Assembly: GCA_016617785.1 (NCBI GenBank)
Contig: JADILM010000009.1
Coordinates: 1,093,482 to 1,157,481 of the forward strand
From: Sporobolomyces roseus
Taxonomy: Eukaryota; Basidiomycota; Microbotryomycetes; Sporidiobolales; Sporidiobolaceae
DNA length: 64,000 nucleotides
Reading direction: 5' to 3'
The position numbers and the translations under genes are program-made. The notes under the pieces were generated by a model. That model worked only from the letters and a program-made list of their open reading frames with translations. It searched no databases and had not been told where the DNA came from. Below, piece after piece: positions 1-64,000 of the stretch. The first letter of the stretch is position 1. Every line of letters begins with the position of its first letter.

Positions 1-209
1 TCAATCTGCGCTGGAGTACTTCCTGAGCTACCGTCTACCTCAGCCATTGAGCGCGAGACTTCATTGATTGCGTTCTGCACTTCATTCGAAGCGTAGTTGG
101 TGTTGTTGGCGAGTCGTTGTTCGAGTTTGTTGAGAGCTGAGAGAAGAGTAGAGAGTGACGAAGAGGGTTCGCTTGTCGCTAGTCTAGGTCGCTTGCTGTT
201 CTTCTCCAT
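1..209 (-). CDS. Hypothetical protein, 5' end only
   Basis: An open frame starts at ATG 209 on the minus strand and runs off the left edge after about 69 codons without a stop. The peptide begins MEKNSKRPRLATSEP and continues polar and Ser/Asn-rich, with a heptad-like stretch (LSALNKLEQRLANN) that could form a short coiled coil. The KRPR cluster near the N-terminus could be a nuclear localisation signal. I do not recognise the family. Its small, polar, Lys/Arg-led start resembles the start of the accessory gene at 35394, but that is too weak to claim homology. An intron near the edge cannot be excluded. Confidence 0.5.
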   Translation of the reverse strand, partial: MEKNSKRPRLATSEPSSSLSTLLSALNKLEQRLANNTNYASNEVQNAINEVSRSMAEVDGSSGSTPAQI

Positions 210-2072
210 GCTAGTCAGCGTCTCGAAGCAGTAGCAGCTATAGTCGAGGTGAATGGTAAGAAGTTGAGAGACGTTTCCATCTTTCCCCTCTCCGCTATCC
301 TACAACTTGCAGCACGCGAAGGCGATGCTGCTCTATAGCCTACGATCACTTCGCTGCTCGATCCTCACCTCTACTCACTACGTACAGTAGCCGACCTTCG
401 ACTCGCCGACTTTGAATCAAATTCAACTTCTCCAGATTCAACTCGAGTCCCACTGTGCGCCGGGAGAGAAGGCATGCCGTAGATTAGAAGCTGAAGATCA
501 GATAAGCAAAATGACAAACGAGGCGAGCGGATCGGCTACATTTAGAACTTGATGGGGCTCGTTGCCCCTCAAGTTTACACGAGGCGAGAAAGGACCGGAT
601 GCGGAACGATGTAAGTAGCTTACAATCGACTACTGAGTTTTATGAATTGAGCTGATCGAATTGTTTCTCTCTTTTGTTGCGATAAACCGAAAGCTTTTTC
701 GCAAAACCCATGCGTTTCTCTCAACTTCGCCGTTTGTTCGCCGCTTCTCGATCATGCAAACAGTTTAGATCAACGGCTTTCGTCGATCACCTTTGCGAGC
801 CTCGCTCTGCCGAAGACTACAGGCAGCGAAGAGGTCAAAAACTTTCCAGCGGAAGTTTCGCTGTGGTGAGAAAACAAAGGGAGAGTCAAACGGTTCCTTG
901 ATTTCGAGACTAAAGTGTTTACCTTCCGTAAACAGCAAGTTCGACTACCACGCAAGTGAATAGGGTGCTATCGCTTGCCCAGCAAGCGGAACAGGAGGAA
1001 TCAAGACTGGAGATTTTGGCGAAGGAAGATACCGTTCTGGTCAATTTCCGCCGCTTCGTCGCCTTCTCTCGCTTTCCCTGTAAGTCAAACTCCTCAACTT
1101 CGCTGTACCCACTTTCGACACTGTTGGTATCTCCTTCGCAGCGAGGTGCAGTACTGAAGCAAAAATTGTCAAACTTTTACCCTCAGGTCCTGTATTCGAC
1201 AAAGAATGTTCCCTTCGCTTCTCTCGCGTGTTCTCTTGATTCGGAGAGAAGGAGAAGGCTTCCCTCCTGCAAGACGATCGAATGAAAGAAGGAGAACAAA
1301 TTTACAAGCACCTCGGCGCTTCGAGCACCTTTCTTCGACAGTTCTCAACGACCCCTTCGAAGTCGGATCATTCGAGCCGAGGTTTTCGATCGCTCACGCT
1401 CATCTACTTTCGGCCGTCTGGGGCACCGTACTTCCTCTCGCGATCAACGTGCAAGCTGAAACGACGGGAAGTGCCAAAAAGTTCCGTCTCCGTCATGTCA
1501 AGTTCCGAGCTCCCTCTTTCAGCAGAGGCGCGGAATGGATCGACGTCTACGGGCTGCACGGTAAGCCCTCGTTTCTCTCTTTAGCGTCGTCGAACTGCCA
1601 TCGAAAGCTAAACTTGCTTGCAAGATAACAGCTAAACGGATAAACCGTTTCCTTTCATTGTTCTTCGAGCCTGCGCTCATTTCCGATAGAAGAGTGGGCT
1701 ATAACTTGCTCCACAAGGTCAACGATACGAGCAGCAAGAGCCGCTTTAATCTCGTTAAGCTTCTACTCTTTCCGCATTTTTCCCACGAGCGATCTCGGCA
1801 GTTTCGACTCCCTTTCTTCCTCATTTCGTCGGAACCAAGCTTCCAATCGCTCTGTACCCCGCTTAGTACTTTCGAGTCGGCCGCTATCCGTTCCCAGTCA
1901 TGAAGAATCGACGCACCGAAGTATTTTTCATTCATTCGACCGGCTCCGTTTGCCCCCTCTTTTTTTCTCTCTCTTCTCTTGCACACCCTTCATTCGTCTC
2001 CTACCTCTCACTAATACTCTAGCCCTTGACGAAATCTGAGCTCCAAGCCGCTTATCGACCCACTTCGAGCAA
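210..2072. other. Long gene-free interval upstream of the HMG-box gene
   Basis: About 1.86 kb lies between the divergent starts at 209 (minus) and 2073 (plus). Several short open frames occur on the plus strand (for example 956-1285 and 1206-1628), but none has a recognisable domain or a conserved splice pattern. The last 150 bases before 2073 are pyrimidine-rich, as in fungal core promoters. Splice-like signals occur near 611-680 (GTAAGT, GAGCTGAT). The interval may therefore be promoter plus a long, spliced 5' leader of the HMG-box gene. I see no RNA gene or mobile element in it. Confidence 0.4.
548..573. repeat. Small inverted repeat (hairpin)
   Basis: The arms CTTGA-T-GGGGC and GCCCCTCAAG pair over ten bases with one bulged T around the loop TCGTT. 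It lies in the gene-free interval between divergent genes. No function can be assigned. Confidence 0.45.
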
Positions 2073-4113
2073 ATGTCGACGAATCCCACTTTCAACACGA
2101 CGATTCCTCTACCTTCACCTCCTTCCTCTTGTTCCTCACAATCTTACTTCCGCAGGCTCAATTCGGCTGAATCAACAGGATCCAATCTTCCTATCCCTTC
2201 ATCGTACTACTGTCACGACACCCAAATCGAACAACTCCCTTCTCCTCCGATGGATTATTCGACAATCTCGCAAGAGTCTTACTTCAACTTGGATCAGGCT
2301 GTACAGGAGGAGGAACGTATCTCAGCGACGAATCCTTGGGCACTACAGCTTTCCTTCGGTGAGGAGAACTCCTTTCCCCCTCTTTCAGCTCCCGCCAATC
2401 TCTCCTCCTTCGAATCGGTTTCTTCGCCCGACGCAACTTCGCCGCTGTCCGCCGGTGAATCTTCCTTCTCGAATGCGACCTACTCGACTTCGGCTTCCTC
2501 AGTCTCGCACCTCGATCCTTCTCCCCGAGCACCCTACGTTCAAACTTTCCGTATCCCAGGTCCCGCAACCCCTCCTTCTTTGACTTACCTCACTCCCTCA
2601 GCGTCATCACCTTCAAGTAAGCGACCCCTTCACTCGTCTCCTTCACTATCTGCAGCCCTCTCTGTACTCGAACAAACTTCTCCATGGACGCCTCGAGACT
2701 CGGTTTCGACTTTGAAATCGAGTTCGGATCTCCCCTCTACCTCCCTCTTCACTACCCTCGAGTCAGCAGCAGAGCACCTACGTCTTCCGGTCGCAAGTCC
2801 TTACGAGCAAACTCGCAAATCGATCTCCCCTCGACCTGCTCCTCTTCAGATGCAACCCTCTCCGAAACGACCCAAACCTTACCGAAGTACCACTGAGCCC
2901 TACTCTCCCGCTACGAGCATCTCTTCCACTACCTCTTCACTCCCTCCCAAATCACCTAGCAAGTCGAAGGGGAAGAAGAGACCCGAAGGTCACATCCCTC
3001 GAGCTCCGAACGCTTGGATTCTTTATCGTTCAGCGAGGGTCAAGGAGTTGACGGAAACTGGAGAGGCACCCAAGCTTCAATCTGAGACTTTAGACTGCTT
3101 AACGAAGTTAGAGATTGCTAATCTTTCCCCTTTGTTTCGTCTCAGCTAAATTGGTCGCTTCTTTATGGAGGGAAGAATCGGCCGAGGTTAAGGAGGTGTA
3201 TGCTCGACGGGCTTCCGTAGAAGCCAAGCTTCACGCCAAGAGGTATCCTGGTAAGCTTCCACTCTCCTCGACTGCCTTTGACTCGACTTGCGCTAAACCT
3301 ATCGTTCTCGATTCAGGTTACTCTTACAAGCCTACTCAATCGGGTGTACCTCGTCGCAAGCCTTCATCGAAGAAGCTGTCAGACACTGGACGATCCAGAG
3401 CGAAGACGACTTCAGCTCTCGAAGCTCACCTGTCGGGATTCTCGATCGCAGCTTCTTCGGCTCCTCAAACTCCCTATGTCCTTCTCCCTTCCCCTTTCGA
3501 ATCGCATTCGCCCACGAACAGTACCTACAGTGTTGGTGGATCCTACTCGACCATGGACGACTATCCTTTCACTTCCTCGACAAATAGCACTTTCGATTCG
3601 GCTCTCCCCTCGACTCCCAATTCTTCCGCATCCGAAGCTTGGACGGTCTTCCAAGCTTCTGGACTCCCTACCTTCGAATACGCTCTCCCCGATCCTTCAC
3701 CCATGTCGAACTATTCAACCTCGAACGAACCATTCTCGGCTCCTGCCAACCTTTCGACCTTTCCTTTCTCCTTCTCTCAACCTCCTCCCGTCTTCGAGCC
3801 ATTCCACGAATCACCCATCTCTTCTTCCTTCGACATGAACTGCTCTCCCTCGTCGATACAACCTTATCCTAGCGTTCTAGCTCCCTCTCTTCCCGTGACC
3901 CCTCCAGCTCCAGAAGCGACTTATGAAGAATTCCTCGCTTCTCTCCCCGTCGATCGATCCGGTCAGATCTCAGTCCCTGTCTCCTCGACCTACTCGAATG
4001 GAATGACTGAGCCGAGTAACGACGAGACTCTCTCGACTTCATTCGAAGAATACCCCCTACATCGACAATCCGAAAATTCGCAAGATTACCCAAATCCATA
4101 CCTTTACCTCTAA
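2073..4113 (+). CDS. HMG-box transcription factor (MATA_HMG type)
   Basis: A Ser/Pro-rich regulator of roughly 640 residues with a single HMG box in its middle. The box begins GHIPRAPNAWILYRSARVKE, a fungal MATA_HMG-type start with the usual PNA-ILYR core. It continues SKLVASLWREESAEVKEVY and ends near AKRYPGYSYKP, so all three helices are represented. This class binds DNA in the minor groove and includes mating and sexual-development factors of basidiomycetes. An intron at about 3251-3316 is 66 bases and has no in-frame stop. The intron inside the box (about 3097-3145) has a clear CTCAG acceptor but no GT donor in the right phase; a GC donor at 3097 fits. The flanks are low-complexity Ser/Thr/Pro. 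The specific role is not determinable. Confidence 0.85.
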
Positions 4114-4458
4114 AAAGAGTGCTGGCACTCTCTCCTTCTCTCTTTGCACATTCTTCTTATCTCCTACACTCTCGCATACCTCAGACCTCTCTTCGCATCT
4201 TCTTCTCTCTTCTCTTCGCAACTTTCATATCGTACTTATTTCGCATTTTACATTTTTTCACTCTTGAACATAGCCGGAATCTCATATTGTTGGATATCAT
4301 CTCATCTTTTATCTCAGTCTCTTCCTGCGAGATCGAGCGAGTCTCGCAAGAACCAGCTTTTCGCGAATAAACTTTCGAATGAGTCGCTTCTTCTGCTTTC
4401 CCTTTTCACTTTCCTCCTCTCGCTTTCCACTTCATCGCCTCTCTTCAGGCTCAATAGT

Positions 4459-5382
4459 ATGGCATTACCAAGCTGGCAAGCGCAAATTCGCTCCTCTCTG
4501 ATCCAACGAAATCAGATCGAACAATCCCATTCAGAAATGATCGAACATTGTCGGAGACTCAACGAACAACTCGTAGTATGGAAAGAGCGGAACAGGGTCT
4601 TGTTAGCGGGCGCGAACGGGTCAGCTAAGGGTACAGCGAGTGCGGGAGGTGGGAAGGGAGATGGAGTTCAATCAGGAGGTGGGGGCGCAAAGTGAGTCCT
4701 CTCCCATTCGCTTGGAGTGCAGCTGGAGTATGAGTTGAGCTGATGAGATTCGTCTGGGAGAGATAGTGACTCGATGAGACTCGCACTAATACAATCTCTC
4801 GAATCTGAATTATCGACTCTGCGGCAAGACCTCTCGGAACAGTACAAGTTACAATCGCATAACGCTCAACGGTTACTGTCATTAACGGATCAGTTGAGAG
4901 ACGCGGAAGAAAGAGAGAGGGAGGAAAGAGAGGAATTGAGGAGTTTGAGGCATGAGGTTGAGGGATTGAGGGAGAAGCAGAGAGGATTCAGAGACATCGT
5001 TGCGGACAAGGAGAAGCAACTGCTGGTGAGTGACGACCGAATTCGAGTCGAGGATCGAAGTGCGAGTCGAGATGTTTCGCAATTCGAGCAGCGAAGAACC
5101 TCAATTCGACTCTGTTAGATCGTTTGCTGACTCGTTCTAATTCACTCGTATTCGCAGATACTACAAGACGATCACACTTCTCTATCACTCGAACTGAATC
5201 AACAAGATCTGCTCATCTCTCGACTCAAAGAGGACAACAAGAATTTATTGGATCGATGGTTGGAAGCGAAGCGGGAAGAAGCGGAACGGATGAACGAGGC
5301 GAACGAGTGGGTCAGTCAGGCTCGGAAGCTGAAAGTGGAAGATGGAGAAAAGGATGAAGAGGAGATGAAGGAGGAGAAGTAG
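4459..5382 (+). CDS. ATG16: Autophagy protein Atg16
   Basis: Three exons (4459-4691, 4779-5025, 5158-5382) join in frame to about 235 residues. The N-terminus MALPSWQAQIRSSLIQRN matches the Atg5-binding helix of Atg16. A Gly-rich linker and a long heptad coiled coil (residues about 80-200) follow. The C-terminal block holds the family signature: LQDDHTSLSLELNQQ, then LKEDNKNLLDRWLEAK, then ERMNEANEW. Atg16 dimerises through this coil and, with Atg5-Atg12, directs Atg8 lipidation at the phagophore. Like yeast Atg16, and unlike animal ATG16L1, it has no WD40 propeller. The start is chosen because the conserved helix begins there, although an in-frame ATG exists farther upstream at 4144. Confidence 0.9.
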
Positions 5383-5772
5383 GAAATCGTTCGTTTGCAC
5401 ACTCTTCAATTGTTGACTCGCTAAACTCGTCTATACTTGTTGTCGTAATATCGCACGCTTCTGCTCTTCAGATGGTCCCGGTTCGAACCCTCCGTTGTAT
5501 AGCGGCTTCGTCTCGCCCTTTCAGACATGTTCGCTTCACGAGTCTTCTCGCCGAAGCTCACGAATGCTCGTCGACAACGGCTCGCGTCACTCCTCTGGCG
5601 AGTGACACTCTCAGATGTAGGATCGACTCGAAAAGGAGAGTTGGCAGTCAAAGAAAACGTCTCGTGTGCATTGCGAAGAGGAATTGGGCCTCAAGAAACA
5701 GAGGAAAAGTGGGTAGAGGAGATCGAGTATGTCAAAGAACAGTTTGCTGATAGGGCTTGCGGAACGACTAGT
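5383..5772. other. Convergent 3' interval
   Basis: This lies between the 3' ends of ATG16 (plus) and the accessory gene ending at 5773 (minus). A plus-strand open frame (5527-5778) overlaps the tail of the accessory gene and has no recognisable domain, so I treat it as chance. A GGTTCGAACCC sequence near 5480 resembles a tRNA T-loop but no tRNA fold surrounds it. Confidence 0.4.
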
Positions 5773-6928
5773 CTATAGCGGGGACAACCTCAATCCTCCT
5801 TCTTTCGCTTCTCCGAATGTTTCGATGTCGTGCATCGCAGCGACTCTCCTTGAGATGCGATTGTGAACGAGCGAGTGTTGTTCGCGACGAGGTAGAATGC
5901 TTGAGATAGCCAAGCCGAAGCTGGATTGAGGTGGCGGCTAGCGTCAAGAAAAGACGACGAATTGTCAGTCCTTGATCCATTTAGGCGACGATCCCCGTCA
6001 CTTACAACCAGATCTAGATTGGCAATGAAGGTCTTTGGCGTGTACTTGTCGAGAAGATGTTTGTGGCTGTCACAGAGCTGGAATACCGAACGAATGGTGA
6101 GTTGAATTTGTGATGGTTAGCGGCGAGTTTGCTCACCTGTGCTTTTGTCTCTGAAAGAAAGGTAAGCCTGTCGTAGATCTTCATCCAGTTACCTCGATGC
6201 TTCAAGTTCCATCCGCCTGCACCTGTTGAAAGGTCCGCAATGATTGCGCTGATTGCATTCTTTGCGAGACCTTGCGTTTTGGAATCTTGTTGGTGTTGAG
6301 CGATATAAATCGAATACGGGTGGATTCTTCTCGACCGGTAAGATTGAGGAGACTATTCATCACTCATTGATCAGCATGGCAAAGACCTTCGAATTTTCAA
6401 GAGGCGTCGAAAGGAAACGGACCTCAAGCTTGAGACTCTTGACCAAGTTCTTCGCTCGGTACTCTTTTTGCATCTTGCCTTCTAATGGAATGAGCATCTC
6501 ACCGGGCTGGTGCAGTCCCATGAGTCAGCTCGAGCTCAACAGGAAACACGATGAGAGATGTAAATTACCGTAAGACGAATTAGACCATCCAATTTCTCGA
6601 TCACTTTGAGGGCGTTTGAAGTGATGTAGTAGTTGAAATCAGGGTCCGTCTCTGGTCCTTTCAAGCACTCAATTATCTCCGATTTCCACCTCTTAAGCGT
6701 AGCGATATTGTGAGGATTGTGATGACCAGCGATGATGTGGTCGAGGCGATCAGTAACCTTGTTGCGATTGGTAGTAGCCAGTGCATCTTCGCTCCCCTTG
6801 CGGAAACTGATTCGATCTTGAGTATTATGCCTCGTAAGGTCCAACCCGGTGTATTCTGGCGGTGCCATCCATTCTGGCGACGCTCCGTCGACCTCATACA
6901 CTGGTAATGATGCGCTTTCTAAAGCCAT
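5773..6928 (-). CDS. Accessory Family 1 protein, copy A
   Basis: Function unrecognised. Five exons can be read by comparison with the gene at 39082. Exon 1 starts MALESASLPVYEVDGASPEW and contains LKRWKSEIIECLKGPETDPD. Exon 2 contains PGEMLIPLEGKMQKEYRAKN. Exon 3 begins SPQS and ends with WNLKHRGNWMKIYDRLTF. Exon 4 is LCDSHKHLLDKYTPKTFIAN. Exon 5 ends EAKEGGLRLSPL. Each exon has a counterpart at 39082-40302 in the same order with introns at matching places, which strongly supports a real gene. No signal peptide or membrane segment is evident. The gene is divergent from the Family 2 gene at 8074. The start at 6928 is preferred over the in-frame ATG at 7057, because 7057 lies upstream of the CTAAACCCGAC element shared with relatives. 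Confidence 0.7.
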
Positions 6929-6986
6929 CAGATCAACGAGGAGGAAATGAGGGTAGGAGGTAGACAGATTCTCAATGAGCGAGTCT

Positions 6987-6999
6987 GTCGGGTTTAGGA
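6987..6999 (-). promoter_or_regulatory. CTAAACCCGAC element before Family 1 copy A
   Basis: On the minus strand the sequence TTCCTAAACCCGACAG lies about 60 bases before the predicted start at 6928. It matches elements before the genes at 35394 and 39082. It may be a promoter or transcription-start element of the accessory family. The assignment rests only on shared position and sequence. Confidence 0.5.
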
Positions 7000-7069
7000 A
7001 AAGGTCCGCGCTATTCCGGTCGATCGCCAGCGGTATCTCCGCCCTCTTCTGGGTCATCAGATCAAGTGA

Positions 7070-7790
7070 AGTAGGTAAGGTAGCGAAGCAGCGTCGTAGA
7101 AGATCCGAAGCGAGAGGAGGAAAGGCCCAAAGAGCGTGAGATTGCGATTTTTCCGCTGTCGAAGCTGACTGAGAAGGGCGATGTAGTTTGAGAAGCGTCG
7201 AGCGTTACCGAGTGTCGTAGAAGCATGGTTTGTAGAAGCTTGAGTCAGAGACTACTCGAGAGAGGGTAGTCAGCGAAATCAGGGAACTTTTTCGAAAGGA
7301 ACGGTCCAAATCGATAAACGTACCTTCTCCATCTATCTTCGGCCCCAATAGCAAGAGTCTGAGCTCTCTGATCTACTCCTTCGTTCTCTACACGCTCGAC
7401 TGCCTCTCCATGACTCAGTCTTTCCTGCCCTTTCGATGTTCGCTTTCTCCCAATAACCAGCAAGAGAGACTAGTCAACAGCATGAGCGAGTGGCAAAGTA
7501 GCTTGAAAGAATCGTAGAGTCGTTTTCTGAGTGTAGAGGTACCTTGCGAGAGTGTACATTAGCTCATCAATTCAAAGTCGAGATGGGGAAAGAGAAGAGC
7601 GAGGACTCACCTAAGCGTACTTGTAGCAGCTTCTGGGTTCATCTTGAGTATGTAGCTGGTGATCAAGAGTAAGAATGAGTAGCCAGAGCGGGTGGTCGAA
7701 GTAGGAAAGGTACTCCAAGATCGACTAACTTTGGATCGTCTCTTCACTTGCTACACTTCACTTTCGATCTCGCTTCGGCTACGATGATGC
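7070..7790 (-). repeat. Dispersed accessory repeat, copy A
   Basis: About 720 bases match, in order, segments at 34520-35335 (plus) and 50388-51090 (minus). Shared landmarks on the minus strand are: a stretch ending in GCTACAAGTACGCTTAG followed by donor GTGAGTCCTCGC; an acceptor CTCTCGCAAG; a block encoding GVDQRAQTLAIGAEDRW; a second donor GTACGT; acceptor CTCTCGAGTAG; and a block containing ATGCTTCTACGACACTCGG. Intron-like parts are conserved as well as exon-like parts, which points to DNA-level duplication. Frames are interrupted between blocks, so it could be a decayed coding gene, a spliced non-coding RNA or the spliced leader of the Family 1 gene. Copy A lies directly upstream of the gene starting at 6928. 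Confidence 0.75.
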
Positions 7791-7914
7791 TCTTGATATT
7801 GTTGAAATTTCTAGAGGCTGCTGTAAGCCTACTGGAAATGCTCTGGCTCACCCTGAATCCGTCCCCTCATCTCGCTTCTGATTTCATCGCGGTATATGAG
7901 CTAACGCCTCGCCA

Positions 7915-7927
7915 TCTAATCCCGACG
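7915..7927 (+). promoter_or_regulatory. CTAATCCCGACG element before Family 2 copy G
   Basis: This is a one-base variant of the CTAAACCCGACG element found before Family 1 genes. It lies about 150 bases before the predicted start at 8074. It may be a shared promoter element of the accessory islands. Confidence 0.35.
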
Positions 7928-8073
7928 CTTCTAGCCCACTTCCGAACTCTTGCTATGTTCGTACGGATGTCGGCCTTTCCCCTGAATTCGACGTGCTCCT
8001 CTTCTGCCTGGTCTCTTTTCTCTCTTCCCTTCTCCCGTGTCTTCTTCCTCCCGTTCGTTCCGCAACGGAAGCA

Positions 8074-8799
8074 ATGGCTTTCGGCGATATGAGACCTACC
8101 TCCAGTCAGTCAGAAGGACGGATCGAGGGGAGCTTATCCCGAAGCCTCACAACTAGACCAGGCGGTGGGCAAGACGTACTGACACCAGCATTGTCTTACC
8201 AAATAGCACAACAGCTACTCGGTACGCTAGCTCCTCGCTATCTCGTATGATTCGCTGATATTGCCAGCGATTTCCTGAGCAGGTCGATAACCTCCGTACA
8301 GACGAGCAGAAATTCCGTGACGGCATTCATCAAGTCGCTCCTCGTCTCATGTACGGTCCCCCCTCTCCAGCAAGCAGCGCCATAGCAAGAATCATAAATT
8401 ATCACTTAGAGCACGGAATGGATCACTTGAGGGTGAGCTTTCTATTGCGCTCTCGATTATTGCGCTCACTAAATGGTATGGCTTTTACTACAGACCGTTT
8501 CGTATCGAGATCATCCAATGGACCATTGCGATTCGATTTTCTTCGAATTCGTTCCCGACACTTGGCGTTTCTTTAATCCCGTCTTCAAATCAGGGAAACA
8601 CTCATGGACAGAGGAACTCGAACTCGTAGCTACAAAGATGTACAAGGTCGCGCCTGGCAACGAGTGGTTGACCGGTAGTCAGATCAAGGAACAACAGTGC
8701 AAAGCTGCCGGTTACGAGCAACGCTCAATCGGTCACCGACTCTTTGCTACGCACGGAATTCATCGTCAGGATTGGATTGAGGGATATGAGCGTACTTGA
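8074..8799 (+). CDS. Accessory Family 2 protein, copy G
   Basis: Function unrecognised. The readable exons are an N-terminal block starting MAFGDMRPTSSQSEGR, a middle block with LRTDEQKFRDGIHQVAPRL, and a last exon with DSIFFEFVPDTWRFFNPVF, TGSQIKEQQCKAAGYEQ and the end GIHRQDWIEGYERT. The FFEFVP block, the TG...EQ block and the intron directly before TVSYRD (after HLR) match the gene at 36858-37689, where the same intron follows NLR. The exon junction near 8220-8280 does not join cleanly with two exons. By analogy with the relative, a micro-exon is probably missing from my model. The gene is head-to-head with the Family 1 gene at 5773-6928 and converges on the CCCH gene at 9045. Confidence 0.6.
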
Positions 8800-9044
8800 G
8801 CTTGAGTAGCAGTAACCTTCCCTTTCTTCTGTCTTTCTTTGTCGATGGTAGTCTGATTTAGCGTTCGCAGCTCGTTTGTCAATGAACGCTATCATCAGTC
8901 GCGAATCCGTCGGTTTCGCAGCTCGGCCTCCCCTCTGTTGTAACTCACGATGCCGCCTCTTCATGCTGGAAGCAGGCTGAACGAGTGGTCCTCGGTATTT
9001 CACAGTATTTTCACTAGAAAAGCTTTTTTCGTTTAGAACTACTT

Positions 9045-10748
9045 TCAAACCCTCGAAGAATGAGGCATAGCCTTCTCCTTGAACTTGCAAGTCGTTCCCC
9101 AAGGACAACCTTTGATCGTGAAAGGGCATCGATGACCTTGAATACAATTCGCATCTCCCTTCTTGCATTTTCCTCGACTAGCATCCATACAAACTGTCGA
9201 TTTGACCCAGAGTGGGAACAAGTCTCGTTCTTTTGCGGTGAAAGGGAAATTGTGAGAGAAGCGACAGGACTGAGCGGTTTGAGGACATCCGGTGGAAGAG
9301 CAGTAGTGTCGTTTGCAAGGTTGAGTGTTTGAGCGGAATGAGAGGAACGGAGTCTGGAAGGCTGGAAGCGAGGAGACGAGCCCTTGAGGAGTCTTCGAGA
9401 TCGTCTCGACGTTTGCGGGTGCAGCACGAGATGCCTGTGGCCAGAGAGAAGTGAGCGAAGTGAAGAAAAGGAAAGTGAGGTCTTACCGTTGAACGAGGTA
9501 CCTTCTTCTCAGCTTGACGCGAAGGAGGAGTCGAGGTCATGTGAGGGGGAGGGATATCTGCTTGTGGAGGCGAGGGAGGAGTCGAAGGAGGCACGAAAGG
9601 GATCATCGCGGTCGAGTACTCGGCATCGAGAACCTCTGCGAAATCTTCCTGAGCATAGTCGAGTTCGATAAAAGGCGGAGAAGGTGCGCGAGGAAGAGGA
9701 GTCGATGATGAAGGTTGCGGAGAAGGAGAATGATAGGCGAATTGCTGTGACGAAGGGTTGTCTGCCTCTTCCTGAAGCTTCGATGTTCGTTCAGTAAACG
9801 TCTTCCGAGCTGAGAAGAAAGCGAAGACTCACATCGGAAGGAGCATCCCAAATCAATCCTGAAGCGATTGGCGAATGACGAGAAGTCGAAGCGACAATTG
9901 GATCTTCCTCGCTCGCAAAACTTTGGTGAACCCAATTTTGAACCTTCCTTTCCTCGATCTCACCAGTTCCTCCCTCTTCCTCGAACTGTCCCATATCCCA
10001 AATCCTCGCTGCTACTTCTGGCGAGAGTAATCCTCCGAACAAGTCTTCGAATTCCCTTGAAGTTTTGAACCATCCTTCGCTCGAAAGGTGACGATACGAA
10101 GGAGCGATGGTGACGGTACTGAGGAAAGTGATCTTGAGTTTGAGATCGATAGGAAGAGATAGGAGGTAGGGATAGAGGTCGTTATTGTGCAGAGAAGCGA
10201 GAAAGACGCAGGAGGTCGAAGAGAGGGGAAGATACAATTCGAGGAGTTCTACAAGGAGCTGCGATCAGTTCTAGCTTCATACAGAGTAGAAGAGATGACT
10301 CACGCTTGATGCGAGAACCCGAGGGAATCGGTTCGACGACGTAACAATTGTTCTCAGTCGTTGCGAAACCTGACAAGAACGAGTCGACTCTACGTTGAGG
10401 GATTGAGAGGGATTCCTTCCTGTCACTGAGAGGATTCTTACCGGCCAGTCAGGTTTTGTTACGTGAACTGAGGAGCAAAGATCGAACTCACGCGACTAGG
10501 TAAACAACGAGAGATGAAGAAGTTGGAATCCCTGATCTAACGAGACTCGCTTTGACTCGATGGTAGAGGTGTGTAGCTGCTTGTTGACCCCCTTGTTCCC
10601 CATCAGCGATCAAAGAAGCGTTGAACTGTTTGAAGGGAGTGGGGGAAATAAGGTGAGTTGATTAGAGGACGAGCGAGAGAGGAGAGGGATTGGAACTCAC
10701 CTGATCACCTTCTGCATTGAGCAGTACTACTGATAGTGAGTCGCTCAT
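9045..10748 (-). CDS. CCCH zinc-finger protein, paralog 1
   Basis: A multi-exon gene starting MSDSLSVVLLNAEGDQ. The N-terminal part (FNASLIADGEQGGQQAATHL, then SLVVYLVADRKESLSIPQ) resembles the NYN-like domain found before CCCH fingers in other fungal proteins; this assignment is tentative. A middle block begins YLPLSSTSCVFLASL. The C-terminus has two clear fingers with spacings C-x9-C-x6-C-x3-H and C-x7-C-x6-C-x3-H, separated by FPLWVKSTVCMD, plus a possible third (CPWGTTCKF). It ends KAMPHSSRV. CCCH fingers usually bind RNA. The gene at 30922 is a full-length paralog with matching exons. The 3' end faces the accessory gene at 8074. Confidence 0.8.
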
Positions 10749-10957
10749 CACTTGCAGAGTGAAGTGGAAGGGGAAGTGAGGGGAAGTGGAGAGAAGGCAA
10801 AAGTGGGAAACGAGATGGAGAAAGGGTTGGTGCTTTCGCTCTTCACTCATTCTGGCGAAATGCGAACGAGAGTAGTCCAGCTTATTCTTACAACAGTTTT
10901 ACGATCAGAAAGAACAAACGAACAAAAGTACTTCGACCATACCCCAACAGAAAGAGA

Positions 10958-13900
10958 TCACTCGAATACCCTCAAATTCCTCAGATTCGCCAAAACCGTG
11001 TCGACATCCGTGTTGCAGTGCACCGCGAGCTCCGTTTGAAGGTCGAGCGATAGGTATTCGAAGCGAGAGAGGAGGTCTCCGTCGAGGATGCCTTTCGTGA
11101 TCGCTCGAGAGACGGTGTCGTTCTTGACAATTCTGCGAAACAACGAAAGAGAATGAGCTAAGCTGTGTCCAATGAAGCGAGAGAAGGTGGGGCTTACCGG
11201 TAACCACGAGGATTGAGTCCACCGAAATGAAGAATGTGTCGACTCATCGTCGCTTGCAAAGATTGTAATCGCCTGAAAACGGCATCTCGAACAGGGACGA
11301 GGGTGTACAACGATCCATCAATACCACCTACGCCATGGAAAGTGCTGCGAATCAGCCAGAGCATATCAGATTAACAGAATGTCAGAGCGTACCGTATAGA
11401 ATACCATTCTGTTTCGGATCTTCGTTTGGTGCATGTTTCGCAAAGAGCATAGTAGCGATCGATTCAGATCCTGCGTGGTACTCCGTTCGACACAATAGTC
11501 GTTGTCCAGCGTGAGAAGCGATATCTGTGGGTTACTCCCTTCGAATCAGCTCGAGGGAATTAAAAGCTGAGACGAATCAAAACTCACTCGTAGGATCGTA
11601 TTCGAACATTCTCAGAACACCTTTGTCATCTCCAGTGACGAAAGATACTCTTCCTTCGTTGACGAGGAAGTTGGCGTTCGAGATTCGAGATGGTCGATAA
11701 TCGCGACCCAAGAACACGAGTCGATATGGATCCTCCTGTTCTCCGATCGCTATACCCATCAGCTACTATAGGTAAGGATGTAGATAACGAGAGAGACGAA
11801 CCTGGAAAGCCACGAGAGCAACACTTTGCATAGCATCACCGATCAACAAGAAGTTTTTGAGAGCAGTCATACTCGTAACGTGAACTCCCAAATCCAAGAA
11901 TCCAACTGCGATCAATACCTCGTCTTGTTCGAATGCTCGAGCATAGAGTTTCTGTCCCATCGAGAGGAAGAGGTATCCGTTCAAATCGCACATGTTGCCG
12001 ACGATCGATTTGCAGTCTTCGAAGAAACGGATTTTGAGGATATGATCTTGACGAGGAGCCGAGGGATGAGGCAGGATCTTGACGACTTCGAAAATGTAGA
12101 TCTGTGGAGATGAGAAGTTGTTAGCGTGGTCACCTTCGATCTGACGCTGACAGAATCGTTCAACTCACTCCTCCTTTCGCAGATAGATCTTCACCTCGAT
12201 AAACGGTGGTTCCAACGGCGATAAAGTCTCGCATACCTCCAGCTTTACTTTGTGAGTGTAAGCTGACTGATTTGAGAGTGCAGATGAATTCGTTTTGACG
12301 GAATTCGTAACTAGAGGAAAAGCGAAGAATCGTCAGCATTCATCGAAGAACCATGTCAATAAACGTGCACTCACCCATCGATAGCTTCCCAAGTTCCTGG
12401 AACGAGCAGCTCGAGTGTCGATTGATAGTTCGTAGGTTCGAGTAATCCAGGTGCTGCTCAAATCTTGTCATTAGCGACAAGTCGAATCGAGCGAAACGAA
12501 GAGTGAACTCACTATTGTCCTTGAATGTCGGTACACCTTCATCATCGAAAGCGACGAATCTCGTCTCGTTCAGAGTTCCTCCAACGTACAATCCCGAATC
12601 GAGATCGAAAGCCAAATAAGCGTAAATCCTATCTTTCGGCACGCTCGTCAACGGCATCGCATGATTGACGCTTGCAGTTACCGGAATAGTCGCCAATTGT
12701 AGTCCAGCTTCCCTCGTCATCATCGCAAAGTCTCCATCGACAGTCGAAGTGAATCCGTAAACTCCTTTCTCATTTCCTTCGAAACATCTAGCGGGTCCTT
12801 GTCGTCCTTTCATGATCCAAAAAGTTTCCTCGCCGGTCAAGAAAGCGCCAGAGTGAGAGTGACCGAGGTTGGAGAAGGCGATGAGTTCCCGTCGAGCGGG
12901 AAGAGGGAGGTTGGAACCTTTTCGTCGGGGGGTCGAGAGGGGGATGTGGTGAACGAGGGACTTGACGAAGCGAAGGGCGAGGCGTGGGGGGAGTTCGTCG
13001 GAGGAAGAGGGGGAAGAGACGGCAGGAACAGAGGCGGAGAAAGCTTCGTAGAGAACCATTGTTCCGCTTGAGGACCAAATGAGGAGGTGAAGCTTTTCGT
13101 CTTGTGTTGAGCCAGAAGGACCGAGGTTGAGTAGCTGAATACGGTCAATGGTGAGGTCGTCGGGGTCGATCGAAGACGGAATGGGTAAGGGTGAAGAATC
13201 AGGTGAATCGGAAAGAACGGAGAGAAGGAGATGAGCGGATTGAGTTCGGAAGACTTCGAGCATTGTCGGCAGCAGATGGATCTGCGGGGACACGATGTCG
13301 ATGAGCGGCGAAAAGAGAGACTCGTCAAGAAGAGACTACGTACCGTTAGAGCTCCCTCTTCGTCAATCCTCACCAGCATGTCTCCTCCCTCATCCTCTTT
13401 CCTCACACTGCGTTCTCCCTCCTGGAGCCTCTCTACCTCGTTTTTGACTTCTGCTCTCTCCCTCTCGATTTCCATCCCCACAACTTTCGGTACTTTCTTC
13501 TCGCTACTTCCGTACAAATCATCGTCCTCCTCGTCTTCCTCCTCTTGCATTCTTGAATCTTGCATCGTAACTTGCTGTGTCGTCGTGCCATTCGAAAGTT
13601 TCTCGAGCGCTTGAGATTGTCGATTTGGTCGAATCAGTTCGCAGCGATTCGAGGTGTCTCGCCAAACTGCTGTTCGTCCTTTACTTCGGGCTTCTTCGAT
13701 TTCGTTCAGTGTCCGAGAGGTCGTGTCGAAATGGAAGAGACGAGATTCGATCGATGAGCGAGAACCGACGTGAAGGGCGAGATTCGAAGGAGTCGAAGTC
13801 GCTCGTGCAGAAGTGTTCGCAGGAATCGAAGGTGATAGAGCAAGCGACTGAAGCGGATTGAGGTCTGTCCGTACTTTCATTCCGTATCAGCGCGATTCAC

Positions 13901-16514
13901 GAGACGGTCAACCGGAAGTGACGAACCTCGATCATGAACCCTGATCTCTTCTGATCCAACGAGCACAATCACTCTTCCTCCTCCGCCCTGATCTCCCATT
14001 CCCGTCGCATACACAGTTCTGAATCCATCCTCAAGCTTGACTAGTTCGACTTCACCACCTTCAACAGCTTGATAGAACTGTGCATTCCTCCCCTTTCAGC
14101 ATGGGGGTTTTCGTCGAGACTGAAGTGAAAGCTGAACGTACAGCAGTTCCTTCTTCGTTGCTAGCAATCAATACTCTTTCTCCCCCAAGTTGATCGGCTC
14201 GAGGTCCTAATGATACTTCCCATATCCCGTCTGTCGCGATTCGTCCAACTCCTTCTTCGTACTCTGCATTCATCGAGACGGGTAGAGGTAGTGGTCGTCG
14301 AGAAGTCGTCGGCAGTGAGCGCTACATCAGAGGGGAACGGTCAGTCTCAATTCGGATATTGGAGGGATGAGAGTACAACGCACGTGGAAAATGGTCAATC
14401 CTGCTTTCTTGCCCGCACCAGTCGTTCCGATCAGTTCAGCCGGTGACTGTCGAGCGAAGAACATGACCTCATTAGCTCATGTATAGAACAGAACGAATGA
14501 AGAAGATCCTCGAACTGACCTCGTCGTCAATCAAACCCATTACCAAACTTCTCACACTCCCATAACTCTCCAACTCATCGACTAGTTTCAATCTCAATTT
14601 CCCATCTCCCACCTGAGAAGGCGCAACGAGTGAATTGAGAGTCGCGAGTGCTCCTTGTAGTTGTGTAGGATCGAATTTTGGTAAAGTTGGTTTCGAGATG
14701 GTTTTTGTCGAATCTCCATAGATATCTGTTCCATCAAGCCGCTTCGTCTATCAGCTTCATCTTTTCGCGACAAAAGAGATGAAGAAAAAGAGTTGAAACG
14801 AACCTTCATCGTCCTCATCCATTTCCTCGTCCTCTACCTGCGCTGCATCCGTCGCAGAAACCTTGACATTGTCTTCCGCTTTGATCGCTAGACCTCCTCC
14901 CGCTCCACCACTCATCACCTCAAACAACCTACTCCCCTCCTGTTCACCTCCAACGAAAACCCTCACTCTCCCATCAACCCCCTCTAATCTCACACTACAA
15001 CTCGCGCCTCCCTCACACCTAACCCCTTCAAGTACTTCCATCTTCATCCCACTAATACTTCTCCCAATCCTCTCTATACTCAACCCCAAAACTTTCCCAC
15101 TCCTACAAAACACCAACGCTTGATTATCCCAACTTTTCCCTTTACTCGTTTCGTCCGTTGGGGAAGCGAGAAATTGAACGATTGAACCTTCGAGGATTTC
15201 ATTGACGTAGGTTTTTCTTAAGGAGGTGGGATCTCGATCTACTCCCAAAGGGAGTGGACGACCAGGTGGGAAATCCTTTTCTAACCAATTATTAGTTGGA
15301 CTTCCAACTAATTTACCTCCCTGGATATCCAATAACAATAAACCATTTGCCGAGGTTAACAAGACTGAACCAATTCCGAGAGAAGGAGGTAGTGGTTGAA
15401 TTGATAAGAGGGAATAAGGGAGTGGTGCTGAAGTAGAAATTAATACTGCTAATGTAGGAGATTCACCTTCTTTGACGGTGTTTGAGGGTCGAGTAGAAAG
15501 GGTTACGAGAGAGACTAGGTGGTTGTGAGCGAGATGCTCGAGTCGTCCGGACCAGGTGTAATCGGGTGCGTAGAGGAGAGCGAGAGTGGGCTCGGTGAAT
15601 CCGGGGAGGAAGGTTAGGGATACGAGGTTACGGATTGGTGGGGGAGCGTTCGGGAGGAATGCGTTTGCTGTTGTGGAGGATTGGGAGGAGAGAGTTGAGG
15701 AACGAGCTGCGAGAGACGAGGAGGGGATTGAGGAGGACTGAAGAGAGGTGAGAGGGATGAGATGGGATGGTGCGTAGGGGATTCTGAGGGGGAAAGATGA
15801 GAGTTAGTCAAGAGAAAGAAGGGGGAAGGGGAGAGAGAGGGAAGAGTTTACTGAGATCCTCCTTGTTCCCATCCTTGTCGATCCATTCCTAACCCTTCTA
15901 GATCTAGTTCTTCTGTGAACCAAGGCAAGACTGCGAGTGTGCCATCTCCTCCCGAATTTGTCGGTAGGTGTAAAACGGTCATTCGAGAATTTGGATCGTG
16001 AGCTATCAGAGTTGGTCGATCTTCCGCCTGTACACACCTCTGCCATTGAGCACGACGCGGATAGGTGCTGAGAAGTGAAAAGGAGTACGTACGACTTGAG
16101 GTAACTTCTCGAAAGTGTGTAGAGAGACGGGAATCAAATCGAATTCTTCGGTAGACCATTCCATCAACGACATTTTAGCTTGTTCGAATGAAACGAGTAC
16201 ACGATCTTGACCATCTTGTTTCGATTGTAATGTCCTCACCAAGGATAAGGAAGTGATTGAACCGTGTAACTTGTGAGTTCTCAAGTGCGAAATTCGATCC
16301 TAACGAACTCGACCAACTCTCATCAGGTTGAACCGAGTGAATGGAGAGATAGTTGAGGACTTACGGTTACTTGCCATATTGATAGAGTAGTATCCCTTGC
16401 AGTGATGAGGTGGGTAGTTGAAGGAATTGAAGTTTGGAATAGCTTGCAACTCAAGGCATGAGATACACCAGTTGGAGGTAAAGGTGTACGATGATATGCA
16501 GTGAGAGGAGCCAT
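10958..16514 (-). CDS. CFT1: CPSF160/Cft1, cleavage and polyadenylation factor subunit
   Basis: A large many-exon gene (about 1,500 codons). It starts MAPLTAYHRTPLPPTGVSHA, typical of Cft1, and ends in the CPSF_A domain with ILDGDLLSRFEYLSLDL. The acidic insert DEEDDDLYG between propellers is characteristic of CPSF160 and is absent from its relatives DDB1 and RSE1. Further diagnostic stretches are KNFLLIGDAMQSVALVAFQ and VSFVTGDDKGVLRMFEYDP near the C-terminus. Cft1 is the scaffold of the polymerase module of the nuclear pre-mRNA 3'-end machinery and helps recognise the AAUAAA-like signal. An earlier in-frame ATG (16607) exists, but conservation begins at 16514. The gene is divergent from VAC8 across about 280 bases. 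Confidence 0.9.
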
Positions 16515-16793
16515 TCTCTCACTCTCTAGGTTGTTGTGATTGAGAGTTGATCGAGGTTTGTTAGAAAGAGAGGAAATCCTTAAGGCCAAACTCTCCCCTC
16601 TCTCCAATACAACTCTTTACAACTAGCTGAATAGCTATACAATCAGTACGACTATCATCAACTACAGTCGGTCAATCCAAAAGTCAGCGCGTTCGTCGTT
16701 TCTCTTCCCTGTTCCCCTCCCACGCGTACCTCGTCTCTCCCTCTCCCTCTCTTCCTCTCGACTATCCAAGCCTTGTGATCCTCCGTACAAGTG

Positions 16794-19296
16794 ATGGGTA
16801 TCTGTACTTCATGCTGCCGAGGTACGTTGTCTCTTTACCTCTCTCGAAATGAGCCGAGATTCTAAAGTTTCAATCTGACTCGTTCTGGTTAAACTTACAC
16901 CTCACTTCCAGGCGGTCGTTCGCATGCTGGATACGAACCATTGTTATTAGAGAATGAACGGGAAGCAGTCGCTGAACTATTACAATACTTGGAGAGTCAG
17001 TCCCGCTTTCTTCTCGTCCTTCTCCTTCTCCTCTCTCCCCCTCATTTCCTGCATCTTCCCCATCACTACTCTTACTCTCACTAGGCTCAAGCTTGCTAGA
17101 ACGGACCGTACTGATAATTTGCTGAGTGTGAGTAGATCGAGCCGAAACCAACTTTTTCACCGGAGAACCTTTGAGAGCGTTATCGACTTTATCCTACTCT
17201 GAAAATGTCGACCTCCAAAGATCTGCCGCTCTAGCCTTTGCCGAAATCACTGAAAAGGTAAAAACCAACCATGTTCTTTTCTCATCTGCTCTTGATTCAA
17301 AAACGAGACTGATGAAATGAGCACTGGTTGTTTGAAACAGGACGTACGAGAAGTTTCAAGGGAAACTTTGGAACCCATTTTGTTTTTACTCAATTCTCAT
17401 GATGTAGAAGTACAAAGAGCCGCTTCTGCTGCACTCGGAAATTTGGGTGTGAATGGTGAGCTCTCCTTTTCTTTTCTCCATTTTCGAGAGGATTCTCGTT
17501 AATGGAAAGGAAAGGGTTGCCTGCAGCTGAGAACAAATTGACGATTGTTAAATTGGGTGGACTCGAACCTTTGATTCGACAAATGTTGAGTCCCAACGTC
17601 GAGGTACAATGTAATGCGGTTGGATGTATCACGAACCTCGCTACTCACGGTACGGAATCTGTCTCTCTCTTCATCACTCTTTCCAAAATCGGGACTGATG
17701 GGAGTGAGAGCATTGCCCGCAGATGAGAACAAACCTAGGATCGCCAAGAGTGGTGCTTTGGTTCCTCTCACTCGATTGGCGAAATCAAAAGATATGAGAG
17801 TTCAACGAAACGCTACTGGTGCTTTACTCAACATGACTCACTCTGGTACGTTTCTCTCCTCCTCTCACTTCCCTCCTCTACTCAAAGCGCCTGTTTTTAG
17901 ATGAGAACCGACAACAATTAGTCAACGCTGGAGCGATCCCAGTTCTCGTCGCACTCCTCGCTTCCCCCGATACAGACGTTCAATACTACTGTACTACTGC
18001 ACTCTCGAATATCGCAGTCGACGGAAACAATCGAAAGAAGTTACAAACGAGTGAACCTAAATTAGTGGTCAATTTGATCGGGTTGATGGATAGTCCTAGT
18101 TTGAAAGTTCAATGTCAAGCTGCTTTGGCTCTCCGAAATCTCGCTTCTGACGGTACGTCCTCGTATCTCCTCATTTCCCTCCAATCCGAGGCTGATGATC
18201 CAGTATCGAGAGTCTACAGAAAAATATCAATTAGAAATCGTCAAGAATGGAGGACTCCCCGCTCTCCTTCGACTCCTCCGATCCTCATTCCTTCCCCTCG
18301 TCCTCTCGGCAGCCGCTTGCGTTCGAAATGTCTCGATCCACCCATTGAACGAATCACCAATAATCGAATCTGGTTTCCTCGGACCTTTGATCGATCTCCT
18401 CGCTTACGACGAGAATGAAGAGATTCAATGTCATGCGATCTCAACTTTGAGGAACCTTGCCGCGTCGAGTGAAGGGAACAAGAGGGCGATTGTTGATGCG
18501 GGAGCGGCGGAAAGGATTAGGGATTTGGTTTTGGGTGTACCGGTTTCCGTTCAAAGTGAGATGACCGCTTGTGCTGCTGTATTGGGTCTGTCGGGTACGT
18601 CGGGAATCGAGTTCATTCTCTTTCAAGATCGAACTGACTGAGCTCCACTCTCTTCCCCCGAGTACAGAGGACATCAAGACTGAATTACTCGACATGGGGA
18701 TCTGCGACGTTCTCATTCCTCTCACCAACTCGCCTTCTGTCGAAGTCCAAGGAAACTCTGCAGCAGCAATCGGTAACCTCTCCTCAAAAAGTGAGTTCCT
18801 CTTCTTTCCTCTCAGCCCAATCAACCCAGAGTGCTGAAGAAGAAAGGTGGATATTACAGCGGATGATTACACTGCGTTCTCGAACGTATGGTCGGAACCC
18901 GAAGGAGGTTTACATGGATACTTGGTGAGGTTTTTGGAGAGTTCAGATACTACTTTCCAACATATCGCGATTTGGACTATGGTACAACTTCTCGAATCGG
19001 GTGGTACGTCGATCTGCTATCTTCAATCGACTCTACAATAGCTGATTGTTTGCCATGTTCGACGCACAGATCCAACTCTCGAAAACCACATTCGACAATC
19101 GCCTCACCTCTTACCTCTCGCACACAAACTCGCTTCGACTCCTCTATCTGAGAAATCGGCGAGCTCGATTCATTCTGGAAACGAAGGGAGTGAGAACGGG
19201 GATGGAGAAGATGGGATGGGAGATGGAGGAGAGAGAGAAATTGTTGAATTGGCGAGAACGGTTTTGGAGTTATTGGACGTTGAGCACAAGGAGTAA
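16794..19296 (+). CDS. VAC8: Vacuolar armadillo-repeat protein Vac8
   Basis: Exon 1 (16794-16821) encodes MGICTSCCR. This is an N-myristoylation glycine followed by palmitoylation cysteines, as in yeast Vac8. Exon 2 begins at 16912 with [12 protein letters not shown]. The rest, split by several short introns, is a run of about eleven armadillo repeats. Recognisable units include [64 protein letters not shown] and [14 protein letters not shown]. It ends [16 protein letters not shown]. Vac8 sits on the vacuole membrane and serves vacuole inheritance, fusion, nucleus-vacuole junctions and selective autophagy. The acidic, Gly-rich stretch near the C-terminus is low complexity. The lipidation motif at the first codons fixes the start. 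Confidence 0.92.
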
Positions 19297-19720
19297 AAAT
19301 CCCTTCAAAACCCTTTTCCCTCTTTCACACCACACCTCATCGACACTGCTTCTTCTCACGTTTAACGCTTTTACTATTGCTTTTTCCCAAACCTTGTCTT
19401 GTTTCTTTCCTTCTCCCTCAAATCGTTGTTTACTTTCCCACCCTCCTTTTCTCTCTCTCTCTAATCAGTTTGCTCTCCCCCCCTTTTCTCTATCCTAGTT
19501 CTCTTGCTCTCTCATTCTGTATAGGTCCCTCTCTCACTCTTGTTCATCGTCTCTCTCTCTCCACATCCCAAATCTCGGTTTTTGCTGCTCCTTTCGTCTT
19601 CAGTTTTTTTTGCTCTGTCTCGTAACTTTGACTCTTTTTTGAAATCACTCAATGCTCAACATTTTACAGCAAAGGCATAGATAAGTATTGCATGACACAA
19701 CAACAAGAATGAAAGGAAAA
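19297..19720. other. Convergent 3' interval, pyrimidine-rich
   Basis: This lies between the 3' ends of VAC8 (plus) and the minus-strand gene ending at 19721. The plus strand is strongly C/T-rich, with CTCTCTCT runs. Open frames here are short and low-complexity. I see no further gene. Confidence 0.5.
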
Positions 19721-21288
19721 CTAAGCGAATTTCGCACTAGAGATACCACCGTTTGAACCACCGAAGAAACTCGAACCGAATGAAGCTACTTTCCGACTGA
19801 TTGATGAAGATCTTTGTTTCCCGATCGGAGGTCGTTTGGGGTCTGCAGGAGGAAGAGCTTGAGAGGAAAAAGAAGAGGAAGGAGATTTCTCGTCGAATCG
19901 TCGAGTGGGAGCAGTAGTATCGGGTGAAGTGGGTGGAGTCGTTGTTGAAGGTTCATGGTCGGAGAACGGTGAACGAGGTGAAGTGGATTCTATCGAATCG
20001 GAAAGGACTTCTTGAGGTTCTTCGACCAACGACGACATTGCGAGAGGAATGTCGATTCCTCCTTTCTCTTCGCTCTGTAAAGGTTCTCCAGCATCTTCCT
20101 TCTCGTGAATCGTCTTGACATGTCGTTTATCCTTGCCCAACTGGACTTCATCGACCGCTCTCGCTTTCCTTCCCAATTGACTAGCACTCAAATCCTCCTC
20201 CTCTTCCTCTTCCTCCCCACCCTCCTTCTTCTCCGTATACTGATCTTTGATAGCTTTCGCATCTTTCGCCCATTCGTCACGTTCCAGTCTCTCCTTCTCT
20301 TGTTCCTCTTTGAGTTTCTTCGCACCTTTACTCCAATGCTCAACATAAAACTTTTCTTCCAACTCCCCATACTCTGCCGCCCTACAACAATCCCTACAGC
20401 AATCGACGACGGGTACGAGAGTCGCAGCGTGTGGGTGTGAGGTAGGTAAAGGAGGTTTCTGGTCGAGAGGTGTTTGAGGAGGTTTTCGAGGGGAGGTACT
20501 TGAGAGTGAGGGTGATGGAAGGGGAGAAGCGGATTTAGGGGCTGGCGAAAGAGGGAGTGGGAGGGAAGTAGGTGACGTAGACATTCGGAGAATTGGTTTC
20601 GAAGTTTTCGTCAAGAGGCATGGTCGACTACACCTTCTAGTGACAGTAGGGATCTTCAACCTCAATCTCGTAGGAGCGTTCGGGGTGAAGGCTGGGTCGT
20701 CGTCGAGCAGCTCCTCCTCGTCGTCCGTGTAAGATCGATCAGACCAAGAACCGCTCCCTCGTCGAGCTCGTCGAGGTCTTTGAGTCGGACACTTGAAGCC
20801 TTGATGCTTTTCTCGCTCGGGCGATGATTCTCTTCGTCTTGAGGTCGAGGTGACTCCGCTTGAGACTGCTCCAGTATTGAGTAGAGGTTCGAGGGTAGCT
20901 GAAAGTCCATTTCGTAATGAACACCAAGCTCTCGAGGTCGCTCCGCTGAAACTAGGTGTTTCGAGACTGTGACCCATTAAACCGATTCAGCGCTGCTTCA
21001 TAGCAGACTGAGAACGGAAAGAGCGACTCACGAATAAGTTCTCACAGCGATTTGTTTCTTGCCTAAATCCCTCTTGAAAGCCTGAGCCATGGCCTGTTCC
21101 ACTTCTCCTTCATCTGCCAACTCGATCAATACCGCCAATGAACAGAATGAGACCTTCTTGTAGTCTGAAGTTGAGTGTGAATGATGTGAAAGGGTTGAAT
21201 TGAGAACCGAGTGGGGAGAAATCGAAGAAGGAGAGGATGAGGGTATGTTGAGTGCTTCCAAATCACTCGTTGTTATGTAGCTGGTCAT
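19721..21288 (-). CDS. Hypothetical protein with acidic and low-complexity segments
   Basis: Two exons are read. Exon 1 (from ATG 21288, MTSYITTSDLEALNI) contains the most conserved-looking segment: KKVSFCSLAVLIELADEGEV, then MAQAFKRDLGKKQIAVRTYS. It is spliced over about 21041-20963 to a long second exon. That exon holds Ser/Pro-rich stretches, an acidic DDEEELLDDD patch, a Cys cluster (CCRDCCRAAEYGEL) and a Lys/Glu helix (KKLKEEQEKERLERDEWAKD). The end is SFGSSFFGGSNGGISSAKFA. I do not recognise the family. An in-frame ATG 66 bases upstream (21354) is possible. It converges on VAC8. Confidence 0.65.
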
Positions 21289-21742
21289 CTCTGTTGTGGT
21301 TGGAGAGAAGAGGGGAGGAGCGAGAGGAAAGAAGGGAAGAGAGGTTCGGCCCAAGTGGGGTCTAGAGCGAGGAAGGGAAAAAGTTGCTGGGCTCGTGACC
21401 AGGTTTGACCTCGCAGGAAGTCGCTCTCAAACTGCTACTGTCGCCGAGAGGCGATGTATCGTAGTCAAGGAGCGCGAACATAGAAGTTAACGATTTCGAA
21501 GGAGACCAACGAAGGACAGAAAACAAAGCTTTCGATCCCTTTCGCAACATCACCCTCGCAAAACCGTCGAAGCTAAGCACTGAGTCGACAGTTGACTACG
21601 GTGCGCACGCTTTTAGAGAGTACCGAACAAGCGAAGAACCCTCGCTCTCCCCAACTCTCCCTTACTGCCTTTTTACCGATACCCAAACTGAAAAAATAAT
21701 GATAACAACACCATCCCAACCCTCTTCGCCTCCTATCATAGT
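21289..21742. other. Intergenic interval between two minus-strand genes
   Basis: Upstream of the gene at 21288 and downstream of the F-box gene that stops at 21743. It should hold the promoter of the former and the 3' end of the latter. No coding signal with domain support is visible. Confidence 0.4.
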
Positions 21743-23927
21743 CTAATCGAATCTCAATACCCTCACCCTCTCCCCCACCCCTCCCTCCCCACTCTCTCCA
21801 ACAACCACGATCTTATCCTCATCAACCAAAATCTTCCTTACTTTCTCCGGCCTCCCCTCTACCTCACTCCTCTCACTCTCTCTCCTAACCGGCAATCCCT
21901 TGGCTCTTCTCGACTTCATTCGTTGAAACTCAGTCCCTTCCTCTTCGATTTCTTCCCCCAAAGTAGTTGTAATCTCTGTCATTTCCTCCTCCTTTTCCTC
22001 CCTTTTCCGTTTCCCTTGAGCTCCAGAGGCAAGTGACCAAACTTTGAATGCCCCATCATCTCCAGCACTCACAACCTTGTGTTCCTTCCCCCTTCCTTCA
22101 GATCGAATGATAGCTACACTCCCAACCCTCGCAGTATGTCCAAACAAGGTTTTTTCGTGTCGGATCTCGAGTTTTTGAGAGTTGCGAGAGACGAAGTAGA
22201 CTGAGATAGTGTTGTTTGCGAGGGAGGTTACTATGTAGGGTGAGGAATATTCGATTGAAGTGACTGGTGAGGATGGGGGAGGGGTAGGAGAAAAGGGAAG
22301 GGAATGACGACGAGCGGGGAGGGGAGTGGAGGTCGGAGGTGAGAGCGCGGAGAGGACGGAGATTGAAGCTGAAGAGGAGGGAGAGGAGGGAAGGGAAATG
22401 GTGAATTCTAGATGTACGGAAGAAATTTCGTCAGTTTGAGTATGTGAAGATTGGAAGATAGTGGGAGAGCGGTACCTTGTAATCCGACTGTCCAGTTATT
22501 GGGGAAGACTGGTAAACTATAAGCTAAACTAACTTTGAACGATCTGTCCTTGTCCCTTGATCGAACCTTTTCCAGTGAAAGAACGACAGGTGCCCATCTC
22601 TCCCTACTTTGTAAAGGAGTCTCGGTCTCCCTCACTTCCAACCCGCCCTCTTTCGTGGTCGAGAGCTGATAGAACCGTAGAGTGAATGACTTTGAACAAG
22701 TGACGAGGAGTGGATAGTGAAGTTTAGCGAGTGAGACTGAATCGAACGGTGTAGTGCTCGAGTGGGTGTAGACGGACGAAGAAAGAGATAGGGAAGTATC
22801 AACTTCTTCGAAATAGAATGGAGTTGCAGTCGTAGGGAATTGTAAGCGGAAAATCGAGAATTGACCGGTTGAGTAAAAGACTGAGAGGAGGATCACGGGA
22901 GAGGAAGAGGAGGGGGCAGATTCGTCAAGTCTTAGCTCGGTGATTGAGAGGGGAGGTCGAAAGTCTGGTCGAGATGAATAGAAGTCAGAGAGGCGGGAAG
23001 AGGAGATGGATGCTAGGTGGTGCGTGGTGCCAGAGGGGACAGTGTGTGAGATAGTGATAGTTGGAGGATCGGATGGGAAGGGTGAGGGAGCTCGAGTAGC
23101 GGAAATGAAGTATTGTTGATAAACTTGTAAGAGCGTTTCATGGCGTTCTTCTCGGAGTGCAGGAGGCGGTCGTCGAGCTTCGGGTTCGCCAGGTAGAGAG
23201 ATGTCGGTAGGGAGTGGGGCTAAGACGGCTTTGCGAACCGTGTTGGTCAAGACTGTACTCGATTTCGCAGAGCCATTCCTCCAATTCGTCGAGATCTTGT
23301 ACAGGTCTTTCCATGGTCGTGATCGAGCGATTGTAGAGCCACCGAGAGCGTGTCGTCTAGTTGAAGCTGAGGCGTAGGTTCGAAGGTAGAGGTATCTCCA
23401 GAGCTGCGAATAAACGGATTAATCGATTTCAGAGGAGCAAAAGAGGGTAAACGTTGACTCACTTGAGGATCCTGTGATAGCCGATACCATGCCGACGACA
23501 CTCTCGACACAGTGACGAGATCATGGGCGGTCAAGAAGGACAAACAACGAAGAAGGACTTCTTCAGAGAGGGAGCCTTCGAGCGAAAGTGGTGCGGGAAG
23601 GGTCAGAGTCGGCTTCGATCGTTTTGAGGAGCTAAAAATCTCTGAGCGTATCAGTACAGTGTTACTCGTGAACTGTCTGCCTCGTTCTTGCCCTTTCATG
23701 CCTTCGATCCCGCGCCACCTCTCTCCTCCACTTCCAAAAGATCTCGCTTAAAACGGCTGATGGAAGACAGGAACTCGAGCTCACCCAGTAGTCTTGTATC
23801 TCAGCTTAGCACCACCTGTCTTCCCCTCTCTTACGGTCGCGCTCGTTAGCCCTTCGTTCGAATTTGCCGATGTTGATGAACGATCCTCTTCCTTCTCTCC
23901 TTCGCTCGATCTTGTTCGCTTGCCCAT
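21743..23927 (-). CDS. F-box protein with WD40-like propeller
   Basis: Exon 1 starts at ATG 23927 (MGKRTRSSEGEKEEDRSST) and ends near KLRYKTT. The next exon begins SSKRSKPTLTLPAPL and contains an F-box: SLSEEVLLRCLSFLTAHDLV, then SRVSSAWYRLSQDPQ. LWRYLYLRTYA follows. After that, blade-like beta segments extend to the C-terminus, with a recognisable last WD repeat (FGHTARVGSVAIIRSEG, then KVVSAGDDGAFKVWSL). F-box proteins recruit substrates to SCF ubiquitin ligases through Skp1. The substrate here is unknown. An acidic/basic low-complexity stretch follows the last WD repeat and the protein ends RVRVLRFD. Intron boundaries between 22150 and 22440 are uncertain. Confidence 0.7.
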
Positions 23928-24191
23928 CTCAGGTGATATGTATATTGATGTAGAGTGTGTCGGAAGCCTAAGGAGAGTAATCGAGAGGTGTAGTGAAGTG
24001 CAGCAAGTCAAGCGAGATTAGGGATTCGTTCCTCTCCTTGCTCCGGTTCACCACTTAGCTTGCTCTGCTACTTGGGTCCGCTACTCAGGTCAACTCTACA
24101 GGCAGTTCAGGATCCGATCAACACGACAAGGAACGCGTCCTCCCTCCCCTTTCTCTTCCAACCCCACCTTCCGGTTCTCTCCCCCTCAACA

Positions 24192-25761
24192 ATGGCAGAC
24201 ACGAATGCAGAACTCTTAGCTGTACGTAGGCAAGCTCTGCTATCCATTCGCGAGCTGATAGTGTGAGGTAAACCTTCATACAGATTCTATCGAGTGTTCG
24301 ACCCCTGTTACTCCCAGACCTCCCTTCTCCTCCTCCCTCTCCTTCGCCATCCCACACTATCAACGGGAAAAGGAAACATGAATCGCTCTCGGAAGGTCCC
24401 AAACCAAGAGCAGAATCAGACAATCAAATCGATTCAAAGTGAGTTTGAGTAGTCTCGCTACGTCTTCCATATGCGCTGATGTGGTGGGGATCCACTCTCC
24501 TCACAGACGATCTCGACCGCCACCTCCTCGCCCTCCACCTCCCCCAGCTCCCCCTTCAATAGATTTGAAACCCCCAACTCCAGAACTCTCGAAATCTCGC
24601 TTACCTCCTCCACCTCCCGCACCCGCTTCAGCATCAATGAAAGGTTCTCCTCGACTCGGTAGTACGTCGTTAGCTGGAGGAGGAGAGCCAGAGTGGAGGA
24701 AAGATTGGCCGAAAGAGAGATTACGAAAATTGGGTGCCCAGTACGTCCTCTCTCCTCTTCTCCTGAACTTCACTTATTAGTAGTAATGAATGCAGATGTC
24801 GGGATCATGGAAGGAGATTAAAGCATTCTGGAGATTCCCTAGCTCGTCGATCGACTTCACCTCAAGCGACGCTCCTCGCATTAGTTCACCAATTGGATGC
24901 GATCTTGTTATACGTCTTCTCGTTCTGGTGTGACGATACGGCGGCGAGAACTTGTCTGAACGCGAATTGGGCGAGTGTTTTTGGGTTGATTGGGTTCGTC
25001 AAGAAAGTTTGTGAGAAAGAAAACCAAACTTTTTTGGGAGCTATCTGGTATGTCGCTCTTTCCTACTGTCTCCGATCTGTGTAGTGTGAGTTAACGAGAG
25101 AGAAGGGAATAGTATGAGAATGGAAGCAATCACGATCTATACTCTATCAATGCATGAACAAAAAGCTTTATTCTACAAAGCTACTCAACTCTCCCACTCC
25201 CCCTCTCCATCCGCTCCTTTACCTCCCGCACCTTCCTCAATTCGTCTCCCACCCGGTCCACCTCCTCCCCCTCCACCACCGGCTTCAATTTCAGCTCCTT
25301 CCCCTTCTTCATCTTCTACCACGACAGCCGCTTCACCCCTAGCCAATTCACCCCCAAACCCATCATCATTCCAACCCAAACCTCCTCCTCCTCCTCCTTC
25401 TCATGCTCCTAACTTGAGTGTAGGAGGGAGAGAGAAACAATTTGAAGAATTCTTGAAATCATTCTCGAAAGCTTCTCCCGACCTATTCCGCTTCCAAAAA
25501 CTCTACGATGAATCCTGTCTTTCTCTCCCTCCCTCTAACACTTCCTCAACGACAATGACAGGGACAGGAGTAGGGGAATTTGTGTTACCGAATTTAGGGG
25601 AGAAAGAGATGGGATTAGTGGAATTGGCGAGAGGGAGTGGGAGTGTTTTGGCGGGATTCATGGTTCCTAGTCAGGTTGGGTGGTGTAGGAATAAATTGGG
25701 GGAATGGTGTAGAGAGAGGGAGGTGGATTATGGGTTTGTGAGGATTGGTGAAGGGGTTTAA
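24192..25761 (+). CDS. Hypothetical proline-rich protein
   Basis: Exons can be joined as MADTNAELLA (24192-), ILSSVRPLLLPDLPSPPPS, then KRSRPPPPRPPPPPAPPS, then a conserved-looking helical part: WRKDWPKERLRKLGAQCR, LLALVHQLDAILLYVFSFWC, WASVFGLIGFVKKVCEKEN and MEAITIYTLSMHEQKALFY. A second proline-rich linker follows. The C-terminal part contains FEEFLKSFSKASPDLFRFQK and ends YGFVRIGEGV. The central helices, bounded by two polyproline linkers, look like a folded domain, but I do not recognise it. The hydrophobic stretch around LLYVFSFW is short and flanked by charged residues, so a membrane segment is doubtful. An intron at about 25049-25113 is inferred. Confidence 0.65.
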
Positions 25762-25890
25762 AGGAAGGTTGCGAAGGGAGTTTGATTAGAAACAGGTTGA
25801 TTTGATACTTTTAATACATTGAAGTTTGCTTTCGTCCAACTTTTCTCCACCAACTTCAACCACCTCACATAGAGTAGAAATCAGTCAGAG

Positions 25891-27151
25891 ATGCGTCAAA
25901 AGCGAGTAAAGTCGTATAGGAAAGTGATGCAGTTGTACTGTGCTAGCTTTGGATTCCGGTTAGTTTCGAACTAGATCTATGTCCTCTCTGCTTGAATAGG
26001 AGCTGATAGATCTAAAGGTTGAGGTAACAGAGAACCTTACCAACTACTAGGTGAGCCTCCCTACCCCTTATCAGCTTGTGTAAAGCGAGTTGAAGCTGAT
26101 CCAACTTTTTCCTTCTCCTCTAGTCGATGCCGCATTCCTACGTTCTTGCGTACAACAAAAACTAGATTTCTATGCACGACTTCAAGATGTCTTACAAGGA
26201 ACTGTCAAGCCTAGTAAGCCTCTCCTCTCACTACTCTCACTCTTTCTCCGAATTAATCTCTCGCATGCTCTAGTGATCACACAATGTTGCATTCAAGCGT
26301 TGTATGAGCAAGGTGAAGAAGGACAAGCAGCGGTAGATATGGCTAAAGAATTCGAACGACGAAAGTGTAATCATTTCAAAAAGAGACCAGAAGACGAATG
26401 TATGATCGCTATGGCTGGTAAGCACTCTCGCCTCCCTCCTCAACGAGTCTAGGCTAATAGAGTGAGTTCGATTAGGCGAGGAGAATAAGAATAGATATGT
26501 GATTGCTACTCAATCATTGGAGTTGAGGAAAGAATTGAGAAAAGTTGCGGGAACTCCAATCATTTACATAGCTAGGAGTGTGGTGTTACTCGAAACTCCT
26601 AGTGATCAAACTTTAGCAAAGAAATCATCGGTGCGTTTCCCTTGTCCTTTCGAAATGCTTTCTCTCGCGCTAATTTCGAAGGGAGGCTTATTGCACAGAT
26701 GGAGAATTCGAAATTACATGCACCAGCAGCTGAACTCGCCCTCTTATCCGGTCAACCCCTCCCTTCGACATCTGACAAAGAAGATTCTCCTCCACCCGTC
26801 GAAGCAGAGCCTCCAGCGAAGAAGAAGAAAGTTCGAGGACCGAAAGGACCCAATCCTCTCTCTGTACCAAAGAAGAAGAAAGAGAAAGCTGGAACTCTCA
26901 CTGCTGTACAAGAAGGGAAGAAAAGAGCGAGGGAGGAAGTGGACGAGGGAGCGAAAGAAAGGAAGAGGAAGAGAGAGGAGAACGAGAAAGTATTGGTTGT
27001 CAGTAAAGCGGGGAGGAATACGGAACGAGCGAAGGTAGGGGTGAGTGTGGAGGGAGAGGGAGGAACAGAAGGAGAGAAGAAGAAGAGGAAGAGGAGACGG
27101 AAGAACAAGGCTGCAGGGGAAGGAGGTACTGAGGAAGGAGGAGGAGATTAG
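25891..27151 (+). CDS. UTP23: rRNA-processing protein Utp23 (PIN-like fold)
   Basis: The start MRQKRVKSYRKVMQLYCASF, with FREPYQLL soon after, is diagnostic of Utp23. Further conserved blocks follow: VDAAFLRSCVQQKLDFYARL, then ITQCCIQALYEQG, then the zinc-site region ERRKCNHFKKRPEDEC, then NRYVIATQSLELRKELRKVA and GTPIIYIARSVVLLETPS. The Lys/Arg-rich tail (KKKKVRGPKGPNPLSVPKKK) is nucleolar in style and ends GEGGTEEGGGD. Utp23 is a component of the small-subunit processome needed for early pre-rRNA cleavage and snR30 release. The PIN fold is usually catalytically degenerate. Five exons are likely. The last intron (about 26630-26697) ends at GCACAG directly before ATGGAGAATTCG. Confidence 0.9.
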
Positions 27152-27328
27152 CTTGAAACCTGTAATCGCTTCTTCTCTCTCTTCGCTTGAGACCCTTGAG
27201 AGAGAAGATGCGTTCGATGCGTTCGATGCGTTTTACAACAGAGAAAGATGAGAAGTATGCGCTAAGCTAAGCCTAAGAACAGAAAAAGTGCTACAAAATG
27301 AAAAAAATGAAATCTCTCTCCTCTTGTT

Positions 27329-29729
27329 TTACTGCCTACTCCCCTGTCTACTCATACTCAAACTACTCCCCCTCCTCTCCTTCCTCTCCTCGTTCAATCT
27401 CTTCCTTTCTTTCTCTTTCTCCTCCTGTTTCCCAACCCATCTCTCCAACCTCCCCCTCTCGACTCGCGCGATGAAATAATTCCCTCCCTCCATTTTCCAA
27501 CTCACTGAACCGGGTTTGTATTGTTGTTTCACTTGAGAGAGGTAGGCTAAGGGATGGTTGAGATTGTGCGAAGAGAGTTTGAAGGAGGGTGGAAGGAAGG
27601 GTTTGAGAGAGACGAGGAAACAATTGTCTGGGAGGTCGAGGAATAGGTAGGCGAGTTTATCATTCAACGCTGCAGTAAATCTGTACGCTCACAAAACGCT
27701 TCTATCAGCTAATGTTTGGGGGAGAGGGTAGTGTGTGATCTGAAACGTACACTTCGTTATTAACTAAAACTACATCCGCTTTCTTCAATACCTTTGGCAC
27801 CAAGCTATCCTCACAAAAATCGCTCTCATGACATTCCATCTCCCCTCCACTGATGCCCCAAAGCCTGAACCTTTTCTCAGCCTCGATCAATTGATTCCTA
27901 GCTAAATGTGAAGCATGAGGCATATTCTCAAATCCATAACTTTTCGCTCCCGTTCTGTATTTCGCCCTCGTCATCACATCAGCCAAGTCCTAACCCGAGA
28001 TGAAGTAAAGAGAAACCTACGCTAAAGCAGCTTGAACCACGCAATTCCCAACTCCACTTCCCAAATCAACGAATACTTTCCCTTCCCCTGACAAAGCTCC
28101 ATCAGTCTTTGCAAAAATTTCATTCATAAACCTCGGTAAAAGTTCCCCATAAACATTATCTGAGAAAGCAGCGTATTTCCTCAATTCCTCAATGTCGGGA
28201 CCAACGATTCGATCATAACATTGATAAAAAATCTTGGTCCATAACTTTTCTCTCAAACCTCGCATCGATTGAATGTTGGAAAGGATTAGACCGGATGATT
28301 TGAGGGAGGAGAGGGTACGGTTGAAGTGAGCGATGTGGGAGAAAAATGTGGGCCCATCCCGTCTGTTGCGGGCTTTTTCGAGCGCTCGTAAGAGGGGCTC
28401 GGCGACTATTATGGGAGGTGCAGAGGAGGAGGTGGTAGAGGTGGAAAGAATTATTGACGGTTCGGGCGTAGAGAGTTTGGGAGTTGAGATGTGATTGATT
28501 GCCGGTGAAGAAGAGCGGGAGGAAGAGGAGGAGGAAGGATTGGCGGTGGAGGAGGAGTGGGAGTGGGAGAGAGGCTTGAGGAAGGACGAGAAGGAAGAGA
28601 AGGAGGAACCGGGAGTGTATCCGAAATGCTCGAGGGATTGAGAGGGGGTGAGGTAATTTGCTAAGATCGTTTCAATAGTCTGTGAAAACGAAGAGATCAC
28701 ATCAGCTTGGAGATATCGAGGATACAAGACAGCGCCACTCACGACCATCAGATCCTCTATCGGGTTATATTCATCATTTCGTTTCGGAGCTAAAAGTGCG
28801 AATCTGTACAACGAAGGTCTCGTTCGACAGTCAGCCACGAGGGGACAATCTGTAGTAGAACAATGTCATCGACTTACCTTTCTTTCCCTCCTATCGCAGG
28901 ATATTCTAATTCAATAACCGGCAAGTCACAACCACACCAATCCATCGCCTTCGCATCCGGATTTGCAGGATCCGCAAAGACTGCGACGTCAACGATGACC
29001 GCCTCTACTCAGTACGATATCCTATACGAGTAGTAGAAGGGACGCAAACTCACAATTCAAGATATAAGCGTCCAAATTCCCCCTCACAACCTCTTCCGAA
29101 CTGACTACCTTCATATCCCCTCCCTCCTCTTTCGCCGCAACCTCCCTCACGCAAACTGCCGCACCTTCCGCTACTCTCGCTCTTCCCAATTTACCACTAA
29201 AATAATCCTCATCCGCCGATGAAAGAGATGAACTCGATTCATAACCTCCTCCTCCTTCCCCTCCCGATAAGGACGATAACGAAGATGAAGAATGTGAATG
29301 TCTGAGTTTCGATCGTTTTGGTGCTCGGGAAGTAGGTTTAGAGGGTTTGCGAGAGGTTGAAGGAGAGTCTGATTCTTCGGAAGATGATGAAGAGGTTGAA
29401 GCGATTGGTCGTGTTTTTGATTTCTTGCCATTCCCATTCAAAGCTTTCCCTTTGCCTTTGCCATTGAGTTCTAGTTTCTTCACTACTGGTCGAACAGGAG
29501 GTGGTCGAGGTAAAGGTTTAGGAATTTGTTTGATGACTGTCTTTTGTATTACTTTGGTTTGGATTACGGGTCTAGCTCGTACTTGAGTCTTGATACGATC
29601 GCTCAAGGTCGAAGTGGTCGTTGTAGTTGTTGTTGTTGAGGTGGGTAGAGAGGAAGTTAGATTTGAAGTGGAGGGTTTACTAATCGATGAACCTGGTGAT
29701 TTCGGAGGTGCCCGCCGATTCGTAAACAT
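27329..29729 (-). CDS. DOT1: Histone H3-K79 methyltransferase Dot1
   Basis: The C-terminal half is a Dot1 methyltransferase domain. The SAM-binding loop is VFVDLGSGVGNCVVQAALA. It is followed by a conserved block around AKSYGFENMPHASHLARNQL, the motif ADVVLVNNEVY and LFLDLPDNCFLVSLKPFLPP. Upstream of the loop are the expected helices (YGELLPRFMNEIFAKTDGAL). The N-terminal half is a basic, Ser-rich extension starting MFTNRRAPPKSPGSSISKPS, consistent with the nucleosome-binding extension of fungal Dot1. The short tail after the catalytic domain is Lys/Glu/Arg-rich. Dot1 methylates nucleosomal H3 Lys79 and acts in silencing and the DNA-damage checkpoint. It is divergent from the SERF gene across about 130 bases. 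Confidence 0.92.
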
Positions 29730-29862
29730 CCCTACTACCTTCTGTATGGGTGACTGCTAGAGCTAGTGAGCGGTAAGAAGCAGAGAGAGAGAAGTTTTGT
29801 TTTGCTTGGTTTCACTTGTTCGCTACATCTCTGCTTCTGTACATTGACTGGAAGGGTTAGCT

Positions 29863-30341
29863 ATGGCGCGTAAGTCTATCTTTAGAGCTCTATCATCTAC
29901 GCTGGCTAATTATTGCGCGTTCATAGGTGGTAATCAACGAGATGCTGTAAATCTTCCCTGGTCCGTCTCTCAACCTCTGTTTCTCGCTTACCTTTGATTA
30001 TGATTGTTCTGCGAGATAGGCTAGGGAGAAGGTAAGCTTATACTCTCGACATGAGAGCCAGCGTGAGTGATGAAAGTTGACTGATCAAACGTTTTTCGCA
30101 AAAACAGAACCAAAAGAAGTTGGCGCAACAGGCTAAAGGACAGAAGACAGAGTCGGGAGCGTCATTGAAGGCTAGACAGCACGAGGATGCTGAAAAGATG
30201 CGTCAGAAACAGGTGAGTGGTTCGTGTCTAAAGTCAAGAAAGAAAGAGAACCTGATCCCCTCTCTCATTCATTGTTGATAGGCAGCTGCTTTGGCCAAGA
30301 AGGAAGCGGAAGCTGCGGCTGGAGCTGCAGTCAAGAAGTAG
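29863..30341 (+). CDS. SERF (4F5) family small basic protein
   Basis: Five exons with very small coding pieces are needed: 29863-29869 (7 bases), 29927-29946 (20 bases), 30020-30031 (12 bases), 30108-30212 and 30282-30341. Joined, they read MARGNQRDAAREKNQKK, then LAQQAKGQKTESGASLKARQ, and end EAEAAAGAAVKK, about 67 residues. This matches the SERF pattern (M-x-RGNQR--AR-KN-KK) along its whole length. A longer reading of exon 2 through AATCTTCCCTG fits the family less well, so the GTAAAT donor is preferred. SERF proteins are disordered and lysine-rich, and are known as modifiers of protein aggregation and RNA-binding chaperone-like factors. A decayed partial copy lies at 32911-33056. Confidence 0.85.
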
Positions 30342-30921
30342 AACACTTTCCTTGTCATCCTTTACCTCAAAACACCTTAATTATCCTATCTTTCGACTTT
30401 TCTCTTTCGCATCTTCAACTTCCCTTCGACCTACCTATTTTTGCTTTCGTATACAATCGACTCACATCGCAATAGACTTCTCTCACTCGGATCAATCGGT
30501 CCCATGAGGCGGCAGGAGGACGAGAGCATCGGAAGGAGGATTGAGGGAATGAGGGACCAAACAAAATCGACGCGATTGACGAGACGCCTATGACGAGGAC
30601 GGACGAGCCTATGTCGAATCGACGATGGGAGAAGACCAAAACGCTGACAGGGAAGGGACAGGTCGACGTAATCGAGTGCTTTCGCTGATCAAAGTGAAAA
30701 TCCACTACGAAACCTTTTAAACGTCAACGCGGATCAACCGGACCTAGCGAATTCTCTCTCTCTGAACTCCACCATATCTGTAGCATAACTTTCCAGAGAC
30801 TATGAAGAAAGTGATCGCTCGCTCCTCTTTTTTTTGCCCAACTTTTTCCAACTTCCTCTCTCTCTCTCTCTCTCTCTCCCTCTTCTCTCTCCCCTTCCCT
30901 TCAACCTTCAGCTGACAGTGG
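30342..30921. other. Intergenic interval with CT microsatellite
   Basis: This holds the 3' end of the SERF gene and the promoter of the CCCH paralog. The plus strand contains a CT run of about 23 bases at 30856-30878, inside a longer pyrimidine tract just before the start codon. Such tracts are common near fungal transcription starts. The frame on the minus strand (30415-30705) has no domain support. Confidence 0.5.
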
Positions 30922-32657
30922 ATGTCGAATACAGTAGCAGTAGTGTTACTGAACGCAGAAGGTGATCAAGTATGTTATCCCCTCTCTTTGTCCCTTGATC
31001 ATTCAACTCACCACCCTTGTTTTCCCCTATCTAGTTCAATGCGTCTTTGATTGCGGATGGACAATCGGGTGGACAAATCGCTTCAATGTTGTTGTATGAT
31101 CGAATCAAAGCTAGTTTGATCAAGAGGAATATGACTTCTTCAATCCTAGTTTACTTCGTTGCGTTCGTCTTCTTCTCTCTCTCATTCTACCGTCGTAGAG
31201 CTGATGGTACGAATAGAAGCGCACAGTGATCGATTACAATCAGTCTCATTACCCAGGGAGAAATGGGAAGCGTTCCTCTCAGGGTTTGGGAAGACCAAGA
31301 ATCCATGTTTCGTGATCGACCCCCTCGATTCCTCTTCGTCTCTACGTATCACTCGTTGAGTTCCCTCTCTCTCTCTTCTCCCACAGTCAACTCCTAGCTG
31401 ACTCCCCTTTATAGAGCTACTCGATTTGTTCCTCCCGTTGTCCTCAACCGCAACCGTTTATTTAGGTTCTTTAGACACTTCGAAACTTTACCCTTACTTG
31501 ATCACGTTACCTCCACTCAAGAAGAACAAGGTTACGTTGTTGAGTACGATCACTGTCGCCCCGTGCTATAGGACGTTGGAGGAGAAGGGTTGGATCAAAG
31601 TTGAGAGAGGGGTTGAGGGGTTGTTTGGTGAGTTGTTGATGCCGGAAATTGCTGGGAGGTTGTGGAGGGGAGAAGAAGGGGAAGGGGAAGAAGAGGAGGA
31701 GGAAAAGGAGCTAAGGGGAAAGGGGAAAGCGAAGGAGAGCGAGAAGAAGGAAGAGAAGGGAAGAGTCGAATTGGAAGAAGTCTGGAAAGAGACGGAGGAA
31801 AGTCCAGTCACGTCAAACTCGAGACGAGTCATACCATCAGGATTGGTATGGGATGTTGATTCAGATGTGAGTCCTCGTTCGTTGCCCCCTTCGCGAGCGA
31901 AACAAAGCTGAAACCCGAATCTCGTTTTCAGGATGGAAATCGAGATTTCTCGCCGGGAATTAACCACGAAGCGATCCCTGCGATGACTCAACGCAGTACA
32001 CCTCTTCCATTGCCGATTGGAACGCCTCGACAAACTACACCTCCTCAAACGCCTCAACCAACTCGACGTTCTTCCTCGACTCCTTCAGATTGGGAAGATC
32101 GTCTCGACTCTGAAGATTCACCAATCCTCAACTCTCCTCAACCAGAACCTCACATCTCGACGACTTCTACTCCTCCCGCTCCTCCTCAACCTCTCGATTC
32201 GTCCTTCTCTCGCGCCCTCGTTCTCGCTCGTCCACCTCAAACTACTCCCTCTTCCTCAACCGCGCTCATCCATTCCCCCTCTCCACTCGACATAGTGATC
32301 CCTACTCCACTCGGTCCCATCTCTCCCTTACCCCCATTCCCTCAACCCGCCCTCTCCTTCACCCACACTCCCGGACCTTGCAAACTTTTCTATGTCCAGC
32401 CTTCATCCTGTCCGAAATCTTCTCAAACCTGCAAATTCTCCCACACCTATCCCTTCACTCGCCGCGAGTTGGAAATGTTCCCCTTGTGGGTGAAAGGAAC
32501 GATTTGTATTGATCACACGAAGGGGAGGTGTAAGAGGGGAGACAAGGGTTGCAAGTTTGGACATAGGTGTCCTTGGACGATTCATACTTGTCCGTATGGG
32601 AGTACTTGCAAGTTTAGGGAGAAAGGTTTACCTCATTCTTCCAGAGGGGGGAAGTAA
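30922..32657 (+). CDS. CCCH zinc-finger protein, paralog 2
   Basis: Starts MSNTVAVVLLNAEGDQ and matches the gene at 9045-10748 block by block: FNASLIADGQSGGQIASMLL, VYFVADRLQSVSLPREKW, SGFGKTKNPCFVIDPLDS, LPLSSTATVYLGSLDTSKLY, then SGLVWDVDSD. The C-terminal fingers are CKLFYVQPSSCPKSSQTCKF with its His at x3, and CIDHTKGRCKRGDKGCKFGH. It ends LPHSSRGGK. Matching introns include the one after GDQ and the one after VYFVA (donor GTTCGT, acceptor GCACAG). Compared with paralog 1 it has an extra Glu/Lys-rich insert (31660-31800) and a longer Ser/Pro-rich linker before the fingers. An RNA-binding role is inferred from the fingers. Confidence 0.82.
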
Positions 32658-32910
32658 ACGAAAAGACGAAAAGAGAAAAAGTTGGGAAGATTGTAATTGA
32701 ATAAAAGGAGGTTTTGCTCAACTTTCGGTACTTGCCCACTCGCCGTTGATAAGAGTTGGCTCGTAACAAGTCACTCGTTGAGATAGGAGAATTCGCCGAA
32801 GTTAGGAGGGAAGTCACAAGTGGGAAGGAAACGCTCGAACTTCTTTTTCTCGTCTCTCTTACCGGTTCTCTTTTCTTCCTCTAGCTTCTCACTCGAGGGT
32901 TAGCGGTGCG

Positions 32911-33056
32911 ATCGACAAAGTTGAGCTGATCCATCGTCTTTCGCAAAAACAGAACCAAAAGAAGTTGGCGCAACAGGCTAAAGGTCAAAAGACAGAGTTG
33001 GGATCCTCTCTCAAGGCTCGACAGGAGAGTGATGCGAAAAGATGCGCTTGAAGCAG
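32911..33056 (+). pseudogene. Partial duplicate of the SERF gene (end of intron 3 plus exon 4)
   Basis: The sequence TTTCGCAAAAACAG followed by AACCAAAAGAAGTTGGCGCA and onward copies 30091-30212 almost base for base. Part of the preceding intron is recognisable too (CAAAGTTGAGCTGATC against AAAGTTGACTGATC). The copy diverges near the end of exon 4 (AAAAGATGCGCTTGAAGCAG), where a one-base deletion breaks the frame. The 5' exons are absent and the donor after exon 4 is lost (GGCCCT in place of GGTGAGT). Because intron sequence is included, this is a DNA-level duplication and not a retrocopy. It marks the edge of the accessory island. Confidence 0.85.
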
Positions 33057-33281
33057 GCCCTATCCTCTGCCTTCAAGCTTCACCGGATTTCGAAAGTTCC
33101 GGTCGGCTGAGCTTTCACCTGTCCCACTTTGCGTCGAGCTAGGAGTAGCACAACTTCGATTGAGATCCGCATGGAAAGCGGAGGTTTCAAGGGTCAAAGC
33201 GATCCTCGCGCTTCGAGATTACGAGTCTCTTACCGGGATTCTCCTTCTCTCTTCACTTGCTCTGTCTTGATCGATTGTCAG

Positions 33282-34132
33282 ATGCCATCGTTTGCACACG
33301 TTGTGCACCCTGCGGCTAGAACTGCAGAACGATCCCCTGTTGGTTCCCAACATCAATGCGAAGCTACAAATCGAAGACTCGAGGAAATCATCGAAATGGC
33401 GAAAGCTGCTTGGTCGTCGCCTAGCCCTGCTGTACGTAATAGCTATTCGCGAATCGAGGCCCAGACTGATGTGTACGTCCCCCGCCCTAGACCAAGGAGC
33501 ATCGATATTTCGAGTATCGTAAACACCCTCAGTTTGACAGATTTTTCCATTTCAAGCACGAAAGCATGTTCATCGACGCTGTACTACAATAACACCACTT
33601 TGCAACTTTTAGTACATCGGTATCCAGATCCGGAAGCCGAGTGGCTATATCGGACTGAGTTGAGGCTCCTCGACCCTGGAAACATAATCGAAGCTCACCC
33701 CGACAGCCATGTAAGATGACCAGCTTCTCGTCTGTGTGAGGAACCTGTTCAATTTGTCTTCGTTCGACAGTGGCACAACTTCCTCGACCTCGGTGAATAC
33801 TTTGTGACTGAGGATGCTAGAGGTCATCGATATTCTCATCGATGTTTCGACGGATCAGTGAAACAAATTTGCGATATTCCCGATCCTTACTTGTCCCCAG
33901 GCTCTACGCGTGAAACTACAAAGCTCGATATCTACCTCTCCAAAGAGAGTACCGCATTTTCAGTTCGTCTACGCCATTTCTCTCCTTTGACCGCACGAGT
34001 TGTAACTGATAGAGTAACAAGCCCCATTTCAAGGGTTACTTCACTGCTCCGGGAAGCTCTCACAACGCATTGAGTTTGCGGAAAGCCAGGATGTACGGAT
34101 TGCACCGCAGCCAGTTCGAGGATGGATTCTGA
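33282..34132 (+). CDS. Accessory Family 2 protein, copy F (divergent)
   Basis: Function unrecognised. The first part reads MPSFAHVVHPAARTAERSP and continues to NIIEAHPDSH. After an intron (donor GTAAGATGACC, acceptor TTCGACAG) comes HNFLDLGEYFVTEDARGH with VKQICDIPDPYLSPG. A further intron near 33946-34020 leads to HFKGYFTAPGSSHNALSL and the end RKARMYGLHRSQFEDGF. The C-terminus resembles GIHRQDWIEGYERT of the gene at 8074. The LGEYFVT...DIPDP stretch resembles TGHFFLVT...EIPDQ at 36858-37689. These similarities are modest, and splice sites are partly guessed. It follows the SERF fragment and is in tandem with the Family 1 gene at 35394. Confidence 0.45.
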
Positions 34133-34519
34133 AACCTGTCGCAGTCTTCCTCTCCTACTTCTTATTGTTGCCGGTCCCCTCCATGGTCTCCCCCCTTCTT
34201 TATCAGTGCTCCTCTTCAATCAGTGACCTGCCCACCTCTTTATAGCTCGATCTTGACCTCTCTTTGATTCCGAGCGTTTGTTTGAGTAGTAGAAAACCGC
34301 GAGCTCGACTTCAACCCCTCGGCTCCCTTGCAGGCGACTGCTAATCAGCTCGGGCGATATTCGACGAGTGACTGAGTGAACTTACGAGAGGCAGGATGCT
34401 TGCACATGATCTTGCGAGAGACTTGAAGATTGCGAGATGGGAAAGAGTCGAGAGAAAGCAGGAGACACGAATCTGAGCCAGCCGAGTATTAGAGCGGCTC
34501 ATTTCCGCGACCAAGAGCC
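34133..34519. other. Intergenic interval
   Basis: This lies between the 3' end of the gene at 33282 and the start of the dispersed repeat copy B. I see no coding signal, RNA gene or repeat here. Confidence 0.4.
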
Positions 34520-35335
34520 CCATCGTAGCCAAAGCGAGATCGAAAGTGAAGTGTACGGAGTCAAGAGACGATTCGAAAGTTGCTCGATCTCAACGACTCT
34601 CTTACTTCCACCACTCGCTCTGACAACTCAGTCTCGCTCTCGATCAGCCAAGATACATCTCAAATCAACCTGAAGGCTGCTACAAGTACGCTTAGGTGAG
34701 TCCTCGCTCTTCTCTTTCCCCATCTCGACTCTGAATCGATGAGCTAATCTACACTCTCGCAAGGTACCTCTAGACTCTACGGACGCCTCTCTAGCTCCTT
34801 CAAGCTACTCTACTATCCGCGCATGCCCTCGACAAGCCTCTATCGCTCGTGATTGTGGGAAAGTGAACATTGAAAGGGAGGAAAAACAGAGTGACGGAGA
34901 GGGAGTTAAGCATGTAGTGAGCAAGGGAGTAGATCTGAGAGCTCAGATTCATGTTACTGTGGCCGAAGATAGAATGGAAAAGGTACGTTATGGACTTGAA
35001 CCGCTTCTTTTGAAGGACTTCATTGATTTCGCTGACTTGACACTCTCTCTCGAGTAGTTCTTGAATGGAGCCTCTACGACCATGCTTCTACGACACTCGG
35101 TAACGCTCGATGTACTCGACCTACCTCAACAGTCGGGTTCTGCTTCGGAATCGGAAAGACAGCGACCTCAGACTCTTCGAACGATCCATTTCTCCTCTCG
35201 CTCTGGATCTACCACGACGCTGCATCGCTACCTCCCTGCTTCGCTTATTCGGACTGAGTTGGAAGAAGCGGAGACACGGCCGACGATCGACCGGAACTGC
35301 GCGGTCCTTTTCCTAAACCCGTTCGCTACCTAAAC
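34520..35335 (+). repeat. Dispersed accessory repeat, copy B
   Basis: This matches 7070-7790 and 50388-51090 (both minus) along its length. The block from about 35060 to 35230, containing GCTCGATGTACTCGACCTAC and onward, is nearly identical to copy C. The intron-like block after GTACGCTTAG (GTGAGTCCTCGC...) is nearly identical to copy A. Exon-like parts read GVDLRAQIHVTVAEDRMEK, then LNGASTTMLLRHSVTLDVLD. The final part, near RPTIDRNCAVLFLNP, is shared with the leader of the gene at 5773-6928. The shared end runs into the CTAAACCC elements and stops shortly before the start codon at 35394. It may be a promoter-plus-leader unit of Family 1 genes or an element inserted there. Confidence 0.75.
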
Positions 35336-35340
35336 CCGAC
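35311..35340 (+). promoter_or_regulatory. Two CTAAACCCG elements before Family 1 copy B
   Basis: Two copies lie in tandem (TTCCTAAACCCGTTCGC and TACCTAAACCCGACG), 54-83 bases before ATG 35394. The second extends into CCCGACGTTTCC, as at 38995-39010. The shared position suggests a promoter or start-site element. Confidence 0.5.
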
Positions 35341-35393
35341 GTTTCCTTCAAACCTCTCTTTCTTTCCTACCCTTCACCACACCAACAAACATT

Positions 35394-36547
35394 ATGTCAC
35401 AGCAACCTCAGCTCAAACGAAAGCAATCTCACCAAGCGCCCGCTCCCGGACCCGCCTCAACCGCTCTCGAACCGACGAATTCGCCTGCTTTGAGTTCGAA
35501 ACAGCGCATGGTGCTCGCTCAAGCCACTAGCGGTGCTGACCAACGTGTTCGCCAAGATCACGTCACTGCTTGGAAAGTAGAACTCGATCAGATCAACCGC
35601 GAGCTTGAAGGTATCGTTGCCCAATGTCGCAAAAATGGAGAATCTCAAGAAAGGTTAAGAAAGTGGTCAAACGATTACTCTCAGTTCATCAGAAGGACGA
35701 GTATGAGCAAGCACTCTTTCGAAGGTTTCGAGAAGCATCTTGCTTTGGTGAGAAGGTGGGTCAGTTCGGGAGAAAGGGTGAGTATTCCCCTTCGTCCCTT
35801 GCTTTGACATCTAATGAAGACGCTGACATGGAGTATCTTACAGCTCACTGGATACATCTACGGCTTCAACGACAAGTTCCTGCCGCAAATTGAGCTAGAT
35901 GCGAAACAGAGTCTCAAGGAAAATCAACCTCTCTTCTTCAACTGTATCAGTGATTGACAATTTTTCATGTCTACAGACTTCAGGCGAAATCTGGTTCAGT
36001 GAATTATTCAACATTTGGAATTATGATATCGAGCTTCGCTTGCCGCAAACCGACTCGCGGCAAGCACTTACTCATCTTGCGAAGCTGAGGGAGATCATTC
36101 TTCCTCAGTCACGCAAGCCCCGGAAGGAACGGCTTCAGTGGGTCAATGGAGTGTCCCGAAACGAATGGCTTCAAAAGTACCACGAAGTCCTCATCATTAA
36201 AGAGCTTGTTCGTGCGAAAGCGCCGGTGCGTCGCCATTCATCTCTCTCGCATTGTTCTCCGCAACACACTCTCTGATCAATCCTCTTCCATGCCTAGCAG
36301 GTCATCATCAACGGCAAAGTGTCTGCTCTCTTTGCCCTCGCTGCAACCGTAGAGCGATTGAGAGAATGGAGCGTACTTTTGACCTTTTCGCTTGCTTCTC
36401 TCCCTGATTGCCTCACTTGCTGCCTTTGTTTCCTTTTGAACTGACTCTCTGTTCAATCTCTAGCCTCCTGAAGACATCCAAGTACAGCTCGGCAAATCTA
36501 GATTCCACGCGGTCGGAAGAAGGGAAAATTCGAATACTACTTTCTGA
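35394..36547 (+). CDS. Accessory Family 1 protein, copy B (divergent)
   Basis: Function unrecognised. The start MSQQPQLKRKQSHQAPAPGP is Gln/Pro-rich with a basic KRK. Exon 1 also carries HVTAWKVELDQINRELEGIV, which resembles the RWKRELLELL region at 39082. The later exons read TSGEIWFSELFNIWNYDIEL, then VSRNEWLQKYHEVLIIKELV, then VIINGKVSALFALAATVERL, then PPEDIQVQLGKSRFHAVGRR, and stop at 36545. The intron just before VIINGK and the next one before PPEDIQ sit where copies A and D have theirs. This copy lacks the SPL ending of the others, and homology in the first half is weak. Splice choices near 35640-35780 are uncertain. Confidence 0.55.
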
Positions 36548-36857
36548 TCAACTCGCTTGCGTTTCTTTCGATACCTTTCTCGTCAGAAGAAATTGTCTCT
36601 CCCCCTAGACTTTCCTCAGCTGTTTGTCTCCGGCAGTCGAGTCGTAGAGCTTACTTCGCAATTCAGTTTCCTTTTTCTTGCGCTTTTGTCGACTTTATTG
36701 GAGTCGGAAACCGATCATGCCCTTTCAACTCATTTTTCTCAGGCAGACGGGATGCAGTGGTTGAGCAGAGCAAAGGACTGAGTGTATAGCAGAAACTGAG
36801 AGGGAAACGAAAAAGTCGAACGAAAAAGACAGAAAGCTAAAAACCGATTGCACTACT
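36548..36857. other. Convergent 3' interval
   Basis: This separates the 3' ends of the Family 1 gene (plus) and the Family 2 gene (minus). I see no coding signal, RNA gene or repeat here. Confidence 0.4.
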
Positions 36858-37689
36858 TCAGATCCTCCTACTTTGAGCGACAAAAGCACTATGACTCCTT
36901 CCAATCTTACTCGTAGAGTGATGACTGATGGAGTGTTGATGCCCAACAAAGTTTGCTAACCTCCTCTGCTCCTGAAGCATCTCTCTCCCAGTGACTTGAC
37001 GATGTCTTCCGACAGGATGACCTTGGTCCGGTATCTCCTGAATATCATAGAGCGTGTTGTCATTTGCGAAGGGCAATTCCTCGAGGTGTCCGTGATACGT
37101 GACCAGGAAGAAGTGACCGGTTCGAGGAACGTATTCATAGTACAGTGGATGTAGAATGTCGTCCGTTGTGTGAGGGGTAGCAGTCTGTAGAGATCAGAAG
37201 CTAAGTCAGCTCAGTCCGTGACGACGGTGTAAGAGAAACGAGAGCTGGCCCACCCTCAAATTGGCAGGAAGGGCTCCGAGGCGATGAACAACCTCTCCAA
37301 GAGCCAAGATTGCGTCTACATTGTGATGTAAGTCAGACGGATCTTCCTCATGGATTGCTCGTCGGAAGGCTTCCTCTATTGATCGATTCGCAGCCTGGCT
37401 CAACTCATGCGCGAGTTCAGCTTGTCGTTCGCGCTCTCTGATATCTGGATGCTGTAGTGCGGTGCGTGAGGTCAGTGCATGCTCGAGTCTGCTGAGCTTC
37501 TGCCTCGACTGACCTCGTTACGCATTGCCTGCGAAATCTCAGACAAACATCACCGATCGCAAATCTGGATTCGGGAAGGGGAAGACTTACCTGGAGCTGT
37601 TGCTCAGTGGTATGACCCAGCATACCTAGATCAGCTCGATATTGATCATTCGGAGCAGAGTGCTCATCGTCTCCGGTAGCGTGAGGCAT
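36858..37689 (-). CDS. Accessory Family 2 protein, copy E
   Basis: Function unrecognised. Exon 1 is MPHATGDDEHSAPNDQYRAD to TTEQQLQ. A 15-base micro-exon (AMRNE) follows. Exon 3 is HPDIRERERQAELAHELSQA to GALPANLR. Exon 4 is TATPHTTDDILHPLYYEYVP, then RTGHFFLVTYHGHLEELPFA, DIQEIPDQGHPVG, then VTGREMLQEQRR. It then reads on through LANFVGHQHSIS to stop at 36858, or splices near there. The YYEYVP block, the TG...EQ block and the intron between LR and TA match the gene at 8074, which has FFEFVP, TG...EQ and LR/TV. It is head-to-head with the Family 1 gene at 39082, mirroring the pair at 5773-8799. Confidence 0.6.
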
Positions 37690-37809
37690 TGACGATCGTG
37701 AAATGAAGTGAACTGGAGAGGAAAGAGAGTTAAAGGGGGATCGTCAGCGTGCTGAAAGCCGAATTCGGGAACAGGAATCGGGAATAGGAGTCGGGAATAG
37801 GAGCCGAAA

Positions 37810-37820
37810 GCGGGTTTAGA
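37810..37820 (-). promoter_or_regulatory. CTAAACCCG element before Family 2 copy E
   Basis: On the minus strand GAGTCTAAACCCGCTTTC lies about 125 bases before ATG 37689. It shares CTAAACCCG with the elements before the Family 1 genes. Confidence 0.4.
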
Positions 37821-38993
37821 CTCTGGAATAGGGAAGCGTGAAGGTCGTGTTTTCGCAAGGATCCGTAATTCGCCGGACGTTCGAGGGCGAGAGAGCTGTT
37901 GAGATCGACGAGTACTACAGGGCGGAGAGCTGGTAGTGCCTTGCATGCACTGAAAGCTGGTGAAAAGGAAAGAGGCGCACCTATTTGAACACGACGACTT
38001 CCGAGCTTTCCGTTCTCAATGTCGCATTCCCCCGCATCACTACCTCTCCAGCCTAAGGTTCAAAGCAGCTTCTAGTCTGAGCGTTCACGTTGGATGCGAA
38101 AGAACGGCTAAGCAGGAAACGAGCGAATCGAAGCGAGCGAAAGAAATCAGCTGAAAGATGGAAACTCAAGCGAAGCTTGTGACTAGCCGTTCAAGCAGGA
38201 GTCTGGAGCGATACGAGAAGATCAGTATCAGTCACTGAGGAGCTCGTCTCCAGGAGTAGGCTTCCGTCAAGGGGGTTAAAAAAGAAAGGAACTTACGTTG
38301 TCTCTAGACTTTCCCGATCAGCTTTTGCCCACCACAGATACGCTGGCGAGCTCTAACATCATTCCCAGCATCTCTTGGGTCCGCTTTGTGGTGTTGTTGA
38401 CCAGTAACTGCTGAGTTGAGATGAAATTCGAAGAGTTGACGATATCGATCTCGAGGAAGTCGGCTGATATTGTGGACGATCTTGAGGGATGTCTGACTCT
38501 ATCACAGAGCGTCTAGAGGGTCAAACGAGTGCTTTGAGTAGCTGAGAGTGAACCGTTGGAACGAAAGAAGTTGAATCGCTTTTGAACCTCTACCACACAC
38601 TGCTCTGCTCCGAAAACGGCTCTGGACAGCTTTTGGGATCTCAGAGTAAGCATCAGAGTGATCTGGAAAGTGTCTGACTGGCTTAGAGGTGAGTCTTGCT
38701 TCTCCTTCTTCCTCCCTTTTCCCCGATCCTCTGAACTGCGTCCTCTCCCTGCAGCTTGTTTGAGCTGACTGAGTTGTGGGTAATAGTCTCATAGATACAG
38801 CTTGCGCACTACTTCGAGCCGCTGCTTCGCATTCCTCGCTTCAGAATCGTCACTTTTTCTGTCAAGATCGCTTCCTTCATCCGCCTCCACAACAGGTCTA
38901 GTCTTTCTCCGTGAGATGCAGGATCCGACGAAGCGGCTGAATCTCCGACGTTCTAAACCGAAATCGTCAACTCGAACCCTTTCTCGTTCTTTC

Positions 38994-39009
38994 CTCTAAA
39001 CCCGACGTT
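38994..39009 (+). promoter_or_regulatory. CTAAACCCGACG element before Family 1 copy D
   Basis: CCTCTAAACCCGACGTTCCC lies about 75-90 bases before ATG 39082. It matches the second element before 35394 over CTAAACCCGACGTT. A shorter relative, TTCTAAACCG, lies at 38951. Confidence 0.5.
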
Positions 39010-39081
39010 CCCTCATTCCGCTCTCAAGGACCTCTCTCTCTCTCTCGCTCTTTCTCCTTCTCCTTACCCACCGACTCATTC

Positions 39082-40302
39082 ATGGATCGCAACACGTCAC
39101 AAGAAACTCTGACCCCTCTCTTGCCAGCTGCGACATCCGATCAAGTCGAAACACTCTCAGAAGCTGCCCTGAAACGTATCAAAGATCGCAGAGATGCAGA
39201 GACTCGAACCGGAGAACGAAACTACAACGAGATCGCAGCGTATATCGAGGAGAGTTTCATCAGTCACTACACAAAGCACGAGGACCAAGCAATCTTGATT
39301 CGTTGGAAAAGGGAGTTATTGGAATTGCTACATTTACCTTTACCCTACGATCCCATGTATAACTTCCAATGGTCCAACTCGAATGTTGTCAGGGACTCTC
39401 TTCACGAGCTGAGACGTCGCCTCAGAGATCACGTAAGGACTTCCGATTACTTTCACGTTTCATTGCCCATGTCGCTGAAGTCGTCTGTGTTTAACAGAAG
39501 TGGCGCGCCACTGTCTTCAGTCAGGATGGTTCATTCTCAGCGGGAAAGTGCTACAAGGAAATGAGCAAGAAATTCATCGTAAGCTTTTGAGTTTTATCCC
39601 TCATTCGAAGAGATCCCCCTTTTCTTCACAAGCCTGTCGTTGTTGCTGATTAATCGCGCTCTCGCTCACAGTCGCCCGAAGATGCTAATTATCAACAAAT
39701 AGCAAACACCTTGAACCGTTTCACTGACGGAAACACCATCTTGGATCATTACGAGAAATCCGATCACAAGCAAGTAAAGAAGATCATCCAAAGTCTCGCC
39801 GACTACTTGTACAAATCTAATTGGTATCTCAAGCACCCCGACAATTGGGCAAGGATTTGGGAAGAATTTATTCAGCTCAAACAAGGAAACGTGAGAGTAA
39901 GCTCGCATCACCTTACTCTCGAGTTTGACTATCGACTCTCAAATTGACCGACTCATTCTGATCGCTCTGGATACAGCTCATTGATTGTAATGGAAGGAGT
40001 TGCACTATTTGCAAACCCGAAGAATTCGTCAAATCTTTGCATCTCATTGTACGTCCTTCCCCTCCGAAGTGCGACTTCCCTAAGACTCGGAACCTGTCAA
40101 TACTGATCTCTCGCTTACCTTCACGACACATCAGCCAAACCCAAACCCCAGCGCTCTACGTCGTTTCACGACTTTTGCTCCGGGTAGTGATCACTTCGAG
40201 TCCCTTCAACACCATCGAGTCTCGGGGAGGTACGCTTTGATCAGCGGTGTATGCACTTATGGATCAGCAGAGTTGGGAGGTCAGAGTTTGGTACCTTTGT
40301 AG
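39082..40302 (+). CDS. Accessory Family 1 protein, copy D
   Basis: Function unrecognised; this is the best-preserved member. Exon 1 starts MDRNTSQETLTPLLPAATSD and includes AILIRWKRELLELLHLPLP and ends RRRLRDH. Exon 2 is KWRATVFSQDGSFSAGKCYK to KKFI. Exon 3 begins SPEDANYQQIANTLNRFTDG and contains SNWYLKHPDNWARIWEEF. Exon 4 is LIDCNGRSCTICKPEEFVKS. Exon 5 carries FESLQHHRVSGRYALISGV and ends GGQSLVPL. Each exon aligns with one in the gene at 5773-6928, and the last aligns with the relic at 50206. The NW/W-W pattern in exon 3 is the strongest shared signature. No signal peptide, membrane segment or known catalytic motif is visible. It is divergent from the Family 2 gene at 37689. Confidence 0.72.
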
Positions 40303-40492
40303 CTATCTAGCTCTTCTTTAGCTCTATCTCGCAGTGTTTCTGGAATCTCTCTTCGCAAATATATCCAGTTCCCTCAATTCTCTCTACTTGATCCTGATGA
40401 GAGAGCAACGAAAAAGTAATGATATAACAAGCAATCCCTAGACCTCCCTCCGTCACCACTACTAACTCAACTCCTCGAAAGACCCCTTCGAA

Positions 40493-41475
40493 TCAAGGTA
40501 ATTGTTTCCTAAACTCCATCTTTTCAACACTAACATCCCCCATCTTCTCAGTATACACATAAGTAACGACGACATTCCCTTGTATATCCAACAATGCGAA
40601 ACTAGGAGTTGGTCCTTCTTGTCCACCAGATTCCTCTTCTTCTTTCGACTCTTCTTTCGTTTGAGTTGGAGGATCTTTCTTGTCGTCTGCGGTTGATGAG
40701 GGAGGAGAGGAAGCGGAGGGAGAGGAGGTCGAGGGTTGGGCTGGAGGAGGAGTCCAGAGAGGGGAAAAGGAACCGGTTGCGGAACCTGGGTTCAGGAAGA
40801 ATCGATTATCGCTTTCGAAAGCTTCGAAGCTGAGTGATGTGTTGAATCGACGAGAGTAGCATGAGAGGTAAGAATGGAGGTTACGAGAGTGGGGAGAAGG
40901 GGAAGAAAAAAAGGGAAAGAGTAACAGATCAGTTTCTCGCAATTCCATCGAAAAGAGTAGAGTTCTAGCTCACCGATGAGTTCCACCTGAAATCAATACG
41001 TCTACATCCATTTTCCTCGCTGTAGCAGCCAACATCTCTGCATCTCCCAACGGTACTACCTGATGACCATGAATAACCCCAATCCTTAACGGACCATGAG
41101 TAACAATCATACTAGGAGGTAAACTCGGTGTCTATTCATCTCTCCCGTTTCCCTCATCAGCTCACACACTCCATCCTCTGAATAAGAGTAAGAGCGTACC
41201 TCATCCCAATCCCCTCTAACCCCCCTCAAATCAGGAGCGACACTTTTCAAATAATCCCAAGTTTCTCGATCCGTTATATTCCCCGTACTCAAAATTTGTC
41301 CAATCTTACCAGGTACCTACCACCTCGCCCGACTCATCACACACGTCAGTTCGAGAGAGAGGGAAGAGAGAGAGAGAGGGAGAGAGAGACGAACGAGTAA
41401 TTTCTTGAATTTTGAAGGGAGATCGTGGGCTCTGTTGGGGATGTGGAGGTCACCTAGTACTAGGACTAATACCAT
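40493..41475 (-). CDS. VPS29: Retromer subunit Vps29
   Basis: A metallophosphoesterase-fold protein. The start [20 protein letters not shown] is the Vps29 signature. It is followed by [40 protein letters not shown], then [14 protein letters not shown] and [10 protein letters not shown]. The last exon contains [19 protein letters not shown] and the C-terminal strand [18 protein letters not shown] low-complexity Pro/Ser/Glu insert of about 50 residues sits before that strand. Vps29 binds Vps35 in the retromer core, which returns receptors from endosomes to the Golgi. At least four exons are needed. It converges on the accessory gene ending at 40302 and so marks the right edge of the island. Confidence 0.93.
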
Positions 41476-42203
41476 TGCTTTGAAGAAGGGGAAGGAGGGA
41501 GAGGGAGATGGGAAAGAGAGAGAGGGAAAGGTGGGGAGATGACGAGGAGAGAGGGATAGGAGAGGGAAGTATTCTAAGCGTCGTAGGTGGGAATGAGCGA
41601 GTCTGGTTGAGGTCTAGAGCTGTGAGAAGCTAGTTCGAGTGTCTGTCCAGTGAAGGGGAGAAGGAGAGAGAAACGATACTCAAAGGTTGAAAACGAACCA
41701 ACTGCTCACAACTCTGACAAACCCTCAAGAGCGATCAGTAATAAGTCAGATCAGTCACGTACCTGCCTAGTAGCTGTCCGAGTCAAGATTAGCGCTTGCG
41801 GAGCGACAATTCGTCGAATTACCGGGCCGTTTCGCTTTCAACTTTCAATCTCGACAATCAGCAACTTGTGAGGTAAAGTCTAGCTATAGAAAGGGTCAAT
41901 AGTATACTGTGAGTGCTCTCTACTATTCTATCGAGCGATTAGAGGGATTCCTGAGGGAGTTGTTCGGGTCGTCATGATTCATCTTTCATCTCCCTATTTT
42001 CACCCTCGAGGTTGCTAGATGTGATGAGAGGATACGCAATGGTGATTATGAAATGATGTGCTAGATCACAGGCAATACGTTTACCCTCAAAAGTTGGAAA
42101 CTGATCCTTTATCGTTTTCCTTCCCACTCTCTCGAATCGCAGACATTCTCCCTTTCCTCTCCCGACGCCCTCTCTATCTAGAGAAACGTCCTACCCATTC
42201 ATC
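41476..42203. other. Divergent promoter interval, VPS29 / MDV1
   Basis: Seven hundred bases between divergent start codons. Purine-rich GAGAGAGGG runs lie on the VPS29 side (also in its first intron at 41350-41395), and a pyrimidine tract lies just before 42204. No further gene is supported. Confidence 0.4.
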
Positions 42204-45060
42204 ATGCCTTCCGACTCGGGAGGTTTCCTCTCCAACATTCGCTCTTTCGGTTCTTCCTCTTCCTCCTCCTCGAACCAACAATCCCAATCCACCTCCTCAT
42301 CATCCGATTCCTATCTCCCCGACCCCTCCGCGTTACTCAAAGACCTCGCTCCCTCACTCCTAACCTCCCGTTTAATGCACCCCTCAAACCTCGCTTTACA
42401 TCAACAACAACTCCTCTCTTCCTCCCACTCCTCCCACTCTCAACAATCCACAACCGAATCCCTCCGTCGCAAACTATCTTTCCTCCGTAGTGGACTTCAA
42501 GTAGGTGGATCATCCGGAATAGGTTGGAGTCAATTATCCAATGAACTTTACATTCGTGATCGAGTTGACGAACTCTTACGACTCCCGATTCCTCCTGCTC
42601 CATTCACTCTCTCTTCGAACCCTACACCATCATCCGGATTATCGATTGAACCACCACCACCACAAGTAGGTCCGAATGAATCTGTACCCCTGATTATGGG
42701 GTTCAAAGCAACGATTCCTACTTCACGTGAATCGAAACTTGAACGAAGGAAACGTAGGGCAGTCGTGAGTGAGAAACGATTGGGATTGGGTAATGGGGAG
42801 AGAATGGGGTTGAGAGAGAAAGGGGAGAGGGCTAGGGGTTTGTTAGGTGGTCCACAAGAAGTCATTGAGGAGGAAGAAGAAGAAGGGGAGGAATTGAGGA
42901 TTGGAAGAGGTTCTACACCTAGGAGGAAAGGAACTAATAAGGAAGTTACGGCATTGAGTAAAGTAGGAGAAGAGAAGGTGACAGTACCGACGAGAAATGA
43001 TTTGGAAAAGGATTTGAAAGCTGTCGATTCAGATATGGGGAATGTTAGAGTTAGGAGGAGTCTCTTGAATGGACAGATTAGGGACGTTGAGAAGAAGATT
43101 AGAGAGTTGGAAGAGGTTAGGGATGGGTTTAGGAAAGGTTTGTTGGGGTTGAGAGAAGAGGAATTGGAATTGGAAGATGAGCGTACGCATTCAATTCTTC
43201 TCTCTATCTGCTCTTTTGGTGTACTGATAAGGGAAAGTCGATGACGTGCAGTCGAAGGTATTCAAACTACTTTAGCTCGACTACCTCTTGTATCGACAAT
43301 AGATCCTTCTTCTTCTTCTTCGAGATCAACGACGACAAGCACGATTCCAGCTCAACCACCTTCTGCATCGAATCAGAACTCGTTGTTATCCGCCCCATCG
43401 AGTAGGAGACGGAAAGGACCTGCATTCCTACCTTCAGAACATGATGATCTGCCACATTCAGTCGCTTTCATGGTGCGTCTATACTCTCCTTTTCACGCTC
43501 ATCTGAATCTGAACTGAAATGAGTGATCTGTTCAGACACTTCACGGTCACCTCGCACCTATCACTTCACTCGATTTCTCCGCCCCTTATTCGACTCTCGT
43601 CACAGCATCGATGGATTCCTCCGTTCGATTATGGGACTTGACGACTGGTGAATCGACAGGTTACCTTAAAGGACACGAAGGTATCGTGAAAGTACTCCAA
43701 GTCGAAGAGAACGGAGTTTGTGTCACGGGAGGAAAAGACGGGAGAATCAAAGTTTGGGATTTGGAGAAAGCTCAAGAAGAGTTTGTTAGTAATGGGATGA
43801 GGGGTGATTCGTATGAGGATAGAGAGAGGGAGGAGGATGTGTTTGGATCGGTTAAGTCGGTCGGGGTTAATGGAGGGGGAATGATGTTTGAGGATGGATT
43901 GTTGAGGGAGGAAGGAGGAAGTTCAGCGATTCGACAGGAACCTCAACAGATGGAGGAACAGGAGAAGGGCGCGTGTATGAGAACGATGGAAGGTCATACG
44001 AAAGCTGTTACGACTTTGTATTTCGATGGACCCACTCTCGTAAGTTTCGCTTTTCTTTCGAGACCGTTGATTGAACTGACTTCTGATCGCTTCTTTGCAG
44101 CTCACTGGATCATCTGATTCAACTCTTCGTCAATGGGATCTCAACACTGGACAATGCGTTCTCACGATGGACATTCTCTGGGCACTCTCAAACCCACTCC
44201 CATCCTCCTCTACCCACTACCCCGCTTCTTCCTACTCCTCATCAACGATCGATCCATTCGCACAATCTTTCGCATCCCCTCCAACGACACCTCGAAAGAA
44301 CTTCTCCTCTCTCCGACGACAATCGAGTTTGTTCGATTCGAGTCCCGGTGCAGTCAGCGTCAGTAGCGCTATGGATCGTACTTATTACGCTGATGGTAGT
44401 TGGGAACCTTATGAGGATTTCGTTGGAGGGATTCAGTTCTGGGGTTACGCACTCGCGAGTGGAACGAGAGATGGTTGTGTTCGAATGTGGGATAGTAAGT
44501 TTCTCGTTCTCATTAACTCGACTTGCTGTGATTGTGCTGATCAAGGTTGAGCGATGACAGTGCGTACTGGTCAAGCTCATCGAACTCTTATCGGTCATAC
44601 TGGTCCAGTCACTTGCGTTCAGTTTGACGAGTATCATCTCGTTTCTGGTTCTCTCGACAAATCCATCAGAGTGAGTACTCTCTCTATTGACCTATCTGTG
44701 ATCTATACGATCCTGATGATCGTTTCTGAGCTTCTCGCAGATTTGGGACTTGCGAACGGGCCAAATTTCAGACACGATCAAATACGATTATCCCATCACT
44801 GCTTTACAGTTCGACAACCGCAAAATTGTTTCTGCTGCTGGAGAGAATGGTGTCAAGGTAAGCCCATCTGTTGCTTCAATCCCTTCGCTTCGAGACTGAT
44901 TTCTCGCTTCGTTTCGCAGGTTTACAACCGAACGACACTCGAACACAACACTCTATCTATCAACGGTCACACTGCGCCTGTCGAGCGACTACGGTTCATG
45001 GACAAATACCTCGCAACTGGTTCAAGAGATTGTACGGTCAAAGTTTGGGCTTTACCTTGA
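42204..45060 (+). CDS. MDV1: Mitochondrial fission WD40 protein, Mdv1/Caf4-like
   Basis: The N-terminal region ([16 protein letters not shown], then [15 protein letters not shown]) is followed by a coiled coil around [19 protein letters not shown] and [16 protein letters not shown]. About seven WD40 repeats fill the C-terminal half, with clear units [84 protein letters not shown] and [17 protein letters not shown]. The coil-then-propeller plan is that of Mdv1 and Caf4, adaptors that link Fis1 to the dynamin Dnm1 on the outer mitochondrial membrane. A Ser-rich insert interrupts one blade. Several introns are present, including ones near 43181, 43472, 44041, 44494 and 44670. Confidence 0.87.
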
Positions 45061-46781
45061 GAAAGAGAAGAGAGCTGTATCTTATTTCCAATTCAAAAGA
45101 GCATTTCGCAACCCCTTGCTTACTGTACCCCTTTCGAACTTCTTATTGTTCAGCATTGTTCAGCATCGTCACCTTCGTCAAGCGAGAGCGAGAGTAAGAG
45201 GCCTTTCAAGAGTAATGAGAGCCAGATATGAATTCGTCGCTTTTCTCTTGACTACGAACAATCGGATCTCCTCATCTGCCTTTGACTCTGAGTACAACGA
45301 AAGAAGGGGGACTCTTGTTCACGTGCAGCGACCCTCAAAAGGATTTCGTGAGAGAGCAATAACGACGTAGCTACTGTAGCCAGACTTTCACAGCCTCACC
45401 ACAGAGTCGGACCGGGTCTCTCACTTTATTTCGCTTGAAAACTCGAAAGACACAGCGACTCGCAAATCCAGCGGGCGCAGTCACCGTCCGCATGGAGGCA
45501 AAAGTCGGACAGTTCAAAAGAAAGGGAGAAAGGTCCAATGGACCCTTGAAAGAAAAGGGAAAGAGCTCCGTCGCCACGGAGTCGGAAAAAAAGTCCGTTG
45601 TAACGGTCGGTGTTTGGAAAAAGCTTCTCCGACTCTCTGTTCTGAGCTTGAATAACACACATTCACGACGATCAACGTCGATCTCGCTTCCTTCCCCTTC
45701 GCGGAGAAGGGGACAGCTTTGACGGAAACCTTCCTTCGAAGCGAGAAGATTCGCAGTGCTCTCGAAGCAAAAAAGAGGGATCTTCTCTTCCCTTGACGTA
45801 GACGAGGGTCACTGTACAGCAATCTATCGTCGTCTCAAGTTGACGAGAGCAGAAAAGAATGGAATCAAGGGTTGCAGAGCATACGTAACCCGGAGAGAGG
45901 AAAAGGAAAGTACGAGAACTTTGTTTCGTGTTTTTTCGAATTTCCAATCGAACTCCTCACTTCGCAGGTGGTGAATTCTTTCGGCAAGAGAGAACATCGG
46001 TAGAGTGGAGGCAGAGCTGCCGAGGGACTCTGAGCTTCGCAAAGTCCATTTTTTTACTTCTGAACTTGGTTTGCGAGGGAAGAGGAGAGAGGTCAAAGAG
46101 GCGGATTGAAAGGCAACAAGAAGAGTGATCGAGAGTTGACGTAAGGGTCATATCTCCTTGACCCTTCTTCGTAGAACCCTATGTCGAGCTAAGCGGACTA
46201 GCGCTGTTTCAGTGCGAAGGAAGAGACTCGAGAGAAGTCAAAAAGTCGAAGTGGAAAATCAGAAAATTCAGATCATTTTCAGGCACTCCACCGGCCGGAT
46301 GCCCACTTACTCTTCCGCGAGACCTTCAGCAAGAACTTCTCTGAGATGTTTCCTGCAAAACACAACTTCTCTCTCTCTAATAACTCTCTGTTCCTCTCCC
46401 TCTCGCAAGCTTTACACTTTTCGCCGGTCGATTTCCGCAACAACGAGGACAATTCTCCGACACGGTTCTAATACACACACCTCTTGACGTCCATCAAACG
46501 AACGCAGGAGAAAGAGTCCCCTCGAAAAATCATCAAACAATCCGATCTCATCTCTCTTCTCCTCGACTCTCCAAGCTATCAGTAACCTTCTAGTTCATCC
46601 TGCCACCCTCGACATTATCCAGACACCCAAAGAGAAGCTTACAGAGTGTTGAAAGACCCCCTCCTCTTTCCTCTCTCCTCTGTCCCACTCTTCCTCTCCC
46701 CTCGGGGTTCCTCCTTCTCCCTCTTCTCCTCTCCTCTTTTCTCCCAGTAGCACCGCCTCAAAGCTACTCTTCCCCTTTACG
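45061..46781. other. Long gene-free interval upstream of the MYB gene
   Basis: About 1.7 kb lies between the MDV1 stop and the MYB start. Many short frames occur on both strands (for example 45435-45722 plus and 45514-45822 minus). They overlap each other and show no domain, so none is called. Short palindromic words occur at 45535 and 45700. The last 150 bases are strongly pyrimidine-rich. It probably holds the promoter and a long leader of the MYB gene. Confidence 0.4.
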
Positions 46782-49608
46782 ATGGCGAGACCAATTTGGA
46801 AAGCAGAGGATGATAGAGTGTTGAGGGAAGAGTTGGAAAAAGCGGACGGAAAAGCCAGTTGGACCGCCGTCGCCAAACGGGCTTTTCCAGATGGTAAATT
46901 CGCAAAGAACGATTGTGTAGAGGTACGTAATTACTCTCCTTCGTTCCATCGTCTTGAAATCCGCTGACCTCTCTCTCTTCTTTATCGCCCTTCTCCCTAT
47001 CTTTCCCATTTTTTTTATTGCACCGCCCACTTTCGACCTTCACTTCACTCCATTGTCAATTCTTGAACCCTTTCAAACAGAGATGGAAACACTTGTCGAA
47101 ACCTCAATCGCAAAAGGGACCTTGGACAACTTCGGAAGACGCCTTGTTGAATGCGCTGGTCGCAAAATATGGTTGCGAAAAATGGGTAAGTTTCTCTCGT
47201 TCTCTGTCGTTTCCTTCGTTCCATCGAGCTCATTCTGTATCATCAACTTCCTCTCAGGTCCTCATCGCGAATGAAATTGGTACGAGAAGCGGGAAACAAT
47301 GTCGAGAAAGATGGCATAATCATCTGGATCCATCGAGTGAGTTGGCCCTTCACTCTGTTCCCCCCTCGACCTACCTCACTGACTCCCTCCACCTCTATGT
47401 AGTCAACAAGAGCGAATGGACACCAGAAGAAGACGCTCTCATTCGAGATTTGTACTCGAAAATTGGTTCTCGATGGGCAGAAATGGCCAAGTACTTGCCT
47501 GGTCGACCTGACAACGCGATCAAGAATCACTGGAATGCGTTAGTCACCCTCTTACTTGCCTCTCGAAAAGTGTGCTGATACGTTGCCTCGACCATGTCGC
47601 TAGTTCGCAAGTTCGGGAGAAGAGAGCTCGCGCAAAGAGTCAAGCTCGAGCGCAAGCTTACGATCCTGCTCTCGAAGGTGCTGGTCAAGACGAATACGAA
47701 CCACCGATACCTCCAATGATGACTCGAACGGGATCGAACGCTTCGTTGGGAGGTGCTCGTTACGCTCCTTATTCTCGACCGTCGAGGAATCGAAGCGATT
47801 CGATCTCTTCCTCTTACGCTGGACCTTCCAGTAATCGCAATTCGATGCTGAGCGATAACTCGGATTCGGCAGTCGCTTCGTCTTCGTCGTTAGGAGGAAT
47901 CTCTGCCGCTTCAGGAGTTACTCGACCTCGATCTTCCTCGACTTACAGCAACTACACTGGCAGCTCTCGACCCAATTCGCAGCACTTCTCCGATACCTTC
48001 GAGCTTCCTCATCCTCCACCTGTTCCTTTCGATTACGAACCTCAATTCAATCATTTCCACAGTTGGGGCCCTTCGTACGCTAGCGATTCTGGAGAACCTT
48101 TCCAACCTCTTCAACAGCACCACAACTTTGAATCGCAACAACCTGAACTGTGGCATCCTCAACCTCAGTATCCAGCTCCTCTCCCTTACGAGCACCTCGA
48201 ACAGCAATTACATTCCTCTCATCCCGTTCTCCCTCCTCTTCAAATCGATCACTTACCTACGTTCGAAACCTACGAAGTCTCGCCTGAAGATCCCTATCCT
48301 CCTCCCGATTCTCGATACGTCTCTCCCGTCGAATCCTTCGATCCGAATCTTCACCACTTCCCTGAATTCGCACCAGCTCCTTCTTCCCCTCGGTCCAACT
48401 TTGCCAATTTCGCATCGATCAACTCGCTTCAACAACAAGGGAGCTTACATCAGGCTCAACGGGATGTAACACTGTATGAAGGAGGAGGAGGAGGAGGAGG
48501 AGAAAGTTATCCTAGACCACCGAGATCAGCTTCGTCTGCCGGCTCATCAAGTCGAAGAGGATCAGTCGTTCCCCTTCACATTCATCCGCGACACCTCGCT
48601 ACTCTCGATGAGCAATACGGAGATGGAGGACCGACCCCTCGAGCTTCCGATTTTGAATCTTCGTCAACTTCGACGAGAACCAGCAAATCGTCGTTGACGG
48701 ATCAATGGGGAAACGTCGTTTCTCCTCCTTACACTTCTCCGAGCGTTACTTCACCTCAAGACTCGGGATACGCATCGTCTCTCGCCTACCCGCTCTCTTC
48801 TCGTGGATCTGTCGATTTCTCGACTTCTCGCCCTTCTTCGACTTTCCTACACCGACCATCGAATGAACCTCTCTCGGCTGATGCGGCGACGTTGAGCTTC
48901 TATCCTTCTTCGACTACCTCTCACTTGACGCAAGATCTCGGTCGACCTACCATCGCACGTCGAGATACCGCACCTCCAGCTTTCATTCGAGATCCTTCGG
49001 CAGGAGGCTTCTCCCCTCTCGACGCCCACGCCACCTTCCAAGCGTTCCCAGCTTCCGTCACTGCTCCATCCCTCCTCCATCCTCATCAGCAGCAGCACCG
49101 CCACACTCCCTCGATTCATTCACCTCTTCACAACCCGAATTCGCAATCGACCACTTCTACTCCTTCAATCTCTCACGACCTCTATGGGAATCGTCAACAA
49201 GCTTCATCATCATCTCATCTCGCCTTTCCCCCTCATCCTCCTTCGAAATTTGACACGCCTTCTCCCGGTTCTTCCTCTTCGCAAGGAAGTCATCCTTCTC
49301 TCCAGCATCCCTCCTCAGTATCTGGTTCTTCGTCACTCTCGCACACCTCTTCGCCTCCTCAATCGAATCAGGAGCTTCCGAGTTTGAGCAAGGTTTACCC
49401 TTCACCAGTGATCGGAGGTCTCGCTGCGAAATGGGAAGGACTCAAGATCAATACTGATGTTGGACAATTCAAAGCTGGAGCTGGAGGAGGAGGATCGATC
49501 TCGATGCCACTCGTCGGTGGTGCTAGTCCTTTATCAGCGTCAGCGGATTCGAAACCTGTACTCGGGTTAGCGATCGATGAAAACGGACGAGCTACCCTAC
49601 GACCCTAA
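46782..49608 (+). CDS. MYB-domain transcription factor (three repeats)
   Basis: Three tandem MYB repeats form the N-terminus. R1 begins [16 protein letters not shown], with [13 protein letters not shown]2 contains [20 protein letters not shown] and [18 protein letters not shown]3 contains [40 protein letters not shown] and WNA. The tryptophan spacing fits the R1R2R3/c-MYB class. A basic stretch ([14 protein letters not shown]) follows. About 600 residues of Ser/Pro/Gln/His-rich sequence complete the protein, with poly-Gly at 48480-48500, ending [13 protein letters not shown]. Related fungal MYB factors regulate development and cell cycle; the target here is unknown. The first 800 bases carry four or five introns and the long tail is one exon. 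Confidence 0.88.
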
Positions 49609-50205
49609 ACTTCGCTCCTTCAACATAGACACTCAACTATTCTACTTCTCTCAGCAAGAGATCGATTCTCTATCAGCCCGCTTTACTCTATGATCTTCCC
49701 TTCTTCAAAAATGTCCACAACTTTCGATAACATCCCTCGCCCTCTAACCGGTTTAGAAGCATTCGATCAGAATCTTGCACCACCACTCGTTAACAATACA
49801 CCTCGCAACGATACGATACCCCTATGATACCATATTTCTCCTCTCTTCTCCTTACGAGTTAAGCAGCATATACACGCAAGCTCGACTGCCATCTCTTTTT
49901 CTTTGCTCTCGACGAGTTTGTTCTATTCGTTCTTTCTTCCCTCTCTGTCATTTTTACGTCGTTACCTTTTTTCACTACACCCTTGCTCTTTTCTTAGCGA
50001 TATCATTTTACACGCACGTATATCGATCTAGAATTGTCAATCTATCACAATTAGCAAGCTGTGCTTCACTCTAACATCTCTCTTTGCGGTTGGCGAATGT
50101 ACTAAGCGAGAACTTCGAGATCATCGTGTGCGAAAACACTCAAAAGCTTTTCTACTCGACGATGCATTAGAATAACGGAACTTGTAAAGGGGGCCTTTGC
50201 GAAGT
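49609..50205. other. 3' interval of the MYB gene
   Basis: Likely holds the 3' UTR and terminator region of the MYB gene. A short frame at 49775-50074 is hydrophobic and low-complexity and not supported. I see no other gene before the relic that begins at 50206. Confidence 0.4.
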
Positions 50206-50360
50206 CTACAATGGAGAGAACCTGACTCCACCCAACCGAGCAGGTCCACAAGTTTGCAATCCGCTGATCAGAGCATAACGACTCGTAACCCGGTGATGTT
50301 CGAAGGAATGCTCTGGACGAGCAGGACGCCGACGACTCGTCAGTCGCGAAAGCTTTGAAG
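50206..50360 (-). pseudogene. Relic of a Family 1 gene: last exon only
   Basis: On the minus strand an open stretch reads FEHHRVTSRYALISGLQTCG, then PARLGGVRFSPL and stop at 50206. It matches the last exon of the gene at 39082 (LQHHRVSGRYALISGVCTYG, then GGQSLVPL) and more weakly the one at 5773 (HNRISRR, ending GGLRLSPL). No counterpart of exons 1-4 lies between it and the dispersed repeat copy C, which abuts it upstream. The body of the gene therefore appears to have been deleted. Confidence 0.75.
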
Positions 50361-50387
50361 GAGGGTTTGGATCAGGCTGTTAAAGGA

Positions 50388-51090
50388 GGTAGAGAAGCAG
50401 CGTCGTGGTAGATCCAGAGCGAGAGGAGAAATGGATCGTTCGAAGAGTCTGAGGTCGCTGTCTTTCCGATTCCGAAGCAGAACCCGACTGTTGAGGTAGG
50501 TCGAGTACATCGAGCGTTACCGAGTGTCGTAGAAGCATGTTCGTAGAGGCTCCATTCAAGAACTACTCGAGAGAGAGTGTCAAGTCAGCGAAAGTGAAAA
50601 CTCCTTCGAAAGGAGCGGTTCAACTCAACGTACCTTTTCCAGTCTATCTCCTGCCTCAGTAGAGAAAGTCTGAGCTCTCCGATCTGCTCCCTTGCTCACT
50701 ACACGCTTGATTCCCTACTCGTAACTCAGTCTTTCCTCCCTTCCAATGTTCGCTTTCCCTCAACGTCCAGCAGGAGAGACTTCTGGACGACGTGATCGAG
50801 TAGCAGAGTAGCTTCAGTGAATTATAGAGGCATGGTCAGAGCCTAGAGAAGCCTTAGGAAAGTGCAGGCCAGCTCATCAATTCAAAGTTGAGATGGGGGA
50901 AGAGAAGCGCGAGGACTCACTTGAGCGAGCGTGAGGTAGCTTCTAAGTTGATTTGAGATGTATCTTTGATGATTCAAAGCAAAAATGAGTAGCCAGAGCG
51001 AGTGTTCGAAGTAAGAGAGTCGGTTGAGATCGAGCAAGTTTGAATCGTCTCTTGACTTGCTACACATCACTTCCGATCACGCTCGAGCTT
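50388..51090 (-). repeat. Dispersed accessory repeat, copy C
   Basis: This matches copies A and B in order. On the minus strand it runs from a stretch related to CGATTCAAACTTGCTC, through GTGAGTCCTCGCGCTTCTC, a block related to EQIGELR/GVDLRAQ with shifted frames, donor GTACGT, acceptor CTCTCGAGTAG, and a block nearly identical to copy B containing ATGCTTCTACGACACTCGG. The exon-like blocks have stops and frameshifts relative to A and B. It lies next to the relic last exon at 50206-50360, not an intact gene. Confidence 0.75.
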
Positions 51091-51241
51091 CGCAATAACT
51101 TCTCCTAACTCTATAAGCACCGAGCACTCGTCTACCAGCTTCGCTTTCGTTTCACTAGCTTTCTCTCGACCTCTCGCCGACGAACCGCGGCAACTCTTCC
51201 ATTTCCCTCCTCGCTCACTTCCCCTTCAATTACACTCGGAG

Positions 51242-52458
51242 ATGCCTCTACCTCTCGGTGCTTCACCTCCCCTCCCGTCTTCCTCGCTATCTTCTTCTTC
51301 CTCCCCAGACCCATCGCAGATTCAAGATCGATTCTCATGCCGTGAAGTAATGGAGGGATTCCCAGTACATCGGGATAGTTGTGAGTGGAGTAAGATGAGG
51401 AATTTGTTTGCGGAGGAAGCTTGTGAGTTTGAACGCAACCCATTCGTCAGATGAAAGGTCTGAAAGTTGATACGAAAGAAGGGAGGGAATAGATGTTTTC
51501 ACTACTTGGTCAGGAGGAGTTCCTGTGGATGAGTTTATACAGATCTCGTGAGTCACCGAGCTGCTCAGTGTCGACTCGGAGGAGGAACTGAGGTAGTTGT
51601 TGCGGTTCGCAGAGAGAAGGGTTTTCAGAAAGGCGTAAAGATCGCTGTACGTCCCTCGAAGCACTTTACACAAGCCCTTGTGAGTAAGCGTTGATGTTGA
51701 GTCTTCTCATGAGATCTACAGCATCGAGTGAACGGTTCAACTGTCGATATCGCGATTTCGGGCAAAGGGGAAGGGAAACGAGCTCTCGGAAAACTGAAAG
51801 CGTACGCACCTCACTCTCTCTCAGTCCTTACTCTTTCCAGCGACTGATGGAGATGTATGCGTACAGTACGATCACTCAGCGATTCAAGATGCCTTGTATT
51901 GATGGAAAAGAAGAACCTTGCGAAGTAGATATTGACGCAGATTGTCGGTCAGTCTCCCTTCTCCCCTTTCTTCATCATCATTCATCACTCGCACGTACAA
52001 CATTCATTCTTCAATGACGACACAGACTCTGCTTCTTTCTAGAGAAGAACTCTCAAGGAGAATGGAAAACTCATTTCTTCAAAGGTGACCTTCCTTCCTC
52101 TCCTCTTCCCTATCTCAATCGCTCACGAGTCAAGTCGGTAGGTATCTACGAACGAGATCGACCTCACCCACTCGATTACTCAAGATTACCAAAATTCGAT
52201 CAGGAGAAACTCGAGAGTTTTCCGGAAGGTTATAGACATTTGGGATATTGTCAGGAAGTTATTGCGGGTTTCAAAGTCAAGAGAGATTTACCTCAGAGTA
52301 GAGGTAAGCTCGACTCCTATCTTGTAGGGAAGTGGGAAGAGAGAGCTGATGTTTGGTTGAGGGAAACAGGTGAGGAACATGATCATTTTTATCGATGTTT
52401 CATTGATTGGCTTGAGGGAACATCGGTGGAGGAAATGAAAGTGAAACTAGGAGTCTAA
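51242..52458 (+). CDS. SnoaL-like (NTF2-fold) domain protein
   Basis: The N-terminal Ser/Pro stretch (MPLPLGASPPLPSSSL) precedes the domain. Its first helix is SCREVMEGFPVHRDSCEWSK, then MRNLFAEEA, and after an intron comes VFTTWSGGVPVDEFIQIS. The later part has LMEMYAYSTITQRFKM, EWKTHFFKGIYERDRPHPLD, and EGYRHLGYCQEVIAGFKVKR, then DHFYRCFIDWLEG. The order (helix with a WxxxRxLFAxE-type motif, GG strand, then the THFFKGIYE and PEGYRHLGY blocks) fits fungal SnoaL-like proteins of about 250-300 residues. These have an NTF2-like cone fold and include cyclases, hydratases and many proteins with no known activity. No substrate can be assigned. The C-terminus ends EEMKVKLGV. Confidence 0.75.
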
Positions 52459-52570
52459 CGCTCTCTAAAGATGAAGAGGGAAAAGGAAGTTTGGGAAAAG
52501 TTGTAACAACAAAGTTTGACTTGCAAAAAAAAAAAAAAACAAGGCTACTTCCGATTTCTACCCTCGTTTC

Positions 52571-55012
52571 TTACTTCCTACGTTCAGCAACTATATCATC
52601 ATCCGAATCACTCCTCTCATCGAAAACAGTCTTTGGTTGAGTTTCTTTCCATGCTGAAGTCCAGGTATTATCGTTTGGATCTGAAGTCGCATATTTCAAT
52701 AAAGCTTCTCGAGGCTATGTCACACATTCAACTCATCAGTTCCGAGCAAGAGGGAGAGAGAGAGAAGGGAGGAGAAAGCGTACGTCTTGATCTCGGAGGT
52801 TGGATTTAATCATTCCTTGCACTACATGTTGAGTAGCAGACGCACCAACTCGTCCACCTCTTCCAGGTCCAGTAATTGGTGGAGCTACACACACACACAA
52901 CCCTCTCGAGCTCAATCAGTACTCCCATCACTTTCCCATCGGATTTTCGACTGAGAGTTGAACGTACTAGGTTTGAGAGTTTTTTGAGGATCATGTCGTT
53001 CTCGATCTCGTTTACGTTTCCCACCTCTCCCGCCAGCACTCGTTCCTCCAGCTGAAGGATCATCTTTGAACATGGGTAGAGAATGGGGAGCGATAATGGG
53101 TCGATCGAGTTCGTTTGGACCAGATGAGAATGCAGATTCGATAGTTGCTTTTCGAGCGTGTCGGGTTAGACCGAGTAGAGCTCCTTTTTGGGAGAGGTGT
53201 GGTGAGTAGAGAACATGAATTGTTCCGGAAGCGGTTGATGCGAGAATCTACTCGAAGAAAGGAAGGAGGAGTTAGTGAAGCAAGAGAGAGGGAGAGATGG
53301 GGAGGACATTACTTGATTGATTTTATCATGCCAAATCACTTTGATCACTGAGAATTCGGAAATTTCTATTCTCTTCCTCAATTCCATCCCACCTTCACCA
53401 TCCAATTCGAGAACTATCACTTCTCCCATTCGTTTCCCTAGAGTCTTTTCCAATTCACTCGCTCTACTCTCTTCTTGATTTCCCGAGAGTACTCCAGCTT
53501 TCGAGCCGGCGGTACCGGTGAGAAGGTATTTACCGGAAGGGGAGAAGGAGAGAGAGGTTTCAGAGTTGAGTGAGGGGAGGGAAGAGATGATGGATAAAGG
53601 TTTCTTGATTGATTTTGGGTTCCAAACTATCTCACTCGGATCCCGTCAGTCTTGTGTAGAAGGGAGAGAGATCGATAGAAAAGGTAGAGGCTTACGCTTG
53701 ACAGTTCCGTCCCCACCTCTAGTAGCGAGATATTTGTTATCCGGACTGAAAACTATCGAACTCGTAACAGTCCCTTTCTCATGAGCTTTCTCATTAGACT
53801 GTACGAACACCTCTACAACTAACGATCAGTTTTCAGTCGTTCTGAAAAGGTAGAGAGATGCAGAACGTACATAATCAGGTCTAGTAAAGTTTCCATTCGA
53901 TTTCCATATATTCAAACTTCCATCCTCCGCACAACAAGCAATCAATTTCCCATCCCTACTCCATTCACAACATGTAATCTTTGATTTCCCACCTCTCTCT
54001 TTAGATTTCACTACTATGACTGATTTTGATTTTCGACGATCTGTTTTGTCCCAGATTCGGAGGGTTGAATCGGATGAGGAGGTTAGGAATAAAGAGGGAT
54101 TGGTCGGGTGCCAGGAGAGGGAAGAGATTGAGGAGACGTGACCGGATGTGTGTCGGAGATCTCGGATGTACATGTCTCCTTTAACGAATTCACCACTATC
54201 GTTTCAATTAGAACGAGACATGGTCAGCTCGCCCTCTCTCCTTCTTCCCGTCGAGAGGGGAAGGAGATATACGTACATCTCTGCTCCATCTCGATCATAC
54301 CATTTCACTTGATCTGATCCATTCGCAACCAAGAAACTATCTCCACTAATTGAAAATTTACAATCCACCACCTACTCAGCCCTCCCATCTTTCCGCATCA
54401 GCATTTATCTCCCTACAGAAGAGAGAGGAAGGGTTGTGAGCGTACTTGGTGACCTGCCCTCGATTCGAAAGAACGGAAAGGTTTGAAATCCGATTTCATT
54501 CCACCGAAATCCCAAATTTTTAAATCATAATCATAACTTCCAGTCACTAATCTAGCACCTGATGGATCCATTGACATTGCTGATACTGTCTAATTATACC
54601 CGAATAGTGAGTCAGAAGGATTGCGAGAGAGAGAGAAAGGGAGGGGGAGTGAGAAGTACCTTTGAATGATCTTGTAAGATAACCTCGTGTGTTATTGGGA
54701 GGTCTCCCTCATCATCTCCTGAGTACACTTGTTCGATTGCGTTTAGTTCTGGCTTGTCTTGGTCGAGTTGAGAGGTAATAGCAGAAGGAGGTTGTTCGAT
54801 GATTCCCTCTTCCTTCTCATTCTCTCCTTTGATAGCCTGTACATTCACCTGTCCAATCGATCAGCTCATACTCTCTCTCAGATCAGTAGTAAAGAGTGGA
54901 AACGTACAGATGAAGTTCTTTTAGTCTTTCCAATATTTTGAGTATTCCCAAACTGTTGTTTCTGTTGAGATTGTTTCCCGAATGCCAGAGGTAGACCCGT
55001 TAATTCATCCAT
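52571..55012 (-). CDS. WD40 protein, WDR70 homolog
   Basis: The start is MDELTGLPLAFGKQSQQKQQ. Conserved blocks are PITHEVILQDHSKTVSAMSM, GARLVTGSYDYDLKIWDFGG, then MKSDFKPFRSFE, FLVANGSDQVKWYDRDGAE and GDMYIRDLRHTSGHVSSISS. WD units TSSSDSTLRIWDKTDRR and IACCAEDGSLNIWKSNG follow. The C-terminal tail (RKRDRERHDPQKTLKP, then PPITGPGRGGRVG and DPREALLKYATSDPND) is the typical WDR70 tail. In fission yeast and human cells WDR70 acts with DNA-break repair and CRL4 ubiquitin ligase, and it has been linked to splicing; no role is shown here. An acidic end (SDSDDDIVAERRK) closes the protein. An intron near 52885 has an ACACACACACAC run. Start and stop were read from the minus strand. Confidence 0.87.
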
Positions 55013-55198
55013 CTTTCTCTTGATTCGTCCTATCGAGTTGTGTGGTGAATGAAAAGTGACAAGTTCAAGATGAACCTTTTCTCTCTCTCTTTCTCTCTCT
55101 CTTACTTCTCACTCCCCGCACTTGAAACCTTGCCCGATCCATTCTCAACACTCTCAACAACCCTTCCAAGTGATCGATCAAGTCTAAGATCTAATACG

Positions 55199-55835
55199 AT
55201 GGCCGCTTCCTTTCCCCCCACTTCTCCTTCGTCTCCCATAAACTCTTCCACTCCAATCTCACTCCAATTGGATCGTACTCATTTATCAATCAAAGAGATT
55301 GGAGATGCGAATAGAAGAGCTCAATTAGATGGTCAGTCACTTGAAAGAAACTCCCTTATTCCATTTCTCTCTCTCTCTTTACTAAACCTTTGAGAGTTTG
55401 TGGGAGAACAGGTGTTGCGGCTGGTACTTGTGCGGGTTTTTTGAGTGGATTCATGAGTACTAAAGGATTGAAAATGAGTAGGAATACGGGTTTGTTGAGT
55501 GGAATCATGTCGGGAGTAATCGTTGGGTGAGTCTCTCTCTCCCCTTCCCTTTCTCCCTTCGAAACTAACGAAGAGCTCGAGGCATTAGGTATATCTTTAC
55601 GCAAGAGAGTTTGAAGATTCAATTGAAGAAAGCACAGGATTCGAATGAAGCGTTGAAGAGACACCTTTCGAATGGGGACAACGAAGGAGGTGGGTTCGTT
55701 CCTGATGAGAGAGGGTTGGAAGGCATGAGTTTGAGAGAGAGGAGGGAGGTTTGGGATATGAGTAAAGGGGAGAGAGGGACGGGCGGGATGGAGGCGTTCG
55801 AGGACAAGTATCAGAGTACTAGAGGGGATCACTGA
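55199..55835 (+). CDS. Small predicted membrane protein
   Basis: Three exons encode about 160 residues. The N-terminus is Ser/Pro-rich (MAASFPPTSPSSPINSSTP), then a conserved-looking HLSIKEIGDANRRAQLDG. Two Gly-rich hydrophobic segments follow: VAAGTCAGFLSGFMSTKGLK, then NTGLLSGIMSGVIVGYIFTQ. These could be a helical hairpin in a membrane. A charged C-terminus follows with EALKRHLSNGDNEGG and RGLEGMSLRERREVWDMSK. Gly-zipper-like spacing (GxxxG) in both segments suggests close helix packing. I do not recognise the family. It is divergent from WDR70 across about 190 bases and converges on NKAP. Confidence 0.65.
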
Positions 55836-56129
55836 AAGTAATGATCTTGGGAGTGGGGAGGATCGAGCATAAGTGAGAAGGGAGTGTATGATGAATGATG
55901 ATCACTATTCACATGAGATTAGCGAGGGGAGGAAACGAGAGGGAGGAAACGATCCGCTTGAGAAACGAAGCGATGGGAGAATTGCGAAGAGTCAGATCGG
56001 AGAACCTCTCCCATCCTCAGGTTACGCTGTCTCGCACTCCTCGACGCAGCGTCTTAATCAGAGCTAGGGTGAAAGTGAAAGCGAAGAACTGGTTGTGATT
56101 GGCAAGAGGCTAAAGAGAGTCCTCGAAAA

Positions 56130-57733
<1,604 letters not shown>

Positions 57734-57831
57734 GATTAGAAGTGATTAGTTAAAGTTGAAGAAACGAATTCCTAATTCTTAACCTTTCTCTCTCTCAATC
57801 ACACTTCACTCCCCACCAACTTTAATCTATC

Positions 57832-59216
57832 ATGTGAGTACTTCTAGCTGGTGTAGAATGGATAGAGTACTGATCAGAGTGGAATTAAAGGTCTGCGATC
57901 AACGCGTTGAGTCGATTAGCAGTTCCCGCATTCATCGGTTTATCTCTCGCTCAAGCTTCAATCTATGACGGTATGTCCTGTACTCTCACTTAACCCTTCC
58001 TACTCCCATCAGCTCGAGGAAGTAGTTCGATAAGATGAAGAGGGAGATTCCGCCCCTCTTCTTTTCAAGTTCCGTTTAACTGACGATCGACTCTCGTTTT
58101 GATACTTGATTAGTACCTGGTGGACACAGAGCAATCATCTTTGATCGATTCAAGGGAGTTATCGAAGATGTACGTTGATTTACCCTCTCATCTCGCCTCT
58201 CTTGCCGATCGACTTACGAATCTCAACTCTGAGTGCAGCCTATCAAAGAAGGTACTCACTTGTTGATTCCATGGCTTCAACGACCAATCCTAATGGAAAC
58301 TCGAATCAAGCCTCGCGTGCGTCTTTCACTTTTTCGCAATTCTCGTCTCCTCTCCGAATCTAAAATCTCACCCAATTCTCTCTTTCTTCAGAATATCTCT
58401 ACTACGACCGGTTCAAAAGATCTTCAAACAGTATCCCTCACTCTCCGAGTCATGTTCAGACCAGATCAAAGACACCTCGCAACGATCTACCGATCTCTCG
58501 GAACTACTTACGATGAACGAGTTCTCCCTTCTATCGGAAACGAAGTTCTCAAAGCTACCGTCGCTCAGTTTGATGCGGCTGAATTGATCACTCAGAGGGA
58601 GGTCGTCAGCGCGAGGATTAGAGAGGATTTGTTGAAGAGGGCAGGAGAATTCAATATCGTTTTGGAAGATGTTTCTTTGGTGCGTATTTCTTCTCTACAA
58701 CCTCCTTCTCATGATGAATATAAGTTGACGGGGTTTTGCGAATGCGCACAGACTCATATGACTTTCGGTAAAGATTTCACTCAAGCAGTAGAACAGAAAC
58801 AAATCGCTCAACAAGGTACGCCTCTCACCCTGTTGCGCTTTCCTCCTCTTTTCCTCAACTGACCCATTCTGCTCGTCCCTTTTGTGTAGAGGCTGAACGA
58901 GCCAAGTTCATCGTTGAACGAGTAAGTTTTCATCATTTTCCCCGTCTTCTCTCTTTTTCTCATCTCATGTCTGACTCCTTCGCCCTTCGCTTAGTCCGAG
59001 CAAGAACGACAAGCTGCCGTAGTCCGAGCCGAGGGAGAAGCCGAAGCCGCCACGATCATTTCCCGCGCTCTCTCGAAAGCAGGTGACGGTCTCGTCCAAT
59101 TCCGACGAATCGAAGCTTCGAAAGAAATTGCTGGAACTTTGGCGGCGAATGGAAGGAACGTTACTTATTTACCTGGAGGCGGAAACGTACTTTTACAAGT
59201 GCCGAGTCAAGCGTAA
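57832..59216 (+). CDS. PHB1: Prohibitin subunit Phb1
   Basis: The reading starts with the start codon itself split by an intron: AT at 57832-57833, donor GTGAGT, acceptor TTAAAG, then G at 57891. This gives [20 protein letters not shown] and [20 protein letters not shown]. The SPFH/band-7 domain follows ([73 protein letters not shown]). The C-terminal coiled coil contains [20 protein letters not shown] and [18 protein letters not shown]. It ends [15 protein letters not shown]. Phb1 and Phb2 form ring complexes in the inner mitochondrial membrane. The first hydrophobic stretch is the membrane anchor. The VPGGHRAI start region and the NVLLQVP end favour Phb1 over Phb2. Seven or eight exons are present. 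Confidence 0.92.
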
Positions 59217-59382
59217 AAAGGGAAAGACGAAAGATGGAGAGGGAGAAGGGAGTTTTGTACAATCGGTTCGAACTCAGTTTTTTTAACAATACAAATCACG
59301 CATTACCACTCATCTCTCATGAAGCGCAACGAGAGTGCGTAGATTTTGATTCGAACAACAGTTTCTCTCTCGAGAAAGTTTT

Positions 59383-61571
59383 CTATTCTACTTTCCTTCG
59401 TTTCTCCCTCTCATCATCTCGTTCCCTCTCCCTATCTCTATCCCCTCGATCCCTCACTCTCTCGCGATCTCCACTTCTCCTATCATCATAACTCTTCTCA
59501 TCGTATCTCCTTCTTGGCGGTGATCGACTTCGACTCCTACTTCTCCTCCTCTGATGATCCCTTGACGAACTCCCTCCTCCTCTTCGATCATCATCCCTTC
59601 TATCCCTCTCATCATACCTCGATCTCGACATTGGTGGCGATCTACTCCTAGACCTCCTCCTCTCCCTCACTGCAGGATCTCGTCGATCTCGTTCGAATCC
59701 AATTCCACCTCTCCTCCCATTCCCGCTAGATCGTGCAAATCGATCTTCTTCTCCTGGTCTTGATGTAGCTGCTGGAGGTGGCGGTCGGGATCCCCATCCT
59801 CCATCTGCTGGTTGACGAGATGTAGAAGGTAGAGAAGATGAATTTGAACCGGATGGACCTGATTCGTTTAATTGAGGACAATCTCGTTTCAACTACTCTC
59901 CACCTCTCAGTTAGCTCGATCTCAAACTGTAGAGTTAGAGAGAGAGAGGCTTACATGAGGTCCACCACAATTGAAACAACTATTCCCTCCTCCTCCTCCT
60001 CCCGAACCTCCTGCTCCAAACTTCCCGAACCCTTCATCTCTCTTTCGACTAGTATCTTGATCTGCCAAATGAGTGTATTTCGATTGACTCATTTTACCGA
60101 AGTTCCTCTTCTGAAGTACTTCGGGGAGGGAAGAGACATCGACCGTGGAAAGTGTTGGAGCCGTGTAATCGTGTTTCTTGAGGATATCGAGATCTTGATG
60201 GAAAGCTCCTTTGTGGTGATACTTTTGAAGGAAGACTGTTACGGTTGAGGGTTTTAGTGAGTAGGAGAAAGGGAGAGAGGGGAGGGTTAAAGGGGGAAGT
60301 ACCTTGAGATCCTTTCTTCTTTTCTTTGCGAGTCTTGTCGGCTCGTTCAGTATCTTCTTTCAATCGAAGAGCTTCAGGCATCGTCCGTCGTGCCTCAACT
60401 TCTTCTTTGATCTTCTCCAAGCTATTGAGAGATTGGAGCAAAATCAGTTCCAATTCGAGAGAATGAGAGAGAGAGAGGGAATACTCACGCATAACGAGCT
60501 TCTTTGTCTCGTTTCAATCGAGTCAACTCTCGTAGTTTCCATTCTTCGAATTCTCCTTCTGGGTCTAGTCCATCCGTATCATCGACATCAGGTTGAACCG
60601 ATTGAGTTTCCTCTGTGAAGCCACAAATCGTGTTGATCAGTCCTCGCTCATGAGCGATAAAAAGATCAGCGAGATTGAAAGGCTCACTCTCTGCTAGTTC
60701 TCGAACGATAGAATCTGCAACGAGGTTCTTTGAATCTTCTTTCTGTTTTTCGATTTCGGCAGCTCTCTTCGCTTCGACGATGTCGGGATCTAGCTCCTTC
60801 TCCCTTTCAGCGATCGTATCTCGATTACGTCTGTTTAGTGTTACGAGCGAGAGTCAGCGGGTTTGAGGGAGTTGAGAAGAGAGGGAGAGAGAGGGAGAAC
60901 GTACTTTGAGACGAAGACGGGTTTGTAGATTGGTTTGAGAGGCTCTTCTTCCTCTCCCGAGTCGGTCTCGTATTCACTCGACTGTAAAGTAATTGAGGAT
61001 GTCAGTAATTGAGCGAATGAACGAATAGGTGAGTATTCGAAAGAGAAACGACGAGACTAACCTCTTCTTCGACAGCAGGTTTCGATGGACCAGGTTTCGT
61101 ATAGGTCGGTTTCGGCATAGGTTTCGCTTGTTCTTCATCGGTATCCGTTTCTGTTCAAGTTTAAGGACAGAGAGGGGGAAGATTGCGAAATTATCAGTTT
61201 TCGACGAATCTCCTGACCGACTCCCTCAACAAGAGCAGATGAGACTAACCGTATTCTCCTTCACTACTCTCCATCTCTGTCCTCCCTACCTCGTCCTTCC
61301 CTCCTACTTTCACCTTTCCTTGTTGATCGACTTGAACTTTATCCAACTTGATCCCCATCTTCCCCTTCTCTACCGTTCTCTGATTACCTCCACTAGTAAG
61401 CTCTTGCACTCCTACTTCATCGTCCGATCCATCTTGAGCGTCTGATTGTGGTTGTTCGAGTTGTTCATCCTCTTGATCGGAATCTGAATCGCTGACGGCA
61501 GCTCCTGCAGGTGCTTGACCTTTCCGATACCTTGCTGCGGGTCGTAAAGGTTGTGTGAGTTTCGGCGGCAT
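59383..61571 (-). CDS. MFAP1-type splicing factor with CCHC knuckle and RS tail
   Basis: The start is MPPKLTQPLRPAARYRKGQA, with the acidic VSDSDSDQEDEQLEQ. Then follow KPTYTKPGPSKP, YKPVFVSKRNRDTIAEREKE, EIEKQKEDSKNLVADSIVRE, DGLDPEGEFEEWKLRELTRL and the MFAP1 hallmark KYHHKGAFHQD. Next come VLQKRNFGKMSQS and YTHLADQDTSRKRDEGFGKF. After a Gly-rich linker is a zinc knuckle, CFNCGGPHLKRDC. The C-terminus is Arg/Ser/Asp-rich (ERRRSRSRSPPMSRSRYDER) and ends EREKRRKVE. MFAP1 is a component of the spliceosomal B complex (yeast Spp381-like). The knuckle and long RS tail are additional to the animal protein. Six or more exons are required, and all junctions examined keep frame. Confidence 0.85.
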
Positions 61572-62278
61572 TCGAACAGAGCCGAATCGGGTGTCGGCGT
61601 TGGAGGGAAAGAGTGGAAAGTTGGCGAGTCTTTCAACTTCTTACCCTTCACTTCTTGGCTTCGAGATAGCTCTATTCAGTTTTTGCTATACTCTTTAGAC
61701 TCTGACTTGGCTGCTCCTGTTGTTCCCGCTTCAATCCACGCTTTGGTTCTCCCGGAAATCTCGCTTTCTCGTTGTTTCTTCTCACCGCTCTCTCAAGCTC
61801 TCTCAACGCTCTCTTTCAGCAAAGGCAAAGCTAAACGATGACCAGGACGACCATATCTGGCTGTCCCGCTCCTCCACAAGCGGACAAGATTGAGGAAACG
61901 CTCAAAAACTTCATTCCTTCATTTTTCACCCCATCCAAGTCAGTTTCTTTCCTCCATTTCGCACAGCAGCCTCTCGGAAGCTGACGTCGCACGATCCTCT
62001 TCTTACGCCTCCAGACTAGCGCTCTTGCTACATTAACTTTAGCTGTCTGAGATGGCCTTCGAATCCATTTCGCAGATTTCGTTCGATTCGCAGATCTCGT
62101 TCGATTCGCTGTTTCGCTCGACGGTCTCGCTCTCTCTCCGCGAATGCCCTGACGATTCAAGAGCGTTAGGATCTGGAAATACAACTTCAAAAGCTGCTCA
62201 AGCGGTTCTTTACTCTTTCTTTTCCCTTCCTTTCCATGCTGATATCTTTCCTTCCTTTCCTAGCTGACAGCTCTCTAC
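61572..62278. other. Interval with a possible small gene
   Basis: This lies upstream of MFAP1. A plus-strand frame starts at 61838 (MTRTTISGCPAPPQADKIEE, then TLKNFIPSFFTPSK) and could splice onward, but no downstream exon is convincing. A second frame (62052-62267) covers an 18-base tandem repeat (CGCAGATTTCGTTCGATT, 62071-62106). The evidence does not support calling a gene. Confidence 0.3.
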
Positions 62279-62862
62279 TCAAGCGTGATTCTTTTCGTTC
62301 ATGACCTGTTCCAACTTCTGCTCTGCCGCTTCCCGACCTTTCTCAGCAGCTTTCTTTTCTTTCTTCATCTGTTTCAACTCTTTCTTGAGGGCTTTGATCT
62401 CGTTCTGAGCCCCTTCATTCTCTTTCAAATGCTTCACCTCTTGCGTTGCGTTAGCGGCTTCGAGATTCTTCGCTGTTCAGGGGCAGGTGGTACACAGTTA
62501 ATTCTTCTTCGAAGTGAATTATAGACAGCGTCAACGTACCAAGTTGTACTAGGTCGTCCACATGCCGCTTCAGCTCTTCTAAGTGATCTATAGTACTCCT
62601 CTGCTTTGGATGGACCGAGGACGATGAACTTTAGTTGACGAACAGGAAAGCGTTGGAAAGGATGAGAAATCAATGATAGACTCACAGATGCTCGTAGGAG
62701 ATCCTCTGGTTGCACTATAGCTGATCCTGAGCCATCTGTAAATTGGCCATGGGAGGAAGAGATTTGAGGAGCAGCAGAAGGGGAAGATTCAGAAGTCATT
62801 GCTGTCGTTGAATTTGAAGGACTTGTAGAGTGTCCGGTAGAGATCTGTTTGATGAACGGCAA
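62279..62862 (-). CDS. Small coiled-coil protein, unrecognised
   Basis: Three exons encode about 143 residues. Exon 1 starts MPFIKQISTGHSTSPSNSTT and is Ser/Thr-rich, ending EDLLRAS. After an intron (donor GTGAGT, acceptor CCAAAGCAG) comes RSTIDHLEELKRHVDDLVQL. After another (donor GTACGTTGAC, acceptor CTGAACAG) comes KNLEAANATQEVKHLKENEG, then ALKKELKQMKKEKKAAEKGR and the end KLEQVMNEKNHA. The second half is a continuous, highly charged heptad coil. No family is recognised. The exons join in frame with canonical splice sites, which is the main support. Its neighbours are gene-poor. Confidence 0.5.
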
Positions 62863-63888
62863 CGGGAGATATGACTACAGAATGAGATGCAGCTTTCGGT
62901 GGCGAGACGGCGGGAAGGGGAAGGAGAAGAGATGCGCAAAACACGAAGAGAGCGAAACAGCAAAAGTTTCGCACGACTTGAAAATAAGTCTTTCCAATTT
63001 TTTCTTGCCTGCAGCTGATGAGAGCGTCATAAGAATACATCTCGCACTGAATCGGATCGATAGTCCTTGCAGCGCGGTCACGAGAGAAACGAAAAGGGAA
63101 AGGACGAGGGAAAAGACTAGAAAAGAATACGCAGAAGGTAAGGTCGCGTCCTCGCCTGAGTGGATTGAGGCATCCTCAAGACATAGAGCCTCTGCACGGC
63201 TCAATCAGCGTTGTCGGGAGGAAGAGACAGAGCAAGAAACGTTTCTTTCTCCCTTGGCCTCCTACACTCCACTTCTGCTCCTGATCAGTTCGCCAACGCA
63301 ACAGACAAACTCAATACTAGCCCAGTAGACCTTTACAGCACAAGCGGAACCGCCCTCGACTCTAACCGCTCGCTTTTTCGAATTCGCTCAACTCGATCTT
63401 TCAATTCTCGGATGACGCCTCTAGATTGGTCAGCGCGATTGGGAGTTAGCTAAAAGAGTGGAGATTGCACGGTCAATGCTTCTCAAGGTCGACTGTTGCT
63501 TCATGGTGATAAATGCTATACAATCTGAAAGGTAAGTTTCCCCCTTCTTCTCCTTGCAACGAGCTGAGTCGACCGATAGCTGATGAAGCGGTGCATTCAC
63601 GTGAGAAACAGACTCTACAGCGTTTCAAGTAGCTTCGAAACTCACTCTCTGTTATCGAGAAATTTCGCAATTTCGACATTTCGCTCTTCCCTTCTCTCTT
63701 CCCCTCAAACTTTCGTCCTCTTCCCTCGCTGCCTTCAACCACAGCGGATCTAACTCCTTCGTCTGCTCTCCGCAATCGAACCCACTTTGAGCAAGCAACT
63801 CCGAAAAGTCCTCGGTTCAAGCAATTTCATCTCGAACCGCTTTCTCCTTCATCTCCCTTCTTTCTCCTCCACTCCCACAACTCAGAAG
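62863..63888. other. Divergent gene-poor interval
   Basis: About one kilobase between divergent start codons at 62862 (minus) and 63889 (plus). Overlapping open frames exist on both strands (for example 62849-63328 plus), but their composition is unlike that of the coding exons elsewhere in the window and none shows a domain. The last 200 bases are pyrimidine-rich. Confidence 0.35.
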
Positions 63889-64000
63889 ATGATCCAGGCC
63901 GAAGAGCTCCAGCGTCAGGAGTGGCAAAATACTCTCGACAATCTTATTCGTTCCACTCTCGACAAAAACTTCGAGGCATGGAGGAAAAGGATGGAGGCGC
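63889..64000 (+). CDS. Hypothetical protein, 5' end only
   Basis: ATG 63889 follows a pyrimidine-rich leader and opens a frame that runs off the right edge after 37 codons. The peptide is MIQAEELQRQEWQNTLDNLI, then RSTLDKNFEAWRKRMEA. It is amphipathic and helical, with tryptophans spaced like those in the accessory proteins. That similarity is too slight to assign it to a family. It may continue beyond the window. Confidence 0.45.
   Translation, partial: MIQAEELQRQEWQNTLDNLIRSTLDKNFEAWRKRMEA

Follow-up and report, generated by a model that had tools for sequence, protein, structure and literature searches.

A putative subtelomeric family of fast-diversifying alpha and beta genes with a conserved upstream leader in Sporobolomyces roseus

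Introduction

Two pairs of divergently transcribed genes of unrecognised families are found in a stretch of 64,000 nucleotides (the window) at the end of contig C9 of Sporobolomyces roseus. An earlier note on this DNA proposed that each pair is a two-gene module, kept together after duplication for joint work or shared regulation. The question was whether the genes form such a unit or belong to a larger system, of which the window holds a part.

Gene models and homology

Both divergent pairs were present, F1A with F2A and F2B with F1B (Table 1), and in all four genes the reading frame was open from the ATG through the stop. The intron at 6353-6422, having a weak donor, was the least certain of the F1A introns.

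Table 1. Features of the alpha/beta cluster in the window
Feature	Position	Strand	Description
F1A, alpha gene	5773-6928	minus	ATG at 6928, stop at 5773; five exons: 6569-6928, 6423-6506, 6137-6352, 6006-6077, 5773-5937; 298 aa
Leader copy r4	6989-7795	minus (sense)	ends 60 bases ahead of F1A ATG; carries CTAAACCCG at 6989-6997
F2A, beta gene	8074-8799	plus	exons 8074-8221, 8284-8432, 8494-8799; 200 aa
DUF7923 + tandem CCCH zinc-finger gene (predicted)	9045-10748	minus	flanks F2A side; paralogue at about 30.87-32.66 kb
CCCH paralogue (predicted)	30873-32657 (ends approximate)	plus	flanks second leader block
X_r5, long-type beta gene	about 33282-34132	plus	aligned exons 33282-33710, 33771-33962; last exon approximate, containing C-terminal SLRKARMYG motif
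Leader copy r5	34512-35321	plus (sense)	
CTAAACCCG, two copies	35313-35321, 35330-35338	plus	ahead of F1p_r5 ATG
F1p_r5, alpha second branch	35394-36547	plus	exons 35394-35777 (boundary approximate), 35899-36225, 36301-36372 (72-base exon), 36464-36547
F2B, beta gene	36858-37689	minus	four exons: 37591-37689, 37514-37528, 37254-37451, 36858-37184; 212 aa
CTAAACCCG	37811-37819	minus	121 bases ahead of F2B ATG
CTAAACCCG	38996-39004	plus	77 bases ahead of F1B ATG; no leader detected here
F1B, alpha gene	39082-40302	plus	five exons: 39082-39432, 39498-39578, 39672-39896, 39977-40048, 40135-40302; every intron phase 0; 298 aa
F1C, alpha remnant	50209-50376	minus	last exon only; 51% aa identity to F1B there
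Leader copy r6	50385-51083	minus (sense)	adjoins F1C

The homology proposed between the pairs was confirmed, since alignment scores lay far over those of codon-shuffled controls (200 each): 174 for F1A-F1B vs a shuffle maximum of 12, and 53 for F2A-F2B vs 6. When F1B was the sole query of a purpose-written spliced protein-to-DNA aligner, F1A was found in five exons with a score of 176 (12 shuffled stretches gave a maximum of 46). Corresponding introns had also been claimed. For Family 1 (F1A and F1B) the claim stood, all four intron positions matching in the F1B-on-F1A alignment and exon 4 comprising 72 bases in both genes, with the start of exon 2 shifted in the reverse alignment; for Family 2 (F2A and F2B), however, the last intron was the only one clearly in common. 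The third Family 1 copy, close to F1B, proved to be a last-exon fragment only (F1C).

Each family was found to sit in a superfamily. That of Family 1, alpha, has another branch represented in the window by F1p_r5, and that of Family 2, beta, has a longer form (X_r5). In profile comparisons the alpha branches were linked (P 9e-5, probability 59, 204 columns), as they were by the 72-base exon, which was present in 11 aligned alpha genes; the short and long beta forms were likewise linked (P 8e-5, probability 62, 46 columns). No relationship was detected when alpha and beta profiles were compared with each other (P 0.57 and 0.35), and it was concluded that alpha and beta are two unrelated families. 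The alpha coding parts have diverged until pairwise similarity was almost lost, with the reading frames and the 72-base exon retained.

Coding capacity and selection

The usual codon bias was missing from the five coding sequences of the window: values per codon ran from -0.067 to -0.002, as compared with 0.100 to 0.273 for the 38 ordinary regional genes used to train the model. The family genes of the window were also skipped by the gene finder. Both observations, together with the clear remnant F1C and a second C4 copy found only in pieces, would fit decaying relics or over-read intergenic DNA, that is, frames left from duplicated genes and having no present function. Such decay was nevertheless regarded as distinctly unlikely, because five multi-exon models in the window were intact from ATG to stop although synonymous differences were close to saturation in most pairs, introns corresponded between copies, and relatives are annotated in two Sporobolomyces species. 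Selection measures also spoke against it: pN/pS was 0.23 in the least diverged pair (33 codons), and none of 200 shuffles gave a value as low. The measure is alignment-biased, codon-shuffled pairs averaging 0.70-0.77, and in two of seven pairs, F2A-F2B (48/200 shuffles as low) and one alpha pair (27/200), pN/pS was not clearly below the shuffles. Fisher tests of pS over pN gave values below 0.005 in 11/11 pairs; since the codon-shuffle control (seven pairs) showed the bias, only that control was relied on and not the Fisher values.

Searches for relatives

No Pfam domain over the curated cut-off, including HET, NACHT and NB-ARC, was found in the eight family proteins scanned (F1B, F2A and F2B with two further alpha proteins and three relatives from the beta family). 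The best sub-threshold match was Sigma70_ner at E 0.006. A basidiomycete HD1/HD2 mating-type pair was rejected, as no homeobox match was obtained for these eight proteins; a mating-type locus was rejected as well, the one Homeobox_KN match of the genome lying on C8 and STE3 on C11. Searches for relatives among the solved structures gave best E values of 0.61, 0.2 and 0.12 for A1, A2 and A3, respectively. A4 matched designed repeat proteins (E 1e-11, 4e-9 and 0.01) over 24-27 residues; this was taken as a repeat artefact, as no stretch passed by itself. The structure models were weak (pLDDT 73 and 46), so that no fold could be assigned, and a PDB search with them gave no match at E <= 0.001. 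A hydrophobic N-terminus was absent from the family products.

The sole named relatives found were hypothetical proteins of Sporobolomyces. Among them, P0004 and P0006 of S. roseus JCM5353 and P0009 of S. pararoseus JCM3765 are uncharacterised members of the long beta family. None of the papers listed by a literature search dealt with families of this kind in Sporobolomyces.

Pairing of alpha and beta genes

Within 177 kb of the C9 end, an alpha gene was located at most 3 kb from seven of the eight beta places. Only two of these seven pairs were divergent, five being tandem, and two of the seven depended on weak alpha matches (71 and 63). At 5/12 alpha places on C9 a beta gene was absent within 3 kb. 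Outside C9, stretches of 3-10 kb were scanned, and no beta match was found at any of seven alpha loci and no alpha match at the one beta locus; seven further alpha matches and two beta matches are not part of these counts. A remote or strongly diverged partner could escape detection because the scanned stretches were this short.

An obligate two-gene module (a toxin-antidote system, a self/non-self pair or a paired regulator), in which the products cooperate and linkage is required, would account for the proximity of alpha genes to most C9 beta places and for a common upstream motif, CTAAACCCG, ahead of both F1B and F2B. The unpaired alpha places, the minority of divergent pairs and the absence of partner matches at the loci scanned off C9 make it rather improbable. 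Of the expectation that the families occur as divergent neighbours, the proximity on C9 was upheld and a general rule was not supported: at the loci scanned the families were also found apart from each other, which in part refutes the proposal by the criterion of the earlier note itself. The divergent pairs are read as two arrangements that alpha and beta genes have taken locally, and probably not as an obligate unit. Since alpha genes also occur at many other contig ends, the "two-gene module" is one local aspect of a larger family.

Chromosome-end location and duplication

Alpha and beta loci were concentrated towards contig ends, with nine of 18 less than 20 kb away from one, where a fraction of 0.022 was expected (P 4e-11), and 8/15 when C9 was left out; 6/18 lay more than 200 kb from any contig end. 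Four of the seven telomere-capped ends (C4R, C6L, C10R and C12R) had a family member within 16 kb, and no member was detected at the other three. The C9 cluster extended 155 kb inward, and no telomere repeat was found at the C9 end. By these matches, predicted alpha members are present at many contig ends, some of them telomere-capped, and the family is probably subtelomeric.

The predicted DUF7923/CCCH gene and its paralogue mark what appears to be a segmental duplication. The earlier note had taken the F2B/F1B pair as the counterpart of the F1A/F2A block; DNA homology points to 30.9-36.5 kb instead, because a leader sequence and the CCCH gene are common to both.

Copies that are many and dispersed, and a retroelement-like fragment (read by eye) at the start of contig C8, might suggest transposon-derived genes spread through transposition. 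We considered this extremely unlikely: several introns were at matching places, no Pfam domain over cut-off was obtained for the proteins scanned, and the position of the leader relative to the gene was fixed in most copies. Moreover, the inverted repeats in the three window stretches were all short and imperfect (18-38 bases, 71-89%; no chance control), and none of them bounded the units.

Leader and upstream motif

The leader is a stretch of 0.3-0.8 kb ahead of many alpha genes, non-coding as far as inspection by eye for a conserved ORF goes. Six copies were found on C9, four partial ones at C8 and single ones at both ends of C1 and at the right ends of C4 and C11. In 11 of these 14 the same strand carried an alpha gene, a remnant or a match downstream. 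A conserved leader precedes six predicted alpha sequences on C9, remnants included, and several on other contigs. Weak partial matches without an alpha gene were recorded in the window at 23972-24082 (E 1e-4) and 63216-63286 (E 0.002), and no leader was detected upstream of F1B (score 24 vs a shuffle maximum of 29). The donor-like GTGAGT was present in 9/10 aligned copies, and the leader is probably spliced.

Leader copies were 57-80% identical at the nucleotide level (15 pairs), leader-bearing genes 43-48% at aligned codons (six pairs, in two of which, r4-r5 and r6-r5, the gene alignment was not significant). Between r5 and r6 about 150 leader columns were 98-100% identical, most other 50-column core windows being 66-86% identical, and the leader relationships disagreed with those of the genes. 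The near-identical stretch and the discord are signs of possible gene conversion in the leader, or of exchange between copies.

The leader is the best conserved part, bears the donor-like site and recurs at five further contig ends, as would a subtelomeric spliced non-coding RNA gene carrying the ORFs along. We held it very unlikely that the leader is the functional unit in this way, given that most copies lie upstream of alpha sequences on the same strand, that the ORFs retain a structure of their own and that F1B persists without a leader. A scan of the window also gave no Rfam match at gathering thresholds, and no tRNA either.

The motif CTAAACCCG occurred five times in the window vs 0.23 expected. 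All five copies were 55-121 bases ahead of the ATG of a family gene and on the strand of that gene, one each at F1A, F1B and F2B and two at F1p_r5; none was found ahead of F2A. The 177 kb of the C9 end contained ten occurrences, each ahead of a family gene or fragment on the same strand, and the motif precedes alpha and some beta genes. Two motif matches, in stretches L026 and L027, could not be assigned to an alpha gene, and the motif was missing from five other stretches. Of the suggestion that the pairs are kept together for shared regulation or joint work, shared regulation is supported by CTAAACCCG, but an obligate divergent pair is not.

Discussion

The preferred reading of the alpha and beta genes is a new gene family that is subtelomeric and diversifies fast; its function is inferred. 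We proposed that subtelomeric and segmental duplication spread the copies, and that ectopic gene conversion may keep the leaders alike, so that different coding bodies could end up behind similar leaders. The leader, if transcribed, would serve together with CTAAACCCG as a common promoter/5' UTR, by which the genes would probably be co-regulated. Taken as a whole, the explanation of a duplicated subtelomeric alpha/beta cluster with conversion-homogenised leaders, probable co-regulation and pairs that are not obligate is considered likely. That the products act intracellularly, in a role that favours fast change, for example self/non-self recognition or genetic conflict, is put forward tentatively and with considerable doubt. 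A red-yeast subtelomeric recognition or conflict system, in which coding bodies are swapped behind a homogenised spliced leader under common control to equip a free-living yeast with a diversifying intracellular repertoire, seems unlikely.

The MSG genes of Pneumocystis form a subtelomeric hypervariable family with a conserved upstream sequence. They resemble the present genes as a multigene family at chromosome ends with conserved 5' sequence, diverging bodies and gene conversion; however, the products described here have no hydrophobic N-terminus, many alpha genes own a leader, and no single expression site is known. The Candida TLO genes and the fission yeast wtf drivers are likewise expanded, fast-evolving yeast gene families, set beside the present ones by description and not by sequence; the family proteins scanned here differ in having no Pfam match over cut-off. 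In Neurospora, lineage-specific genes are reported to cluster near telomeres alongside HET-domain genes (PMC10684091). The likeness to that set lies in lineage-specific fungal proteins that sit next to telomeres and have hardly any known domains, or none. The present case differs from it in comprising two families that have expanded, of which one has a leader and a motif in common among its members, and in belonging to another phylum.

The best-known subtelomeric gene nurseries are those of parasites and of a small number of model yeasts, and the alpha/beta cluster is a candidate for such a nursery in a red-yeast lineage. The pattern is unusual: conservation is far stronger in the leader than in the proteins encoded downstream of it, and leader and gene histories are discordant. 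The cluster therefore offers a testable case of gene conversion and promoter sharing that may shape new gene families.

Gene Models and Homology

Contig C9 was 1,157,481 bases long in a genome of 22.4 Mb and 15 contigs, and the window was its final 64 kb. The gene models were assembled by hand from splice signals and open frames, and each was open from ATG to stop. The two divergent pairs of the earlier note, F1A/F2A and F2B/F1B (Family 1 and Family 2 genes), were confirmed as homologous: F1A-F1B scored 174 and F2A-F2B 53, when the maxima of 200 codon shuffles were 12 and 6, respectively. By using a spliced protein-to-DNA aligner written for this analysis, F1B as the sole query recovered F1A in five exons with a score of 176 (maximum of 12 shuffles for this query, 46; maximum over all seven queries, 57). 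Caution was required, as the codon usage of the five window coding sequences was background-like (−0.067 to −0.002 versus 0.100 to 0.273 for 38 ordinary genes). The proposed correspondence of introns held for F1A and F1B, both with a fourth exon of 72 bases, while F2A and F2B clearly shared the last intron only.

The second-branch gene F1p_r5 had the Family 1 layout and the 72-base exon. Its pairwise similarity was not significant (score 32 against F1B on its strand and 35 against F1A); the profile comparison united this branch with Family 1 (P 9e-5, probability 59), and together they were named alpha. Likewise, beta comprised Family 2, the short form, and a longer family found in X_r5 and in the proteins P0004, P0006 and P0009 (P 8e-5, probability 62). 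The alpha and beta profiles did not match each other (P 0.57 and 0.35). By eye only, a short C-terminal motif of SL.HR type appeared common to both.

Features of the window
Feature	Position	Strand	Remark
F1A	5773-6928	−	alpha
F2A	8074-8799	+	beta, short
F2B	36858-37689	−	beta, short
F1B	39082-40302	+	alpha
F1C	50209-50376	−	alpha last-exon remnant
F1p_r5	35394-36547	+	alpha, second branch
X_r5	33282-34132 (approximate)	+	beta, long
Leader r4	6989-7795		0.7-0.8 kb repeat
Leader r5	34512-35321		0.7-0.8 kb repeat
Leader r6	50385-51083		0.7-0.8 kb repeat
Weak leader match	23972-24082		E 1e-4, no alpha gene detected nearby
Weak leader match	63216-63286		E 0.002, no alpha gene detected nearby
DUF7923/CCCH zinc-finger gene	9045-10748
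Its paralogue	30873-32657		inverted
Direct duplication	30073-30213, 32917-33057		143 bases, 85% identical, flanks CCCH paralogue
Armadillo repeats, DOT1, WD40 repeats, Myb DNA-binding	17837-18418, 28017-28865, 43527-44117, 46958-47578		conserved neighbours by Pfam

Leader and Upstream Motif

Self-comparison of the window revealed the leader, a repeat preceding alpha genes. A single copy as the query found six copies in the genome, all within 141 kb on C9, and each was followed in the same orientation by an alpha gene or remnant, the first detected exon being 1 kb away at r3. The six-copy profile added four incomplete copies at the beginning of C8 (E 5e-22 to 6e-9), three of them before a detected alpha gene; its weak hits (E 1e-4 to 0.06), also incomplete, fell at two places in the window and on C11. 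The C8 copies as queries led to C1 (13.5 kb and 4,735 kb), C4 (2,122 kb) and C11 (884 kb). The right-hand C1 copy and the C4 copy were followed after 1.2-1.5 kb by an alpha match in the same orientation, and the known alpha gene on C11 lay on the wrong side. Hence, with the surroundings of 13 copies covered, 11 of 14 leaders were followed by an alpha gene, remnant or match on the same strand; the left C1 copy is counted among the other three.

The retention of GTGAGT in nine of ten aligned copies suggests that the leader is spliced. Leader identity was 57-80% over 15 pairs, and the six leader-bearing gene pairs were 43-48% identical at aligned codons, two of these alignments not being significant. 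The r5 and r6 leaders were 98-100% identical across ~150 columns, even though they precede members of different alpha branches, a gene at r5 and a remnant at r6. No leader was found upstream of F1B, the closest relative of the r6 remnant (score 24, shuffle maximum 29). Gene conversion together with exchange would best explain this pattern.

The motif CTAAACCCG occurred five times in the window (0.23 expected), 55-121 bases upstream of family ATGs. In 177 kb of C9 it was found ten times, always on the same strand and preceding a family gene or fragment. For eight copies the gene, or its first aligned exon, was no more than ~0.25 kb away; the other two lay 0.5 kb ahead of a beta fragment and 0.9 kb ahead of the r3 gene, measured to its first detected exon. 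Because the leader makes several copies homologous, the ten should not be counted as independent. A slightly looser pattern gave four matches in eight stretches outside C9, two ahead of alpha genes (L027, L028) and two fitting none (L026, L027), and was absent from five of the eight. A 14-base version matched 11 times genome-wide (reversed control, 3), four of them in the C9 cluster. The matches away from known members (C1:675485, C2:73946, C4:99338, C6:422127, C8:657983, C9:489374) may be either uncatalogued family members or chance.

Genomic Distribution and Pairing

Besides C9, protein searches found alpha members on C1, C4, C6, C7, C8, C10, C11 and C12, and beta members on C1. Seven alpha matches (C1:347 kb, C1:4.73 Mb, C4:2.12 Mb, C7:1.52 Mb and three on C10; E 4e-6 to 0.007) and two beta matches are candidate members from the protein search. 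When matches within 20 kb were merged and a C3 beta match (E 0.12) was excluded, 18 loci resulted. Nine were no more than 20 kb from the end of a contig (P 4e-11 for an expected fraction of 0.022), eight of 15 with C9 excluded (P 3e-10), and six lay more than 200 kb away. The 12 large contigs have 24 ends, of which seven carried TTAGGG caps (C2R, C4R, C5R, C6L, C6R, C10R and C12R, with two units only at C10R); four of the capped ends had family members at 6.0 (C4R), 12.9 (C6L), 15.6 (C10R) and 12.3 kb (C12R). No telomere repeat was seen at the C9 end. By eye, C8:1-150 (L065), at the contig start, resembled a retroelement polyprotein fragment, and C13-C15 (24-72 kb) looked mitochondrial or organellar.

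C9 was analyzed from 980 kb to its end. After prediction of the ordinary genes, 20 family queries were run against the 20 intervals longer than 700 bases that separate confident genes (75.6 kb in all), the short pieces F1_r6 and F1p_r2 not serving as queries; matches scoring at least 60 were retained (maximum of 200 shuffles, 49). This threshold excluded a beta-like element at 1,027.8 kb that had scored 59 in the seven-query spliced alignment. With adjacent pieces merged, the cluster held 12 alpha and eight beta places; core genes were interspersed in it. An alpha gene lay within 3 kb of seven beta places; at two of these the alpha call depended on matches scoring 71 and 63. Only the two pairs described at the outset were divergent, the other five being tandem, and five alpha places had no beta gene within 3 kb. 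Outside C9, a scan of seven alpha loci and one beta locus (cut-off 58, without shuffles) showed no beta match at any of the former and no alpha match at the latter. The families were found together in the C9 cluster but not at the alpha loci scanned elsewhere, and the divergent two-gene module did not stand as the recurring unit.

The inverted CCCH paralogues, 51% and 33% identical in amino acids in two pieces, are markers of segmental duplication. These paralogues and the leader identify the 30.9-36.5 kb block, rather than the F2B/F1B pair, as corresponding to the F1A/F2A block at the DNA level.

Selection and Protein Properties

Codon shuffles gave average pN/pS values of 0.70-0.77. The observed values were 0.64 for F1A-F1B (3 of 200 shuffles as low), 0.58 for the F1B-F1C last exon (6), 0.55 for F2B-F2_56 (5), 0.67 for F2A-F2B (48), 0.56 for X_r1-X_r2 (1), 0.65 for one alpha pair (27) and 0.23 for the C4 pair (0; 33 codons). 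Purifying selection on the family genes is likely, with modest support. None of the five window proteins had a hydrophobic N-terminus (19-residue mean near the start at most 0.34). The highest 19-residue mean, 1.58 in F1p_r5, fell slightly short of 1.6, the customary membrane threshold. Family 1 exon 1 was predicted to be helical (pLDDT 73), a beta relative was modeled poorly (pLDDT 46), and neither model matched a solved structure at E ≤ 0.001. Seven proteins were retrieved with the profile of one family. The three with names were hypothetical proteins, two from Sporobolomyces roseus and one from S. pararoseus, which makes Sporobolomyces or a near relative the probable source of the DNA. Since this search depends on short words shared between query and target, absence from other fungi is not deducible from it.

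The original finding is real and bigger than first described: the recurring element is an alpha gene, often with a leader, at contig ends, and beta genes join it in the C9 cluster.
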